This document shows, piece by piece, positions 1 to 64,000 of a stretch of DNA of 64,000 nucleotides. The stretch's first letter is position 1. Each line of letters begins with the position of its first letter. Position numbers and translations under genes: made by a program. The DNA lies in NCBI RefSeq assembly GCF_019649055.1, contig NW_026570505.1:1-64000 (forward strand). The letters run 5' to 3'. Source of the stretch: Paramacrobiotus metropolitanus. Lineage: Eukaryota > Tardigrada > Eutardigrada > Parachela > Macrobiotidae. Below the pieces are notes generated by a model. The model was not told the origin of the DNA, searched no databases, and worked only from the letters and a program-made list of their open reading frames with translations.

Positions 1-376
1 TGCTTCTGCAGTTCTTGCAGTGCTGGGGTTTCGAAGTCGGTCGGTTTCTTCCGTGGTCGACCTCGCTTCTTCCTCACCGTCGGTTCGGTTTTATCCGCAA
101 TGTTGGTCGGATCCGATGATTTTTCGACGGTTTCTACTGGCTTCTTCTTAGGCGTACCAGTTAGCTCCCCTTTGTGAGGTCGGCTACCGGGCCTGATGAC
201 CGAGTTACCGGCCGACTTGTCTCAGCTCGGTAATGTTTTACCCGATCGACGGCTACAGTGTCTTCGCGTCCGTCCTCGCAGCGAAGGAGTAAGTTGTTTG
301 GGCCAACGTAGTTGATGACCGTCCAGACTCCGTCGTAGCGTTCCATCCTGGCTGGATCCTTGGTCGGAAATTCCAC
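1..376 (-). pseudogene. Element A integrase C-terminal module and AT-hook tail
   Basis: Positions 161-376 encode a small module with W-V/I-x-Y-V-G-P-N-N followed by a hydrophobic strand and V-D-R-V-K-H-Y. This resembles the GPY/F or SH3-like module that follows the catalytic core in Ty3/Gypsy integrases. Positions 1-160 continue with a Lys/Pro-rich tail holding the AT-hook core RGRPRK inside KKRGRPRKKPTDF. Element B has an equivalent tail at 43000-43050. AT-hooks bind the minor groove of AT-rich DNA, so a targeting role is possible but inferred. The tail runs off the left edge, so its end is not seen. Confidence 0.68.
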
Positions 377-942
377 CGTTACTTTGTCCGATGCCGAAAA
401 CCCGTGCGACCTTGGCGAATGTTTTCGCCGTGAAGTGAGTCCCTCTGTCCGAGTGGATGAAGGTCGGCATTCCGTATTTTAGAAGGACATCTTCCACGAA
501 GAATTTTTTAAATTCTCGTGCGGTGTTGGTTTTGGTTGCCCGGGCTATGGTGAATTTCGTCAGCTGGTCGGTTACCACTGCGATGTACTGGTATCCCTTC
601 GTCTCCGTTCGAGGTAGGGGACCTTTGAAGTCCGCGTAGATGCGATACCATGCTTCACCAACCTCCATTTTTCTGGAGTTTACCGGGTGGGGAACATCGG
701 GGCTTGTTGGCCATAATGCACTGTCGGCATTTATCGATGTATTCGATGATATCCGACGTCATCCTTTCCCAAAAGTATCGTAACTTCACCGCATCGATCG
801 TTTTCTCCCTTCCGAAATGGTTTCCGGTTTTTCCGTCGAGGAGTGATCGGATAATATTGTTCCGCATGAATAGCGGTACGACGAAGCGTCGTTCCAGTTT
901 GAGGTTAATCGTCTTGAGTCGGTACAAGATTCCTTGGGCCAT
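222..942 (-). pseudogene. Element A integrase: zinc-binding domain and truncated catalytic core
   Basis: Positions 655-942 carry an HHCC-like zinc-binding domain with GNHFGREKT and the CRQC pair. Where element B has the first histidine (LHDGKSGNH), A has leucine (LLDGKTGNH), so one zinc ligand is lost. Positions 222-668 carry the catalytic core: the first Asp in ADFKGPLP and the second in HSDRGTHF. Just after FGIG the sequence jumps straight into the GPY-like module. The stretch that would hold the catalytic Glu (GHCKVES in element B) is missing, about 0.4-0.5 kb compared with B. The enzyme cannot be functional. The two parts are in different frames. Confidence 0.85.
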
Positions 943-985
943 CTGGTAGTGTTCCAGATGTTTCGACTTGTGGTCGAGTTGGATT

Positions 986-1900
986 CTACAGCTCGTCGAT
1001 GATTTTGCGCAGTCGCGGGTCTCGCAGCTGTGCTTTCCGAAGTTCTTCGTTCGGTCTCGCCGGCGGTGGTAATGTTTCGCCGTTAGGGTCGTTGTTGTCG
1101 GACTCCTCCGCCATGTTGACGGTCCAAATGATCGGTTCCGGTTTCTCCGGTGCTGGTATGTTTATGACCCGTACCTCTGTGGTACTTAAGTCGTGCCAGT
1201 CGGAGATGACGTTGCATCCAGGAAGAGGCGGTAGAGGTGGAATTTCTGGTGGTTCATTCTCGTCTTTCCGTTTCTTCTTCCATGCATTGTCCTTCAGGCG
1301 TCGGATGGTCCGAATGGTGCAAGTTTTGATTTCGTCCTTGAAGTCCTCGAAGTTGGGGACCTGGTCCAACTCTTCGTGTGGATCTTTGTCGTCACTACGT
1401 TTGAGTGGCCATCTTGACAAAGCATCCGAATTGTCACAGAATACTCCTGGCTTATACTGGATGGTTATGTCCCGTCCTTGTAAAGCCAGTGCCCAACGTG
1501 TTAGTCGAGGATTGATGCCGGGTCGGTTCGACTCGCATCGGAGCAAGTTTTGCAGTGCTAGATGATCCGTCCGTACGGTGAATGGTCCGTGGTCGATGTA
1601 GTGTTTAAACTTCTGCACCGCCCATACCACGGCCAAACATTCCCATTCCGTGACTCCATAGTTAAGTTCCGGTCCGTGTAAGACTCTGCTGGCGTAGGCG
1701 ATCGGGTGACTGTCTTGTGAGAGCACCGCGCCGAGTCCAGCTCCGCTTGCATCACATTCTATGACAGTTTCTTTTGTCGGGTCGAACTTCGCCAGTACGG
1801 GCGCTTCTGTAAGCGCCTTCTTAATGTCGTTGAACTCGGCCGTGTGAGCTTCTGTCCAATCGAGCTTAATTTTTTTGTCCTTCCATAAGAGCTCGTACAT
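986..1900 (-). CDS. Element A RNase H domain and RH-IN linker (open segment)
   Basis: 304 codons remain open from the RT connection into RNase H and the tether to integrase. The four acidic residues of a Gypsy RNase H are visible: Asp in ECDASGAGLG, Glu in TEWECLAVV, Asp in RTDHLALQ and Asp in DNSDALSR. The domain would degrade RNA in the RNA/DNA hybrid during reverse transcription. The region after DALSRWPL is a charged linker that also exists in element B (41214-41702). Between this segment and RT (1901-2013), FLGLANYYRKF is recognisable but has two in-frame stops relative to element B. Confidence 0.88.
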   Translation of the reverse strand: MYELLWKDKKIKLDWTEAHTAEFNDIKKALTEAPVLAKFDPTKETVIECDASGAGLGAVLSQDSHPIAYASRVLHGPELNYGVTEWECLAVVWAVQKFKHYIDHGPFTVRTDHLALQNLLRCESNRPGINPRLTRWALALQGRDITIQYKPGVFCDNSDALSRWPLKRSDDKDPHEELDQVPNFEDFKDEIKTCTIRTIRRLKDNAWKKKRKDENEPPEIPPLPPLPGCNVISDWHDLSTTEVRVINIPAPEKPEPIIWTVNMAEESDNNDPNGETLPPPARPNEELRKAQLRDPRLRKIIDEL

Positions 1901-2013
1901 TCAGGAAGTTTTCTGAGCGTATCCTCAGATAAATTTACGGTAGTAATTAGCCAGTCCCAAGAACGACCTCAGTTGGCGCTCCGTCCTCGGATAGCTCAGT
2001 TCGGCTATGGCAG

Positions 2014-2664
2014 CTACCTTTTATCATCGGTCTGGAATCCGTCCTTACTTAGGACGTGTCCCAGGAACGGTAGTCTGTCTGTTCCGACCTCGCATTTGGA
2101 GGGTTTGACCGTAAATCCGGCATAACTGAGGCATTCGAGATTCGCTCGGAAGGCCTCGACGAAGTGTTCGAAAGTTTTGTCGAAGACGATGACGTCGTCG
2201 ATGTAGGCGAAGACACCTTTCTTCCTGGCCGATGCCGTTATCTTAGCCATATGCATCTGGAAGGTTGCTGGTCCGTTGCAGACTCCAAACGGCATACGGT
2301 TAAATCGGTACTTCCTCTCCGGTGTTACGAAGGTGGTGTAATCCTTTGAGCTTTCGAACATTAGAATTTGCCAGAAGCAGGGCTGACAATCTACTTTGCC
2401 GTAGTACTCCATTCCGGCGCACCGGTCCAGTAGTTCGTCCGGGTTCGGTAGTGGGTAGTTATTTTTCTTCGTAACTGAATTCAACTTTATGTAGTTGATA
2501 CAGAAACGAGTTTCCACTGTGCCGTCTCCGTTCCGTTTCGCGGCTAAGACGACAGGGAAGCTCCGTCCAGCCGATGAGGGTTCGATGACTCCTTGTTCGA
2601 GCATCTCCTGCACATGTTTTTGAATGAATTCCCTTCCTTTCCAGCTTGTCCTGGTGGGGTTCAT
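2014..2664 (-). CDS. Element A reverse transcriptase fingers and palm (open segment)
   Basis: 216 open codons hold the RVT_1 core of a Gypsy RT: KLNSVTKKNNYPLPNPDELL, then GKVDCQ, TTFVTPERKYRFNRMPFGVCNGPATFQ, and the catalytic YIDD box at 2194-2205, followed by KPSKCEVGTDRLPFLGHVLS. The catalytic aspartates are present. There is a stop just after the GHVLSKDGFQ region, so thumb/connection and RNase H are detached. The equivalent region of element C (62878-63611) is very similar but has FIDD. Confidence 0.92.
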   Translation of the reverse strand: MNPTRTSWKGREFIQKHVQEMLEQGVIEPSSAGRSFPVVLAAKRNGDGTVETRFCINYIKLNSVTKKNNYPLPNPDELLDRCAGMEYYGKVDCQPCFWQILMFESSKDYTTFVTPERKYRFNRMPFGVCNGPATFQMHMAKITASARKKGVFAYIDDVIVFDKTFEHFVEAFRANLECLSYAGFTVKPSKCEVGTDRLPFLGHVLSKDGFQTDDKR

Positions 2665-2682
2665 CTTAATCGGCTGAGCTCC

Positions 2683-4266
2683 TTAGACGTCGATGACGTG
2701 TGTTACGCCTTTGACATCTCCATATGGTTTCTTGGAGGTCGGAAAGACGGTCCGGTATTCCCATGCAACTGCCTTCAGCGTGGCGAGTTGCTCGTCGGTC
2801 AAGTTTTTTCCGAAGTTCATGGAGTCGATGATTCTTCGTCGCTCCTCCTGAAGTTCCGCGTCTTCTCCTTCTACTTGAGTTGTGTCAACTCGTGCTTCTT
2901 CCATTTTCTGGTCGTCCGTCATCATGTTGAACGGTTCGACTCTGCCCATCGGCGCACCCCTTCGTAAGGTGACTGGATGGTTGGTGTGGTTCGCCACCAA
3001 GACGGTAAATGTTTTTCCGTCATGCTTCGTTGCGCCGTCCATCCTATCAATTCCGTCTCGTTTGGGATCCGATCCACCCAAATACATGAGGCTCTGTAAG
3101 GTGGATGCTGGAACATCTAGGACGACTTGTACTTCTGTAACTGTTCGAGGCAGGAGAGTAACTTTACGTTGAGCTCTAACTCCTGTTGTCTCGAAGATGT
3201 CGAACTTGGGTGATAGCCTCGGTTCCGGTCCGGCCGGCCATGTCTTTGCTACTCCTAGTGGGAGTTCCCGAATGACGTGTTCATTGTTGATATCCGGTTC
3301 GTAGATATCACTGTACTGCATATGGCCGAGTTTTATGCCCTTCTTCAGTACCTTCGGTTGGGAGGTCGTATTCTGGATGTTTATCCAGGCCGTGTCTATC
3401 TGAGGTCGGATTTCGATCTCGGCTTCAATTGGCCGGATCGGTCGGAACTTTCTTCGCAATGTTACGAAGTGTATCCGTCTCCTCGGGTCCATTGGTTTGG
3501 CCGTCCGTACCTTGATAGAGTACGTAGAGTGAGGTGGGAGTGATACTCGTTCGCCGGTAAAGACCACTTGTCGGTCTAGCGGCCTGAAATCTCCTCCGTC
3601 CAGCTTCAAGTGATAAACTTCTGGACATTTGTTATCCAGGTTTAACCCTTCCGTTGTTGCCTTTACGGTTCGGACTTTCCGTGAGTTCGGCTGTCCTAAC
3701 TTCTGTTGGTCGGTCAAGTTGACCGAGGTCGGTTGTTCGGTTGACAACTGCTGGACTACTATTGTTGGAGGTCGGAGGTCGGTTTCCTCCGGTTGTCCTC
3801 CTGCCCATTCAAATAAGGCAGCTAGCTGATCCTGTTCGGCTTGTTGCTCGGGATCCACTGGTTTAGTTTGTTTAGTCGGCTCGACGTCGACTATGAGTTC
3901 CGCGTGGACGATCGATCGCAATGCCCTCGTTAGCCTTACGTCGAAGGTCGGTTCTTCGTCCTCCGACGACTCGTCGTCCGAGCCGTTTTTCCGCGGTTTA
4001 TCCGACCTACAATGTCGGACAGACGGTTCGAATTCTTCGTCGTTGTCTTCCTCGGATTCTTCCGAAGGTCGGTTATCGGAGTCAGTGTCCGCTGAATCGC
4101 TCGTGCTTTGTACATCCGAGCCGTCCGACTCATAGTCTTTGTATTCTACGGCCGATCCTTCTTCGTCGAGGTCGACTTGCGGCATGTCGCCGTGTCCGAA
4201 ATTTGTGGTCGGTTCGGACAAGTCGGCCGTATGCGTCGGTTGATTCGCTCCGCCCAAAAATTTCAA
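2683..4266 (-). CDS. Element A pol linker between protease and RT: acidic stretch plus two beta-rich repeats
   Basis: 527 open codons. The N-terminal third is Asp/Glu/Ser-rich. Then come two related beta-rich stretches, each with a V-x-L-P-P/R entry, a V-x-N/I-x-N-T/H motif and a final K/R-G-x-x-x-G turn (VLKKGIKLGHMQ and TLRRGAPMGRVE). Similar V-x-L-x-K-G-x-x-x-G turns occur upstream of RT in some animal Gypsy polyproteins; a dUTPase-like fold is conceivable but unproven. The C-terminus (YRTVFPTSKKPYGDVKG) is the normal lead-in to RT. Element C keeps only the second repeat. Confidence 0.7.
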   Translation of the reverse strand: MKFLGGANQPTHTADLSEPTTNFGHGDMPQVDLDEEGSAVEYKDYESDGSDVQSTSDSADTDSDNRPSEESEEDNDEEFEPSVRHCRSDKPRKNGSDDESSEDEEPTFDVRLTRALRSIVHAELIVDVEPTKQTKPVDPEQQAEQDQLAALFEWAGGQPEETDLRPPTIVVQQLSTEQPTSVNLTDQQKLGQPNSRKVRTVKATTEGLNLDNKCPEVYHLKLDGGDFRPLDRQVVFTGERVSLPPHSTYSIKVRTAKPMDPRRRIHFVTLRRKFRPIRPIEAEIEIRPQIDTAWINIQNTTSQPKVLKKGIKLGHMQYSDIYEPDINNEHVIRELPLGVAKTWPAGPEPRLSPKFDIFETTGVRAQRKVTLLPRTVTEVQVVLDVPASTLQSLMYLGGSDPKRDGIDRMDGATKHDGKTFTVLVANHTNHPVTLRRGAPMGRVEPFNMMTDDQKMEEARVDTTQVEGEDAELQEERRRIIDSMNFGKNLTDEQLATLKAVAWEYRTVFPTSKKPYGDVKGVTHVIDV

Positions 4267-4334
4267 GGTCGGTTGATTGTGAGCTCGTGTTGCTCAGCCA
4301 TCGGATGACTGTAGGTTAAGTCTTCCGAAAACGG

Positions 4335-4883
4335 TCAACCTTCCGGTCTGGTTGCGGAGGTGCCGGGTGACCACGGTCTGCCGTCCAGCCAAGTTACGTT
4401 GTGACGAGTCTGTATCGCCCGTATCACTCCGTCGATGTTATCTTTACAGATAGCACATCGGTACGGTCTGTCCGTTTCGTCCAGGCGTGTGTCCACTCTT
4501 GGTCGGGGTGGGCGTGTTATGAATTTTACTCCGGTAGGGTGATGTTCTTCCACCGGTGGAAACGGGTCGGGGATGTTCCGAATTATGGACGTGTTTTTGC
4601 CATGCCGTTCCCAAAATGAAGTTGTTCCGGTCGCTCCATGCTGCTGTATACGTTGCAGGTAGGAGAAGAGTGCTCTAGCCAGTTCCTGGCAGCATACCTC
4701 TAAAGCCCTCGGTACTGGAAGTTTGTATTCCATGTACTGACGGTGGATGGGGAATCTGTCTGCCTCCCACTCGTCGGCTTCTTCTTCAATGGTTTGTTCC
4801 AAAGCGATGACCGGTTCGCACCCTCGTTGTGCTTTGCAGATCTGGTCGGGTGTCGTCGCTCCGTTAAGTCGCACAGCAGGCAC
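4335..4883 (-). CDS. Element A pol linker, helical and Cys/His-containing segment
   Basis: 182 open codons. EEEADEWEADRFPIHRQY aligns with element C EEEIIEWEEEQIVLHAQF (about 62530-62580), so the segment belongs to the same linker. Further on is a Cys/His cluster, C-A-I-C then H after 14 residues, resembling an incomplete zinc finger. Function is not known. The frame differs from the upstream segment at 4899-5471, so a frameshift separates them. Confidence 0.6.
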   Translation of the reverse strand: MPAVRLNGATTPDQICKAQRGCEPVIALEQTIEEEADEWEADRFPIHRQYMEYKLPVPRALEVCCQELARALFSYLQRIQQHGATGTTSFWERHGKNTSIIRNIPDPFPPVEEHHPTGVKFITRPPRPRVDTRLDETDRPYRCAICKDNIDGVIRAIQTRHNVTWLDGRPWSPGTSATRPEG

Positions 4884-4898
4884 TAACTCTGACTTCCG

Positions 4899-5471
4899 TC
4901 AGTCAAGGAAGTGCTGGACTCCCGTAAACCAAGTTCGATACTTCTGTTGTATCTCCTTTAGGTTCTTGTCCAGAGCATCCGCTTCCGTGGCGGATGCCTC
5001 TGGTGTCGGGATAGACTTTAGTATCCGCTTTGCCGGTCGTAGTGTTCCGTTGCGTATCCGCCCCTGATACTGTTCTATCACGTTGTGGAGTGCTAGTTCC
5101 TCCAGCAAAGTGCGGTTTGTATCCCGGCAATCGCGGCAGATGTTACTTGTGGAGTTCGCCGGGTGATCAAGCCGACTAATCCGAACCTCGTTTCCTACCG
5201 TGTCCGATGCCTCTGGTATCGGGATAGACTGCACTACCGTTCCTTCTGGTTGTTCCGGAGTTGGGATCGGTGTTAAAATAAAATTGAACTTTGAATGCAG
5301 GTAGTCGCATCCAAGTAGCACAGGGACGTCCGCGTCGATCGGCTGGACGTGGAAAGTGTGGTGGCTAGTAAAGCCCTGCATTGTTACAGGTGCTGTACAG
5401 AAGTGAGACACTACGAAGGCGACTTGTCCGCCCACACCCAGTATTTTAGTGTAGTGTCCGAGAGGTTGCAT
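4899..5471 (-). pseudogene. Element A protease C-terminal half and zinc-finger-like linker
   Basis: The first part (GVGGQVAFVVSHF, then DVPVLLGCDYLHSKF) is the second half of a retropepsin: the flap-side strands and the hydrophobic LLGxDYL motif typical of Gypsy proteases. Next comes a linker with the octapeptide SIPIPEAS repeated as SIPTPEAS. Between the two copies is C-x2-C-x13-H-x5-Y, which in element C reads C-x2-C-x13-H-x5-H. The catalytic DTG lies in another frame at 5519-5530, so at least one frameshift splits the protease. Confidence 0.75.
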
Positions 5472-5506
5472 CGTCAGGCCGTTCCTCTCGCAAAATCGTT
5501 TCTCGA

Positions 5507-5956
5507 TCAGCGAAGTTCCGCTCCAGTGTCGATCATCGCTGTTGTGGGCGTGGGTCCGATCTGGATTGCATGCGTCCAGGCTCTGACCGTCTTTGGTTTC
5601 TTATGGGTCCCTTTTTCGAAGGTGACTTCCCGTACTGTCGGTTTGACGGGGATCAATGACACTGGTCCGGGGTCGGTTGTAAGCTCCACTTCGGCTGCAA
5701 CCACTTTCCGTACTTCAGGTCGATTAGCTACTCCGTCCTTCCGTGCTTCGGTAGTTTCGAACCGTCGTGCTTGTTCGAGTATTCGTTCCTCCATGGAGAC
5801 GTCCGTCGGTCTCACGGTCGACAGCATGTAGTCAATGTTTTGGAACGTTTGAGAGCCAGTTACTGTTCGTGGCTGGGGTTGGAAGAAGCCTGTTTCCTCC
5901 GGCCGAGAGTAGACAGGAGCTTGTACTTTCAATGGGACTGTTTCCCATTCCTCCAA
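5507..5956 (-). pseudogene. Element A protease, catalytic half (DTGA)
   Basis: 149 open codons ending in AMIDTGAELR. DTGA at 5519-5530 is the aspartic protease active site. The upstream VQAPVYSRPEE and MEERI blocks match element C at about 61690-61850. A stop follows DTGAELR immediately and the fold continues in another frame in the 4899-5471 segment. In element C this catalytic stretch is deleted. Confidence 0.78.
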
Positions 5957-6139
5957 ATCCTCCCGGTTCTTCAGTGAGTTCGATGGCTGCTAGTGTTGCA
6001 GCGTATCTATCCGTTGCGCATACGGATGATACATTGGGGTAATTTCATTTGCCCTGTGCGCGAATCGGCGTCCCGGTCCTCCGCGTCTTGGGCCTCGTCT
6101 GGGCGGCTCGGTTGGGGTTCTGCTCACCGGCAATCCGGT

Positions 6140-6646
6140 TCAAGTTCTATGGCCGGTCCGCTCAGCGTCACTTTCTGCGGCTGGCGGCGCGGATGCAATG
6201 TTGGCTCCGCGTAGGTCGGGCAATTGGTGCGTTCCGACCACCGACGTTCCAATGCCAAATCGAGGCACTGGGTCGGTAGATCCGGGCAATCCGTGCGTTC
6301 CGACCTCCGACGTTCCAGCGCCAAGTTGATGCGGTGGGTCGATTGGGTCGGGCATTTCTTGCGTTCCGAATCGGATCTCGATTTCGCCATTGTAGACGAA
6401 TAAACCGAGTTCTGTCGCCATAGTTCGAGCGGCTTCGGCTTCCTTTGTGGAAGCTGACAGCGCCGTAAGAAATTGGTCTTCTGTGCTGTCCTCATACAGT
6501 CCTATTGCGTTTAGGACTGTTAGTATCCGGTTCTGTAGCGGAGTATAGGTCGGTTCGTTCCGTGAGAATTGCGGTTGATTAGTCGGGTTATCCTTGTCCG
6601 GTGGTTCGGTGGGATGTTGGAGCTCGAATGGGTCACCGGGGCTCAT
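6140..6646 (-). CDS. Element A start of pol
   Basis: 168 open codons starting MSPGDPFELQHPTEPPDKD. Element C has the same start (MSSGDSFDLRHPTEPPDKD at 61092). The ATG at 6644-6646 overlaps the gag TGA at 6643-6645 as ATGA, suggesting coupled termination-reinitiation or frameshifting between gag and pol. The segment has short Gly/Thr repeats and no recognised domain. The frame is lost before the protease part; 5957-6139 is the link. Confidence 0.72.
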   Translation of the reverse strand: MSPGDPFELQHPTEPPDKDNPTNQPQFSRNEPTYTPLQNRILTVLNAIGLYEDSTEDQFLTALSASTKEAEAARTMATELGLFVYNGEIEIRFGTQEMPDPIDPPHQLGAGTSEVGTHGLPGSTDPVPRFGIGTSVVGTHQLPDLRGANIASAPPAAESDAERTGHRT

Positions 6647-7325
6647 CGACCTTGGACGTTTCCCGGAGAGTTTCCCCGAGCCGGCCCATTGTTAGGCGGC
6701 GTATCCAAGGACTGGCGTGACGGTAACGGTTCTCGATACCCCGGGGACCCTTGTTGGTTCCCGCCGCTATTCCTGCGGTTCCCGCCGTTTCCTCTGCCGG
6801 GCGACCGGTTTCCTCTGCCGGAACCGCCCGAGGCTCCGCCCTGTTGTTGGCGAGGCCGCGGTGGTGGCACAATCTGTGCGTAGTTCGGGTTGTCCGAGCC
6901 AATTGGGCCATCCGTCGTATATCGTTGGTACCAGTCGTTGTACCACCGAAGATTCGGGTTATCTGCTGGTCGGTTGCCAGCGTATCCGCAGCGCGCTCCG
7001 TCGTGATTATTGAACATGCAATGTCTGCATGAGAGGGTCTTGTCCTTCGTCCATTGGAAGAACGCCGCCTCCATCTTGTCGACGTATGTTAGCGCCTGTC
7101 GAGCACTCTGTTGTGCTTGGGAAGGTCAGTTGCCTTGTGGGCTTCCGCCTCCGCCGCGGTTGGCGAAGTTGCCACGGCCGCGGTTTCCGAAGCCGCGTCC
7201 TTTTCCGCGACCGTAACTTCCGCCGCCGTATCCCTGTGTGGGGACCTGGCCGTATGCGGAGTATCCCTGGTTGGGGTTCTGGTTGTAACTAAAACTTCCG
7301 TTGTTTTGGTTGCCTCCAGAGCCAT
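6643..7325 (-). pseudogene. Element A gag C-terminus: CCHC nucleocapsid
   Basis: Two adjacent open segments (7089-7325 and 6643-7074) in different frames encode a Gly/Arg/Asn-rich stretch and a zinc knuckle. The knuckle is C-x2-C-x4-H-x4-C in SCRHCMFNNHDGARC, followed by NPNLRWYNDWYQRY, which is conserved in elements B and C. A Gly/Arg-rich tail follows. CCHC knuckles bind the genomic RNA. The segment ends in the ATGA overlap with pol. Confidence 0.87.
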
Positions 7326-7338
7326 AACCAGCGCCTCC

Positions 7339-8028
7339 CTAGTTGTTAGGTGGGGCTGCTGCCATAGGTGGGGGCAAGTTTGGGTTCGCCACCGTTCCGG
7401 CCCAGGTCGGTTGCTGGACGGGTGCTTGTTGCACGGGTGGTATGGCCGCCGGGGTCGGTTGTCCGTACTTTGCCGGTGGAGTTTGATATCCTGGCATCAT
7501 GTGCGGCTGGTAGGCGGTCTGCTGCGGAGTTTGAGGTGGTGGGGTTTGAGTCGGTACCGGCGTTGTTGCCCGTACTCGGACGTAATCGCTGTTGCGTAAT
7601 TCTTTCCGCACCTCGTATATCTCCTTGCCGCTGACAAAGTCGCTGAGGAAGTCACGAAACTCAGTCAGAGTTGCCGGCATCCTAATGTCCAGAGCTTCCC
7701 TTATTTTGGGTTCGTGGATATTCTTCTTCAAGTAGTAGAGTGCGACGTTGTCGGTGATTGTACGGACCTGGGACTTCATGTACATCATGGCGTCGTAGTA
7801 CTGTTCCGGAGTCTCTTGTCCGAAACGGAACGTTCGTTTAGCCATCCGTTTCACGGTGTTGATTTCCCTATTCTTGTCCGTAAACCGCGCCAAAAACTTG
7901 GTCAGCCATAAGTTGACTGGCCATCCGCCAAGGGGTTCGTCGACCTTGGTTAGTCGGTGGAACTCTTCTGCCTGGCCTTTTAGTTTGCTACGAGGTCGGC
8001 CATGAAGGTCTGGTCGGTTTCGTACCAT
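7339..8028 (-). CDS. Element A gag capsid, C-terminal part, and Pro/Gln-rich spacer
   Basis: 229 open codons. The Retrotrans_gag-like signature is WLTKFLARF, then TFRFGQETPEQYYDAMMYMKS, NVALYYLKKNIHEPKIREAL and DIRMPATLTEFRDF. The same landmarks occur in B (TEQYYDAILTLQ, LHFLKNNVHEFELRRSLDIR) and C (GQETPEQYYDAIN). A Pro/Gln-rich spacer follows and leads to the nucleocapsid. The domain would form the capsid lattice. Confidence 0.82.
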   Translation of the reverse strand: MVRNRPDLHGRPRSKLKGQAEEFHRLTKVDEPLGGWPVNLWLTKFLARFTDKNREINTVKRMAKRTFRFGQETPEQYYDAMMYMKSQVRTITDNVALYYLKKNIHEPKIREALDIRMPATLTEFRDFLSDFVSGKEIYEVRKELRNSDYVRVRATTPVPTQTPPPQTPQQTAYQPHMMPGYQTPPAKYGQPTPAAIPPVQQAPVQQPTWAGTVANPNLPPPMAAAPPNN

Positions 8029-8954
8029 TCCTGGGCCTGCAGGTACAGTTGGCGGATCTGCTTAAGCCACTCGTTGAGCTTAGTATAATCGCCGTCGAAG
8101 TCCGGCATGGGTTGCCGACGTCCGCGGGCCATTGCGCGTACCACAGCCACATTAGCGGGGTCCAATCCCGCTGGATTTTGGGGTGGCACTGGCGCAGCCG
8201 CTGGTGCAACTTGTTGTGCTCCCAGGGCGGGCGGTGGGTTCGCCAGAGATATCCGACCTTGGTGGTCGGCATCACCTGCCGGTTGGTAAGCCGGTCCGCC
8301 GTATCTGTTCTGTTGCGGTGGTGGCGTTCGGGCGTGATTCTGTTGTGGTGGCGGCGTTCGAGTATGTGACGTCGGCTGCCGTTGTCGTGGCTGTTCCGAA
8401 TAGCCTTCATACGAGTCCGGTCGCGCTTGTGGCGCCGGCGCCGCCCTCAGTGGGGGCTGGTAAAATCCCCTCCGTTGTTCGTTTACTCTGCCATACATGC
8501 CGGGTTGTGTTCCCCTCGGTGGCAGTCGGCTTTCTGGTGGCCGAAACAGCGGCGCCCGACCTTGTTGTTCGGGATAGCCAGCCGGGTGGCGGGTCGACTT
8601 TTGTTGGTCGTAATATCCGCCCTGGTCGGCCGTGTTGTTCGACCGAGTTCTTGTTCGTCCAAAGTCGAACCCGCGTGGGTCCAGACGATTCGGATCTCCC
8701 ATATCCGGATGAGAACCTGTTCGTCCCATAAACCGTCTTGGTTGGCGGTTAAAGGGGAATCCTCCTTCAGTGTTGTCCGGGTGGGATGCGGTGGGAATCG
8801 GCGCGTATGTTGTTGTACGCGTCGAGAACGAGGTGCTGGTGTATGCACCGGCCGCTGCTGTTGTAGTCGGCACATTCGACGTGGGCACATGTCGACGTAT
8901 TATGTTCCGGTTCGGGTTGACTCGGAATTGGGTCCAGTTGTGGAGGCATTCCAA
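7980..8954 (-). CDS. Element A gag Pro/Gln/Arg-rich middle region and start of capsid
   Basis: 324 open codons, low complexity, with tandem RTPPPQQN repeats. It ends in the capsid entry (MPDFDGDYTKLNEWLKQIRQLY), equivalent to B IPRFDSDKTMVKGWIAQVRR and C LPKFDGERSKVEGWITKIRR. The frame changes near 8000 into the 7339-8028 segment, so a frameshift breaks the capsid domain. Confidence 0.72.
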   Translation of the reverse strand: MECLHNWTQFRVNPNRNIIRRHVPTSNVPTTTAAAGAYTSTSFSTRTTTYAPIPTASHPDNTEGGFPFNRQPRRFMGRTGSHPDMGDPNRLDPRGFDFGRTRTRSNNTADQGGYYDQQKSTRHPAGYPEQQGRAPLFRPPESRLPPRGTQPGMYGRVNEQRRGFYQPPLRAAPAPQARPDSYEGYSEQPRQRQPTSHTRTPPPQQNHARTPPPQQNRYGGPAYQPAGDADHQGRISLANPPPALGAQQVAPAAAPVPPQNPAGLDPANVAVVRAMARGRRQPMPDFDGDYTKLNEWLKQIRQLYLQAQEWYETDQTFMADLVAN

Positions 8955-10200
8955 TGTTTGGGTCTGTTGTGACCACGCTCACGAAGCAGGAGGTGTTTGT
9001 CTCCTTCCGCTCTGGGTCCGTGCTCCACGGGATGTCGTGTATGGCACGTGACGGATAGTACTTCTGTGCCATAGAAGTTCTATAGGACGGAGGTTCGGCC
9101 TTGGTCTGTTCCAGGTGCTTCTTTTCCTCCTGGAGACACCGGATTTCGGTTTCCATTTCGTCTATTTGGCTGTTCATTTCGTTGATTTTGTTGGCCGCGG
9201 TCGAGCCGTAGTCGAACAGGTCCTTTTCCCGCGCCTTTAGGTAAGCGATGCGACTTCGTTGCGCCTCGTTCACCTTTTGAGCTTCAGCTAGGCTGTATTC
9301 CAGCTGGGCTCAGAGTTTCTCCTCTTCCTTGAGGTAGTCGTTAAGGCCGAAGACCTGGTCGGCTAACTGTGTGTTAGCTTCTTCCAAGTCGGCGATATGG
9401 TTCCGCTGTTCCGTTGAGGTTGGCTGTGGACCAGGGTAAGTCGGGCTTTGTTGCCGACTCCTGGCCGTGAGGATCTCCAGTTCTGTTTGGAGTCGGTCGG
9501 TATATTGTCGGAGCTGGTCGACCTCGTTGTCGGCCTGCCGCAGTTCGACGATATACCGATCCACTTCGTTTCGGTATACTTCGGCTTCTTCGTTAGCCCG
9601 ATTCAACATTTCGTGGAACTGTCCGGCTGCCTGTTCTAAGGCGACCAATGCCGTTTGTGTGTCGGCGAGGTCCTTTTCGGCCGTTTCCAATTGCTTCCCA
9701 AGTTGGAGGACGGCTTCTGTTGACCGGTCCAACTTGCCTTTGAGGTCGGTTACCTCTTCAAATGTTTCGTATCGGCATGGTCCTTCCATCCGTTTGATGA
9801 AGGCCTTAAGTTTGTCCATTTCGCGTTGTTGGTCGGCGATGACCTTGTAGAGGCCGTTGTTTTCGGCTTCCCACCTCTTCCGTTCGAGGCGGCGAGTTTC
9901 TTCCGACTGTGCACATGAGCCTTCTGCTGCATTAACGAGTTTGTCGGCCAGCACGATCTGTGTGAACAGCTGGTGACATCTTTGTCGAAGTTTGTTTATG
10001 TCTTCGATCTTCTCCGGCGGTGTTGCCGAAATAAACTTCCGTGCCGTGTACTCAAGCGCGCTGGCCTGGTACCTGTCCTTGTGGGACACTATGGGCGTTA
10101 GGAAGAATCCGTCCGCACTTTTCGGTGTTGATTCCGTTGGGTCGAAGACATCGTCGGTTGGTGGCGGTGTTTCGCTACCTGAGTCTCCGACGTCAAACAT
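8767..10200 (-). pseudogene. Element A gag coiled-coil region
   Basis: Two segments (9310-10200 and 8767-9273). The first starts MFDVGDSGSETPPPTDDVFD, then has ATPPEKIEDINKLRQRC and about 200 residues of heptad-like Leu/Glu/Lys/Gln sequence, a strong coiled-coil candidate. The second continues with KAREKDLF and EMETEIRCLQEEKKHLEQ, then AEPPSYRT. Elements B (36528-38039) and C (58605-59420) have the same order. So long a coiled coil before the capsid is unusual for Gypsy gag and may drive oligomerisation; this is inferred. Confidence 0.78.
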
Positions 10201-11150
10201 TGGGAGTGATGTTCGGTCGACAGGTCGGCTGGTTGACGACTCCGTCGACTTCCCGTTTCCTGAGCCTTTGTGGCTCGAGTCGACTTATCTTCTGTTGGCG
10301 AAGGTCGACTTAGCGGTGAATTGACCTGTTCGTTAAGTGCCGGTTTACCGGTCGGCGATCCAGCTGGGTGAGGGCCGCATCGTGGCGGTGCCTCGGTATC
10401 CTCCGTTCTGACCGTTGATTTGGTCGGCTGGACTCCGGTTTCCGACCTGTTGGCGGTTGATTTCTGTTCCAAGCTGGTCGGTTGTGTTTGACCGACCCCC
10501 TTTGGTATGTCTTCCGTGGTCGGTTTTTGTTGACCGACTTCCGTGGTGGATTGGTCGACCTTCTGTTGATCGACTTCGGAGGTCGGCTTCGGTTGTCCGA
10601 CTTCCTTAGTCGGCGATGTCCGACCGACCTTTGTGGTCGGTTGCTGTTGACCGACATCGGAGGTCTGCTTCTGTTGTCCGATCTCCGTGGTCGGTGACTT
10701 CCGACCGACCTCTGTGGTCGCCGTGCCCATGCGAGGCGAGGTCGACTTCCGAGGTTCGTCCGTCCTGTTGGGTGATTTCCGTTCAACTTCGGTGGTCAGT
10801 CTGCCTTGTGGGCGCTCCTGACCGGCATGAGACATTGTTATCTCAGCCTGCAGCTGTACCGCATCCCTCCCGGTCGGGTGGGATGGGGCTGCCGATTCAG
10901 CATTAGGTTCCAGGAATGTTTTATCCCTGGCGTACTCAAAACTGTCGTCTGACGTCGGGTTCGAGTCAGCGAGGAGGATCTGCTCGTTGCGCTTCTCCCT
11001 TGCCTCTGCCGACTTAGTTGAGTCTGTTGAGGACGGCTGACTTCGTTCCTGACCGGCGTGTCGCAGTGAATATGACGTGGTCAGGTTCGCGCGCCGGGAA
11101 TAGTCCGTATTGAACTTCCGTGCGTAGTCATTTTCCTTCGGATTCGACAT
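10098..11150 (-). CDS. Element A gag N-terminus with nine-residue tandem repeats
   Basis: 350 open codons starting MSNPKENDYARKFNTDYSRR. Element B has the counterpart TNDYTKPLGKNYSKRG (35838-36209), and both share the later D-(K/D)-T-F-L-E patch, which supports the start. The middle is a run of nine-residue repeats of the type TTEVGQQKP. The reading frame then shifts near 10270 to reach the coiled coil, whose PPPTDDVFD start lies in another frame. Confidence 0.72.
   Translation of the reverse strand: MSNPKENDYARKFNTDYSRRANLTTSYSLRHAGQERSQPSSTDSTKSAEAREKRNEQILLADSNPTSDDSFEYARDKTFLEPNAESAAPSHPTGRDAVQLQAEITMSHAGQERPQGRLTTEVERKSPNRTDEPRKSTSPRMGTATTEVGRKSPTTEIGQQKQTSDVGQQQPTTKVGRTSPTKEVGQPKPTSEVDQQKVDQSTTEVGQQKPTTEDIPKGVGQTQPTSLEQKSTANRSETGVQPTKSTVRTEDTEAPPRCGPHPAGSPTGKPALNEQVNSPLSRPSPTEDKSTRATKAQETGSRRSRQPADLSTEHHSQCLTSETQVAKHRHQPTMSSTQRNQHRKVRTDSS
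10514..10733 (-). repeat. 27-bp coding minisatellite in element A gag
   Basis: About eight imperfect 27-bp units encode the nine-residue T-T/S-x-V-G-x-x-x-P repeat. The unit keeps the frame. On the plus strand each unit carries GGTCGG or CCGACC. Confidence 0.75.
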
Positions 11151-11191
11151 TGTTATCGAATCACTAATGGGTCAGGTCGGTTCTTGTAGAA

Positions 11192-11468
11192 TGTTACGAT
11201 AGTATATCGTTTATGCATGAAAACATGTAAATAGCCTTAAGCGCTTCTGATGTACCACTTTAGGATCTATGTCTACGATCGTGTGCACGTGCGTTCTTAC
11301 CGAACTCAGCATACTTATAAGCACGCTTCTACAGCATTGTGCTTCAGCACTTGTCTTAGCACTGTTAGCACTAAGCACTCTACGCGCTGTACTTACAGTA
11401 CAGTATCAGCACGGTACATACATGGTTATGTCATCTACTAATAAAGGCTGGTAAACTACCATGTATCA
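11192..11468 (+). repeat. Element D 5' LTR
   Basis: 277 bp starting TGTTACG and ending GTATCA. It holds a TATAAG box near 11320, several copies of AGCACT (about 11350-11385) and AATAAA near 11446, so U3, R and U5 functions can all be placed. Confidence 0.95.
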
Positions 11469-11471
11469 TTT

Positions 11472-11487
11472 TGGTGGCTCCAGGTGC
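11472..11487 (+). promoter_or_regulatory. Element D primer binding site candidate
   Basis: TGGTGGCTCCAGGTGC begins three bases after the LTR. TGG pairs with the CCA end of a tRNA; which tRNA was not determined. Confidence 0.6.
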
Positions 11488-11588
11488 TCGCTATGCATTC
11501 TATCTGTATAGCACGAACCACTCATCCAGTTTTTATGGATCAACCGGCCCAATCCTTTTGGTAAGTCGATACCCGCTTCGGTAGTCCC

Positions 11589-12722
11589 ATGTCTCTGGAC
11601 AAGTTATCAAAGAGGAAGAACGACGATCGTTCATTTATTGGAACCTCCCCGGAGCATAAACGTCTTGGTTTCGATCCCGCCGAAGTTTCCGTTCCCGATA
11701 CGTTTTCCGAAATTCCCGACCCTGTGTTATCAGTCACTGAAGAAACAGGACGTTCGAAAATGAGCAAAAGTACCGCCGAACTCTCTAAGCAGGCGCAGGA
11801 GATCGTAACCTTACAGCGAACTGTCGCTCAACTTGCTACTAAAAATTATGAGTTGCAAAAGCTTTTCGATAATGCGAGTAAAACGTTCGACGTCATTCAG
11901 CAGATGTCAATCGTTAACAAGAAGAAAATATCGTCTAAAGATTTGCCTAAATTTTCGAATACGGACGACGAGGATTTCGAAGATTGGCTGCTCAAGTTCG
12001 AGATGTGCGTGAAGCAGCAGGACTGGACAGGTAGAGAGGCATTAGAAAATTTATATCGTTGCTTTAATGGCACCGCCCTACGCATTTACAATACCGTTCC
12101 AGTTATAAATAATACCTGGCCGTTAATGAGAAAAGCCCTCAAGGAAGTTTTTGCGAAGCAAATTTTTGATTACGATTTAACACATGATACGACAAAATCG
12201 TTAACCTATTCCGGCAACCCTAACAAATATTATTCTAACATTATGCGTTATTGGAGTTCGAATGCTGAAAGTCCCAGTGACAGAGAAATTGTTAACAAAT
12301 TATTCGATGGGCTCCCAGTTAATTTAAAATCAGGTTTCGTGAAGGAAATGCCAAAAACTCCTACAGAATTTTTAAATCGTCTAAAAACAGTAGTACGTAA
12401 AAAATGATATATGGCCCAGGACACGCTGAAAGAAGTTGCGGAAAATGTGAGAAATCCATCGGTTGCGTCACTGTTTAGCAACATTGTAAACCGATCTGAA
12501 CTAAGCCTCGAAGAACGATTATCTGCCCTTGAAAGTCAGTTATCTCAGCTCGTCGCAGACTGCAGTGATTCGAATGAGCATTACACTCGTCGCAAATTTT
12601 GTGATTTTTGCAATTATTCTGGCCACTCGTACGAAGAATGTTATCACCGACCAGACGACGAAGGCGATGAAACCGAACCGGCAAAGTTCGTACAGAATTC
12701 TTATGACTCACCACAAGCCTAA
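11589..12722 (+). CDS. Element D Gag, with one in-frame TGA
   Basis: An ATG at 11589 opens 272 codons. A TGA at 12405-12407 interrupts, and the same frame continues to 12722 (total about 377 codons). The middle is a Retrotrans_gag-type domain (FEDWLLKFEMCV, LYRCFNGTALRIY, LFDGLPVNLKSGF). The C-terminus has a zinc knuckle, C-x2-C-x4-H-x4-C in CDFCNYSGHSYEEC. A heptad-like helix (about residues 60-90) precedes the capsid. Because the LTRs are almost identical, the TGA may be a recent nonsense change or a read-through stop. Confidence 0.85.
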
Positions 12723-13896
12723 TTAACGCAAGCACCGCAAAACGGTTTTCGCGCATAATTAAAACTGGCATGAGAGATTATATTTCATTTATTACATTGC
12801 ATTAGTTCTCTCGCCGACGCTAACGCAGCCAGCCAGCCAGCTTATTGAGCATATTACTGCACTGCAGACAGTCAGGATATTATCACAGCATCAATTAATT
12901 TGCGCATCAGCTCCAAGCAGCTACGCTCTATTATTATTTCTTGAGCATAATTTTCGTGATGACATAAACCAGCACTCCCCTGCACGATTTCCTCGAATAA
13001 ATATTCCGCTCTTGGTCAGCTTTTGAAAAATAAAACTGCTTCCCTGGGATAAATCGATATTAAATCGATAAATATTATTCGATTGTGTTCGTCACCCGAC
13101 CAATACAGTCTTTCCTAAATTTCTGCAAACTGCCACGAATTTGGAACCAGCAAAAGAGCGCTCACCAATTCCACCAACTGTTGGTACCTACTTCAACGCA
13201 AAATGCAAAGATTTATGGACATTGCAAGAGGATCAAGATGAACTGCAGCATCCCTCGGCAAAGCGGCCCTATCCCCAGGTCGATAATTGTTCCCATATGT
13301 TTCTATTAAGCCGCTCATTTTAAAAATTGCGCATGCGGAACACGTCCGGACAGCAACAATATTAATTTACAACGCGCGTAAGAAAATTTATAAATCCAAG
13401 ACGCGAGGCTAATAAAAATTAGCTATACTGCAATCATAATTCGAGATGAATTTACTAATAATTATAACGTGCACTCGCTTAATTGTTGTGGACCGAAATT
13501 GGCCATCAACTTTGAATAACTTATCCGATGTGGCAAAAAAATTTTATTTTCCTATTTGGCGGAAAACACATCCGTTATTACTTACCCAACTACTGAAGTG
13601 TATTTAAATTACATAAATTTTTTTTAAAAAAATCGGATTCTTTGGACTGATGTTGGATGGATACAAATCGCATAATTCACCGAAGAGGAGAGGAGAAGAA
13701 ACCGGATGCCAAATGAAACGGAGAGAAGAAGAAACCGAATGCCAAACTGATGCTTAATAAAAAAATCGAAAATACCCGACCAACGAACCGCCAAGCGAAC
13801 CGCCAAGGACAGCGAACTCGGATGCCACAGAAATTAGTTTTCACGGCCACGAATTGCCACATAATTTTTCTAAGAAAGCTGAGGACAGCTTTATCT
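12723..13896 (+). other. Element D non-coding interior
   Basis: About 1.2 kb of AT-rich sequence with no recognised pol domain. A short open stretch at 13141-13323 is not identified. A purine-rich part (13680-13800) contains a repeated GAAGAAACCGRATGCCAAA unit. The region probably holds packaging or replication signals; that is inferred. Confidence 0.6.
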
Positions 13897-13908
13897 GAAG
13901 GAGGGAGA
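13897..13908 (+). promoter_or_regulatory. Element D polypurine tract
   Basis: GAAGGAGGGAGA directly abuts the 3' LTR start TGTTACG, the expected place and composition for the plus-strand primer. Confidence 0.85.
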
Positions 13909-14185
13909 TGTTACGATAGTATATCGTTTATGCATGAAAACATGTAAATAGCCTTAAGCGCTTCTGATGTACCACTTTAGCATCTATGTCTACGATCATG
14001 TGCACGTGCGTTCTTACCGAACTCAGCATACTTATAAGCACGCTTCTACAGCATTGTGCTTCAGCACTTGTCTTAGCACTGTTAGCACTAAGCACTCTAC
14101 GCGCTGTACTTACAGTACAGTATCAGCACGGTACATACATGGTTATGTCATCTACTAATAAAGGCTGGTAAACTACCATGTATCA
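13909..14185 (+). repeat. Element D 3' LTR
   Basis: 277 bp, identical to the 5' LTR except G to C near position 72 and G to A near position 89 of the repeat. It is followed by the target duplication AGAA. Confidence 0.95.
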
Positions 14186-15448
14186 AGAACATTAAAGACT
14201 TGTTGCTTTTGACCGTAAAATTGAATTGCACGATCTTCTTTGTGAGGATGTTCAATGAAATCAGGAGCTTCTTTTTGTTCAGGAACTTCCGTGGGTCAGG
14301 ATCGTCCGACGAGTTGTTGATGTTGTTGTTGTTGTGTCTGTTGATGACTCAGTACACAAGGTTATATTACAGTACTATAGTACAGTACCGTATAATATAG
14401 TAGTACGGTGTAGTACGTCCTATACTACTGAACTGACCAGTAGGACGTCACAGTGTCAAGTGGTCTTGCACCTACTGCCTACTTCACAAATAGCGAACCG
14501 CGTGCAAAAGTTGCAAAAAATGATGATTCACGCCTATGTTAAGCTATGGGAAGTTTCCCCTGCACGCTGATTGGCTGCCCTTAAAGTGCTGAAAAGCGGT
14601 CGTTCTGACGTCACGAGGAAGTTCGCGAATTTTCGCGCTATTGTCCGCAAGAAAAACAATTCATTTTTGGTCGGCCAAAAAGTTTATTTGGTCGAATTTT
14701 GATTTTCTAATCCGTTAGAAATATGTCTTTCGATTTTTAAAATTTTTCTGGCGGTTGAAACGCCGTTAGAAATGAAAAGAAAGAGATTTTCCGACCTGTT
14801 GTCGGTTAGCCTTTGTCTAACTGTCTAGACGGGTTCGTTGACCTAGCAGGTCGGTTCCCGACCAAAAGTAAAATTCCAAGTCGGTTTCTCCGTTAGAAAT
14901 TACTTTTTCACCGTTCAAAATTTAGATTTATTAATTAGAAATTACTTTCAGCTGTTGGAAAGTTAAAAGCCGACCTAGTTACGGCTAAGTCCGACCTAAA
15001 ACCACGACTTTACCGGTGTCGGTGTCGGTTATGGTCGGTTATCTTCCGTCCGAGGTCGGAAATCCGTTGTTTCCCGGGAGAAATCCGCGAGTATAGTTGC
15101 GGGTCGCTGTTCAAAGCGAAGGTCCCCGTATCAAGGAGTAATCCTTTCGCGTTGCAGGCTCTCGTAGCGAGCCTGGTGGCCGTCGGTTGGGTCAGGAATT
15201 CCGTACGTCTGGGAATGCTCTTCTTTGTGAAGAGACGAAAACTGCGCTCACCAGCTGTGGCAGGGATCGCTTCAGCGATCAACCCGTTTATCCAGCAGCT
15301 GTAAAACCGCAAGATAACGTTGATCTACAGTCAAGGCAGAGGCTGCGTTAGCAGTCGATCTGGCAGTGACTGTCAGGTTCTCCGAAAGTTCTCCGAGAAA
15401 TCAAGCCTTTACCGTCTCCTCAGACGATTCGTGGGATCGAAAACCTAA
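14186..15448 (-). other. Element A leader between PBS and gag
   Basis: About 1.26 kb here, plus 11151-11191 beyond the element D insertion. It starts at the PBS side with sequence that aligns with element B 34808-34860. It holds a conserved promoter-like block (14540-14640) and, near gag, several palindromes (14370-14450). Short open frames occur but none is conserved. A leader this long suggests packaging, dimerisation or internal promoter functions. Confidence 0.65.
14540..14640 (-). promoter_or_regulatory. Conserved TGACGTCA / CCAAT / GGGAAACTTCCC block in element A leader
   Basis: On the minus strand the order is GCGAAAATTCGCGAA, TGACGTCA (14606-14613), CCAAT (14570-14574), then GGGGAAACTTCCC. 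Element B has the same order at 35505-35585. The spacing suggests a regulatory block rather than chance. CRE-like and CCAAT motifs are promoter elements, so internal transcription is possible. Confidence 0.55.
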
Positions 15449-15450
15449 CG

Positions 15451-15462
15451 GTCTGCTTACCA
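15451..15462 (-). promoter_or_regulatory. Element A primer binding site candidate
   Basis: TGGTAAGCAGAC on the minus strand directly follows the LTR end (CTGTTACA). Element B has TGGTAGCAGATG at the same place, and the 40 bases beyond also align. The tRNA was not assigned. Confidence 0.6.
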
Positions 15463-15927
15463 TGTAACAGGCAAGCGCGAGGAGCTCACAAGATGTCTTT
15501 ATTGACAGATAAAGTGCTGACAATCCTGCGTAATAGCAGGAAGAAAGAACAAAGCCAATATGGCTGAATCTAGAAAACTGTTGCTAGAAGCGTTCTTGAG
15601 CGCGTCCAAACGTGAATTTACGCTGGCGGCAACCACGTGCGTGATGCGGCCATATCAGCTGTGTGATGCTGAGCGCAGACTGGACTCTATCCAACGCGAG
15701 CGTATAAGCGCTGAGTCATACGGCGAGAGAGGGACGAGAAAGCAAGTATGCTCAGTGTGTGCGCACGCGGTGTATCCACTTCGGTGGATGAGTGCAGTGC
15801 AGCGTCACACGTACGTACAAGAGAGAGGAGAATACGGCATGGAAGTGAGTGCAAGTACGCCACTTGTGGGCGTAGCACCACGCACAGGATCGTACGCCTG
15901 ATAAGATTTACATTAAGTTGGCGAACA
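15463..15927 (-). repeat. Element A 5' LTR (outer boundary uncertain)
   Basis: Located by the PBS on one side and a polyadenylation signal AATAAA (minus strand, 15498-15503) about 35 bases before the LTR end, the same layout as element B. The best outer end is TGTTCGCCAAC on the minus strand at 15927; an alternative TG lies at 15951. A partner LTR is not in the window, so the length (465 bp) is provisional. An open frame at 15560-15901 on the other strand is not conserved. Confidence 0.6.
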
Positions 15928-18688
15928 TGTGCGCTGGGCCGGGGATGTTCACGTTTTTAAAAAAAAAAACTTGGATGTCATTGTCGATTATGGATGCTTA
16001 CGGCTGTAACTGCGCGGTAATCCCGCTAAACAAGTCGCTGTTTCATTCGATTAATCGTAGAGTTTCAATAATTGGACACCGACTATTAGAAAGATGACAA
16101 AAAGCAACAACGGCAAAACTTCGTTAAAGTTGTTTCCCAAAATAATATGATAGCACATATTTTTGTTAATTTATAGAAGACTTTGCACGTATCATATTTT
16201 GGTCACACTCTTGAGATTTTCGCCCTTTAAAATGCCCACAAGCATCGTTTCTTTTTTCGTTTTTTCTTGAGATTATATAATTTGCATACATTGGCGTGAA
16301 AATTGATAGTGCGCGGATCCGGTTGGAGAGCTATGTTGAAAATAAAAGCTACCCTCGCATTTGAAGGTGTGCAGGGCGGCGATGCATTTGTTTATTATTT
16401 TAACATTTTCGAGCTGAAAAATACATTTGCAGATTGTTATTTATCGAATGGTTAAAACCATTAAATAGCGGAATGGGATTTAACTCTTGAAACAGTATAG
16501 TATTACCTGTTTTAGGCGAACGGTTATGAAATTCTGTAAAGCAACAGCTGGAAATTATTGTTCATTAATCGTTAGCATTTTTAACGGGCGTAAATACTAC
16601 AGGTAAAAAAGTGTAGTTGAAAAACTTTGCAAAAATATTTGCCAGGAGGGTAAATTTTGATTTTACACCTAAAGCTAAATAAGTTTTGTGGTCATGTCAG
16701 GTTTCTTAACAAAATCAGAGGGAGCAAGGGAAAATGGTGACCTGCTGTTTGAAATGAATTGTAAAATTGGCTGGCTGCTAAGGAATATTCCTTGCTTATG
16801 AAATCGAAGTTCTAGCTTATCGAAGTACCTGATTATGAAATTAAGCTAAGCCAGCAGGTTACAAGGCACCTCAAAGAGATTTCACTGTTTCTTATGTATG
16901 TACTAAAAACCAAAGGTCACGCAGAGGCTAGCTGATTAAGGCCATCTAAAGTATGAACATAATTCCAAATTCTAAATCTCTGTTAATATATATATATATA
17001 ATATAATAATCGCGTAAGCCTTAATTTTTGTTGAGTTCGTCAGCTCGACGCACTGATCCAAACTACCGTGACTATGTATCGTTCGATAGCCCTTAAAGTG
17101 TAGATTAGCCATCACAAATCAGTTTTTGAAGAAAAAGATCAGTTTGAAAGAAAACTTTCAAAGATATTAACATACAAGGTCTATCGGAAAAGCTAAGAAC
17201 CCACCACTGCTAAACCGACCAACCCATCACTGTCTCAATTGCCAACACGATTTTTTGGCAGTTTCGCTGCAGCTGGATGGAACTTTACGGATAATATAAT
17301 AGAACAACAGATAATATTCCATCGTCTTTATGTGTATATTTCTCATCAGAATTTAGTTTTGAAAAACAAAATAAAACGAAAGAAAAAAGACAAAAATTTT
17401 TGGCCGCAAAGATTCTGCCACTGTGGGATGGTTCTAAAGTCCGATTTCAGGAACGTGCCTGACCCCCGCAGTGGTTTACTTAGTTTTCGCTTAACCACAC
17501 TGTAAAGTGTCTTCCCGTGCGGGCGCGATTGCCTTTCTCCCAGAACTGCCTGCGCTTCTTTAAGGCAGATTTGCTATAGGTACGTGTTCGTTTTCAGTGG
17601 ATAAGGCAAGGTGGTGTTCGAGAAAGTCAGACCCAATAACTTCGGGGGATTTGTTTCGAACAACAGCAAACTGCTTGCTTTGCATGTTATGAAGCGCTTG
17701 GATTAAAGAACGGGTGGTACATGTTAATGCAAATCCAGCTTTCTGTCCAAGCTAAAATTAATCATGTTCGGTTGAAAAACGTGTGGGGGTGTAACTGGGG
17801 TCTTGGGCGCGGCGCGAATTGTACTGTTTAAGGTGGAACGCTGCACTGTTAATAAAAAAGGACAAATGAATTTTTCAGTTCGCCATATAGCATACTGGAA
17901 GGCGGAGACACAGGCTGACAGGCGACGCCCAGCTGCGGCGCTCGCGGAGCATCAAGTATGCAAGAATTTCGCGTAACAGTTCCCGCTTTGGAAAACGAGC
18001 TAAAAGCGAAGAAGAAAACATAACGAAATGCTTCTGTTCTTATTTAATTAGACTGTGTGGATGTGTTCTTTGATCAAAGCAATAGTAAAAAAGGAGCAGA
18101 GATAGCAATTAGAGCTATTAAGTACTTTGTCCGTGTGTTCTGATTGTTAAAATGGGATACAAAGGGCATTAGTGGTGGTAATTTTCAAATTGGGTTTTCA
18201 AGTACAGGTAAACTGTTATCGGATAGTAACGAGACTAACGACCCTATAGCTTGAAAAAGCGCAAAATGATAGACAAAAGGAAGGCTTCTGTTCGTATGTT
18301 CTTCTTTCTCTACAGCTTAAAAACGCGCAGAATGAAAAAAAGGGAAGAGAGAGCAACTTTTGCTATACTGAGTCCCTATGCGGTCCCCTAACTCTAAATG
18401 ATTGGATAACTGATCTTGCAGTTAATTATTAGATGGGAAACTAATGCAGAATTTTCTCCGCTTTGGGCGCAAAATTTCGCATTTCAGGTTTGTGGTCATT
18501 TTTGCAGTCAATTAAAGCGACAGGCAAGTTTTCCAGTAGACATTATCGTCATCTGTGGACTTTGATATATTGTCCAATATAACGTTTCGTCCATGAAGCC
18601 TATATGGTAACTGCAGGCAGCAGTCACTAATTTAATTTATTTTAATTTTTGCACTAGGTTATGATTTGTCCATCGCAAAATAATTATT
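15928..18688. other. No gene recognised
   Basis: AT-rich DNA without convincing coding sequence; an 88-codon open frame at 17239-17505 has no recognisable motif. A TA-rich microsatellite lies at about 16986-17012. Two diverged copies of a block of about 130 bp start near 18029 and 18278 and may belong to the element ending at 18715. Confidence 0.6.
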
Positions 18689-18715
18689 CCGCGCAATTTG
18701 CGCGGGGTCAGCTAG
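18689..18715 (+). mobile_element. Helitron-type 3' terminus
   Basis: CCGCGCAA-T-TTGCGCGG (18689-18705) is a perfect 8-bp hairpin, followed by GGGTCAG and the terminal CTAG (18712-18715), then T. A GC-rich hairpin 6-10 bases before CTRR with T after it is the Helitron end signature. The 5' end (TC) was not located. No Rep/helicase gene is seen, so this would be non-autonomous. Confidence 0.65.
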
Positions 18716-19144
18716 TTATGATTATAAACTCGCATGGAGAATCGAAATTCTAAATTAAATATTATTCAGAAATAAACAGTATCACGACGACTTATTGCAC
18801 AAGAGGAAAAGCCAGACAGGAAGTCTTTTGGCGGATGCAAGGCCGCTTTTATCCAAACTGGTAGCTGTGTGGTTCCTGCTCCAACCATACAGAAATTGCT
18901 TCGAAACTTAATGATAAAGTTCGCCGAATTTTAGGAATGACTAATTTTTATGAGACTAGCATTTTATTTCCCAACCAGTCCTTTGCGTACTGAGGATACA
19001 GGAACATTTAATTTCAGGGCTGATGTATGTCAGAAAATCAACACATGATATGCATGATTTCATTCGTGAGCATTTTTGCCCGTCAAAAATGCTCACAAGC
19101 ATTTTCGCCCGGCAAATATGCTCACACCGTGAACCGTGAACATG
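18716..19144. other. No gene recognised
   Basis: Non-coding, AT-rich. A short direct repeat of an AATGCTCAC-type word is seen at 19065-19125. Confidence 0.55.
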
Positions 19145-19759
19145 TTAACATTCTTGCCGGCTACAAACGCTTTGCCAGTGGCAAGTCTTGATACAATGTT
19201 GTCTGATACTGAAGACAAGATACCTCTCGCACAGCGCATCGGCGCTCCAGTATGCGTTGAACACAGGTGCAAATACGGCAGCACTGTTGACGTGTAAGGA
19301 TATCACGGGTTGGACTCCAAGCGTCTCAGAGCTAAAACTTTCCGCCATAACGAAGTCAAAGACGTAATACATCGTGCGTGGGGTTCGGCCAGCATCCCTT
19401 TCATTTTGGAACCACCAGGTCTGTACCGCGACACTCAGTAACGCCCGGACGGCATGACTATGGTCCCCCTCAGCCATCTCAAAACGTGGGTTTGGGACGT
19501 TACCTGCCCAAACACCATAGCCATCTCCTGCATCGCCAAGACATCCCAGGAGGCCGACGCTGCCGCCACCATGGCAGAGGCGAAAAAAATCATAATTACG
19601 GATACCGTAATTATCGAATTTGTGGCCCTGGGGTACAAATAGTTCGAAGGCTATGGCGGAGGGAGGCTTATTTCGGGGAGGGGGCGCAATTTCGGGGGGT
19701 GGCATTATTTTTCGAACGGTATATTTTGGGAGGGCATTATATTTCAAACAACTGCACAT
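19145..19759 (-). other. Unidentified 204-codon open frame, partly inside a MITE
   Basis: The N-terminal 50 codons lie in the MITE (19605-20084). The rest (GNVPNPRFEMAEGDHSHAVRALLSVAVQTWWF, given here as landmarks NVPNPRFEMAEGDH and VQTWWFQNERD) has balanced amino-acid use and could be an old exon or captured gene fragment. No family was recognised and no splice structure is evident. It could equally be chance. Confidence 0.25.
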
Positions 19760-20084
19760 CCTGTTCTAGTGAAATTGACCGCAGTAATTATCGGTATACG
19801 CAACAGCGCAACCTTCCCGGCATCATTTTCGACCATATACTAAGGTCCCTATACACTTTTTTGCCTACAAATACCGCATTATGTTGATGTCCGTTTAATG
19901 TTTGTTCACAATTTTATAAAGCATTTGCGGTACACCTATCATTTTGCAGCGCTTGACATTTAATAACGGCCCCCTGGGGCGTAATTTCGGGGGGTGGCCT
20001 TATTTTTCAAACAGGGTCGGGGAGGGGGGCTTATTACAGGGGGGGCTCTTATTTCGGGGGGAGCCACAAATTCGATAATTACGG
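19605..20084. mobile_element. 480-bp MITE with 22-bp perfect TIRs and TA target duplication
   Basis: The 22 bases at 19605-19626 (CCGTAATTATCG onward) are exactly the reverse complement of 20063-20084, and TA stands on both sides. The inside carries G-rich direct repeats (about 19677-19712 and 19974-20010) with GGGGGG runs and no coding potential. TA duplications point to Tc1/mariner-like mobilisation; this assignment is inferred. Confidence 0.85.
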
Positions 20085-20300
20085 TATTTACGCGATCATT
20101 TTAATTTCTCTTCTTTGACTTTTGAAACAATGGGCGTGTGCGGTTAAGAAGCGAAATGTAAGATGTCTACACTCAGTAAAATGCTGTGTGAAAGGACACA
20201 GGAAAAGCGGTCCACTCAGTTTCTGAAGCAGAGAATCAGTGTTGCCTTAATGCAAAGTAACGCAGCCTGCGTTCAGGAAACGTAGAACAAACGGGAAGCG

Positions 20301-20527
20301 CGATGTCCGTTCGTCGGTCACCACCACCAAATGCACATACTCACGGTAGCATCGGGAAGGGATGCGCCGATGCGCGGTGGCCGTACATACACACACCCCA
20401 TGTAACTGGCGATGTCCGTTCGTCGGTCACCGCCGCTAACAAACCTTAAGAACAAATACACAATCCTGGTGCCGTACACACTTTCACCGCGAGTAACTTG
20501 TGTTGTCCGTCCGTCTTTTACCACCAT
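20301..20527. repeat. Three imperfect tandem units of about 90-109 bp
   Basis: CGATGTCCGTTCGTCGGTCACC occurs at 20301 and 20410, with a weaker copy at 20501 (TGTTGTCCGTCCGTC). A shared GCCGTACAYAC word precedes the second and third copies. Confidence 0.65.
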
Positions 20528-21926
20528 CTGATCTAAGAAAGAAGGCTCGTAGGCTCATACACTTAGGACCTTTAAAAATTTTGGTGGACGTGGTGATGGA
20601 AACACTTTAAATCTGTTCTCCAACTGCCAACTGTCAGATAGCGTAAGGCTACTGATGGTTTATGGTGGTGAGTGACCTTTACTGACTAACAACTGCAGAC
20701 ACGACGCAAACCCAATCGTTCTGCTAGAGCTGACCTTTGTATTAACTCATTCAGACTAACAGTGCAACAACATCCAGGACAAGAAGACATTCCAGAGAAC
20801 ACTTTCTAAGACCAGATATTCCAGAGCTGCTAGACATGCAAGATGACATTAATTCATTAACAAGAAGTTCTTCTCCCTCGAGCACTTCAACAGTGATTTC
20901 TGATCCAAAATATGAAAGATGGGAGAACACGCCTTCAACTCAAAAGCACTCATAGACAAACCATTGGTCAACAATTTATTGATTGTTTTATGAAGATCAA
21001 AGCACACTTAACACAATGCTAATTGGGTGATACTTTCTGGCCACTTCCTTCCGTTGCAAACCACATCACAGCATGACTGTCTATACAAAATGTAATTCTA
21101 CCAGTCGTACTCGTGACACAACAATGCGCTTGTAACCGACAGAACCATCCTTGAGTTCAGAAAAAAATCTGCCGTACGTAAATTTTGCTCTTTCCTCTCT
21201 AAGATTTTGTAATAACATTAATAAGTTAAATGTCCTGTCAAGGTTGCCCTCTCAAGGTCTTGAATAAAGCGTCTTCTTGATAAAATTATTGTTGTTAATC
21301 CTAAAATTCTCGAAGCTAGTTCTGTACCTCCTTTTAAATTTGTACTCAAATCTGTTTAAGCTGTCGTCAATGTTTTTTTTAGCAGAAAACTGTTTTTATT
21401 CGACCAGACTTGAAGTCCCTTTGGGGTTGTCTGCTCTTTTGCCGTTATAATAATAATAATATAATTTTTCTGCTACGCTTCGGACATGCAGTGCCCGCAA
21501 ACAGCGAGTGCACTTTCCTTGTTATTTGCGAACAGAAACGGGAAGCGTTATATTGCATTTGCCATAAGAACAATGGGCTGACTACAGTATTATAAAAGCA
21601 TGAGCTTCAAGTACAAATGAAGGAAGATTTCGTTTCTCGTACAAATGAAGGAAGATTTCTCAAGAGCCTCAAATTTTGGTGTGTTTAAAGCTGTCTATTG
21701 TGCCGACCAAACGACAAGCGGACGTTCTTGGTACAGTTGCCATCCTGAAACCATCCTCAACATTTTATCATTTAAAAGGCTGCCCGTTAATATGGGTTAA
21801 TGCATTCAGTTCTTGAACGTACTGCGGCAGCAAAATAAAGTAGCGCGAGAAACGTTTTAAGCCGGACAAAGAATTTGACATCCGAACCAAAACATGGGTT
21901 TTGTCCAAGAGTACAATCAATGGCAC
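20528..21926. other. No gene recognised
   Basis: Non-coding, AT-rich. A 21-bp direct repeat starting GTACAAATGAAGG is at 21611 and 21639, and a TAA microsatellite near 21448. Confidence 0.6.
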
Positions 21927-22392
21927 ACCGACAACTCGCTGACGACTATCCTGCTGACCGACAACTTGCTGACGCCATTTTGCTGACCGACGAAATGATG
22001 ACCCGACAGTTTGTTGAAACGACAAACCGTTGAACGACATTTCGCTGAACGACTTTTTGTGAACACCGACAACTTGCTGCCGACAGTTTGCTGACTGGAG
22101 AAACCTAAGAAACCTAAGAAAACTAAGAAACCTAAGAAACCTAAGAACCCTGAGAAATCTATGAAACCTAAGAATAAACAACAAAACGTTAAGAAAACTC
22201 AAAAACCAACGTCCCGAACTTGACAGCAAGTTGTCGATCAGCAAAAATGTTTCAACATAACGTCGGTCAACAACTTAGCCGAAAAGCAAATTGTCGGTCA
22301 ACAAGTTGTCGGTCAGCGAGCTGTGTAAGTCAGCAACATGTCGGTCAGCAAATTGTCGGGCAGCGAGTTGTAGGTCGGCGAATTGACGTGCT
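21927..22392. mobile_element. Foldback-like palindrome with tandem subrepeats
   Basis: The left arm (21927-22095) repeats CCGACAACTYGCTGAC-type words. The right arm (22221-22392) repeats the reverse complement, GTCAGCRAGTTGTCGG. Each arm has about six to eight units of 15-20 bp. The centre (22100-22175) is a CCTAAGAAA microsatellite. Long inverted repeats built from short tandem units are the hallmark of foldback elements; no target duplication was established. The element lies just beyond the 3' end of the GT92 gene. Confidence 0.65.
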
Positions 22393-22445
22393 ACCAGAAT
22401 CAATACATGAATTTCTCTGTCTTAAACGAGGAACTTTTCAAAACG

Positions 22446-23654
22446 CTACATTGGAAACGGAAGAAGCCGTTCAATGCTTCTGATCAAGTCTTTTATATAA
22501 GGGATTTTTCCTTCATCCAGTAGAGCTGAGAACCAGATCTTGTCGAATCTTTCGTAACTTATGATTTTGTAGCCGTGAAGACTCTTGGAATAGGACAAAT
22601 AGTGCTCTTCCGAGAAGAAGGAAAAATGGTCCATTCTTAGGTCATCAAGCTTTGACCAAACAGATGTGCCAGAGAGTTTGTTGCACCAGTGTATGTAAGC
22701 TGCAGAGCAGTTCTGCGGACGGTACATTGACTTTCCTATCGCATGAATGCAGTAATTCGCATCTTTTCCACAAGTTTTGTTTTCCAGCTCCTTCCAGTTC
22801 GGCTCTAGGTCGGGATGAGGCGCTCGAAAGCGGCATGCATCGATCAGTAGCGGATAGCTACCATTTATCGGACGGTATTGTAGTGTTGCTTCCCTTGATC
22901 TGTTAAACACGTCTCTGTACACCCTTGACTGAAAATCATTCTTTAATCCTGACGTTCCATACCGAACTGCATGAATGAAAAACGATGTTATTTCTTTTGC
23001 ACGGGGATCCTTAACATATAGTGCATTTTGAGCATCCAAAAATGATGATATTCTGACGTGTTTTTTCGAGTATACGTATTCGTCAACGTCAATTATGAGT
23101 AACCATTCCGAAAGCCGTTGAAGTCTGTTATTGCAGTGAATAATCATAGGGCCCTGGTTTGCGTAGTGATCATAATAATCACGGTTGCTCTGCCTGTTCC
23201 GACGCAGAAAATTTAATGGAAGAACCTCGACTAAATCATGGAATCCGCTTTCTTCAAATAGAACGGGTAAATTGAGAACATCGTTATCGCTCATATCGTC
23301 ATATAAAACAAAATGTTCGACACCTTGGCTGTAGTGAAATAAAATCCATTCTATAGTGTACGAAATCGGATTCCTAGTCATAGAACAGATTGTTAAACGC
23401 CATTTAAAATTGGTGGAAACTCCTGATATATTGTCCTGCATATGGATAGAAGCGTTTAGGTGCTGATCCGTACACTTACTTATACATAAAAACAAGAAAA
23501 TGTTGCATAAAATTTTGGTTAAGCCATCGAAATTTTGATTGACGAAATATGACTGTAGTAGCAACAGCATTTTACCAATACCGAGCAAATGCGAATTAGA
23601 CACCCGCTTAGATCTACTGTAATATAAAAGCAGCCTTGAAAAATGTTTGTTCAC
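22446..23654 (-). CDS. Glycosyltransferase family 92 (DUF23-like) protein
   Basis: 402 uninterrupted codons, the only convincing non-transposon gene here. GT92 landmarks are present in order: EWILFHYSQGVEHFVLYDD (about residues 100-120), then a HCNNR block, EWLLIIDVDEYVYS with the DxD metal site, IHAVRYGTSGL, and a C-terminal LRMDHFSFFSEEHY. A hydrophobic stretch at residues 40-58 (ILCNIFLFLCIS) may be a signal anchor for a type II Golgi protein. GT92 enzymes transfer sugars, typically galactose, to glycans; the substrate here is unknown. The ATG was chosen because it precedes the anchor. The gene is intronless, so a retrocopy or single-exon gene is possible. Confidence 0.85.
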   Translation of the reverse strand: MNKHFSRLLLYYSRSKRVSNSHLLGIGKMLLLLQSYFVNQNFDGLTKILCNIFLFLCISKCTDQHLNASIHMQDNISGVSTNFKWRLTICSMTRNPISYTIEWILFHYSQGVEHFVLYDDMSDNDVLNLPVLFEESGFHDLVEVLPLNFLRRNRQSNRDYYDHYANQGPMIIHCNNRLQRLSEWLLIIDVDEYVYSKKHVRISSFLDAQNALYVKDPRAKEITSFFIHAVRYGTSGLKNDFQSRVYRDVFNRSREATLQYRPINGSYPLLIDACRFRAPHPDLEPNWKELENKTCGKDANYCIHAIGKSMYRPQNCSAAYIHWCNKLSGTSVWSKLDDLRMDHFSFFSEEHYLSYSKSLHGYKIISYERFDKIWFSALLDEGKIPYIKDLIRSIERLLPFPM

Positions 23655-24928
23655 ATTTTGCGGTAGATGACAGAAAAAGAGAAACGGAACAAGAGAAACG
23701 TCAACTTACAATGTGCCTAAAGCTCAAGTTGTGCAATCGAAAGTACGCAATACAGAGTATTTTAATAAAGTCGTCTGGGCAACGTAAATAACGAGGTGAA
23801 AAATCTTAGGATGTGGACGAAAAACCGATAGATGTTTGCCAGTACGCAGATACTAAGTGGCTTAGCCAATGGGCTTGTCCAAGCCATTTGACCCGGAACG
23901 GGTAGAGCATTTAAGAGTTCTCGTTGCGGTCAAAGCCTCAAAGCTGATCTTGTGGGTTTCTTCCGTATTTACGGGTCGGCTTCCCTAGTGGACTTTTGTC
24001 GACGGCTTCCTTAATGTTTCCCGAAGCTCTTTCATAAATTGTTTTGGCACAATTTCGAACAACAACTCATTGGCAGCATGTGCAGTTGCGAGCACCTTCG
24101 TCGCTGCGGGCATTCGGTGTTGATCAGATTGCGGACATACTCATTGCCTTCTGGCTCTAATATTCGTAACCCTTCTCATGACACTAATTGAGGAGCGGCG
24201 ACGGATATGTCGGTAGCGGGCAAGTGACCCTTTGCTGCTGGTACCCGTCACCGGCATACGAAGAGGCACATATTTTTGTCCGCCAGAGCCTGACTTACAC
24301 TGTTTGCTCTACTACATCCAAACTACGGCAGGTCCGGTTTCGTTTTTGCGGACGGTTCACTTTGTTCCTTTCCCTAGGCTTATTCACCTCCTGCTTAGCC
24401 AGTCTTGAGAGCTGTTCCTAGTTGTTTTCAGCGGTTCTTTGTTTGTAGCCGGCAGGTATTTGTATCCACCTGCTTACTTTTGGCAAGCCCGGCATGAAAG
24501 TGGTTTCCTTCCGCTGATCTGCCGAACTGCACCCACAATTCTGACGACGCTACCCTATGCATTGTTTGTGGAAACTCCAATAGATCTGGAATGAGAGTAA
24601 CAGTAAACGTGGTATCCCTGAAAATTGTATGCTAAGCTCAGCAGTGCGGCTAACTTAGCTGGTCTGATTGTATTTAAATTTTTAAGCAATATTCTAATAG
24701 TAAAAAAATGAATAATAAATAATATTGAAACAAACTTGAAAAGTTATTTTTACAATTTCAAGAAAACTGACTCAGTTTGACGTAAAACCGATCTTAGTGA
24801 TAAATAGCCTGCGTTCAAGCTTTTGAAGTGGTATTTCTGCGATAAATCCTTAACGGGATGTTGCGCGGACAAACGGATTTCACGCTATTGTTAACAGATC
24901 CTCCAGCTCGTGACAAAAAGCAAAAAAA
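23655..24928. other. No gene recognised; region upstream of the GT92 gene
   Basis: Non-coding sequence that should contain the GT92 promoter; no clear TATA or initiator could be fixed. A 77-codon open frame at 24188-24421 has no motif. Confidence 0.55.
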
Positions 24929-25329
24929 TGCTCACGATAGGGAGAACAGCGGCTTTATTGTGAAAGCAATAATGCAGGGAACCAAAACACAAAGCACATG
25001 AAGGCTCGATATGGCCAGTATCATGAAAGTACAGTCAATGATAAAGCACCGTGTAGTGAATGCTAATGAACGGCATATCGAGCCGTAAGTTGCTCGTAAC
25101 ATGGGGAAAGCCTAATGCGGCACTGGGCAGATCCAACACGAGCGATAACGAACGCCGATTGGCCGAGACGTAAAGCCGCAAGTGTGGTTAGGCGGAGTCG
25201 AGGACAGTAATGCGAGTGCGGGCGTACGGGAGTGAGGGGGTGAGATCGTTTGCACAACTGCAACCGTGCACCGGAAGCGGGAATGTCGCTAGCTGCCATC
25301 TCGCAGTCTGCTATAACGACTGCCCAACA
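24929..25329 (-). repeat. C-family LTR on the minus strand (3' LTR)
   Basis: On the minus strand it starts TGTTGGGCAGTCG at 25329 and aligns with the element C 5' LTR (57837-58225): the CCGCTTCCGGTGCACGG block, the GTCTCGGCCAATC CCAAT region, the GGCTCGATAT hairpin (25003-25012 with 25075-25084) and AATAAA (24954-24959). The inner end near 24929 is provisional. The 17 bases before its TG match the 3' LTR junction of element B, so this is the 3' LTR of an otherwise mostly lost copy. Confidence 0.8.
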
Positions 25330-26560
25330 TGCCTCTGGGCGGGAGTCCGAGCCCCTGCGGTGTGGGTCTCTCCGGTCCCTCGTTCTCGTCTGACCAGTGG
25401 TGGCGGTACAACTCACGGCCGAAATCCGAAGGTCGGTCGGTGTTGTTGTAGGACCGGTGTAAGCGTCTTTTGATGATGTCCGTAACGGCAAAAAGTAAAA
25501 AAAATAGTGTTATTGAATCTCTCTCTCTAGTTGTTTAAGTAAAATACATCCCAATTCCTGGTGAGCAGGTTAATAAACAAGATTTGCTTTATATCTAAAG
25601 AAAATGAGAACATCATTTCGAGTTTGAAAAAAAAATAAACTCAAAGTCTTTGGTCTGGGACTTTAGTCCGGGTGCTCATCCCGACTAGATGGTGTCCGTC
25701 CACGGGGCCTCCAGTCCAGTGGATGTCCGATCATCCGGGTTCGAGGCATTGGTTCTCGAGATACCTGATGTTACCGGTTCGCTTCACTGATGGTCGGGTA
25801 TTAGACGGGCGCGAAACTTACTTCCGACCGAATGACTTCGGGTAGGGTATGGATCTCCGTAGCCGGGTGAAAAACGGGCATCAAACTCATTTTCAGACCG
25901 GGGATCCTCCGGTTAAAGTTCCGGTTTTGGCGAAAGTCAAAATGCATCCTCTCTGGGTAGGAATAAGACCTATTTGGTGTTCTGACGGGGGAATCATCCG
26001 GTAAAGAACCGGTATTCCGAAGTTTCGTCCTGACAAAAACCGTAATTTCGCGTCCCGTCGCCAATTGGGTAACCTGGACCGGTTAATGCCGGGCATTGAA
26101 GGGATGATTGAGCGTGGTTTACACTGCACTGTGCCGTGTAAACCACGTCTTGATGGTTCAGGTGCTGCTTCTGGACCTTTTTTGGTCCATTTTCGTGGGT
26201 GCCTTAGGACTCCAAAACTTGCGTTCGGTGACCTCCGATGTTTCAAGGTCTTTCGTCCGGGCAAACCGTCAATTTCGTGTCTAATCACCTAATTGGGCAA
26301 TATAGGCCAGATAGTGCCTCTGTACAGGAGTCTGATCCCTGTCTGGTCGGCTTCAAAAGGTTTTTTCTCGGTGTTCCGAGGCAAAACCCGTTATTTCGTG
26401 TCCAGTCACCTATTGGGTAATATACACCGGGTTACTGAGGAAAAGTCCGATGGAATCCTCGGCTGCCTTGGCAGATCGTGATTACGCGATGTGCCTGGGC
26501 GTTCTGTCCGGGCAAAAACCCTAAAATGGTCATGTAACACCTAGTCATGTAACAGGTTGA
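25330..26560 (-). mobile_element. Remnant 3' region of a C-family element, with degenerate repeats and hairpins
   Basis: It adjoins the LTR at the junction sequence 25330-25346. It has CCGG-rich composition like element C and no long open frame. Repeated blocks of the type GGCAAA-CCG-AATTTCGYGTC then CACC-AATTGGGYAA occur near 26035, 26260 and 26380, with a weak copy at 26505. Strong hairpins are at 26113-26147 and 26174-26189. It is probably an untranslated 3' region; its outer limit is not seen. Confidence 0.5.
26113..26147. other. 12-bp perfect hairpin
   Basis: CGTGGTTTACAC (26113-26124) pairs with GTGTAAACCACG (26136-26147) around an 11-base loop. A second hairpin, GGACC-T6-GGTCC, follows at 26174-26189. 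Confidence 0.75.
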
Positions 26561-28521
26561 GACCGCCATGAATCTTACGATCCATTGCTACACCCAAAAC
26601 AACTTCACCAAAAGGGTTTTAAACACTAGATCCGGCCAAATAGAAGTCGTGAATCCGTCCCTCTATTTTCAAAAGCTAGAATACGATAACCTGTACAGAG
26701 GACGCAGCTACCCCTGGACCATCCCATAGCCTAAACCGACAGGGATGCTACGCACCCTCGGCGGTATCCAGACTGAGTTCACTAAAACTCGGTGGATACA
26801 GTTAAAAAGTTCAAAGAGCCACATAGAACTTGTGCGCTAACTCTAGACTAAGGAATCCGGGCACCCGGCCAGAGGCCCATTAGCTCAACGCCGCTCGCAA
26901 AAACGAACTTTCGGAGTTGGCCGAAAAGTCCGTCGGTTTCATCTGGACCGGCCACCGTTGAAACTTGGACCACTTCGCGGATACAACCAACGTTAACCTT
27001 AAAGCCACGGTTTGTTGGAACTTCCCTGGACCCACTAGCCAAAGAAGTGATGCTTTCATTTTTATTTGTTCGATAGAGCTGTGCTTTTTATTTCGATGTT
27101 CTACTGTATTTTTCCACATAAAGTGGATTATCTTTCGTCAGTTTGCCCCTTGATAGTTAGGCGAGTATCAGCTGCGATAATCTTTCGTTCTTTGTTAACA
27201 AGACGTAGGTTCCCGTGGTACCCAAGCACATTTAGCTGGTATTCAGTAGCTTGTCTCCTTTCGATGCTTAGTACTTTATTTCGTTTCCACTAAAAGAGCA
27301 TAGTTTGGTTAGTTTCTGTGCATCTTTATGAGCTCGGTATTCTCTCTAACGTAAATGTCATGGTCGGTCAAGATATACTCTGTTGGCAGAAAACTGTATA
27401 GAAAGCAGACATTTATATGCGTCTTTGCCGATGTTCGTATGTAGAGAATTATCAGAGATGCGTACAGAGGGGAGGGGATCTGCCTCAATTTTCATGGGGT
27501 TGAAAATGGAAAATAAGGCCAGATATGACCGAGATCCAAAAAAAACCGCGAGCCAACAGAAAGCAGTCGCAAAATCTATTCGGCTCAAGAGGCTGGTGCA
27601 CTGGATGCTGGCAGGTAAATAAGTGACGAGCGTGCTTTCAGCTGTGTAACAGCTGAGCCGCGTAAATTATTAGTAAAAAAACAAGACCGAGTAAGCATAG
27701 GCGAAGTAAGTGCAATGATGTTATCGGCTAGCCATGGCCAGCCGCATGGCAGATAGATCTGGACAGAAGAACAGAACGCCTCTTGCTTTCCTGTGGCCGG
27801 AGCCAAGCTTATTCTTACCTCTCAAGCTATGTTCTGTCTGATCTCTATCCTGCAAAACGCTAGCATGGGTAGCCGGCTCTGGCACACATTGTTGCCGGTC
27901 AGTCAGCAAGCCTTTCATTCAGCTGCCGTTTTCCAGAAACTTGTGAAATGGCTTTAAGAATAGATAACTTCATTGTAAAACTTGCTACACTTTCCAAATG
28001 GGCATCAGATAATGTGTTATTTTCTAGAAAGCTTATTTACCGAGACACTGCCATAGTCCAATAAAGCATGTTTGAATAAACTCAAAAAACACTTTTCATA
28101 AAGTGTTTTTCTCAATTTTTTTTGTCAACTAACAACATTTTTAATTAGCATCTTGGAGAATATAAGCTTTCTAAGCTAAAACACATCCAATGATGTATAT
28201 CACATCTGATTTGAAAAAACTTCCTCATTCGACTTTTGAATTCAAAGTTTTTCCTTTGTTTATTGAAAAGCTCTGTCTAGAGAGAGGCTAGACAAGATCG
28301 CAGTACACCATTGTGTAGGCAAACCCTTTGCGTATGCAGTCATAACAATGGAAACAATGATTTTCCAGTTGTTTTTAACCTATTCATGTTTTCCCAAACC
28401 CACTTTCATCTCATAGGGACCCCCTTAAAAGTAAAAGACAAGTTTTTTCTTTTAATGGGCAACAGCCAATGCACATATCATTATGCTTCCGCAGGTTTAC
28501 ACTAATTAAAACGATTAAATT
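26561..28521. other. No gene recognised
   Basis: Non-coding sequence. Short open frames on both strands (for example 27383-27622) have no recognisable motif. A hairpin AAAAACACTT / AAGTGTTTTT is at 28085-28110. Confidence 0.55.
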
Positions 28522-30610
28522 TTAAACATCGAAAAAACACCCATAAACATTATTGTCATTTAAAATCTTATGATGTGCACTCAAAGTACCCAAAACAGCT
28601 GCAGCGTTTCTTCTTACTACAGCCAAACTTAATCGCTGTCTTAAAAAGGCCGTGGATCTAGGCTCTCCTGTAGTGTCGCGGATCTTCCGTCCAGCAAAAC
28701 GAATCAGTTCCACAAACGATGTTCCAAAAGTTCCAAACGTCTCGACCGCCAGAGCTTAGAAAAAATAGCCCAAACCCTCGACTAAAGCGTACTTCCGCCG
28801 CTTGCTGTTTTCCACTAGTTGTGCGACACTCCCGGCTTTCAGCGAGCTAGCATGCACATGTGACACGGCCGCAGTATCCCAACAAGTTGCGTCCCATACC
28901 ACGGCCTTTCCTTTGCGCACAGGAATCAGAGTCATCCCATCCGGCCGCTTGTCGTCCTTGTCAGACAATCCAGCCAATTCGCTTTGGCAGGGATAGCCGG
29001 CGAGCTCCAAGCCGCGCTTCGTCTCATTGTTCAGCTCAACATGTCGCGAACATTACCTTTGCTGCTAGGGCAAGACAAACCGCGGTGGCCGTTGTTTCCA
29101 CTCGGCTTCCACAAATTACGCAGTCGTGCTCCTCGACAACGGGCAGCCCAAATCGGAAAGCAACACCAACTCTGACTTCATCTCGCAACAATGTATGTAG
29201 AGCAGCTGCTGGAAGGGCATTTAACCAGGCGCCGGAGTCAAGTTGGAGAGCAGCCAGCAGCACTGCCTTATCCGTTTCATTTGCAGCAGCCGCTTTTAGG
29301 GATGACATGATACACTCTATCGAAGGTCGATCCCGGGCCCACTGGAATTTCCTGCTTTCATCGGATGGTGGTTCGCATTTTGCCCATTTGTACCAATCTT
29401 CTAAAACGGAAACCAGTAACTCCACCGCCGCAGGCTGGCAGATTTCGGAAACCAGCAAAGCCACCGAAAACGCCGACGCCGGAAAGGCGGGAAAAACTAA
29501 CGTTTTAGTGGTTTGCAGTCCAAATTCACCGTCCCTCACCGGCAGAGTCATCTGGCTCCACTGGAGATCGGTAGCACGGATATTCAAAATAGACTGCATC
29601 CCGACACGTACACGTTCATCCATGACGTCACTTAGCGCCATGTGCTCGCAGCACCTAGATGTACGGAAACCATAGAGTAACTTTGGGATTAGCAGACAGT
29701 GTTTGAGAAGATAAAGACTGAAATGTGCGGGTATCTCTTTAAAACGGCCGAAAAACTCTTTCAGCTGCGCAGTTTTGCTCTGAAGAAACGTTACGCAAGC
29801 TGCTGATGTTAGTGGTGATCCCAACAAAACTAATTCATCTTCCCCGTCGACACGCATTTCGGGCCAAACATTAAGTGCTGACTGGACAGCGTGCTGGCGA
29901 TCCGCAGAAAAACGTCCCACACCGTAGACTTCGCACTAGTACACATTCAACTCTAACCCCATACTGAAACCACGAGTAATAAATAAGGCGCATGACTGCG
30001 CTAACTTTCTCAGCAAGTCCGGCTAGGGTGACGTCATCCAGAAAACCGATCGCTATGTCACAGTCTAGATCGTCGAAAGGCGGTAAGGTTGCCAGACTAT
30101 ATCTAAAGGGGCCATTCGGGTCGCTCTGTTGCACTCCCGTCTCTGACGATAGCTGGTAAGAGCCACAAGACAAGCGGGAGGGATGACGGTAGCTCTGCCA
30201 GAAATAACGGTAGTATGAGGAAATTGGGGTTTTATGGTGGACAGGAGAACGTCACGACGCAATGTGTTAAATGCGTTACGAAAGTCCAGTTTAGGAATCA
30301 CCCGTGCGTCATTGTGAACCGTCTCCACATAATTCCTTACTGCATGCACAGCCGCTTCAGCTCCTCCCCGAATCCCATAACCCAACTGAGATGGGGTAAA
30401 CATTGCAGCAGCTTCATCAGCGCATCGCCTACTAACGATCTTTGACTACAGTCTACGCAAAGAGTCCCCGACAGGAATCGGCCGTATACCTCCGTCCTTT
30501 TTCAGTAGAGGAATTAGATTCGCTCCGAAAAGAAACGGCCTAATATCCTCAGGTACATCTTTCCGTAGCACCGTGGTGGCCTGATCCGTCAGGGCAAGAC
30601 ACAGCGGCTA
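28522..30610 (-). pseudogene. 5'-truncated LINE: RT and restriction-like endonuclease region
   Basis: RT motifs on the minus strand: NLIPLLKKDGGIRPIPVGD (near 30500), QLGYGIRGGAEAAVHAVR, PKLDFRNAFNTLRRD and the active site GFLDDVTLAG (FLDD at 30033-30044). A thumb and connector follow (29036-29920). Then comes a CxxC with ELAGYPCQ, KRPDGMTLIP and VVWDATCWDT (28756-29010), matching a PD-(D/E)xK restriction-like endonuclease, then FLRQRLSLAVVRRNAAAVLG. The order RT then C-terminal endonuclease fits the R2/CRE-like LINE groups. At least three frameshifts and one stop break it, and the 5' part ends at a minisatellite. Confidence 0.82.
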
Positions 30611-30613
30611 CTG

Positions 30614-30735
30614 ATCACTTCGGCCGTTTTCATTTCGGCTGCGCTCTTTTCGGCCAAGGTTTTTCGACCGCCATCACTTCAGCCGCCACTCACTTCGGCC
30701 GACGCTCACTTCGGCTTTCGCACAATTCGGCCGAC
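30614..30735. repeat. 16-bp minisatellite CACTTCGGCCGACGCT
   Basis: About eight imperfect units of 15-17 bp, each with TTCGGCC or TTCGGCT. It abuts the broken 5' end of the LINE. Confidence 0.75.
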
Positions 30736-32818
30736 GGTCTACGTATCAATGATATTTACTTTAACCCAGGAAAACGGGGTACTAGAAGGGAAGGGACTAC
30801 TACAGTTTTGAAAATTGGCAGTCTGTGACAGAAAAATTCAGTTAGGAGAAAACTATTTTTTTTTAATTTTAGCGACCATAGGTCAAGCAGGAGATGACCA
30901 TGTCGTCCTAACACGCATGGTAACCATGTTTTGCCGACATGTTATTCCTTGTAATTTATAGCAGCCAATAGAAAAATCGCACAGAATATGCCAATAGCTC
31001 ACACGATAGATCTCAACGGGTACTTTAATAAAAATGCATTATGATGGTCATCAAGATAACCAGTGGTCAAGGAAAAGTTATAAACCAAAAAACACTAGCA
31101 TGCACCGGTACATAAGTATTACTTCGATATTTCGCAAAAGTTGGTCATTTCTACTCAACGGTTTTGACAGCTAGTCACTTGCATTATTTTTGACCGCAGC
31201 CCTGGTGACGTCTACAGTGGCATTAATACCGTATCCAGTTTGCAGCTAAACGGGATAACAGAGATAACGAGCAGGAAGTTTAGTATATATATATTCTCGA
31301 ATTGTTGTACAAGTGACCAACTGTTGAGAAATATGGAAGTATCGCGCAGCAGGGTCGATAAAGTTTTGCCAAAAAAAACCTACTCGTAGAGTATTACTTG
31401 CGTTTATAGAAAAGAAAGAATGCTTATGTTTAGAAAGGAAGGGTGTTCTCCTAGCCGACTTGTGGTAGGTAGCACTCCCTCCTAAGCATCACGAATTATC
31501 CAAAATTGGTGGGAGTGCTATATTTATACTTTGCACTGTATGAGTCGGCACTCGGCACCGCTGCTTAATAATGTTTATTTGCTTAAACGGAAGTTGCCTT
31601 TACAACCAAAATAATGCTCTCTTCCGATATATTGACCGCTTTGCACAGACTGATTTCTAAAGGTTATGAGCGCTCGTGAACCGGAAGGTGTTTTCGATGC
31701 AAGGGTAGGAGCTTAATCAGCGAAGTATTGGGGCGAGATTAAAACTTTTACAAGATTTCATTCTCAGTCATACAGTTTAACTTGGATATAAATTGCAAAG
31801 GATATACGATTTTTCTCTGGAACAATGGAGTAGCTAGCTCGCTGTACATGGCAATAATAGCATTCCACACACAAGCCGCTGCATTGCGAAATCTTTTGAA
31901 TTTTGATTGTGCGTTAGTAGTAGGGGTAGCTATTTCAGAGCTACCCAAACAACTTGTTTGCATTTTATTCACAATAATTTTATTTACGTTTAGTCAAAAA
32001 TCACATTTGTCGGATTTCCGGTCACTGCTGACCAGTGGTTACTTCGCTGACCACTGTGCACACACCAGTTAATACAGCTTTTTTCCGAGCTTCGTTTGGT
32101 TGCTTATTGTATCGTGTACGATGCTTCTGTCAATTGATACGAATTTTCGAAGCTTATTAATAAAATAGTACCATGCCCAACCGTGTCATAACCGACATGG
32201 CATTTTCAAGTGACCAGTATTGGCCAGTGGGCGTTTATTCTCGGAAAATTGCTTCATTCTTTTATAGAGTTCAGCAGTTAGTCCTCTTGTAATTTTATCG
32301 GTAATTATCTGATGTGGTAGTGGCTGTACAGACAGGCCTGACCTCCGAGAGCCCAGTTTGGTCAGTTTTGACCAAGCTGGGTCACCCTCTGGACCTTCCG
32401 AACATGGCGTAGCTTACGGTTATATATTTCAAACTGTTGTCTAACATAACTTCCCTGAAACAAAACCAATGAAAACAACCTATGACCATAACAACGGACA
32501 AAAGAAAAGAAGTCCTCCACCATTTCCTGCTGACACGCATAGTGGGGAACGGGTTAATGGCCACCTTGCTAACAGCCAGACGAACCGATTAGTCCTGGCT
32601 AACAGTCAAATGTTCAAGAACCAAGAGAAGATATTTTCAAGGTCACTTTAAAAGGAAACGGCAAAAAAATATCTCGTGATAGCCGATGATACAAAGTTTA
32701 TCAGGTGTGCTACAGAAATGCATAAAACCAAGAACATCGACTGTAATGAGAAACAGAAGCTCTGCATTGCGTGAAAGAAAAAAGTTGCATTACATGTAAA
32801 ACAAGTACCCAACATCAG
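30736..32818. other. No gene recognised
   Basis: Non-coding AT-rich sequence. A hairpin TAGCACTCCC (31470-31479) / GGGAGTGCTA (31511-31520) and another, CCCAGTTTGGTCA / TGACCAAGCTGGG (32352-32381, one mismatch), are visible. The region should contain the 3' end of the MULE; no terminal repeat was identified. Confidence 0.55.
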
Positions 32819-34429
32819 CTACTCGGTGGCTAGCACGCGCCTCTGCTTCTGTATTTCTGCACGTTTTTTCAACAAGATTTCAAGGTTTTTCGCAACCGAC
32901 TCCAGATACTCCATACTGGTCATTTGGCCATAATTTCCTGCGACATTCTTCAACCGTTTGGTTACCTCTACGTATTTTCGCCACAGTTTAGGCACAGCCT
33001 CTCCTGCCATACGGCATGAAATTCCTGTTTCCTGATGCGATATTTCCCGGCACAACAGGTGGAAAAATTGATGGATTTTGGGATGATCCCTGTCGACAGT
33101 TTCCGCAAAGGTCTTGTGCCAAGCTTCGAGTCGGTTTGTCGTTCCATGAACGTCTTGCAGGAGTCTTTCATGACAATTCCACATCTCAATTGGGTTCAGT
33201 AGGCTCTTTATCTACGCATCCGGTTACGGTAACGACGGTTCGGCCAATATACGACGACGACGTATATTGGACAAAAACGTCAGTGGGGTAAAAAGGAAAA
33301 CCCGGCTTGCAAAGCAGCTCATCGTATACCCGTCTGACATCGCTTGGCGGCACGAAAGCAAGCAGTAATACCAGGCGACAGTGGAGGCTAAAGTCGGCAT
33401 CGTTCGCATAAGTCAGTTGGTGGCCAAGATCTACCAGCTTCCGATGTATGCTTTGCTCCAAGTGGAAGTTGCAGCCTGTAAAAAAAAGTTTGTTATTGCA
33501 CTGCATGGAAGGTCCATAAAGTCTAGCAAGATATACAGTAGTTTCAATACAACAGAACAATGTGCGAATACATGAAAAGGTAAAATAACTGTGAAATGTC
33601 CATTCTGATTTACTTGCCTCCAATTTTGGATTCCGGGAATACTGGGCGGAACGCCTTTATGGAGCTCTGTTCAGAATCCATAATCATGTGATTCGGTCCG
33701 ATGTTGCCCTGTCTGACCAACCCGACAAGAGCGTCTTGTACAATATGGAATAATCGCGTATAAAGCAACTCGCATTTTCCTGGGAGGAGAGCGTATACTA
33801 ACGGCACCGTTGCTCTAAACACGTCACCGTGTATAGTGTATAATTGCCGGAACACTGGAGGACTAACGCTGAACGTACCATCACTCAACCACACAGATGA
33901 CCGCATCAGGTGCCTGATGTTCGCTTTTGTTGCAAACACTATGATCCGATTCTGATCGTGTGCGCCGGTATCCTCCAAACACACGTTTTGACGGCGAGCA
34001 GTTCCGTTTTTAAAAAAATTCCACGTCAATTTCTGCAAGGTCCCGCACACGTTTCGCTGGGATGCCCGCTTCTCTGCTCTCACGTTGAACAGCCTGGGCA
34101 AGGGCTCCGTAAACTGGCTTCTGCGCAGTCGTCGTGAGTGAAGCTGCATTCCTCACTTCTTCAATAAGCTGTCGGGGCCTCTCCACTGTAACCCTTGCGC
34201 GGGCCTTCAGCTGTTCCCTAACAGCATTTCCGTCGCTTTGGCAATATCAGGTGCATGCGAGTGCTGTCCAAGCTGTTTTGGTGTGCCCCCGTTATAATGC
34301 AGCCGAGCTTTGCAGTGGTCTTTCTCGCGGCATCGCCACTGCTCGCACACTTCGGTCTTTGTCTCTCCTCTTTTTCGCGCCTCGATATATTCGTAACCAT
34401 GAAAGACTAAAACCTTTCCTTTACGATTC
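32819..34429 (-). pseudogene. FLYWCH-MULE transposase, frameshifted and 5'-truncated by element B
   Basis: 34250-34429 encodes a FLYWCH zinc finger (GKVLVFHGYEY, EQWRCREKDHC, HSHAPD). 33618-34150 gives the MULE catalytic region (DQNRIIVFATKANIRHLMRS, WLSDGTFSVSP with the DGTF Asp, TIHGDVFRATVPLVYALLPG, MIMDSEQSS). After an intron come GCNFHLEQSIHRK and, at 32819-33184, MWNCHERLL and TTNRLEAWHKTF. Frameshifts fall near 34210, 34080, 34010 (a T/A run) and 33190. The coding sequence stops exactly at the element B LTR start, so the N-terminus was separated by that insertion. Confidence 0.88.
33476..33617 (-). other. Candidate 142-nt GC-AG intron in the MULE transposase
   Basis: Removing 33617 to 33476 joins SKIG to GCNFHLEQ in frame. 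The donor reads GAG|GCAAGT, the consensus of GC-AG introns, and the acceptor is T8-ACAG. The GT four bases downstream gives the wrong frame. Confidence 0.65.
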
Positions 34430-34800
34430 TGCCAGAGACCGCTCACTCGAGGCGGTAGACACCTCTCGTGGCTTGCTCTGTCGCCCGCACGCAAATGGCC
34501 ACGCCATTCGTGCCGCTCATATACGCTGACGTAGTCAGCGTATACTTTGTCTACGCTGACCAATCAGCGCATTCGCAATGCACTTTTGGAGGTGTGGCCC
34601 TGCCTACGAGCGATGCCATGCTTTGCGGTATCAGCTGTTTCGCAGCTGCAGCACGCCGCGGCATTATTACGTTATCACCGAGCTCGCTAGCAGCCACTTT
34701 TCCACAGCTTTTCCGCATTGGTTTTTCTGTTGGTTTTTGGTTGCCTTATTATTGCATAATAAAGGAGATCGCTCTCTTTTCATCCTGCTTCTGTGTCACA
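34430..34800 (+). repeat. Element B 5' LTR
   Basis: 371 bp from TGCCAGAGAC to TGTGTCACA. It carries an 11-bp perfect palindrome (34520-34544), CCAAT at 34560-34564 and AATAAA at 34758-34763. The left edge is fixed by the loss of similarity to the 3' copy and by the MULE coding sequence outside. The right edge is set by the PBS and by alignment with the element A LTR end. Confidence 0.78.
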
Positions 34801-34807
34801 TCTGAAA

Positions 34808-34821
34808 TGGTAGCAGATGCG
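34808..34821 (+). promoter_or_regulatory. Element B primer binding site candidate
   Basis: TGGTAGCAGATGCG lies seven bases after the LTR. Alignment with element A (TGGTAAGCAGACCG) continues for about 50 bases. Confidence 0.58.
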
Positions 34822-34991
34822 TTCGGTTTTCTTTCCGACGGATCTCTGAGTCCCAGTGGAGGCATCATTTCGGTCGAAGGAACCACACAGCAACTATAAG
34901 TAGTTCTGTGCCTTGCGACCTAGAATTGGTCACTACTCATCTCCTGCATCATACAGGCTCCATTGGGAACCTGCAGCGCGACGGATTAATC

Positions 34992-35200
34992 ATACGGGAG
35001 TTCGCCTATAAGTAGGCGCCCCGCGACGCGGCTCCCAGCGCAAAAACTGCGTTGGGTACGATCCTGTTGACCAAACAAGCGCCCTACCGGGTTGCAATAA
35101 TACGGGCGTTCGCCTATAAGTTGGCGCCCCGCGACTTGGCTCCTTGCGCAAAAACTGCGTTAGGTTCGACGCTGGTCCCAACTGACGCCCTATCAGGTGC
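34992..35200 (+). repeat. Tandem duplication in element B leader (108 bp and about 101 bp)
   Basis: Both units start ATACGGG and share GTTCGCCTATAAG, GGCGCCCCGCGAC and GCGCAAAAACTGCGTT. Each holds TATAAG inside a CGCC/GGCG hairpin. Confidence 0.85.
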
Positions 35201-35504
35201 GCTGCGGTCCCCCCGTTAGAGGGGGGGAAGAGCAACGACGGGGCAGCAGTTTGGACGAGAAAAAACTCAGTAAGACCAAACTGCGACGCGCAGGGTTTTC
35301 GTGGAACTCGAATTTCCCGGTAACCGTCGAACTTTGAAAATTGATAACTTTTGAACCTGTCATCCGATTACCTTGAAAATAGCTTTTTCGGAATTCTCAT
35401 AAAAAGTAGTTCTAGAACCAATTACTTTTACTTTTATAAAATTACTCACTGAATTTTTAAAAATTTTTTGGCGTAAAAACACCGCCATTTTTTCCAGCCA
35501 GAAT

Positions 35505-35585
35505 TTTCGCGAAAAGTCGCGTGATGTCAGTGTGGTCTATTTCCGTATAAAATTAGACCAATCACAGCGTTTGGGAAACTTCCCC
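35505..35585 (+). promoter_or_regulatory. Conserved TGATGTCA / CCAAT / GGGAAACTTCCCC block in element B leader
   Basis: Counterpart of the element A block: TTCGCGAAAAGTCGCG, TGATGTCA (35522-35529), CCAAT (35558-35562), GGGAAACTTCCCC. The order and approximate spacing are kept while the flanks diverge. Confidence 0.55.
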
Positions 35586-35837
35586 ATGTTATAAGACTTG
35601 TAATGAGTTACGTTGTTTAGTGAATTTTGCAAACGGCACGCTACTCGTGATGTTGAGCTAACTGCAAGACTTCTAAGTACGTGACATCACACTGGTCAGT
35701 AACGTAACATAGGGCCATAGGCAGCTAACGCTAAACCTGAGCTATAGCGCACCTGACCAGCACCGACCCGCGATTCAGCCAACGTTCTGGTCCTGACCCA
35801 AGGGCCAAGACCAAAGAAACTTTTAAGTCCCACTACC

Positions 35838-36209
35838 ATGGGCCAAACTCATAGCGCCTTGGTCAAGGTGAGGCACTACACCAGCCAAGACCAGCTCCAA
35901 CGGAGACTGTTCAGTCCTATGGACGGGCGCCAAACCAACGACTACACCAAGCCATTGGGTAAAAATTACTCAAAGCGAGGCGCGGCGGGGCGATACACAT
36001 TCCGCACCGCCGGACACGCTGACTCCAACCCGGACCAGCCAAACTCGACCGGCTCAACGAATTCGGTCGGGGCCAAAGGAAGGCGGGACAAACAAATCCT
36101 GCCACCCGACTTGGACACAAGCGGGGAAAGCCCCGATGCCACCCTGGACGACACATTCCTAGAGGCACGCGAGGCGCTGTCCGCGGCCAACTCGCCGCGG
36201 GACAGCTAG
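35838..36209 (+). CDS. Element B gag N-terminus with possible myristoylation signal
   Basis: 123 open codons starting MGQTHSALVKVRHY. Gly2 and Ser6 fit the N-myristoylation pattern, and an ACC precedes the ATG. NDYTKPLGKNYSKRG and LDDTFLEA align with the element A gag N-terminus, so this is a real coding start. A N-terminally acylated Gag would go to membranes, unusual for Gypsy elements and here only predicted. A stop ends the segment, then the frame is lost until 36528. Confidence 0.7.
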   Translation: MGQTHSALVKVRHYTSQDQLQRRLFSPMDGRQTNDYTKPLGKNYSKRGAAGRYTFRTAGHADSNPDQPNSTGSTNSVGAKGRRDKQILPPDLDTSGESPDATLDDTFLEAREALSAANSPRDS

Positions 36210-36527
36210 CGTGGCGCCGATAAGTCGGTCCAGGCCAATAGTGTCCCTTGGGACTCGGCACACCAACCGGCCATACGTGGTCCGAGCGAAGTCCAGCTTG
36301 AAGCACCAAAGGTGAACACAAGTGAGGACAAGACACGACACAGCGGACTCGGTGCCGATAACCAGGCCCGGGCCAACCTTGTGACCCAGGATCTGACATC
36401 AAGTCCAATTCTACCGGGCTCGGACCAGATCCAACCTGAGGCACCAACACTGACCAAAAGTGGGCGCAAGGCGCAGGACCAAGGCTAAAAACCAGGTCCA
36501 AAGGCACACGACCAGGGCCAACCGCCC

Positions 36528-38039
36528 GTGAGTCAGTTGCCAATCATGTTCGAAGTCGATGGCTCGAACCAAACAACGCCATCGATAACTGATGACGTCA
36601 CGAACGCGTCTGGCCGGACCAAACAGGACCCGGACCTTCCACCATTGGACCCGGGACATTTAACCAGGACCACAATGCGGATTGACTTAAACCAGTCATC
36701 CTTGGATATCAGCCGCGCCGTATTCAGCCCAGACAAGCTGATCCAGGCAACCCCGCCAGAGGACATCGATAACATCGAAGTTTTCAGAACCAGAGTGCGG
36801 GACCCAACCAAACAGCTTGTTGCCGCCAACGAAGTCGCCCTGTCTGCCGAACAGCTGATAAGGGATCAAATCGACAAATACAAAACCCTCGCATCCAAAT
36901 CGGATGCAGAGGCCAAACGTGTCTCGGCCCTACAAGCCCAGACCTAACTTGAGTTTACTAAACTCAAGTTGGCCCCGTCTCCAGATGCTGAGCGAGACCA
37001 GCTCAACAAGGAAATCCACCGCCTAGAAGTGGCGGTGGCGGGAGTTGAATTCACACTCGCCTCACGAGGACCGAGTTGGCCCAGGCCAGGGATGACCTGA
37101 CCCAAGCAAGGGCCGCCATTGACCAAACCGACGAGGAGACGGACCGCCTCCAAACGGAGAACGATCGCCTAAACGACGATCTGGCCAACCAGCAGGACGA
37201 GTATTAACCGCCTGCGTAATGGCTACAACATGCTGCGCCAGAACTACCAGACTCTGCTGCAAGCGACCCAACCCGGAGGACAGTTGGACCAAACGGTCCG
37301 ACACTTGGAAGCACAAAACGTGCAACTCCAGCAGCAGAACGCTGCCCTCCAGGACCAGATCAGGACCGAGTCAACGGCTCGGGCCCAACTGGCGCAAAAC
37401 AGCGCCATTGGACAACAAAATTTTGTCGAATTAGAGCAGGCCTTCGCCCAAGCCAAACTACTGATCCAGGGCCTACATGACCGGATCATGAACTTGGAGG
37501 CCAACAATGCCGGACTGGTCAAAGATTACCAGACGGCCACGAAACGCATAACCGAACTCAACGAGGACCTGGAAAGGCTGAGCACGGAGAACGCCTGCTT
37601 AGTCGCGGAAAAATCGCATCTCGAGAAATTACATTCCCAGATGTCCGCAGAGCCACCTTCTTACCACACCATTGCGGACTCGGATACACAACGCCGAAAA
37701 GCCAAAGTCGACGAGGCGCTGCGGCGGGACCAACGGTTCTACCAGCTGCCAGTGTATCACCAGCGACGTTATCATTTTAACGTACTCCAAACGGAGCCAT
37801 CAACGGGGAAACCACCTCAAGGGCCAACCATACCAACGCCCTCGAGCGAAGGGTTTATCAACGGCGACACAAAACATGCCGCCACAACCGATCTCGACAA
37901 CTACCTCAGCCACTATGGGTCCATCGACCGTAGTGACGCGCGCCAAACGGACTCAACCGTCTGTGTTAAGCGGGCCATTCAAATTTGGCCCGAGCCAGCT
38001 GACGTCTCAGAACCAGACGCCGAGCCAAGGACTCTTTGA
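36528..38039 (+). pseudogene. Element B gag coiled-coil region
   Basis: Segments 36528-36947 and 37230-38039 align with A and C: ITDDVTNAS, ATPPEDIDNIEVFRTRV and KQLVAANEVALSAEQ, then long heptad-like Gln/Leu/Glu runs, and AEPPSYHTIADSDTQRRK. The stretch 36948-37229 between them is the same coil in broken frames. It is a homologue of the coil in element A (8767-10200). Confidence 0.75.
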
Positions 38040-38561
38040 GTCAAGTACATTGTACCCAACAATCTTTCCGAACCTGATCCCCGGCCCGAGCCCATTCTTT
38101 GTCCCGGGCCAGGTTACAACCAGTGGCGCGGATCTAAATTGGACCAAGCCGCCAAGCCGAATTTTCTCGTTCGGACAGATAGGAGGTCAAAGTGGCACAC
38201 CAACGGTGCAAATGCCACTTATAGGGCAACTCAGCCTAAACGGCCCTCCTGTCTTATCGGCAGCCCCAACGGGCCAAGCCCAGCCACAACAGGGCCAAAG
38301 TGCGCCCCGGGCCAGAACGCGCTCTCGGGCCAGCCCCAGGGCCAGAATGTGCCCCACCCACCCGGCGCCGCACTAATAGCTGCGGCACCACCCGGACCAG
38401 CTGCTCAGCCAAACCAGGGCAAGAATGCGCCCACGCTGGTCCAGCTACCTAACGGGATATATGGGTGGATTGCATCCAACGGAGCCATCCAATATATCCC
38501 AGGCCCAGCGTCACAGGCACTGCAGCGGCCCACAAGTGGCGGTACTGCAGATAACGCCTGA
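38040..38561 (+). pseudogene. Element B gag Pro/Gln/Gly-rich spacer
   Basis: Low-complexity coding sequence in two frames with repeated GPSPATTGP and GQ-PQ motifs. It corresponds to the Pro/Gln-rich middle of element A gag. No domain is recognised. Confidence 0.6.
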
Positions 38562-39759
38562 ACCTTCGCCAAGGGCTAGCCCACCACTCAATAACCTGGA
38601 GGCCATCGACCGCTACGCGAAAGCCAGCGCAAAAGCCAACAATCGTACCGCTATACCACGCTTCGACAGCGACAAAACCATGGTCAAGGGATGGATTGCA
38701 CAGGTCAGAAGGATCTGTAAGCAATCGTCCGACTTAAACAAGCCGGACCCCGACTTCATGAGCCGAATTTACGGAGCCTTGACGAAACCGGTCAAGGAGT
38801 GGTACATGGGCCAGATGACTCGCGAAGAAGGCGATGGCTATACGGTCGAGGAACGGCTCCAGAAGATCCAGGAGCGATATGGCGACGATAACCAGCAAGC
38901 CAACGCCCTTTGCGAGATCACGAACCGTTTTTACCGAAACGGTTCTGAGACAACGGAGCAATATTACGATGCGATCCTGACTCTCCAGGCATGCGCCAAC
39001 TTGGACGACACCATGACTCTGCACTTCCTCAAAAACAACGTCCATGAGTTCGAACTGCGCCGCTCTCTGGACATCAGACTGCCCAAGTCCCCGACAGAAT
39101 TTCGGGACTACATTCGACAGTTCACGTCAGGAAAGCCCCAGTACGACGGGAAGGCGGGTCAACAATACCAGTTATCCGGGCGGCCATACCAACGCCACCA
39201 GCCCAGGTCGTACCACAGACAAATCCGCCGGCCTACTATCCCCCACAGATGCTTTCACCACAACCCCAGGTGGATCCAACATACACCGCTATCGCGGCTA
39301 CGAATCTCATCTCCCCACAACGTGGGTCCACACCGCCTAACGGTGGCAGTGGCAGCTGTGGCTAAGTTCGGAACCAGGGTAACTTTGGCTATAGCCAGGG
39401 GAATAGTGGCGGAGCACAAAGGGGCGGCTACTCTAGGCCAAAACGCCAGCTTCAGCGGAAGGCGAGGCGGCAACAGCAATGGCCTAAGACGCAGTGCCCA
39501 GATCCAAGGAGGCAGCGGAGGGCAAACCGGCCAACGCCAAGCGCCAAATTCCAGAGAGGCTTGCAAGGCGGAAGACATGTACATTGACCGCATTGAACGT
39601 ATGCTCGAAAGGTGGGCCAAAGACAAAGCCATAACTTGCAACTTTTGTCTTTGGGGAAACCACAAGACCAATGAATGCGGCTACGCCAACAGGAACCTCC
39701 AGGATAACCCTAACCAAAACTGGGTCAAGAATTGGCGTGAACGGTACATGAAGGGATAG
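38425..39759 (+). CDS. Element B gag capsid and CCHC nucleocapsid
   Basis: 444 open codons with the capsid (IPRFDSDKTMVKGWIAQVRR, TEQYYDAILTLQACANLDD, LHFLKNNVHEFELRRSLDIR, SPTEFRDYIRQF). It ends in a zinc knuckle C-x2-C-x4-H-x4-C (CNFCLWGNHKTNEC) and NPNQNWVKNWRERY. The part between 39150 and 39550 may be out of frame with the original, since A and C have Gly/Arg-rich sequence there. It is the best preserved gag segment of B. Confidence 0.87.
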   Translation: MRPRWSSYLTGYMGGLHPTEPSNISQAQRHRHCSGPQVAVLQITPEPSPRASPPLNNLEAIDRYAKASAKANNRTAIPRFDSDKTMVKGWIAQVRRICKQSSDLNKPDPDFMSRIYGALTKPVKEWYMGQMTREEGDGYTVEERLQKIQERYGDDNQQANALCEITNRFYRNGSETTEQYYDAILTLQACANLDDTMTLHFLKNNVHEFELRRSLDIRLPKSPTEFRDYIRQFTSGKPQYDGKAGQQYQLSGRPYQRHQPRSYHRQIRRPTIPHRCFHHNPRWIQHTPLSRLRISSPHNVGPHRLTVAVAAVAKFGTRVTLAIARGIVAEHKGAATLGQNASFSGRRGGNSNGLRRSAQIQGGSGGQTGQRQAPNSREACKAEDMYIDRIERMLERWAKDKAITCNFCLWGNHKTNECGYANRNLQDNPNQNWVKNWRERYMKG

Positions 39760-39795
39760 CCAACCGGAGCACAAAATCCCAATCGCTTTGGCCTG

Positions 39796-40096
39796 GTGCC
39801 AACCAAACAAACCCGACCACAACGTGGTAGTGGAAGGAACGGCAACCGCATTCAGTCCACCGGTTTAGAAAGTGGGTCCGGCGGCGGAAACCGTCAAAGC
39901 GGCACTGACAGATACGGCGGACAGCGGGGATTTCAAACACCCGCGACCGAAGCCACTGCTGCTGACCGACCAGCAGTTGCAGCTAACCAACAATATGACG
40001 GCTCTAACCAGCCAGCCAACTGCGGAAACGCCTAAGGTCACTGGCAACGGCAACTCACCTGACCTATTACCGGAACCTAAACCGCCGGATAACTAA
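39796..40096 (+). pseudogene. Element B gag tail and remnant start of pol
   Basis: The Gly/Asn/Arg-rich gag tail ends at TAA 40033-40035. The bases TAAGGTC match the element C gag end, but the pol ATG (CGATGA) has become CACTGG. In another frame LLPEPKPPDN recalls the PTEPPDKDN start of pol. Confidence 0.55.
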
Positions 40097-40392
40097 CCCT
40101 CCTGTTAAACTTTCTCCAGCTGCTAGAAGTGCAGCGGATCCGGAACCGGCCGCTCAGCCAGCCGTCGGCGGATCCAGGTTTTGCGCCCGACGGGCGACTA
40201 AGCCACATGAACCCAGAAGTGCGGTCATGCCAGGACGCGTAGAAGTCGCGCCTGGACTCGATGGCCCATGAAGTGAGGCCAAATCGACAGCCGTCCAACC
40301 GACGGCACAGACGGTTTTCGGAGCCTGGGTTAACTCCAAGGCCGACCGATCACGTGAGAAAGCGAGACGTCGCACCGCGAACATGACTTATC
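40097..40392 (+). other. Element B deletion junction where protease and RT palm are missing
   Basis: Between the pol start and the RT thumb only about 300 bases remain, without recognisable protease or RT motifs. In element A the same interval spans more than 4 kb. Two AGAAGT words lie here. Confidence 0.6.
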
Positions 40393-41213
40393 CTAGATCG
40401 GCGTCAGAATCATCCTCCAACAGCGCACCGGAAGGAGGGATGCTAGATTCCTGATAAAACTGTCGAAGTGCGAGTTTGGAATGGAAAAACTCCAATTTGT
40501 CGGACACATCCTTAGCAAGGTCGGTGTCCATACTGACCCAGAGAAGGTTGCGGCCATCACCGAGAAACAACCGCCCAGGACCGAGCGCCAACTTCCCTTG
40601 TTTCTTGGACTCGCCAACTATTATCGGAAGTTCATTCTGGGCTACGTCCAGAAAACTTCCAAGATGTACGAACTCCTGCGGATTGAAAGTTCGGTCAAGA
40701 ACGACTGGACTGACGCCCACACCGCCGATGCCGGAACTGACGCCCAGTTTTTAACTAAATAAAGAGGGCCCTAACGGAAGCCCCAATGTTGGCCAAATTC
40801 GGTGCGACCAAGGGGACCAGCATCGAATGTGATGCAACTGGCGCAGGCATCGGAACCATACTCAGCCAAGACTCGAGGCCAATCGCCTACGCGAGTCGTG
40901 TCCTACATGGAGCTGAGCAAAACTACGGCGTGCCGAATGGGAATGCTTAGCCGCAGTGTGGGCCGTCCAAAAATTCAAGCACTACATCGATCACGGACCT
41001 TTCACAGTGAGGACGGACCACAGAGCCCTGACCAACCTGCTCAGATGCGAGTCTAACCGGCCCGGCATCAACCCTCTGATTTACTCGATGGGCCCTAGCC
41101 TTACAGGGACGGGACATCACCATTGAGTACAAGCTAGGCACCTTCTGTGATAACGCCGACGCGTTGTCCAGATGGCCACTCGAACGGGATGACGACAAGG
41201 CCCACATGAAGAG
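40393..41213 (+). pseudogene. Element B RT C-terminal end and RNase H
   Basis: LSKCEFGMEKLQFVGHILSKVGV and PRTERQLPLFLGLANYYRKF are the RT thumb/connection. RNase H follows with ECDATGAGIGT, EWECLAAVWAVQKFKHYIDHG, RTDHRALTNLL and DNADALSRWP, so its four acidic residues can be read across frames. There is a stop before RNase H and a one-base deletion near 40930 (GVP instead of GVTE). Confidence 0.8.
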
Positions 41214-41702
41214 TTGGACCATTTCCCGAGGATTATAAAGAACTTCGAGGATTATAAAGACAAGATTCCAGGCCGCGTCATAAAAGTGCGAAGGCTGCAT
41301 GTAACTGATGAGGATCCCCCAGACAATTGGGAACAGCCTTACCTTCCTGATTGTAACGCATTCATTGATTGGAACGAATTTAGCACGGCGGACATACGGG
41401 TTATCAATATACCGACGCCCAAACCGGACGAACCAGACCCCGTGGTCCCGCCGTGTCTAGAAAAAGTTACGGACCGCACCGCGCAAGAACTGCGGCGGAT
41501 GCAACACCGTGATCCAACCTTGGCCAAGAAAATCCATGAGTTGGAACATCAGATCGAAATGGACAAACGGTCCAAATTACCTGAACACTACCAAATGGAT
41601 AAAGGTGTGCTGTACCGACTCACCGAAATTAATGCGAAGCTCGAAATTAAGACTCGTCATTTTACTTTTCATGCGGAAAAACATTATCCAGGCCCTTCAT
41701 GA
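41214..41702 (+). CDS. Element B RNase H-integrase linker and start of integrase
   Basis: 162 open codons that correspond to the charged linker in element A (about 990-1330 there). The shared landmark is DIRVINIPTPK here and EVRVINIPAPE in A. It leads into YQMDKGVLYRL, the N-terminal edge of the integrase. Confidence 0.75.
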   Translation: MDHFPRIIKNFEDYKDKIPGRVIKVRRLHVTDEDPPDNWEQPYLPDCNAFIDWNEFSTADIRVINIPTPKPDEPDPVVPPCLEKVTDRTAQELRRMQHRDPTLAKKIHELEHQIEMDKRSKLPEHYQMDKGVLYRLTEINAKLEIKTRHFTFHAEKHYPGPS

Positions 41703-42284
41703 CGGAAAATCGGGAAACCACTTTGGATACCGCAAGACCATTGAAGCCGCTAATCTCAGGTACTAATGGGACCGTATGAGCAGCGACAAACACGACTACA
41801 TCGACGGATGTCAGACGTGCATCTTTGGCAAAGTACCGCGGCGAGCTACCAACAGTAAGCTGCAGCCGACCGACGCTGTCGCACCTTGGTACCGCGTCTT
41901 TGCTTACTTTAAAGGACCGTTACCGGTGACTGAGACCAAGAGGTACCGGTATATTGCCGTCGTGGTAGACCAGATGACGAAGTTCACCATAGCCTGGCCG
42001 ACCAAAAACCTCGGCCAAGGAATTTGAAAAGTTTTTCGTCGAGGAAGTCGTCCTCAAATATGGAATGCCACACACAATGCACTACGACCGGGGGACGCAT
42101 TTTACGGCAAAATCCTTCGCCAAAGTTGCGAAAATTTTCGGCATCGAACAAACCTTCGGCTCCACTTACCACCCGGAGGGCCATTGCAAAGTCGAAAGCC
42201 AGATGCAAACGATCTGGCATGGAATTCGAGATTTTGGCGGAGGCGGCGACTAAAATCGTTGGCACCGGGCTTCACCATACGTGA
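41703..42284 (+). pseudogene. Element B integrase zinc-binding domain and catalytic core
   Basis: HDGKSGNHFGYRKT and DGCQTCIFG supply an intact H-H-C-C set. The first catalytic Asp is replaced by Tyr (AYFKGPLP versus ADFKGPLP in A). The second Asp (YDRGTHF) and the Glu (HCKVESQMQTIW) are present after a frameshift near 42010. The missing Asp alone would inactivate the enzyme. Confidence 0.83.
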
Positions 42285-42664
42285 TTTCCGGCATGAACCG
42301 TGCCGTTCACGCGACCACTGGATTCTCACCGTACCATATGTTATTCGGACGGGAGATGACCATACCGCAAGACGTCCTCGCTGGGACCAACATCCCAGAA
42401 AATTTTACGACTAACGAACGTTATGTCCAGAGGATGCAGCATTGCCTGAGCCAGGCACTTGAATTTGCGAAAACACGCATTGAAGAAAAGTTCCTAAGTG
42501 ATGCGGCCATCTATAACAAAAACAAGGCCCAGACCGAGTTCAAGAAGCGGGACTTGGTCACCCTGAAGAATATGGTGGATGACCTGACCAATCCAAACAA
42601 GTATGAGGGCATCTACATAATCCTCGGAATTCCTAAGCCAAACACGTACTGGATTCGAGAATGA
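42281..42664 (+). CDS. Element B integrase C-terminal domain
   Basis: 127 open codons with MNRAVHATTGFSPYHMLFGREM, the typical end of the core, then the helix and the GPY/F-like module (YEGIYIILGIPKPNTYWIRE). The module continues after a TGA as TVRADRLKPFLN. Confidence 0.8.
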   Translation: MISGMNRAVHATTGFSPYHMLFGREMTIPQDVLAGTNIPENFTTNERYVQRMQHCLSQALEFAKTRIEEKFLSDAAIYNKNKAQTEFKKRDLVTLKNMVDDLTNPNKYEGIYIILGIPKPNTYWIRE

Positions 42665-43435
42665 GACACCGGTGAAGAACTCACCGTACGTGCCGATCGC
42701 TTGAAGCCGTTCCTAAACCCGGACGGCCCAAGTCGCCGACACACTTGCGACCAAAAGGATGGCGGCGACGCCGAACCTGAACCCACAGAGTCGGGACACA
42801 ACGCAGGACTCCCACAAGCCACGGAGCCAGGAAGGCGCAAAGATGCGGCTTCTCCGGCAGCTCCTCCCTAGACTAAACTGGAGAAGCTGCTGAAGAAGCA
42901 AAAGCCCGGAAAAGAACCTTCCAAGAAACTTCTGGACGAGCAGCAAAAGACTCTGAAGATACCTGGTCTTAAAGGGCCTGAACCAGAACCAGAAGACCCG
43001 GCCCCAAAGCGTGGCCGTGGCCGGCCTCGAAAGACCAAACCGGCCTTCGGGACGCCAGCCTTGACCAAAGTTCAAAATCAGCCATTAGCCGTCATTGACC
43101 CAGAGTCAGTACCTGCGGAACCTGAAAACGTATTGGCCGCACCTGACGATCCTAAACCCGAGCCAAGTCTACCAAATCAGAGGCTGCAAGTGAAGCCAAA
43201 AAGACCAAAGTCGCCTAAAACGCCGAAGGCAACCCTTACGGCTCAGCAGGTCCTAGAAGAGGACAAAGTCGCTGATGATGAGGCAGAAAAAGACTTACTC
43301 ACTCGTATAACTGCGGGTCGAGCAAAATCAGAGAAAAGCTCAACGAGCAAAAAGCAGAAGGCCAATACGCTCGAACCGAGCGTATTGGATAAGACGGTTG
43401 ATAAGGCTGGACAGAATGACATACAAAAAACTTAG
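42665..43435 (+). pseudogene. Element B integrase tail with AT-hook
   Basis: Lys/Pro/Glu-rich tail. RGRGRPRKTKP at about 43007-43040 is an AT-hook, matching the tail of element A. A 124-codon open part (43061-43435) follows, rich in Lys, Pro and Ser. This is the last segment that pairs with element A; what follows in B has no counterpart in A within this window. Confidence 0.7.
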
Positions 43436-43785
43436 ATTCGGCCTAACTAAACAGACTTAGAAGTAGTCTCCCACGAACGTTACCGTGATCTGCTGCCTTA
43501 ATTTTCTAACGTAAATTACTTAACTTTGACTGACATAGGCACCTTAGAAGTAGCTAGCCTAAAACCGGAACTCACCCTAGGTAGGAGTCTAACGTAGCGT
43601 AATGGGTCTCGTAACAGTGTCCCCACAGAACGATGGAATGACGACGACGCAACGATTGCTCCGACGACTCCGACCGAAGTAATCGATCACACCCTTATTC
43701 AAAACCGGAATCCCGGTCTGGCGCATTTTCCACTCGGTCGTCTAAGCGGCTACCGAGTGTACAGGTACCGAATATACGAGCTAAC
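43436..43785 (+). other. Spacer between element B pol and the extra block
   Basis: No coding match. Two TTAGAAGT words (43457 and 43544) occur. The extra block starts right after it in the same direction. Confidence 0.5.
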
Positions 43786-44157
43786 TTGACTGCTGAACAG
43801 CTGGCCAACATGTCAGTCGGACCCGGGCCACGGGCCGACACACCGCTACCGCGGTCTCAGCCACTGCCACCTCGAGCCATTCCGCCGCAATACTTGGCGC
43901 CAGGGACATACTCACATCCCACTGGACTCTTGGTCAACGCAGTAGCAGCCAGCAGTCAGCCAAGCTCCTCGTCGGGCCAAACGGTCCGGCGATATCTACG
44001 CGACCCAACAGGCCCGCAACCAATTCTATATGGTGGTCAATCGGCCAACCAGCCGGTTATTACGACAGTAGCAGTCGGACCAGCGATCCAGACTCCGCCG
44101 GTCCATACTGGACCAAGGCCACGCTACACTCCGCCGCCATACTACAACCCACATTAG
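43786..44157 (+). CDS. Extra block, Pro/Gln/Tyr-rich segment, copy 1
   Basis: 123 open codons, low complexity, ending TPPPYYNPH. The last about 230 bp recur at 45240-45470 with roughly 85-90 percent identity. No domain is recognised. A LINE fragment follows directly. Confidence 0.5.
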   Translation: MTAEQLANMSVGPGPRADTPLPRSQPLPPRAIPPQYLAPGTYSHPTGLLVNAVAASSQPSSSSGQTVRRYLRDPTGPQPILYGGQSANQPVITTVAVGPAIQTPPVHTGPRPRYTPPPYYNPH

Positions 44158-45239
44158 GCGCCGTTCAAATATTACGTAACGCAATTTTTCGCATTTTTTT
44201 TCACCACCCCCCACCCCGTGTAACAAGCCGTAACAAAATAGCTGCATCCATGTGGCAGTACGTAACGGACGCGGCACCCCCCCCTCTTGAAACAAAAATT
44301 TTTAGTCTCTAGTTAATTCATTCGAAAAAATCCAAATCTGAACTACCTCTCACCCAATTCGCACCAAGCTTTACAATTTATAACAGATAGGAACACACAA
44401 ACCTTTCCACCCACACAACACAACCTGGCGAAAAAGCTAAGCTTGCAACGTAAAGCTCATTTAGATGTCTGCGTAATGGGTATTCCGCTGCCTACTAATT
44501 CGGGATACGAAAGTACAGAGGAGTATGCGAACGATTTGAAGTTTCTTTTGGTAGATCTCGGCGTAAATGTACGTTTTGTTAAAATCTTTGAGCGTAAAGA
44601 GGGTAACAAGCGTAGCACTACATGTGCACGTATCGGCACATTCGCTGACTGTGAAGAATCGCTGATGGCCGCTGACTTGTGGCCAACCAATGTGTCGATA
44701 CGGCGTTGGGAGTATAAGGCTCCTGTCCAACAGGCGGGAAATGTGAAATCGCGAGTCTTTCATCGCAATCAGCGCCGAAAGACTCGCGTAACGGTGCAAA
44801 CTCAGTGTCCAACCAGCCTCTTGTTAAATTTAAATTTTCAGCGTTTAGTAAAATAACTATAAAACTTTGCAACATTAATGGAATACTTTCAAAGTCGGCT
44901 TATGTAAAACATTACCGCAGTGACTGTGATATTGTTGGCTTGATTGAGACGTGGGATAGACCTGAATATCCCGATTCAGTATTTGCCGATTTGCGAAAGT
45001 TTAACGTTTTTAGAAGACCTGGAACACTGATCCTCACGGTGATGTATGCATAGTTGTGCGTAAAAATCTTAAAGCAGTTCGTCGTACAGATTTAGAAAAT
45101 AATGACCTTGAACCGATTTTCGACAAAATTCAAGAGATTAATGTTTTGGTTGCCACAATTTATTTCACCCCCGTCTCGTGTAACTATTGACATCCCAATA
45201 TACATTGAACATTTTAGAAGTACTCCGCATGAAAATTTT
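44158..45239 (+). pseudogene. LINE fragment: ORF1-like segment and start of an APE endonuclease
   Basis: AT-rich compared with its flanks. 44443-44856 encodes DVCVMGIPLPTNSGY and a later ATCARIG-type strand (TTCARIGTF), possibly an RRM-like ORF1 domain. 44805-45053 starts KLCNINGILSK and DCDIVGLIETW, the N-terminal NxNG and ETW motifs of APE-type LINE endonucleases, followed in another frame by CIVVRKNL. RT is absent. The fragment lies exactly between two diverged copies of an element B segment. Confidence 0.7.
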
Positions 45240-46596
45240 GGTCAACGCAGCAGCGGCCAGCCAAGTTCTTCGTCGGGTCGAACGGTCCGACATCACTCGC
45301 GTGGCCCAGCAGGCCCGAGACTAGTTTTGTATGGTGGTCAATCGGCCAATCAGCCGATTGTCACAACTGTAGCAGTCGGACCAACGGTCCAGACTCCGCC
45401 GGTACATACTGGGCCAAGGCCACGCTCCACTCCGCCGCCATACTACAACCCATATTACGGATATCCACCGTATACTGCGCCTAGACCTTCGAACCAGCCG
45501 CAGCCGGACCACAATCAGTGGCGATACCCACCACCGTGGGCATATCCGCCACCACCTTACGGATATCCACCGCAGTTACGGCGGTTATGATGGATATGGC
45601 GAACCGCCATATTATCCTCCAGCGGCAGAACCTGAACCCACGGTTCAGACGCCGACTGAACCATCATTACCAGCCCCAAAACCGGGACTTGAGGCATTCC
45701 GAACGGAACAGCCTCTGCCACCCCAGCCAACCGCATCGGGTAATCGCGATATGCGCGATTTCCCATTACGGGAATTTGTGGACGGGGTGTACACTGTATA
45801 CGATCGGCCAGAAGATGTCCCACCAGCAATGGCGGCCCAACTTGGCTTCAACGAACCGGACCAGACTGGAGGGCCAGCGCTGAACCCAGTGTTGGCCGGG
45901 CGTGACCAGGCTGTCCCACCGACAGAACCTGTGTCCTCGCCAGCACCACAGCCAGGCGAGATGATATGTATGATCGAACCGGTATCTACGCCATCACTGC
46001 GGTCAGAGTCCTCGGACGAACTATTGGCCAATGGCCGAAGTCCACTCTACATCCTCCAAAAAAATTTGGCGAAGGTAGAGAACTCCATAAAGGAATTGGA
46101 GCAGATAATCCGCGAACTAAATATTCAGGACCCTCACCACCGTGACTTGGTCCAGCGGATTATCAAAGACCAGAATGAGTTCCGATGCTTAGCGCGCGAT
46201 CTCAGCGAATAAATCGCAATCCGCCGGGCCCAGCATGAAATATTTCCGTTGCACGACCAAACTGGTCAGGCCCTACTGACGGCAGCCCGTGAAATGAGAT
46301 GGCAGCTGGAACAACACAGGATGGCTCACCAATTCCGGATAAGAGAATCCGTGGCACCATCGCGCCCGCCTCCAGCGCCATCGGCACCACCTCAGCCGCT
46401 TAACTCGACAGTTGTAGTAACCGCTACAACAGGGGAAACTTCAGCCGCACCAGTGGCCCCGCCTGCGCCAACCGACGCGGCAATAGCCACTGGATCGGAA
46501 CAGCGTGAACTAGCGTCATCCCCGAATGACTTACGGGTCATTCCAGAGCCAATGCCCCTTGACCGCGAAACATCACGCTGTGGAAGCTTTAAGTGA
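45240..46596 (+). pseudogene. Extra block: Pro/Tyr-rich copy 2 and helical module I
   Basis: Copy 2 of the Pro-rich segment continues into PYYNPYYGYPPY repeats. After a frameshift near 45590 a frame runs to 46596 with one TAA at 46210-46212. It holds LREFVDGVYTVYDRP and then a helical stretch (LYILQKNLAKVENSIKELEQ onward) ending before a Pro/Ala-rich linker. Function unknown. No signal peptide or membrane segment is seen, which argues against an envelope protein. Confidence 0.55.
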
Positions 46597-47104
46597 AGAA
46601 ATCCGCGCAGTTGTCCGTAGCCTAACAGGCACGGACATTGCAACCATACGAAGAAGAGTTGCTTTGGACGCGGAACTTCAACGGATTTTAGAATACCTGA
46701 TGCGACTCCGACGGGACATGCTGCGCTATATGGAGAAACCAATGGACACCGGCAACGCCGGACCACAAATGCGCAATTTTCTCAACCGAGGATATCAACT
46801 CGGCCTGATCGAACAAGCACTTCAACGCGTGTTGCCGAAACCCCGACCGGGGCAATCAACACGCGTAGCCCGAACTGGACTCCTGGTTCCAACTCACTCC
46901 TCAGACCGTCGACCGGCGGAAAAACTGAGACACCATTATAGGCGCATTATTCAAGTCTCAAATGAAAGACTTACGGCGGGACCAGGATTCAGTCGGCCAA
47001 CCACTCCGTCCCAATCGGATACGGAGACCGACAGGAAAGGCTGGATGGCTGGATTGACATTGAATGGCTGCATCTGCCCAACCCAATCCCTGTACCAGGA
47101 TTAA
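46580..47104 (+). CDS. Extra block: helical module II
   Basis: Read in another frame from EEIRAVVRSLTGTD, then long amphipathic helices (ALDAELQRILEYLMRLRRDM) and FLNRGYQLGLIEQALQRVL. The frame differs from the segments before and after, which share one frame with each other, so two compensating frameshifts are likely. Confidence 0.5.
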   Translation: MEALSEEIRAVVRSLTGTDIATIRRRVALDAELQRILEYLMRLRRDMLRYMEKPMDTGNAGPQMRNFLNRGYQLGLIEQALQRVLPKPRPGQSTRVARTGLLVPTHSSDRRPAEKLRHHYRRIIQVSNERLTAGPGFSRPTTPSQSDTETDRKGWMAGLTLNGCICPTQSLYQD

Positions 47105-49791
47105 CAGCCCAGCCTGATCATATGGTTGCGCCAGAACGACATTTTCACCCTAGACCTACGTCACTGGTACGGCCACCATAAATTGCGGAACGCTTGGAAC
47201 AGATTATGCGAGCCACGACGGCTCGCCCTATCACTTCGCGAATGGGTGCTATAGCTAGCATCATACAGATGGCGGATCCCAGTGAACCAGGCCGCCGGAC
47301 CCTTCGCTAACAGTGGGAAGACGAACAAGAAGCCTGGCGCCGAAGGTTAAGCGAAGTGGACAGTGGAACGATCCAAATGACAGTCCAAGTGGCGCTACAC
47401 GTCAGTAACCTGATTAGAGACGCCGAGGACATCGATCGTCGCATGTCCAACCAAATAAGGGATCTAAGCCCATTTGACCCAGAAGCGGTCCGGCTGACCA
47501 AACAGCAGCAAAGCTTATCCCATCGGATAGCCCTGCCCAGAGAACTTACACCGAACAGCACGATGCCTACCGGCGATTCGTTGCTTGTTGTGGAGCACAC
47601 CATAAGGTGGTTCCGCACATTTATCGAAGATTACTGGAAAGTCCAATGACCAGGCCCGTCAACAACGGAACGCCCAGGCGAATTCGATCCAGTTAACGAA
47701 TGGCAACCAGACTCAGCGGCAGCGCCGACCATTGTATAAGCATCAGTAGCCTCAACATCAGTGGACCCAACTTTGGTCCAAGATCAAGCAGTGGCCCCAG
47801 CACCAACCGTGCCTGGGCCAACCTCAAGCCAACCTGTGGACACTGCCACACCCGCTACCGCGGACGACAGTATGGAAATCCCACCGCAGGAAGCTGAAAC
47901 GGACGAGAGTATGCTTGATAAAACCTTCGAACTCTCGCCGGAGAAGCAAGCCCAAGAGTCAGCACCAGTCCAACCGACTGGTGCACCGACAAGCCCAATG
48001 GTCGTCGATGAGCCAACGGCATCATCAGACACCACGCCTACGCCAAACCGAATCGAAGGCGATATATCAGGTGGTACTTTGGTCGCCCGCCCAACGGCCA
48101 GGAAATCGGCCGGAGGAAAGCCTGACACATTGGAAAGAACGGCCACACCAGCTACAACTGGTGGCCCACAGTCGCCCAGGTTCATAAAGAAGAAGAGGAC
48201 TCCTCCAGAAGCCGAGGAACCTCATTCGCAGCGGTCACTCCCAGCATGGAGAGGACCACCTATGGACTTAGAGCTTCCCGGCCCTACCTGGTCCGGACCG
48301 TCCATACTTAAAAATGCGGCCAGCCAACCGACTTTGACACTTCGTGGTCTACCGACCAAGAAGAAGAAGTCACCGCCGAAGAATTTCCCTGGGAAAGGAC
48401 ATGTGCTCTCACCACCAGAGGAGCGGCCAATGCCATCAGGGACAAAGGTACCATTGCGGAACGAGCTTCCGAAGAGTCATCGTATTCGGTTGACCCCAAC
48501 GGGCCCAACCAGCCAGTATCAGATGGACCCGCATAATGAACTGGTTGGCGAGATCATGGAAGTCGATCTACGCTTAAACCTCACTGAAAAGGACATGCGC
48601 CAGCGGATACGCGCCGGCGATCCGACCTTGACTGAACAAGAGATTGACCGCACCAAACGAGGTTGTCAGTTATTGGTCCAGGAACGGAATATCCTCATCA
48701 GAAGATTCATGGCTATGAGAAACAAAAGCCAAGCCCTTCGCCAGCGCAAGCTGTCTGGTGAAATCATCGAACATGCGATGTACATTCGAGGGGCACACAT
48801 TAATCCGAGAGCTGGGACAGTCGAACCGCGCCCCAGGCCAGGCCAGCCAATGGAAGACCAACTCCCACCGGAGGAGGTCGAAAGCGATGAGGAAGTCCCC
48901 CAATTCCCGGCGGATTATTATGGCATGCTGCCCAGTGAAGATGAAGAAGACTTGGACAAGGACGTCCAAAGAGTCTTGTATGAGACCGCACAGGCCAAAT
49001 CTCCTCTACGGAGGAGATCGCCCCGTAAAAGTCGGTCCCCAGAAAAACGGACTTCTCCTGGACGCGCCACATCACAACTGGCGCGCATGCCAAGTACGCC
49101 GGCCCCAGAACCAGTAGCTCTTAGGTTCACACCGAGCCGGCCAGGTAAATCACCGGACAAGGAGAAGATGGACACTTCATCCTCCCAACAGCCGACAATG
49201 ACCATAACGGTGGAACGAATCCCGCCACCCACGTAACCGGCAAAAATCGTTCTTGAACTTCCTACCGAACAGGTGGAAGCAGACTCGGCCTTAATGCCCA
49301 TGAGTGCTCTCACTCCAACGGTGCAGAGGCACCTTGTGGTCCACGCCGAACACAATCACCCACGGCAGTATCCTTACCTTCTCAAGAAGATACAAGAGGC
49401 TAAGGACCAGAATAAGCCGGAGGATTACGAAATGTTCACCGAAATGCTCCGCCAGCTGGTGGTTAAGATGGTGCACGACTACTGGAACCGAAGGCGCAGA
49501 CGTCTCTTCACCTCACCGGAGAAGGATCCAAAGATGGCAGAACGGCTATCGTCAACAGTGGTGCCACCGAAGACACAAGTGCCTCCGGAGCCCGAGCCGA
49601 TGGACACATCCCCGTCAGGGCCAGTTGTGGCTACGCCACAAGCTGAGCCAGTGCAGGCGGGGCCATCGAAGGCCACTCCGACACCAAAAGCACCAGCGGA
49701 CCAGATCCAACCAGGGACGAGCCAAATGGCTGTTGTCCCAACAACCTTGTCAACTATGCCAGCCAACGTGGACGACATACCCGTTGGCTAA
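47105..49791 (+). pseudogene. Extra block: helical modules III-V with Pro/Ser-rich linkers
   Basis: One frame spans most of this stretch with a few stops (near 47180, 47310, 47648, 47737 and 49234). Module III (47340-47560: LIRDAEDIDRRMSNQIRDL), module IV (48527-48740: NLTEKDMRQRIRAGDPTLTE) and module V (49320-49505: YLLKKIQEAKDQNKPEDYEM) share an I-R/Q-x-x-D/G-x-x-P pattern then a Leu/Arg-rich helix. Between them are Ser/Pro-rich linkers with SPRKSRSPEK. Nothing matches a known retroelement protein. The intact open part 47761-49236 is 491 codons. Confidence 0.55.
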
Positions 49792-49817
49792 CCGATAACT
49801 TTCCCCAAGCTGGGACA

Positions 49818-51409
49818 ATGGAAGATTTGGCGTTTGGCGCATCGGTGATCCACTCGGCCAACTCACAACGAGCTAAACAGCCGAGAGAGGCCAAGAAGCC
49901 AGAGATGGCCAAACCGGCCTCTCGCCAAACACACCTCAACCTTGTGGGTGCCAGGCGGAAACATCACAGGCCGCACCGAACCCGGAAGCCGAAAGGAACC
50001 GCCAGAAGAAACAAGAGGACAAAGACAAGAAGAGTCGTGAGGCCAAGATAGCCCAGCTGGAAAACCGGCTGTCAGGCGACAACGATGTCCAGGTCCTATC
50101 GGGCAGCCCGGACAAACCAGGCCCCTCACAACCCTTAGGCGATCCAAGGCCATTACCTCCCCTCCCATCACCATATAGGGAGGAAGACATCGAACCAGTC
50201 CCAGAAGGGGACCCACCCTCCGAGGAAGTCATGCTCCCATCACCTTGGGACGACGAAGCCGAACTTCCCGACCCAGGACCAGAAGCCACTTACATCGAAA
50301 TCCTAGCGTGTTACGCCGACCAATGGGTGGCAGCGGCCAGGATATTGAGAAGCGAATCGGGCCGAGACCCTTACCAGTTTCTCGTCAGCGTTCTACGCGC
50401 CCGCATGGCATTCGGACAAGAATTTAGAGGACTTCCGCTCGCGGACCGTGTGCTGACGGCACCCTTTATGCGACGGCTGGTCACTCTTTTTCTAGACTCA
50501 GGCCTGCTGGTCCGCACGCACCGCGATTGGACCGACTTGGCAGAAATCCACTTGGCCCATCGGCCATCTGGAGTCTCGCGTAGCGCGGATAATTACTTCC
50601 AACAAATCTGCCGGACCATTGGGTAGTTACACGACCCAAGAGGTTCCACCTTGATGGACATCTCCAGGACGATCAACGCCCTTCAATGTAAGGGAACGAT
50701 GGATCCGTGGAAATTGAACAGCCAACTTGTGAACGAATTACTTGCACTGGTCAGAGACGGCGTATTAGAAACGACCAACGCCATCCGCGCAGAACCATTG
50801 CGCTTCGCTGTCCCGGGATTCATCCCACAGAAGACCCAATGGTCTCTGTATGTGTCGCATGATGTTGGCACGAGATGGGATCCGAGCAGAAAGAAAGCGG
50901 TAGGAGCGAAGGACAAAGACCTTAAAGGCAGGGCAAGAGAGGCATATAACATGACCCAACTGGCCGAACTGCCAGGCCCAAAAAACCTGCCCCAGGAAAA
51001 GCCCACAAGACCATCGGTTACTCGGAGGGAGAACGCTCTTCGAAAGGAACAGCAGGAGGCAAATGTGCGTGCGGCAGGCCAACGGCCCTCGCCGCGGGAC
51101 GCGGTGTCACTGCCTAACGCAGCTGGCCAGTCCCGACCGCCTTCATCGGCCCCATCAGCCTCTTCAATGAAGATTCGAAAGACTACGGCCAAGAAGGGGC
51201 GCGGCAAGAAGTCGCCAACCCCGCCACCTGACGACTCGGATCCTGAGGACTCTAGACCAGAGGACTCAGAGTCAGAAGAAGATGAAGAAGGGGAGGATCA
51301 AGAGGACCAAGAAATGGCATCCCAGAAGTCCGACTCCGAAGACTCTGATGACGATGACCAGAGCCCTGGTGAACTGACCATCAACGTCCCACCGGACCAT
51401 AGCATGTAA
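49818..51409 (+). pseudogene. Extra block: charged coil and winged-helix-like domain with acidic tail
   Basis: A charged coil (KKSREAKIAQLENRL, near 50050) leads into 50231-50626 (YIEILACYADQWVAAARIL, LVRTHRDWTDLAEIHL). After one in-frame TAG (50624-50626) the same frame runs to 51409: ISRTINALQCKGTMDPWKLN, VNELLALVRDGVLETT, then Lys/Arg-rich KKGRGKKSP and a long Asp/Glu/Ser tail. The helix-helix-strand rhythm suggests a winged helix, but this is only a visual guess. Confidence 0.5.
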
Positions 51410-51596
51410 ATTCCTCCAGGCGACGAAAATTAGGCACCTACCGGTGACCAGAGCATGGAGCACCAGGGCGAAACACAAGGTCTCAACAAGGGTAACAGGG
51501 CGGCGCAGAAGGCGCAGGACCCAGTGACCGGAGCGCAGGACCGCCTGACTTGGTCGTACTACACGTGAGGGACAGATTCTCCCCAGAATCGGACTC

Positions 51597-52373
51597 ATGC
51601 GAAATGCGCCATACCTTACAGGACCCATGCCCAGCCAAGCCACGCATTGGTTATGTCTCGCCACCGCGATCGACAGTGGCCAGGAAGTGGCCGGGCGGGA
51701 TCCATCCAAGAAGATGAAGATCTCCAGCACGGACAAAGGATGGGCATACGTTAAGGCCGCCCTGCAGGCGTTGTCCCGAACGGGTACAACCTACGCCACA
51801 GGGGATATGGCCTATCAGCTCATCGAAAGATGGGAAGGCCCATGGCTGTCCAAGTCCAAAGTGAGGCAGCATGTCCAGATGGCATACAATGAAGGAGTCA
51901 TCTTGCGAACTCACACGCCCAACGGCGATATCTTCTACACGTTCCCACCGGAAAGACGTGATGCGGCCCCTCAAGGATATTGGGAATGGCGCAACGCCAT
52001 TTTCACTGTGCTGACCACCACACAGCACCCCCTCGGCCTCACACGCGGAGAAATCGCCAACCAACTGCTGGGCCATTGCCTGTTGTACTATATTGCGCAC
52101 CACCCGCAGCTGATTGATGGAACGAAATACGCCTCGGGCGACGGCCGGGACATAGACCTATTCCCCATTTTCGAGGACGTCAGATATGTCGTCAAGAAGA
52201 TGCTGCGCGAACGTTGGCTCGAGCAAACCGTTGATGAGAAAGAGGTCCAGCAGCGCTACCGAAAGCCGAAAGATCCAACTGATCGTTATGGCCCTCGTCC
52301 TGCCGATGTCCCACTTTGGCTTCCACCAAAAAGAAGCAGAAGCGAAAGTCCTATCACCAGCGACCCAGCATAG
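51597..52373 (+). CDS. Extra block: 258-codon winged-helix-like protein
   Basis: KGWAYVKAALQALSRTG, YQLIERWEGPWLSKSKVRQH and AYNEGVILRTHTPNGDIFYTF read like a helix-turn-helix with a wing. A second similar half (WEWRNAIFTVLTTTQHPLG, LTRGEIANQLLG, VVKKMLRERWLEQTV) suggests two tandem copies. The tail is basic (PPKRSRSESP). It is open throughout, which is notable in so decayed an element. Start uncertain. Confidence 0.5.
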   Translation: MRNAPYLTGPMPSQATHWLCLATAIDSGQEVAGRDPSKKMKISSTDKGWAYVKAALQALSRTGTTYATGDMAYQLIERWEGPWLSKSKVRQHVQMAYNEGVILRTHTPNGDIFYTFPPERRDAAPQGYWEWRNAIFTVLTTTQHPLGLTRGEIANQLLGHCLLYYIAHHPQLIDGTKYASGDGRDIDLFPIFEDVRYVVKKMLRERWLEQTVDEKEVQQRYRKPKDPTDRYGPRPADVPLWLPPKRSRSESPITSDPA

Positions 52374-52499
52374 AACTTGCATAGGCATAGGGGGGGGCGG
52401 GTTGTAAAATCCATAGGGACGTAAACTCATAGGGCGTAATCATCATATGGACCAGTCCTAGAAGTTGACGTCCCCAGTTGTTCTGCATGTTTCATTTCT

Positions 52500-53390
52500 G
52501 TTACCACAGAGAATGGGACTTACCCCGCAGCCGAAGTATGAATCGAGATGCGCGGACTGCAAACGGAACAGTTTGGACTTGTCCGGCCGGAGGGAAAACT
52601 CTCGACGATAGTACTTCCCCTGCGCGTACCACTTGCGAGCCGGTTTTCGCGACGAAAATGAAAGAGCCAATTGCTTCTACCTAGAAGTGGTGAGAGGCAA
52701 CTTCGACGCGTACTGGCACATGACCAACCGAGACGGACGCCACCTGATCCCCCTACTAAGGGATCATGAACAGATAGAGATCCACGATCTCTACACGCAG
52801 CGTAGCGGCGACAGACTCCCCGGCTGGAGCAGCATGGGCACACAACCGCCAACTCTCAGCCAAACTGCGTTAGAGAAGAAGGCAGAACGCGATTATCAAC
52901 GTAACAGTCGGTCCCGTAACACGGGCTTGACCATTCATCAGGGCGCGGTCAAACGGCCGTCCAGAAAACCCACGACCAGTCCCACCAGCGCCGGCAATCG
53001 CCAGGCCCTCAGCCCGACGGGCATGAGGTGTCAACTTCGGCGACAGACGACCAGTTCATAACCGCCGTGAACAAACAGATGGTGGACCGGGTGGCCAAAC
53101 AGCTAATGGAAGGAGGACTGCTGGACGCCCAAAAGGGCCAGGACGACTCGACGCCTACCCAACAGTATGCGCCCGCGCCACCGGCACCGCTACCGCGGCA
53201 GCCAGATGACTTGCACCATTACATTGAGAATCGACACCAGGACCAAACCGGTCACCAGAACCGTGGCCGTCTTCAGGAGCGCCCGCCACAAACGCGGACC
53301 TCGCCTGGAAAGAGGAAGGAGGAAGATGGCTTGGTTGTCTCCCGCACTAACGAGAGGCCTGAGCGAACCTTTAGCTCAGTGGCTTAGAAT
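52500..53390 (+). pseudogene. Extra block: Cys-containing and Pro/Arg-rich segment
   Basis: Before 52633 one frame reads RCADCKRNSLDLSGR, a CxxC that may be part of a zinc finger. 52633-53061 continues with CFYLEVVRGNFDAYWHM and a Pro/Ser/Arg-rich tail, and 53028-53387 in another frame is Gln/Pro/Arg-rich. No family is recognised. Confidence 0.42.
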
Positions 53391-53408
53391 ATCAGCATAC
53401 ATGTCCCA

Positions 53409-54280
53409 ATGGACACGGATACCGCACCGCCGTCATCGGACCCACCGGCCCGATCTGACGCAAGCACCAGTGCAGCGGACTTTGGCCCATACAAATACGC
53501 CTCGGGCCAAGGCGTCAACATCCGGCCACGTTCCCATCGGGAGGTGACGGATTACATTATGAAGGCCATTCCATACCCACGGAATAAATGGGCCCAGATT
53601 GACGCCATCATCCAGGACCTGTAGAACTTTGTCAGGTCGTCCGGACTTGAACGGGATTTCCAGCAAAAAGACTAACCCCACACCTTCAGCATGGCTGAGC
53701 ACATTGCAAATCGTGAGGAATACCCGATAGTCCGTGACAGCGCACTATCGTGCAGCACGGATGTGAACCTGTTGAGCGAACCCATTACACGTCCGGACTG
53801 GAATGACTTGTGCGAACTGCACCTATGCGATGACCAGTTGGATCTCGCCAAATATCTGGCTCAGTTCGTCCTACCGGACGCGAACGCCAGTTTCCTGGTC
53901 AAAGGAGCACGGGCTGCAATGCGAATCCCGCGCAGACCGGAGAATTATGAAAAATCCCACCGGGGACCTATATGTATTCATGGAACGGCACAGTCATGCG
54001 TATCTTCGCGGCCAGACTTGGTCATTTGCGAAGCCACTGGGAACTTGAGGTTGCCTGCCGGCAAGGGATGATCATCCCTCAACTCCTCACCCATGTGGCC
54101 CTGCTCGGAAACCAGATCCATGAGATCGAAGAAGGAGTCACGATACAGAGCGTACTGAACACCTTCAGGAGCCGCGCCAAAGAGTATCGCTATCGCCAGC
54201 CGAGCGACCACGATAAGGCAGCCGAGGCGTTCGTTAACCGAACGGCCGGGCGAAAACTTCCAACGAAGTTCCGCACCTAA
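53409..54280 (+). pseudogene. Extra block: C-terminal segment with a second DWNDL motif
   Basis: 53409-54071 is one frame with a stop at 53622-53624. It has TRPDWNDLCELHLCDDQ, which echoes HRDWTDLAEIHL at about 50540. 53972-54280 in another frame (RIFAARLGHLRSHWELEVAC) seems to be its continuation. This is the last coding-like part of element B. Confidence 0.47.
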
Positions 54281-55139
54281 CGCTCAGCGGCATCGTCTTC
54301 GCAGAACCAGACCTTGGCTGACCAATGTGGTCAAGAAGCCCAACCGGCTGGTATCTCCAGTCACCAGTACTAAGAGACGGAAGAAGAACTGGCGCTCATG
54401 GAAGAAATCGTCGTCGACCCACTGCACCCAGAACGGGCCGACGAGTGTCATGACCAAGGACATTCCTGCATGTCGGCCATAGAAGTGGACCGATATTGGC
54501 ATAGAAGTGGCCCGGTCGCCTAGAAGTGGGACCATAATGCTGAAGCGGAACTTGACCACCATCGTGGGTACAATCCAGCGGTTGTTACCCTCGCCCAACA
54601 AACGTGGCTTACGGCCATGTTACGTCTACCTCACCGGACCTTAATTCCTGAGTCTTAACCGGATTCCCCGGAATGGCTAAGGTTTAGCGGCTGGGACCAT
54701 GAATTTGGCCTGGCCATCCCAGACCATCCGACGGAGTCCACCGGACCGAACTTGGCGCGAGATAATTTCCCCGGCATGGAAGAGATTCAGCGCCCGGAAG
54801 GTTTCGACGGCCCGCATAGAAGTTGCGACAAGCCGTGGACCAGTCCTGGCCCGCATATAAGTTGCGACAAGCCATGGGCAAGCCCTGGCCCATAGAAGTT
54901 GGACCAGTTCCGCTATGAGTCTGGGGACCATATGCGGCTCACGAGTCTAGCTGCTATACCAGGCAAGAGGGACCAGTGAGTTAATGGGAGCCACATAGAG
55001 ATTGTGGTACACCCATTTTTGCATGCACCGCCCAGAGGCAAAACCAAAGATTTCACCAGCGCCCAGAGGCCAAACTAAGATCCTTCTAGTCAGCAGACCG
55101 GATACTCCGTGGTAAACGCCTACCGGCGCCCACAACTTA
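54281..55139 (+). other. Element B 3' region with AGAAGT words and a 39-bp tandem repeat
   Basis: No coding sequence recognised. YAGAAGT or ATAGAAGT occurs at about 54480, 54501, 54520, 54816 and 54891. 54811-54905 is a tandem repeat of about 39 bp (CCCGCATAGAAGTTGCGACA onward), two full units and part of a third. Confidence 0.6.
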
Positions 55140-56628
55140 AATTTTTTGAAGTCTAGCCAGGCCCATCTGATGTTTTCGTCAGAAGCCTTTAATTTTTGTT
55201 ATGGCCACGGTCTCAAAAAATTTGCCTATCTGACATGGTAGTTAACTCATGGCCCACGGCCAGTGAGACGGACAAGATTCAACGAATCTTTAACTTTGGC
55301 CCGCCAATTACCTTGGCGCGCCACCTTGGCTTGCCATCCACCTTGGACCATCGAAAAAACGACTAAGTCCATTTTGGCCCGCAAAACGGTGTGGCCCGCC
55401 GAAAAAAAACTAAGTCCATAACGGAGAGCTAAACGCCGGCCACACAGGGCCTTCACGTCCTGCACCCGCCAGAGACATGCCCCGACATACAGGAGCTCCA
55501 TAACCCGCCCAAGGCATGTCAGCGACCGAGTTGGACCGCCCCAACGAGTTTGGTCCATCACACCACTTCGGTCATGGGACTTAGAAAATTTCCCACTATG
55601 GCCCTCTTGGACTTAGAAGATATTTGGCCCGAGATGCATGACCCAACCGGGGCGCACTCGTACTTAGAAATTTTTGGCCCGAGGCGCACGACCAAACCGG
55701 CATGCAGGGCCAAACCAGTTGAAGTTAGAAACCCAAATGGACCACCCGAACGGGATCGGTTCATTGTACCATTCTGGGCACTGGGAAGGAATCCGACAGG
55801 AATCCCACTCCCGCCAGAGCATACGGGACCGGTCCAACAAAGGCATGGTAGAGACTAAAGTATGGACCACTCTAACGGGTTCGGTCAATTGCATCATTTT
55901 GGTCATCCCCCATCTGACATGTTGCACCACTCCTTTCCAGAGGCCTTACTCACAAAAGCCTCTTATGGACCGCCCAACCGGGACTGGTCCATCATACCTT
56001 GAAGGGGACAAAACTGTCCTTGCAAAAGCAACGGTGCCTTCCATTCTTTCCGCACAGCTGAACTACTACACTGGACACTGTGGACATCTCTGGGAACCGT
56101 CGCCCCGGTTCCACAAGACCAGACCAATCCTACCAGATTAAGCGGACCGTTGACTAGGACCCGTGTGTGCAGAATCTGCCCTGTGGACAAGCCTAGTCGG
56201 AATGAGTATTTTTGTTTAGTTTTTAACCACACCTAATTTTTCTAGACTTAATAACCAAAGAAATTGATGTTCTTATTTAGCCTTCTAACCAAACGAATTG
56301 GCTTTGGGATCTCTAACCATGATCTTCCTTTACTTTAAATCTTACTTGAATTGTGATGTTTACTTTAATGAGCCTTTTAAACTTTATTTTTTTACTTCAC
56401 CGACCAAAGAAGCCTCATCACATCACACTCGAACCTGCAGCACACAAAGTGCCCTCCAGATTTCGGCCGTTCGGTGCATGCACCGCGGGTCTGGAGACAG
56501 CGGCCCTACCAGGCAACAGACAAAGTGTCATCTGGCCCTACCGGGTATCGGATCCTGGCACCCTACCGGGTTGGCCAGGGGCAGAGTCGAAAGGTGCTCG
56601 CAGGAGCTCCCACTCCCGCCTAGAGGCA
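55140..56628 (+). other. Element B 3' untranslated region with dispersed repeats
   Basis: No gene seen. A unit GGACCRCCC-AACGGG-TYGGTCCATCATACC recurs near 55533, 55739, 55865 and 55959. A CCCGCCAGAG-CAT word recurs at 55465 and 55807 and again at the LTR junction (56612-56628). Short open frames are not conserved. Confidence 0.55.
56612..56628 (+). promoter_or_regulatory. Conserved 17-nt sequence before the element B 3' LTR
   Basis: ACTCCCGCCTAGAGGCA directly precedes the LTR TG. The C-family LTR on the minus strand has ACTCCCGCCCAGAGGCA at the same place (25346-25330), 16 of 17 identical. It sits where a polypurine tract is expected, though it is not purine-rich. Confidence 0.65.
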
Positions 56629-56878
56629 TGTCAGAGACAGCTCACTCGGAGCGGTAGACACCTCTCGTGGCTTGCTCTGTCGCCCGCACGCAGATGGCCA
56701 CGCCATTCGTGCCGCTCATATACGCTGACGTAGTTAGCGTATACTTTGTCTACGCTGACCAATCAGCGCATTCGCTATGCACTTCTGGAGGTGCGGTCCA
56801 GCCTACGAGCGATGCCATGCTTTTTGGTTTCAGCTGTTTCGCAGCTGCAGCACGCCGCGGCATTATTACGTTATCACC
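56629..56878 (+). repeat. Element B 3' LTR, truncated after 250 bp
   Basis: Starts TGTCAGAGAC and matches 34430-34679 at about 94 percent by eye. Similarity stops abruptly at TTATCACC, before the polyadenylation signal. The palindrome has one change (GTTAGCG for GTCAGCG). Confidence 0.82.
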
Positions 56879-57744
56879 AGACTTGAGCCGCCTTTTTGCG
56901 GAGCGGGAAAATTCTCCGCCATTCCCGCCCCTCCGAGCTTTTTTGGAGGGCGGGAGCGGGCGGAAGTTTTGAGTTTGGTGGGACGGAGCGGGGAGGAAAA
57001 AATCTGAGCGGGCGGGAGCGGGGTTATTTTAAAGGCGGGCAGAGATCAAGCATAAAATAAATTTAAGATCATTTATGGAAATTTCTTACTATTTTTTATA
57101 GAATCTCCAACGGTTTTTGCGGCGAAATCACCTGTTGGCTGCGCGCTTCGCGAGAAATTGGTAACTGGTGTGGTCTTGAAAAAAGCAAGAAGAGAAAACA
57201 TAAAACATACCAGAAAACGTTACTTCTGACATAATTATGCTGTCAGCTCAAACTCAACACAGGCATTAAAAATGACCTTTGATTAACAGCAAACGGTTAA
57301 AGCAATTAACAACAAAACGAAACAAAACAATTTAAACATTCGTATAAGGAGAATTTTCTGCTAGGGGAAAACGCAGTTTTCAGAGCTATGTCCATAGCAT
57401 TTAATTGGTTGAATCCTCACAGGACCCCATTTTCTGTTGTTGCATCATCTACGGAGCATACCGGCCATATCCGTCGGAATCTATCCAGACCAAACCCAGT
57501 AGCTTACGATTGGCTGACCCCGCGTCTGAAAGCCATCATGCTCTGCTCGCGAGACTGGAGTAAATCCAGAACGTCTTAATGCTAAAATATTGATAATCAT
57601 TGACGTACTATATATCGCAAAAAACGATAGTATCCTGGACTGTAGTTGTTCGTAAATTTCCGCGGTTTCTTTGGTTTCTGGCGTGTTTTTCTTTACAATT
57701 TACTTTTCAGTACGCAATAGTTTTTCTTGAAACTTCTTCGAATC
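56879..57744. other. GC-rich minisatellite then non-coding sequence
   Basis: 56895-57040 is rich in GGGCGGGAGCGG units with an imperfect hairpin (CCCGCCCCTCC / GGAGGGCGGGA), and G-quadruplex formation is plausible. 57040-57744 is AT-rich; the short open frame 57388-57579 has no motif. Confidence 0.6.
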
Positions 57745-57836
57745 TCCTAACCTAAGAAGCCCAAGAAATCTAAGAATAACCTAAGAAACCTAAGAAACCT
57801 AAGAAACCCAAGAAACCTTAGAATAACCTAAGAAAC
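57745..57836. repeat. CCTAAGAAA microsatellite at the element C insertion site
   Basis: About nine imperfect 9-10 bp units, directly abutting the LTR TG. The same unit forms the centre of the foldback-like element (22100-22175). Confidence 0.8.
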
Positions 57837-58225
57837 TGTTGGGCCAGTCGCCATGGCAGCCTACGAGTATGGCAGCCAGCGACAGTCCCGCTTCCGGTGC
57901 ACGGCTCGGTGGTGCACAATATCGCACACACTCACGCCTGCACGCACTCGCTTAGTCGACGCCGAATCACTGGCCTCGACTCCGCCTTGCCGCACCTACG
58001 GCTTGACGTCTCGGCCAATCAGCGCTCGCTATCGCTCGTGTTGGATCTACCCAGTGCCGCGTTAGGCATCTCTACGTTACGGCTCGATATGCTGTTTGTT
58101 CATGATTTAGTAGACATTCACACGCCTTGCTGTACACTAGCATATGCGATATCGAGCCTTCCCGTGCTTTGTGTTTTGGTTCTTGACTTATTGATTCCTC
58201 AATAAAGCCATTGTTCACCGTTTCA
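57837..58225 (+). repeat. Element C 5' LTR
   Basis: Starts TGTTGGGCCAGTCG. It contains a CCAATCAGCG block, a hairpin GGCTCGATAT (58081-58090) / ATATCGAGCC (58149-58158) and AATAAA (58201-58206). It aligns with the minus-strand LTR at 24929-25329. The inner end is uncertain because the PBS is missing; 58218-58259 forms a 12-bp hairpin there. Confidence 0.75.
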
Positions 58226-58604
58226 GGTCCGGAAATCAACATACCCAGACCTGAAACGGACCTCGGGGACTCCGAAGATGACGTCACCGGACCCGAAGCC
58301 CCGAACCGGGACCCTAACTTGGACCTCGGACTCACCGAGGCCGACTTCGGGAAGTCAAAAGTCGTCATCGGGGACACGGCAGCCGGGCAAGGCCCCTAAC
58401 ACCGGGGCTCGCACCCCGACCCAACAGGTCGGAACCCCGAAAACCCGATCTGCAACCCCTACTTCTCCGGCTAAAAAGTCCATCTCCCCGGCCGAGTTCC
58501 GGTTTTCACCGTCCGAAACCGAAGGAACCTCGGCCACCGGGCTTTAGACCCCGGTTACAGGTCCTTCCCCGGGAAGTGAACCCATACTGACTCAAACTAG
58601 CCGG
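58226..58604 (+). pseudogene. Element C residual gag N-terminal sequence
   Basis: Pro/Thr/Asp-rich coding-like sequence in two frames (58211-58399 and 58278-58547). It follows the LTR directly, and no homologue of the A/B gag N-terminus (NDY block) is found, so a deletion from the LTR into gag is likely. Confidence 0.5.
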
Positions 58605-59675
58605 GTGGAATCGTCTCGGAAGTCAAATTCCGCGTCGCTTCAGAAGGAGAAGTCGACAACGGACCTTCGAACGACATTACCCATGTTCGAACCCTCGGAA
58701 CCCCGGGCCAGTAAGACACCGTCACCGACTGACGATGTGTTCGACGGTACCGTGCTGCCCAATCAGGCGACCGGACGCCCAGACAGCTCGCAAGGGTTCT
58801 TCCGAACTCCGATACCGAAGCAGTACCCGGGTTCCCACATCGGAGCCTTGGACTACACCCCTCACCGGTACCTAACTAAAACTCCTCCGGAGAAGATCCA
58901 AGATCCAAATGTTCTCCGGCAACGAATCTACGAACTGCAGAATCAGCTCGTGGCCGCGAACAATATTGTGGAGTCGACGGAGAACGTCTTATCACAAACG
59001 GTAACCAGCCATCAGCGTGAGCGCAGGAAACTCATAGCTGACTTAGATAGCGCGCACATCGCTATCGGTGATCTCACCCAGCGGATCGAACGGAGAGAGG
59101 CCCAGTTTAAAGCAACTGAAGCGCCCTGCCGATATGACGAGAACGAAGTCATCCGACTCCAGGATATACTGGAGCAGTCTCGCACCGAAGTGGTCGCCTT
59201 GCGCCTGGACTTGGAGGAGCGGCTATCGACCCTCGGTGACTCGGAGGCTGGCTCGGCCTACCTGCAGAACATGCTGGGCCGAGTAGATGAATACCGGGAG
59301 GAGAACAACCGACTGAAACAGGGCATCATCTGCCTGGAAGGAGAGATTGACGAGCTCCAATCAGAGCTCGAAGTCCTCCGGCAAGCCTACGAGAATCTCC
59401 GACTGAACCAGAACGACCCGGAGGGTATAGCTGTAGACCTTCGGCTATGCCAAACCGTACGTGGCATACATGCCGGCCCTGTACCTCCCGGTAGCCCAAC
59501 AGGCACAACCGGCGATACAGGCCCATCAGCCTGCGCCACCCGAACAGGACGTTGCGCAAGCCCGACTGGAGGGCTACGAGAGGCCGAAACCGCTATGAAG
59601 AGCGGATGGCTCATATTGCAGCCAAGAAGCTTCGGGGCGATCTGCCGAAGTTCGACGGCGAACGATCCAAGGTAG
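58605..59675 (+). CDS. Element C gag coiled-coil region
   Basis: 356 open codons. PSPTDDVFDGT, KTPPEKIQDPNVLRQRIYEL and NQLVAANNIVESTENV align with A and B. About 200 residues of heptads follow (DILEQSRTEVVALRLDLEER, EGEIDELQSELEVLRQAYEN). The last about 80 codons are out of frame with the original spacer. It is the best preserved copy of the coil. Confidence 0.8.
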   Translation: MESSRKSNSASLQKEKSTTDLRTTLPMFEPSEPRASKTPSPTDDVFDGTVLPNQATGRPDSSQGFFRTPIPKQYPGSHIGALDYTPHRYLTKTPPEKIQDPNVLRQRIYELQNQLVAANNIVESTENVLSQTVTSHQRERRKLIADLDSAHIAIGDLTQRIERREAQFKATEAPCRYDENEVIRLQDILEQSRTEVVALRLDLEERLSTLGDSEAGSAYLQNMLGRVDEYREENNRLKQGIICLEGEIDELQSELEVLRQAYENLRLNQNDPEGIAVDLRLCQTVRGIHAGPVPPGSPTGTTGDTGPSACATRTGRCASPTGGLREAETAMKSGWLILQPRSFGAICRSSTANDPR

Positions 59676-60496
59676 AGGGGTGGATCACCAAAATCCGGCG
59701 AATCTCTCGCCAGGAGGCGGACGATATCGGAAGGTCCAACACCGCCTTCAGTGAACGAAGTGGAGATCGTCCACACCGGGCAAGCCTTGGACTGGTACCA
59801 GAACCAGTCAGCCCTGAAACCCGAGGAGAACGGCTGGCCAGTAGAATACTGGCTCAAGCAGTTCGCAACTCGCTTCGCGGAGACAGATAAGCAGGTGACG
59901 GCGATAGCGGATATCACCAATCGGAAGTACAAGTTCGGCCAAGAAACCCCGGAGCAGTACTACGATGCTATCAACACCTCCAACAGCGAGGCAATCTCAG
60001 CGACCAGCTGGCCGTCCACTACCTGCGGGCAAATATCCTGGAGACGAACCTACGTTCAGCCTTGGACATTCGAATGCCGAAAACTACGCAGGAGTTCCGA
60101 GACTACCGGCGGGACTTTAATCGGGGGAGGCCAACGTACGAGGTCCAGAAGGGCGGCAACGTTAACAACTACATAACCGTCAGAACGGCGACGCCCGTCC
60201 AGACGACTCAACAGGCTCCCGCATACATCCAGCCCAGTTCGCCGGGTTACCAGAATGTGCAACCAGAGCTTCACCGACCAAGCCCCCCGGCGACACCTCC
60301 TCCTCAAGCCCGAGCAAAACTTGACCAGACTTGGGCAGCGATGGCGGCGTTGAACCTCAACGGATCCCCAATAGGGACCGTGGTTCCGCCGCCCGCTTAT
60401 GGAACAGTGGCCAACCGAGGCGACCTAGGAGCCCCGGCTACGGCCAACCTCAGAGCCAGGGGTATGGCTCCGGAGGTGGATATGGAAGCGGAGTAG
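59552..60496 (+). pseudogene. Element C gag capsid
   Basis: Split over three frames: LPKFDGERSKVEGWITKIRR (59640), WPVEYWLKQFATRF and GQETPEQYYDAIN (59830-59980), DIRMPKTTQEFRDYRRDF (60062). The order matches A and B. Confidence 0.8.
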
Positions 60497-61086
60497 CCCC
60501 ACAATATGGAGGCTCCGGCAGAAGACGTGGCGGCGAGAATCGCGGCCGCGGGAACTTCGGCAACCGCGGAGGCGGAGGCGGCCAGGCGCAGAATGCCCAA
60601 CGGCAACCCCGCACACCACAGCAGGAGGCTCGCCAATTAACGACCTATGTCGATCGGATGGAAGCTAAGTTCTTCCAGTGGACACAGGACGGAACGTTCT
60701 CGTGTCCCCACTGCATGTGGGGCAACCACAACCAAGCGAGTTGTAGGTATGCCGGACTCCGAGAGCAGGACAACCCTAACCGGAGATGGTACCAGGATTG
60801 GAGGTACCGGTACGACAATGGATGGCCACTGGGTTCGGCGAACCCGAACTATGCCAACATAGTACCGGCACCACGTCCCCGTCAGCAGAATACCGGCGGA
60901 GGAAATCAGCAGCCTGCCCAAGGAAGCGGAGGTAACCGTCAGAATGGCGGTCGGCCTCCGTTGGCAACACCGCCACCTGGCCAACGGCCGCAATTACCGA
61001 CCTCCCCGGCTCCCAATAGGAGCCAGAGTGGGTTTTCACCGGTAGCTAGCGGGCCGGCCCCGGGAACGTCCCAGGGAAACGGCTAA
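60331..61086 (+). CDS. Element C gag C-terminus: CCHC nucleocapsid
   Basis: Gly/Arg-rich sequence, then the knuckle C-x2-C-x4-H-x4-C (CPHCMWGNHNQASC), NPNRRWYQDWRYRY and NPNYANIVPAPRPRQ. The latter is almost the same in element A. It ends at TAA 61084-61086, three codons before the ATGA where element A gag ends. Confidence 0.87.
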   Translation: MGSDGGVEPQRIPNRDRGSAARLWNSGQPRRPRSPGYGQPQSQGYGSGGGYGSGVAPQYGGSGRRRGGENRGRGNFGNRGGGGGQAQNAQRQPRTPQQEARQLTTYVDRMEAKFFQWTQDGTFSCPHCMWGNHNQASCRYAGLREQDNPNRRWYQDWRYRYDNGWPLGSANPNYANIVPAPRPRQQNTGGGNQQPAQGSGGNRQNGGRPPLATPPPGQRPQLPTSPAPNRSQSGFSPVASGPAPGTSQGNG

Positions 61087-61091
61087 GGTCG

Positions 61092-61862
61092 ATGAGCTCC
61101 GGTGACTCATTCGACCTCCGTCATCCAACGGAACCACCGGATAAGGATAACCCTACTAACCGGATTAACCCTTTAGACACAACTTGGAATGTTGACTTGG
61201 ATTTAGCCTCCGCAACGGTCAGCGAAGCAGCCACAACATTGGCGGCGGGGACGGTAGCCCAATTAGGCACCGGACTTCCCCGGTTCGGAAACTCGGAGAA
61301 CCGACCCGAACCTCGCAGCACCAATAATGCGGCTCCCGGACCAGAAGAGGTATCCGGGGGCATCGGGCAAGGAACTTTGGCTCGATCGGCAGGAGCAAGA
61401 AATGCTCCACCCGGCCACAGAAGGGGAGTCGGAGGGGTCGGTCGAGGATCTCGGAACCGACCGGCCGGGACGAGAAACGTCACCGAGCCGCCTGGAGGGT
61501 TCAGTACCCAATTAGGTACTTCGAACCCCGGGCTTAGCGGACAACCGGGACGCCAGCCCCACACCTTACAGGATGCCAGAATGACATCCGAACCGTCACC
61601 GGTAGGCCAACCGGGAAGACGGCCCGTCGAAAGAACGGAAGATCCCGTTGCACGAACAAAGACTCCGGAGGGATGGGAATCAGTCCCATTGGAAGCACAG
61701 GCACCCGTCTACTCTCGGCCGGAGGAAGCGGACCTCTTCCAACGTCAGCCAGCGAGAATTGTAACTGGCTCACGAACGTTCATCAACATGCAGTACAACC
61801 TATCTACACTGCGAGAGGGAGAACCAACCATGGAAGAACGGATTAAAAGCAAACAACCTTAA
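61092..61862 (+). CDS. Element C start of pol
   Basis: 256 open codons starting MSSGDSFDLRHPTEPPDKD; the ATG overlaps a TGA in the gag frame (ATGA at 61092-61095). It has Gly/Arg-rich repeats, then EAQAPVYSRPEEADLF and MEERI, shared with A. It stops where the protease active site should begin, so the DTG is missing. Confidence 0.75.
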   Translation: MSSGDSFDLRHPTEPPDKDNPTNRINPLDTTWNVDLDLASATVSEAATTLAAGTVAQLGTGLPRFGNSENRPEPRSTNNAAPGPEEVSGGIGQGTLARSAGARNAPPGHRRGVGGVGRGSRNRPAGTRNVTEPPGGFSTQLGTSNPGLSGQPGRQPHTLQDARMTSEPSPVGQPGRRPVERTEDPVARTKTPEGWESVPLEAQAPVYSRPEEADLFQRQPARIVTGSRTFINMQYNLSTLREGEPTMEERIKSKQP

Positions 61863-62757
61863 AATTGAATCTATTGGGTGCTACACAAAAATCATTGGTG
61901 TCGGCGGACAAGTAGCCTTCATCGTAACCCATTGCTGCACCGTACCGATAACGCTGCAGGGATACACCAGTCCCCACACTTTCCAAGTTCAACCGAACAA
62001 CTCTGACGTTCCAGTCCTACTGGGATGCGATTACCTGCATTCTAAGTTCATTCTCACCCGGGCGCCAACCCCCAACGAGGGTCAGCGGAACCCATCTTCG
62101 GGTGCAGTGCAGCCTATCCCGATACCCGAGGCATCGGGCACGGCAAAGAATCAAGCTCGGATAAGTCGGATTGATCACCCGACAAACTCCGTACCCTTGA
62201 TCTGCCCGGAATGCTCGGGCACCGAACGAAGCCTCGTTACGGAGCTGCAAGTCCACAACGCCATCGAACAGCACATGGCCGAAGTACGGACGACCCGATT
62301 GAAACCAATTAACGGGATACTAAAGTCTATCCCGATACCAGAAGCATCGGACCCTGGTATACTCATACAAAGATACCGGACATGGTTTACTGGCATTCGA
62401 AATCTCCTCGAGGCCAGAACGGTCGAAATCATGAATGAGCTGGGACGGGTAGGCGCAAGAACTGACGACCAGATCCGCCAAGCCAGAGAGGAATGTCAGA
62501 CGGTAATTAACTCAACTGAGACCTTAGAAGAAGAGATTATCGAATGGGAAGAGGAACAAATTGTACTCCATGCACAATTTGCGGAACATCAACTTTCCAT
62601 CCCGTCGATACTTGAGATCCAAGCCCACGAACCTGGTGGCCAACCACAACAAAAAGGAGGTCATTATCCGGAAAGGAACCCCTATGGGTCGGATCGAGCC
62701 GTACGAACACATGACGGACGATCGGAGGGCCCGGGTCAGACTTGCCCAATTAGGTGA
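61863..62757 (+). pseudogene. Element C protease remnant and zinc-finger-like linker
   Basis: GVGGQVAFIVTHCC and DVPVLLGCDYLHSKF are the second half of the retropepsin. The linker 62107-62757 is open: PIPIPEASG, then C-x2-C-x13-H-x5-H (CPEC to IEQH), SIPIPEAS, WFTGIRNLLE and EEEIIEWEEE. Just after LSIPSILE it jumps into the last beta repeat, a deletion relative to A. Confidence 0.72.
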
Positions 62758-62869
62758 GGAAGACTCGGAAACACTAGAAGAGCAGAAGAAGGCCATCAAC
62801 TCCATGAAGCTCGGAGAGAACCTAACCGACGGGCAGCGACAAGTTTTACGAGACATCGCATGGGAGTAG
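62561..62869 (+). CDS. Element C second beta-rich repeat before RT
   Basis: NLVANHNKKEVIIRKGTPMGRIEP and ENLTDGQRQVLRDIAWE align with the end of the element A linker (VANHTNHPVTLRRGAPMGRVEP). A TAG replaces the Tyr codon that precedes the RT lead-in. The part before 62620 overlaps the previous segment in another frame and marks the deletion junction. Confidence 0.75.
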   Translation: MYSMHNLRNINFPSRRYLRSKPTNLVANHNKKEVIIRKGTPMGRIEPYEHMTDDRRARVRLAQLGEEDSETLEEQKKAINSMKLGENLTDGQRQVLRDIAWE

Positions 62870-62877
62870 AGATTGGT

Positions 62878-63611
62878 CTTCCCGACCTCAAAGCGACCCT
62901 ATGGTGACGTCAAGGGAGTCACTCACGTCATCGACATCCAAGGTGCAAAGCCCATCAAGATGAACCCGACCAGAACAAGTTGGAAGGGCCGCGAATTCAT
63001 CTCCAAGCACGTGAAAAAGATGTTGGACCAGGGCGTAACAGAACTTTCCGACCCAGCATGGAGCTTTCCCGTGGTCTTGGCAGCCAAGAAAAGCCCGGAT
63101 GGCTCCGTCGGAACTCGGTTCTGCATCAACTATATTAAGCTGAATGCAGTAACCAAGAAGAACAACTACCCTCTTCCTAACCCGGACGAACTACTAGACC
63201 GGTGCGCCGGGATGGAATTCTACGGCAAGGTGGACTGCCAGTTCGGTTTTTGGCAAATCCCAATGGACGAAGCCTCAAAGGACGTGACAACCTTCGTAAC
63301 CCCGGAGGGCATGTATCGCTTTAACCGGATGCCGTTCGGAGTCTGCAACGGACCCGCAACTTTCCAGATGCATGTCGATAAAATCACGGCAAAAGCCCGC
63401 AAGAAAGGTGTTTTTGCCTTCATTGACGACATCATCTTCTTCGGTCGGACTTTCGATGAATTCAAGGAAGCCTTCCGAGCAACCCTGGACTGCCTACTAG
63501 AGGCCGGGTTCACCATCAAGCCTTCAAAGTCTGAGGTCGGAACGGATAAATTACCGTTCCTTGGCCATGTCCTCAGCAAGGCTGGAGTCCAGACCGACGA
63601 CGAGAAAGTAG
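62878..63611 (+). CDS. Element C reverse transcriptase fingers and palm
   Basis: Open from VFPTSKRPYGDVKG through SFPVVLAAKK, KKNNYPLPNPDELL, GKVDCQFGFW, MPFGVCNGPATFQ and the catalytic box FIDD (63419-63430, Phe where A has Tyr) to LPFLGHVLSKAGVQTDDEKVAAI. The usual continuation (FLGLANYYRKF) is absent because the sequence switches to linker at about 63612. Both catalytic Asp are present. Confidence 0.9.
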
Positions 63612-64000
63612 CGGCCATTGATCACCCGACAAACCCCGTACCCTTGATCCGCCCAGAATGCTCGGCCACCGAACGAAGCCTCGTTACGGAGCTGCAAGTC
63701 CACAATGCCATCGAACAGCACGTGGCCAAAGTACGGACAACCCGACTGGAACCAATCAAGGGGATATTAAAGTCTATCCCGATACCAGAGGCATCGGCCT
63801 CTGGTATACTTAAACAAAGGTACCGAACATGGTTCACTGGCATTCGACACCTCCTCGAAACCAGAACGGTCGACATAGTGAATGAGTTGGGACGGGTCGG
63901 CGCAAGAACTGACGACCAGATCCGCCAAGCCAGGGAGGAATGCCAAACAATGATTAACCTTACCGAAGCCGTAGAAGAAGAGATTATCGAATGGGAAGAG
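63612..64000 (+). CDS. Second copy of the element C linker, fused in frame to RT
   Basis: From ATTGATCACCCGAC onward the sequence repeats 62168-62560, about 93-95 percent identical by eye. RT reads into it without a stop to the end of the window. The first Cys of the zinc-finger-like motif is Arg here (RPEC). The join lies at a short shared ATT. Confidence 0.85.

Follow-up and report, generated by a model that had tools for sequence, protein, structure and literature searches.

The window, a 64,000-nucleotide stretch of contig NW_026570505.1 of the tardigrade Paramacrobiotus metropolitanus, raises the question of what a long same-strand coding block represents between pol and the 3' long terminal repeat (LTR) of a Gypsy-like element, here element B. 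This block is an accessory module, now decayed, that belongs to a giant Ty3/Gypsy LTR retrotransposon of P. metropolitanus, and the order of this element is LTR, primer-binding site (PBS), gag, protease/reverse transcriptase (RT)/RNase H/integrase with an AT-hook-like tail, ORF3, ORF4, a non-coding tail and LTR. The features in the window copy are as follows.

34430..34807, + strand: 5' LTR of element B, 87% identical to the LTR of the relative C29, extent set by comparison with C29
34808..34821, + strand: PBS-like sequence TGGTAGCAGATGCG; the C29 LTR is followed by the same sequence
38599..39807, + strand: gag remnant with zinc-knuckle-like CNFC...H...C, matching pieces of the gag of relative C57 at 68-76% identity
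40049..43417, + strand: protease/RT/RNase H/integrase remnants, from tblastn with C57 protease and pol
43007..43033, + strand: AT-hook-like motif KRGRGRPRK of the integrase tail, read from the sequence
43436..43632, + strand: gap between pol and ORF3 with CTAAC words, from word counts against shuffles
43633..52360, + strand: ORF3 remnant, frameshifted and interrupted, from tblastn with the intact ORF3 of relative C110
about 44155..45250, + strand: foreign insert between two copies of an ORF3 stretch, LINE-like by eye only
50297..50840 (end approximate), + strand: first conserved region of ORF3, possibly the first tandem winged-helix pair, from alignment
51681..52343, + strand: second conserved region of ORF3, with a winged-helix model for its first half (about 51705-51971)
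52477..54442, + strand: ORF4 remnant, from tblastn with two C110 ORF4 pieces (62-66%)
55229..55241, + strand: internal copy of the LTR-end/PBS junction word, 3' of ORF4, from a word match
56629..56878, + strand: truncated 3' LTR of element B, about 250 of about 380 bp present

Boundaries and gag-pol region

The first-pass annotation had placed matching LTR starts 22.2 kb apart. They lie at 34430 and 56629, with 22,199 bp between them, and are 94% identical across 250 bp. The LTR/PBS junction word, which occurs at 34801 with 1 mismatch, set the end of the 5' LTR, and the 3' LTR stops at 56878, adjoining another repeat. TG...CA LTRs, a short target duplication and a PBS beside the 5' LTR were read in C29 and C3, whose LTRs of about 390 and 440 bp (range about 0.38-0.44 kb) are directly followed by TGGTAGCAG and whose 4-bp target duplications are TAAC and TAAG, respectively. 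The element measures about 24.8 kb in C29, a close relative, and members of a diverged clade are about 27-33 kb long.

The Ty3/Gypsy (Metaviridae) domain order protease-RT-RNase H-integrase was found in C57, in which a protease frame precedes RVT_1, RNase H, H2C2 and rve in a single 1,913-codon frame (Pfam). The closest solved relative of pol was Ty3 Gag-Pol (7q5b), the top score among 81 sequences at 320 bits. In the window the pol frame ends at 43435, where the end with an AT-hook tail had been expected, and contains KRGRGRPRK, which we take to be AT-hook-like. A Pfam scan of the window integrase tail gave no match, and a chromodomain, the mark of chromoviruses, was detected by Pfam neither in this tail nor in the C57 pol frame.

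Other copies of the element

That the block always sits behind the integrase tail agrees with other copies: ORF3 follows in 56 of 58, these being the best 58 of 150 listed integrase-tail matches, paired against 90 of 116 ORF3 matches. The spacing and strand of ORF3 relative to integrase are fixed across copies (138 of 142 matches tallied, four second fragments at C10, C22 and C23 being left out; one 50% match falls outside every tier). The block is not a stand-alone host gene family, as it lies within elements that have LTRs at both ends and 4-bp target duplications. The copy lists hold scored candidates alone (141 of 294 for a 274-aa piece of the block, 150 of 852 for the integrase tail), so unlisted copies may still exist. 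Pairwise comparison covered 28 of 31 copies and 323 of 378 pairs. Some copies have LTR pairs that are identical and others are old wrecks; ORF3 and ORF4 measure about 2,500-3,200 and 710-790 codons. In the young C29 copy ORF3 is present only in shorter frames of 592 and 328 codons; therefore, barring assembly errors, not all recent inserts made a whole ORF3 protein.

ORF3 and ORF4

The same-strand coding block first described at 43786-54280 does consist of coding remnants, slightly wider than thought (43633-52360 and 52477-54442), but these fall in several frames and include a foreign insert. What had been read as a single block is two genes and a non-coding tail, frameshifted and interrupted in the window copy. 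A 207-bp ORF3 stretch flanks the insert twice (43950-44156 and 45251-45457, 83% identical), and one piece of the insert gave no Pfam match. Chance open frames were rejected on a dN/dS of 0.25 across 2,434 codons of ORF3; the value for ORF4 is 0.19 across 441 codons, and a further sign beyond chance is at least 142 genomic matches to one 274-aa piece of the block. Both ORFs encode proteins held under purifying selection, and relatives were found only in P. metropolitanus.

The block had been described as without known match, and Pfam indeed gave no family above its cut-off for ORF3 (C110, P0002, P0003) or ORF4 (P0001); the scans of relatives also took in the C57 gag, protease and pol frames. 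An NCBIfam search matched none. None of 7,966 scored candidates was related at E<=0.001 to the C-terminal third of C110 ORF3, and two later searches returned one and two proteins, all from P. metropolitanus. Distant relatives may be missed, because only the candidates with the most exact words in common are scored.

The GGCCAA style reported as common to the block, gag and pol holds for ORF3 (17 against a mean of 3.65 and maximum of 10 in 200 shuffles), gag (16; shuffle mean 2.15, maximum 6) and pol (6; 1.42 and 5), whereas ORF4 is without clear excess (2; 0.85 and 4). The repeated helical segments were upheld in part: in a leave-one-out test on a relative, 4 of its 7 units scored above every one of 200 shuffles and three did not, a plain search matching mostly its own seeds. 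In composition ORF3 is Pro-rich and mostly disorder-like.

Winged-helix-like segments had also been noted, and a structure model supports this for one domain, with three helices and a two-stranded wing. Its sequence identity to the compared folds, Fur, KAT6A, SAMD1 and linker histone H5, is 8-18%, and the ORF3 domain resembles winged-helix DNA-binding domains without a tie to any one of these; a winged-helix family outside those compared may fit it. Foldseek with the ORF3 model gave no match at E<=0.001 and much of that model is below pLDDT 50; the single-sequence model of ORF4 (pLDDT 39) was unused. The two conserved regions of ORF3 align in register (hhalign P 0.0055, probability 6.7%), and their tandem homology was set aside on that low probability despite the register. 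By its modelled fold the ORF3 domain is probably a winged helix, and DNA binding by the proteins of the module is probable. A common fold proves no function, and RNA and protein are also among the binding partners of winged helices. The role of ORF3 and ORF4 is now testable, because the proteins are kept by selection and, judging from the model, probably bind DNA.

Repeated words outside the genes

The gap between pol and ORF3 holds three CTAAC words, a count reached by 3 of 2000 shuffles. The gap-word analysis took in 60 ORF3 starts (for four, the coordinates of two fragments were combined) and, of 111 word matches, the 100 that were listed, in the distance class of 6-16 kb. The junction word has a second internal copy at 12-kb spacing in the close clade; the diverged clade's form occurs at 44 exact places, 0 of them paired at that spacing. 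A conserved role for the internal PBS word is a lead only, the spacing pair being missing in the diverged clade.

Proposed role and alternatives

We propose that splicing to acceptor sites in the CTAAC-rich gap behind pol would yield the subgenomic mRNA from which ORF3 and ORF4 are both made. ORF3 would be a long, largely flexible nuclear scaffold with predicted winged helices that may contact DNA or chromatin. Acting with ORF4 and the integrase tail, it might hold the cDNA/integrase complex on chromatin, or sit on the element's own DNA, and so help in integration-site choice, counter silencing, or both. The whole of this, from module identity through spliced expression to a nuclear DNA- or chromatin-binding scaffold, stands in our estimate at about an even chance.

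Alternatively, ORF3 and ORF4 could have a structural or packaging role, as a scaffold with which the particle can hold a 25-30 kb RNA genome. The length of ORF3, its helical units (four of seven above shuffles) and its Pro-rich, mostly disorder-like composition would suit such a role, but the C-terminal winged-helix domain or domains and the AT-hook-like integrase tail suggest DNA instead, and we regard packaging as a possible but rather unlikely function. A less probable alternative has ORF3 as an element-specific DNA-binding regulator or anti-silencing factor on the element's own repeated non-coding words, with no part for integration targeting; the winged-helix fold and the repeated words in the pol-ORF3 gap and 3' of ORF4 are consistent with it, although in the diverged clade the word form lacks a second copy inside the element at that spacing. 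Somewhat more doubtful still is a composite of two retro-units: gag-pol, lying behind the 5' PBS, and an ORF3-ORF4 unit, once a separate retroelement, that copies of the junction word bracket. Template switching would have joined the two at PBS-like words, which would still serve template switching or subgenomic RNA, and the encoded DNA-binding scaffold would belong to a protein class unseen elsewhere.

Two further readings of the block appear very improbable. The annotation of such proteins as ordinary genes in public records, one as 'titin homolog', favours a host gene family or a captured host gene beside decayed elements, and an ancient capture is possible; neighbouring host genes were nevertheless rejected on the fixed spacing and strand after integrase and the location inside LTR pairs with target duplications. 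An env-like region serving cell-to-cell transfer, which we hold to be the least probable, is suggested by the position between pol and the 3' LTR and by the small transmembrane protein that Drosophila elements without Env are described as using (PMC11952523). The first reading had recognised no env in the block, and by hydropathy we find no clear membrane segment, and no Pfam env, so that a membrane-spanning Env after pol, the errantivirus-like mark, is lacking on these two measures. The highest 19-residue hydropathy is 1.31-1.49 in ORF3 of C110 and C3 and 1.39 and 1.23 in ORF4, Cys content is 0.2-0.9%, and an env identity was rejected on both; the P0002 peak of 1.77 belongs to the first conserved region, which precedes the C-terminal one.

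Comparison with known giant elements

A new class of giant LTR element had been suggested. Since giant members of Ty3/Gypsy that carry additional coding sequence have been described before (Burro and Ogre; PMC6431247), we see here not a wholly new class but a new lineage or variant whose accessory module is new. Burro of planarians likewise has a Ty3/Gypsy pol, a total of ~30 kb and much extra coding sequence, but in its description the additional domains (BIR, ankyrin, BCL2-like, MATH, env-like) lie within the gag-pol polyprotein or upstream ORFs, which sets apart the two separate ORFs 3' of pol seen here (PMC6431247). Pfam detected no BIR, ankyrin, BCL2-like or MATH domain in ORF3 (C110, P0002, P0003), ORF4 (P0001) or C57 gag, protease and pol. 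Ogre of plants is also a giant Ty3/Gypsy element with extra ORFs of unknown function, and its size is attributed mostly to LTRs of 1.9-6.5 kb (PMC6431247), in contrast to the short LTRs found here (about 0.38-0.44 kb). Plant LTR elements are reported with a conserved extra ORF between pol and the 3' LTR (PMC7264820), whereas the present element has two, of about 2,500-3,200 and 710-790 codons, in an animal host. The Drosophila MDG1-group elements with sORF2 resemble it in an accessory protein that replaces Env, but sORF2 as described is short and transmembrane (PMC11952523), unlike the large ORF3 and ORF4 without a clear membrane segment.

The unusually long Ty3/Gypsy elements of this lineage (about 25-33 kb) have, behind the usual genes, some 10 kb that encode two large proteins under selection and unlike those catalogued, and the lineage would place tardigrades among the few animals with giant Gypsy elements; its size is owed to two conserved extra genes, not to long LTRs. 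Caution is needed with the tardigrade gene set, which lists proteins of the element as host genes, the 'titin homolog' among them. The many copies offer a natural series for studying how a retroelement copies and packages an RNA of 25-33 kb, and why two large orphan proteins are kept.

Results

Element B and its accessory module

Element B, a decayed giant Ty3/Gypsy copy, has matching LTR starts 22,199 bp apart (94% identity over 250 bp), as the first-pass annotation had proposed, and the coding-like block that it described after pol does contain remnants of two accessory genes, ORF3 and ORF4 (together, the module). About 2.2 kb separates the ORF4 remnants from the 3' LTR, which is incomplete and adjoins another repeat, so that this is an old copy whose target duplication is unreadable.

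Features of element B in the window
about 38.6-43.4 kb: gag and pol remnants
43633-52360: ORF3 remnants
44155-45250: insert in ORF3, ~1.1 kb, flanked by two copies of a 207-bp stretch (83% identity)
52477-54442: ORF4 remnants
55229-55241: LTR-end/PBS junction word, after ORF4
56876-57177: dispersed repeat adjoining the incomplete 3' LTR

By eye the ORF3 insert has the look of a LINE fragment, with an endonuclease-like piece at 44718-45050; a Pfam scan of one piece of the insert gave no match. For the repeat at 56876-57177, 16 of the 40 listed matches fall here, at 83-91% identity.

Distribution of the module

The genome searched, that of the tardigrade Paramacrobiotus metropolitanus, comprised 169,799,020 bases in 533 contigs, the window being positions 1-64000 of contig C285. 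For the assembly of this species, an N50 of 1.0 M is reported, with 4.48 M for the longest scaffold (PMC11191345). A 274-aa ORF3 piece gave at least 142 genomic matches in three identity tiers. Spacing was counted for 138 of the 142 ORF3 rows, a partner being a listed same-strand integrase tail no more than 20 kb upstream; the partner counts are lower bounds, among the tails listed.

ORF3 matches and upstream integrase tails, by identity tier
55-100%: at least 44 of 69 rows with a same-strand tail, which lies 7.7-8.2 kb away in 36 of them; opposite-strand tails among those listed, 1
38-41%: at least 11 of 20, with the tail 8.3-9.7 kb away in 9 of them; opposite strand, 0
32-35%: at least 24 of 48, with the tail 9.4-10.6 kb away in 20 of them; opposite strand, 0

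Starting instead from the 58 best integrase tails (74-100% identity), we found the ORF3 part of the block in other copies of B: some ORF3 piece was present at 56 of the 58, and the ORF3-start sequence lay within 6 kb of 53, at a distance of 887-1671 bp. The tails on contigs C160 and C41 had no ORF3 piece among the matches listed. The module belongs to the element, and the element is real and widespread in the P. metropolitanus genome.

LTR-bounded copies and the junction word

Copies and candidate LTR pairs
C29, 1233022 to about 1257854: close clade, about 24.8 kb, TSD TAAC
C3, 2469453-2499462: diverged clade, about 30.0 kb, TSD TAAG
C54, 632023/662014: candidate pair around diverged-clade ORF4, same strand
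C52, 180330/207249: likewise
C143, 216092/244698: likewise
C3, 3413306/3446046: likewise (a second pair on this contig), with an additional LTR match at 3415155

The four candidate pairs were placed by LTR matches and span 27.4-33.2 kb. The LTRs of the C29 copy (TGTCAGA...TCTGACA) differ at 1 of 391 compared bases, and those of the first C3 copy are identical over all 441; to judge by identical LTRs, the element has been recently mobile. In both LTR types, TGGTAGCAG directly follows the LTR.

The 13-base LTR-end/PBS junction word TCTGACATGGTAG has 111 exact genomic places, against 1 for the reversed control. Among the 100 that were classed, 22 precede an ORF3 start by at most 600 bp, 39 are 5'-PBS-like (a listed integrase tail follows 6-16 kb downstream) and 39 lie elsewhere. 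Inside elements the word is found again both ahead of ORF3 and behind ORF4. It follows ORF4 in element B and, with one mismatch, in the C110 copy; the places noted are 55229-55241 of the window, 1383 and 1536 of genome stretch L039, 1156 and 1027 (minus) of L055, and 2139 of L040, two of them with one mismatch. The diverged-clade form has 44 places (control, 0), with no pair at close-clade spacing and no internal copy among them.

Coding state and selection

In the C57 copy, RVT_1, RNase H, H2C2 and rve share a single frame of 1,913 codons, with the aspartic protease in the preceding frame; the best-scoring solved relative, among 81 sequences, is Ty3. In this pol frame (L055 1173-6911, minus), the roughly 790 residues that precede RT gave no Pfam match, and two stretches there look dUTPase-like by eye.

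The ORF3 frame of C110 runs 2,540 codons from stop to stop. Long ORF3 frames (2,531-3,227 codons) were found in 11 of the 142 rows listed, 10 of them with at least 2,540; the majority of rows show shorter frames, so that copies are for the most part broken or truncated. In the young C29 copy ORF3 is in shorter frames, of 592 codons where it begins and 328 where it ends, through either decay or assembly error. The C3 ORF4 frame has 713 codons and 71 genomic matches; among the 63 matches of greater length, a frame of 709-794 codons is given for 58, some with internal stops.

dN/dS between the window and C110 is 0.25 for ORF3 (2,434 codons) and 0.19 for ORF4 (441 codons); it is 0.13 between the C3 and C104 ORF4 (707 codons), with a median of 0.12 for the ORF3 C-terminal region (323 of 378 pairs, 28 of 31 copies). 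ORF3 and ORF4 are two orphan genes under selection. In the C3 ORF4 frame dN exceeds dS over codons 1-35, and the N-terminus of the public model P0001 differs, so that the true ORF4 start is probably elsewhere.

Relatives of ORF3 and ORF4 are modeled publicly as ordinary genes (P0001, P0002 and P0003; LOC129596996, LOC129594469, 'titin homolog'), which places retroelement proteins within the public gene set.

Discussion

CTAAC, which is similar to animal branch points, occurs in the pol-ORF3 gap 7 times in C110 and 6 times in C57 (each count reached in 0 of 2000 shuffles) and 3 times in the window (reached in 3 of 2000); the C110 ORF3-ORF4 gap has none. This likeness suggests that ORF3 is likely made from a spliced subgenomic mRNA. 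A nuclear role for ORF3, which would face DNA or chromatin, is suggested by an ORF3 domain that models as a winged helix, by the AT-hook-like tail of the integrase and by the absence of clear membrane segments. The main rival to a nuclear function is that ORF3 and ORF4 would form a packaging scaffold.

The proposal of a new class of giant LTR element must be tempered: giant Ty3/Gypsy elements were already known, the nearest being Burro and Ogre (PMC6431247), and this element is a new lineage or variant among them. A tardigrade repeat study covers Hypsibius exemplaris and Ramazzottius varieornatus, and Paramacrobiotus is not named in it (PMC11071193). In mainly open-access literature, we found no paper on Paramacrobiotus and retrotransposons, nor, among the titles and abstract openings listed, any on such an element.

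Other features of the window
1-8100 (minus): further Ty3/Gypsy element, same broad lineage; its pol pieces match C57 pol at 34-68% identity
11191-11468 and 13908-14185: 278-bp direct repeat, 99% identity, spacing 2,717 bp
15462-15899: 79% identical to the diverged-clade (30-kb) LTR
22099-22174 and 57749-57836: 9-base minisatellites, AGAAACCTA and AACCTAAGA
22446-23702 (minus): host gene, glycosyltransferase family 92 domain, E 2.4e-12
59639-63865 (plus): further Ty3/Gypsy element, same broad lineage; its pol pieces match C57 pol at 46-64% identity

Both Ty3/Gypsy elements extend beyond the window edge. The stretch at 15462 is perhaps a solo LTR, and the 278-bp repeats are perhaps the LTRs of a short young element. 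The two minisatellite units are one unit, rotated.
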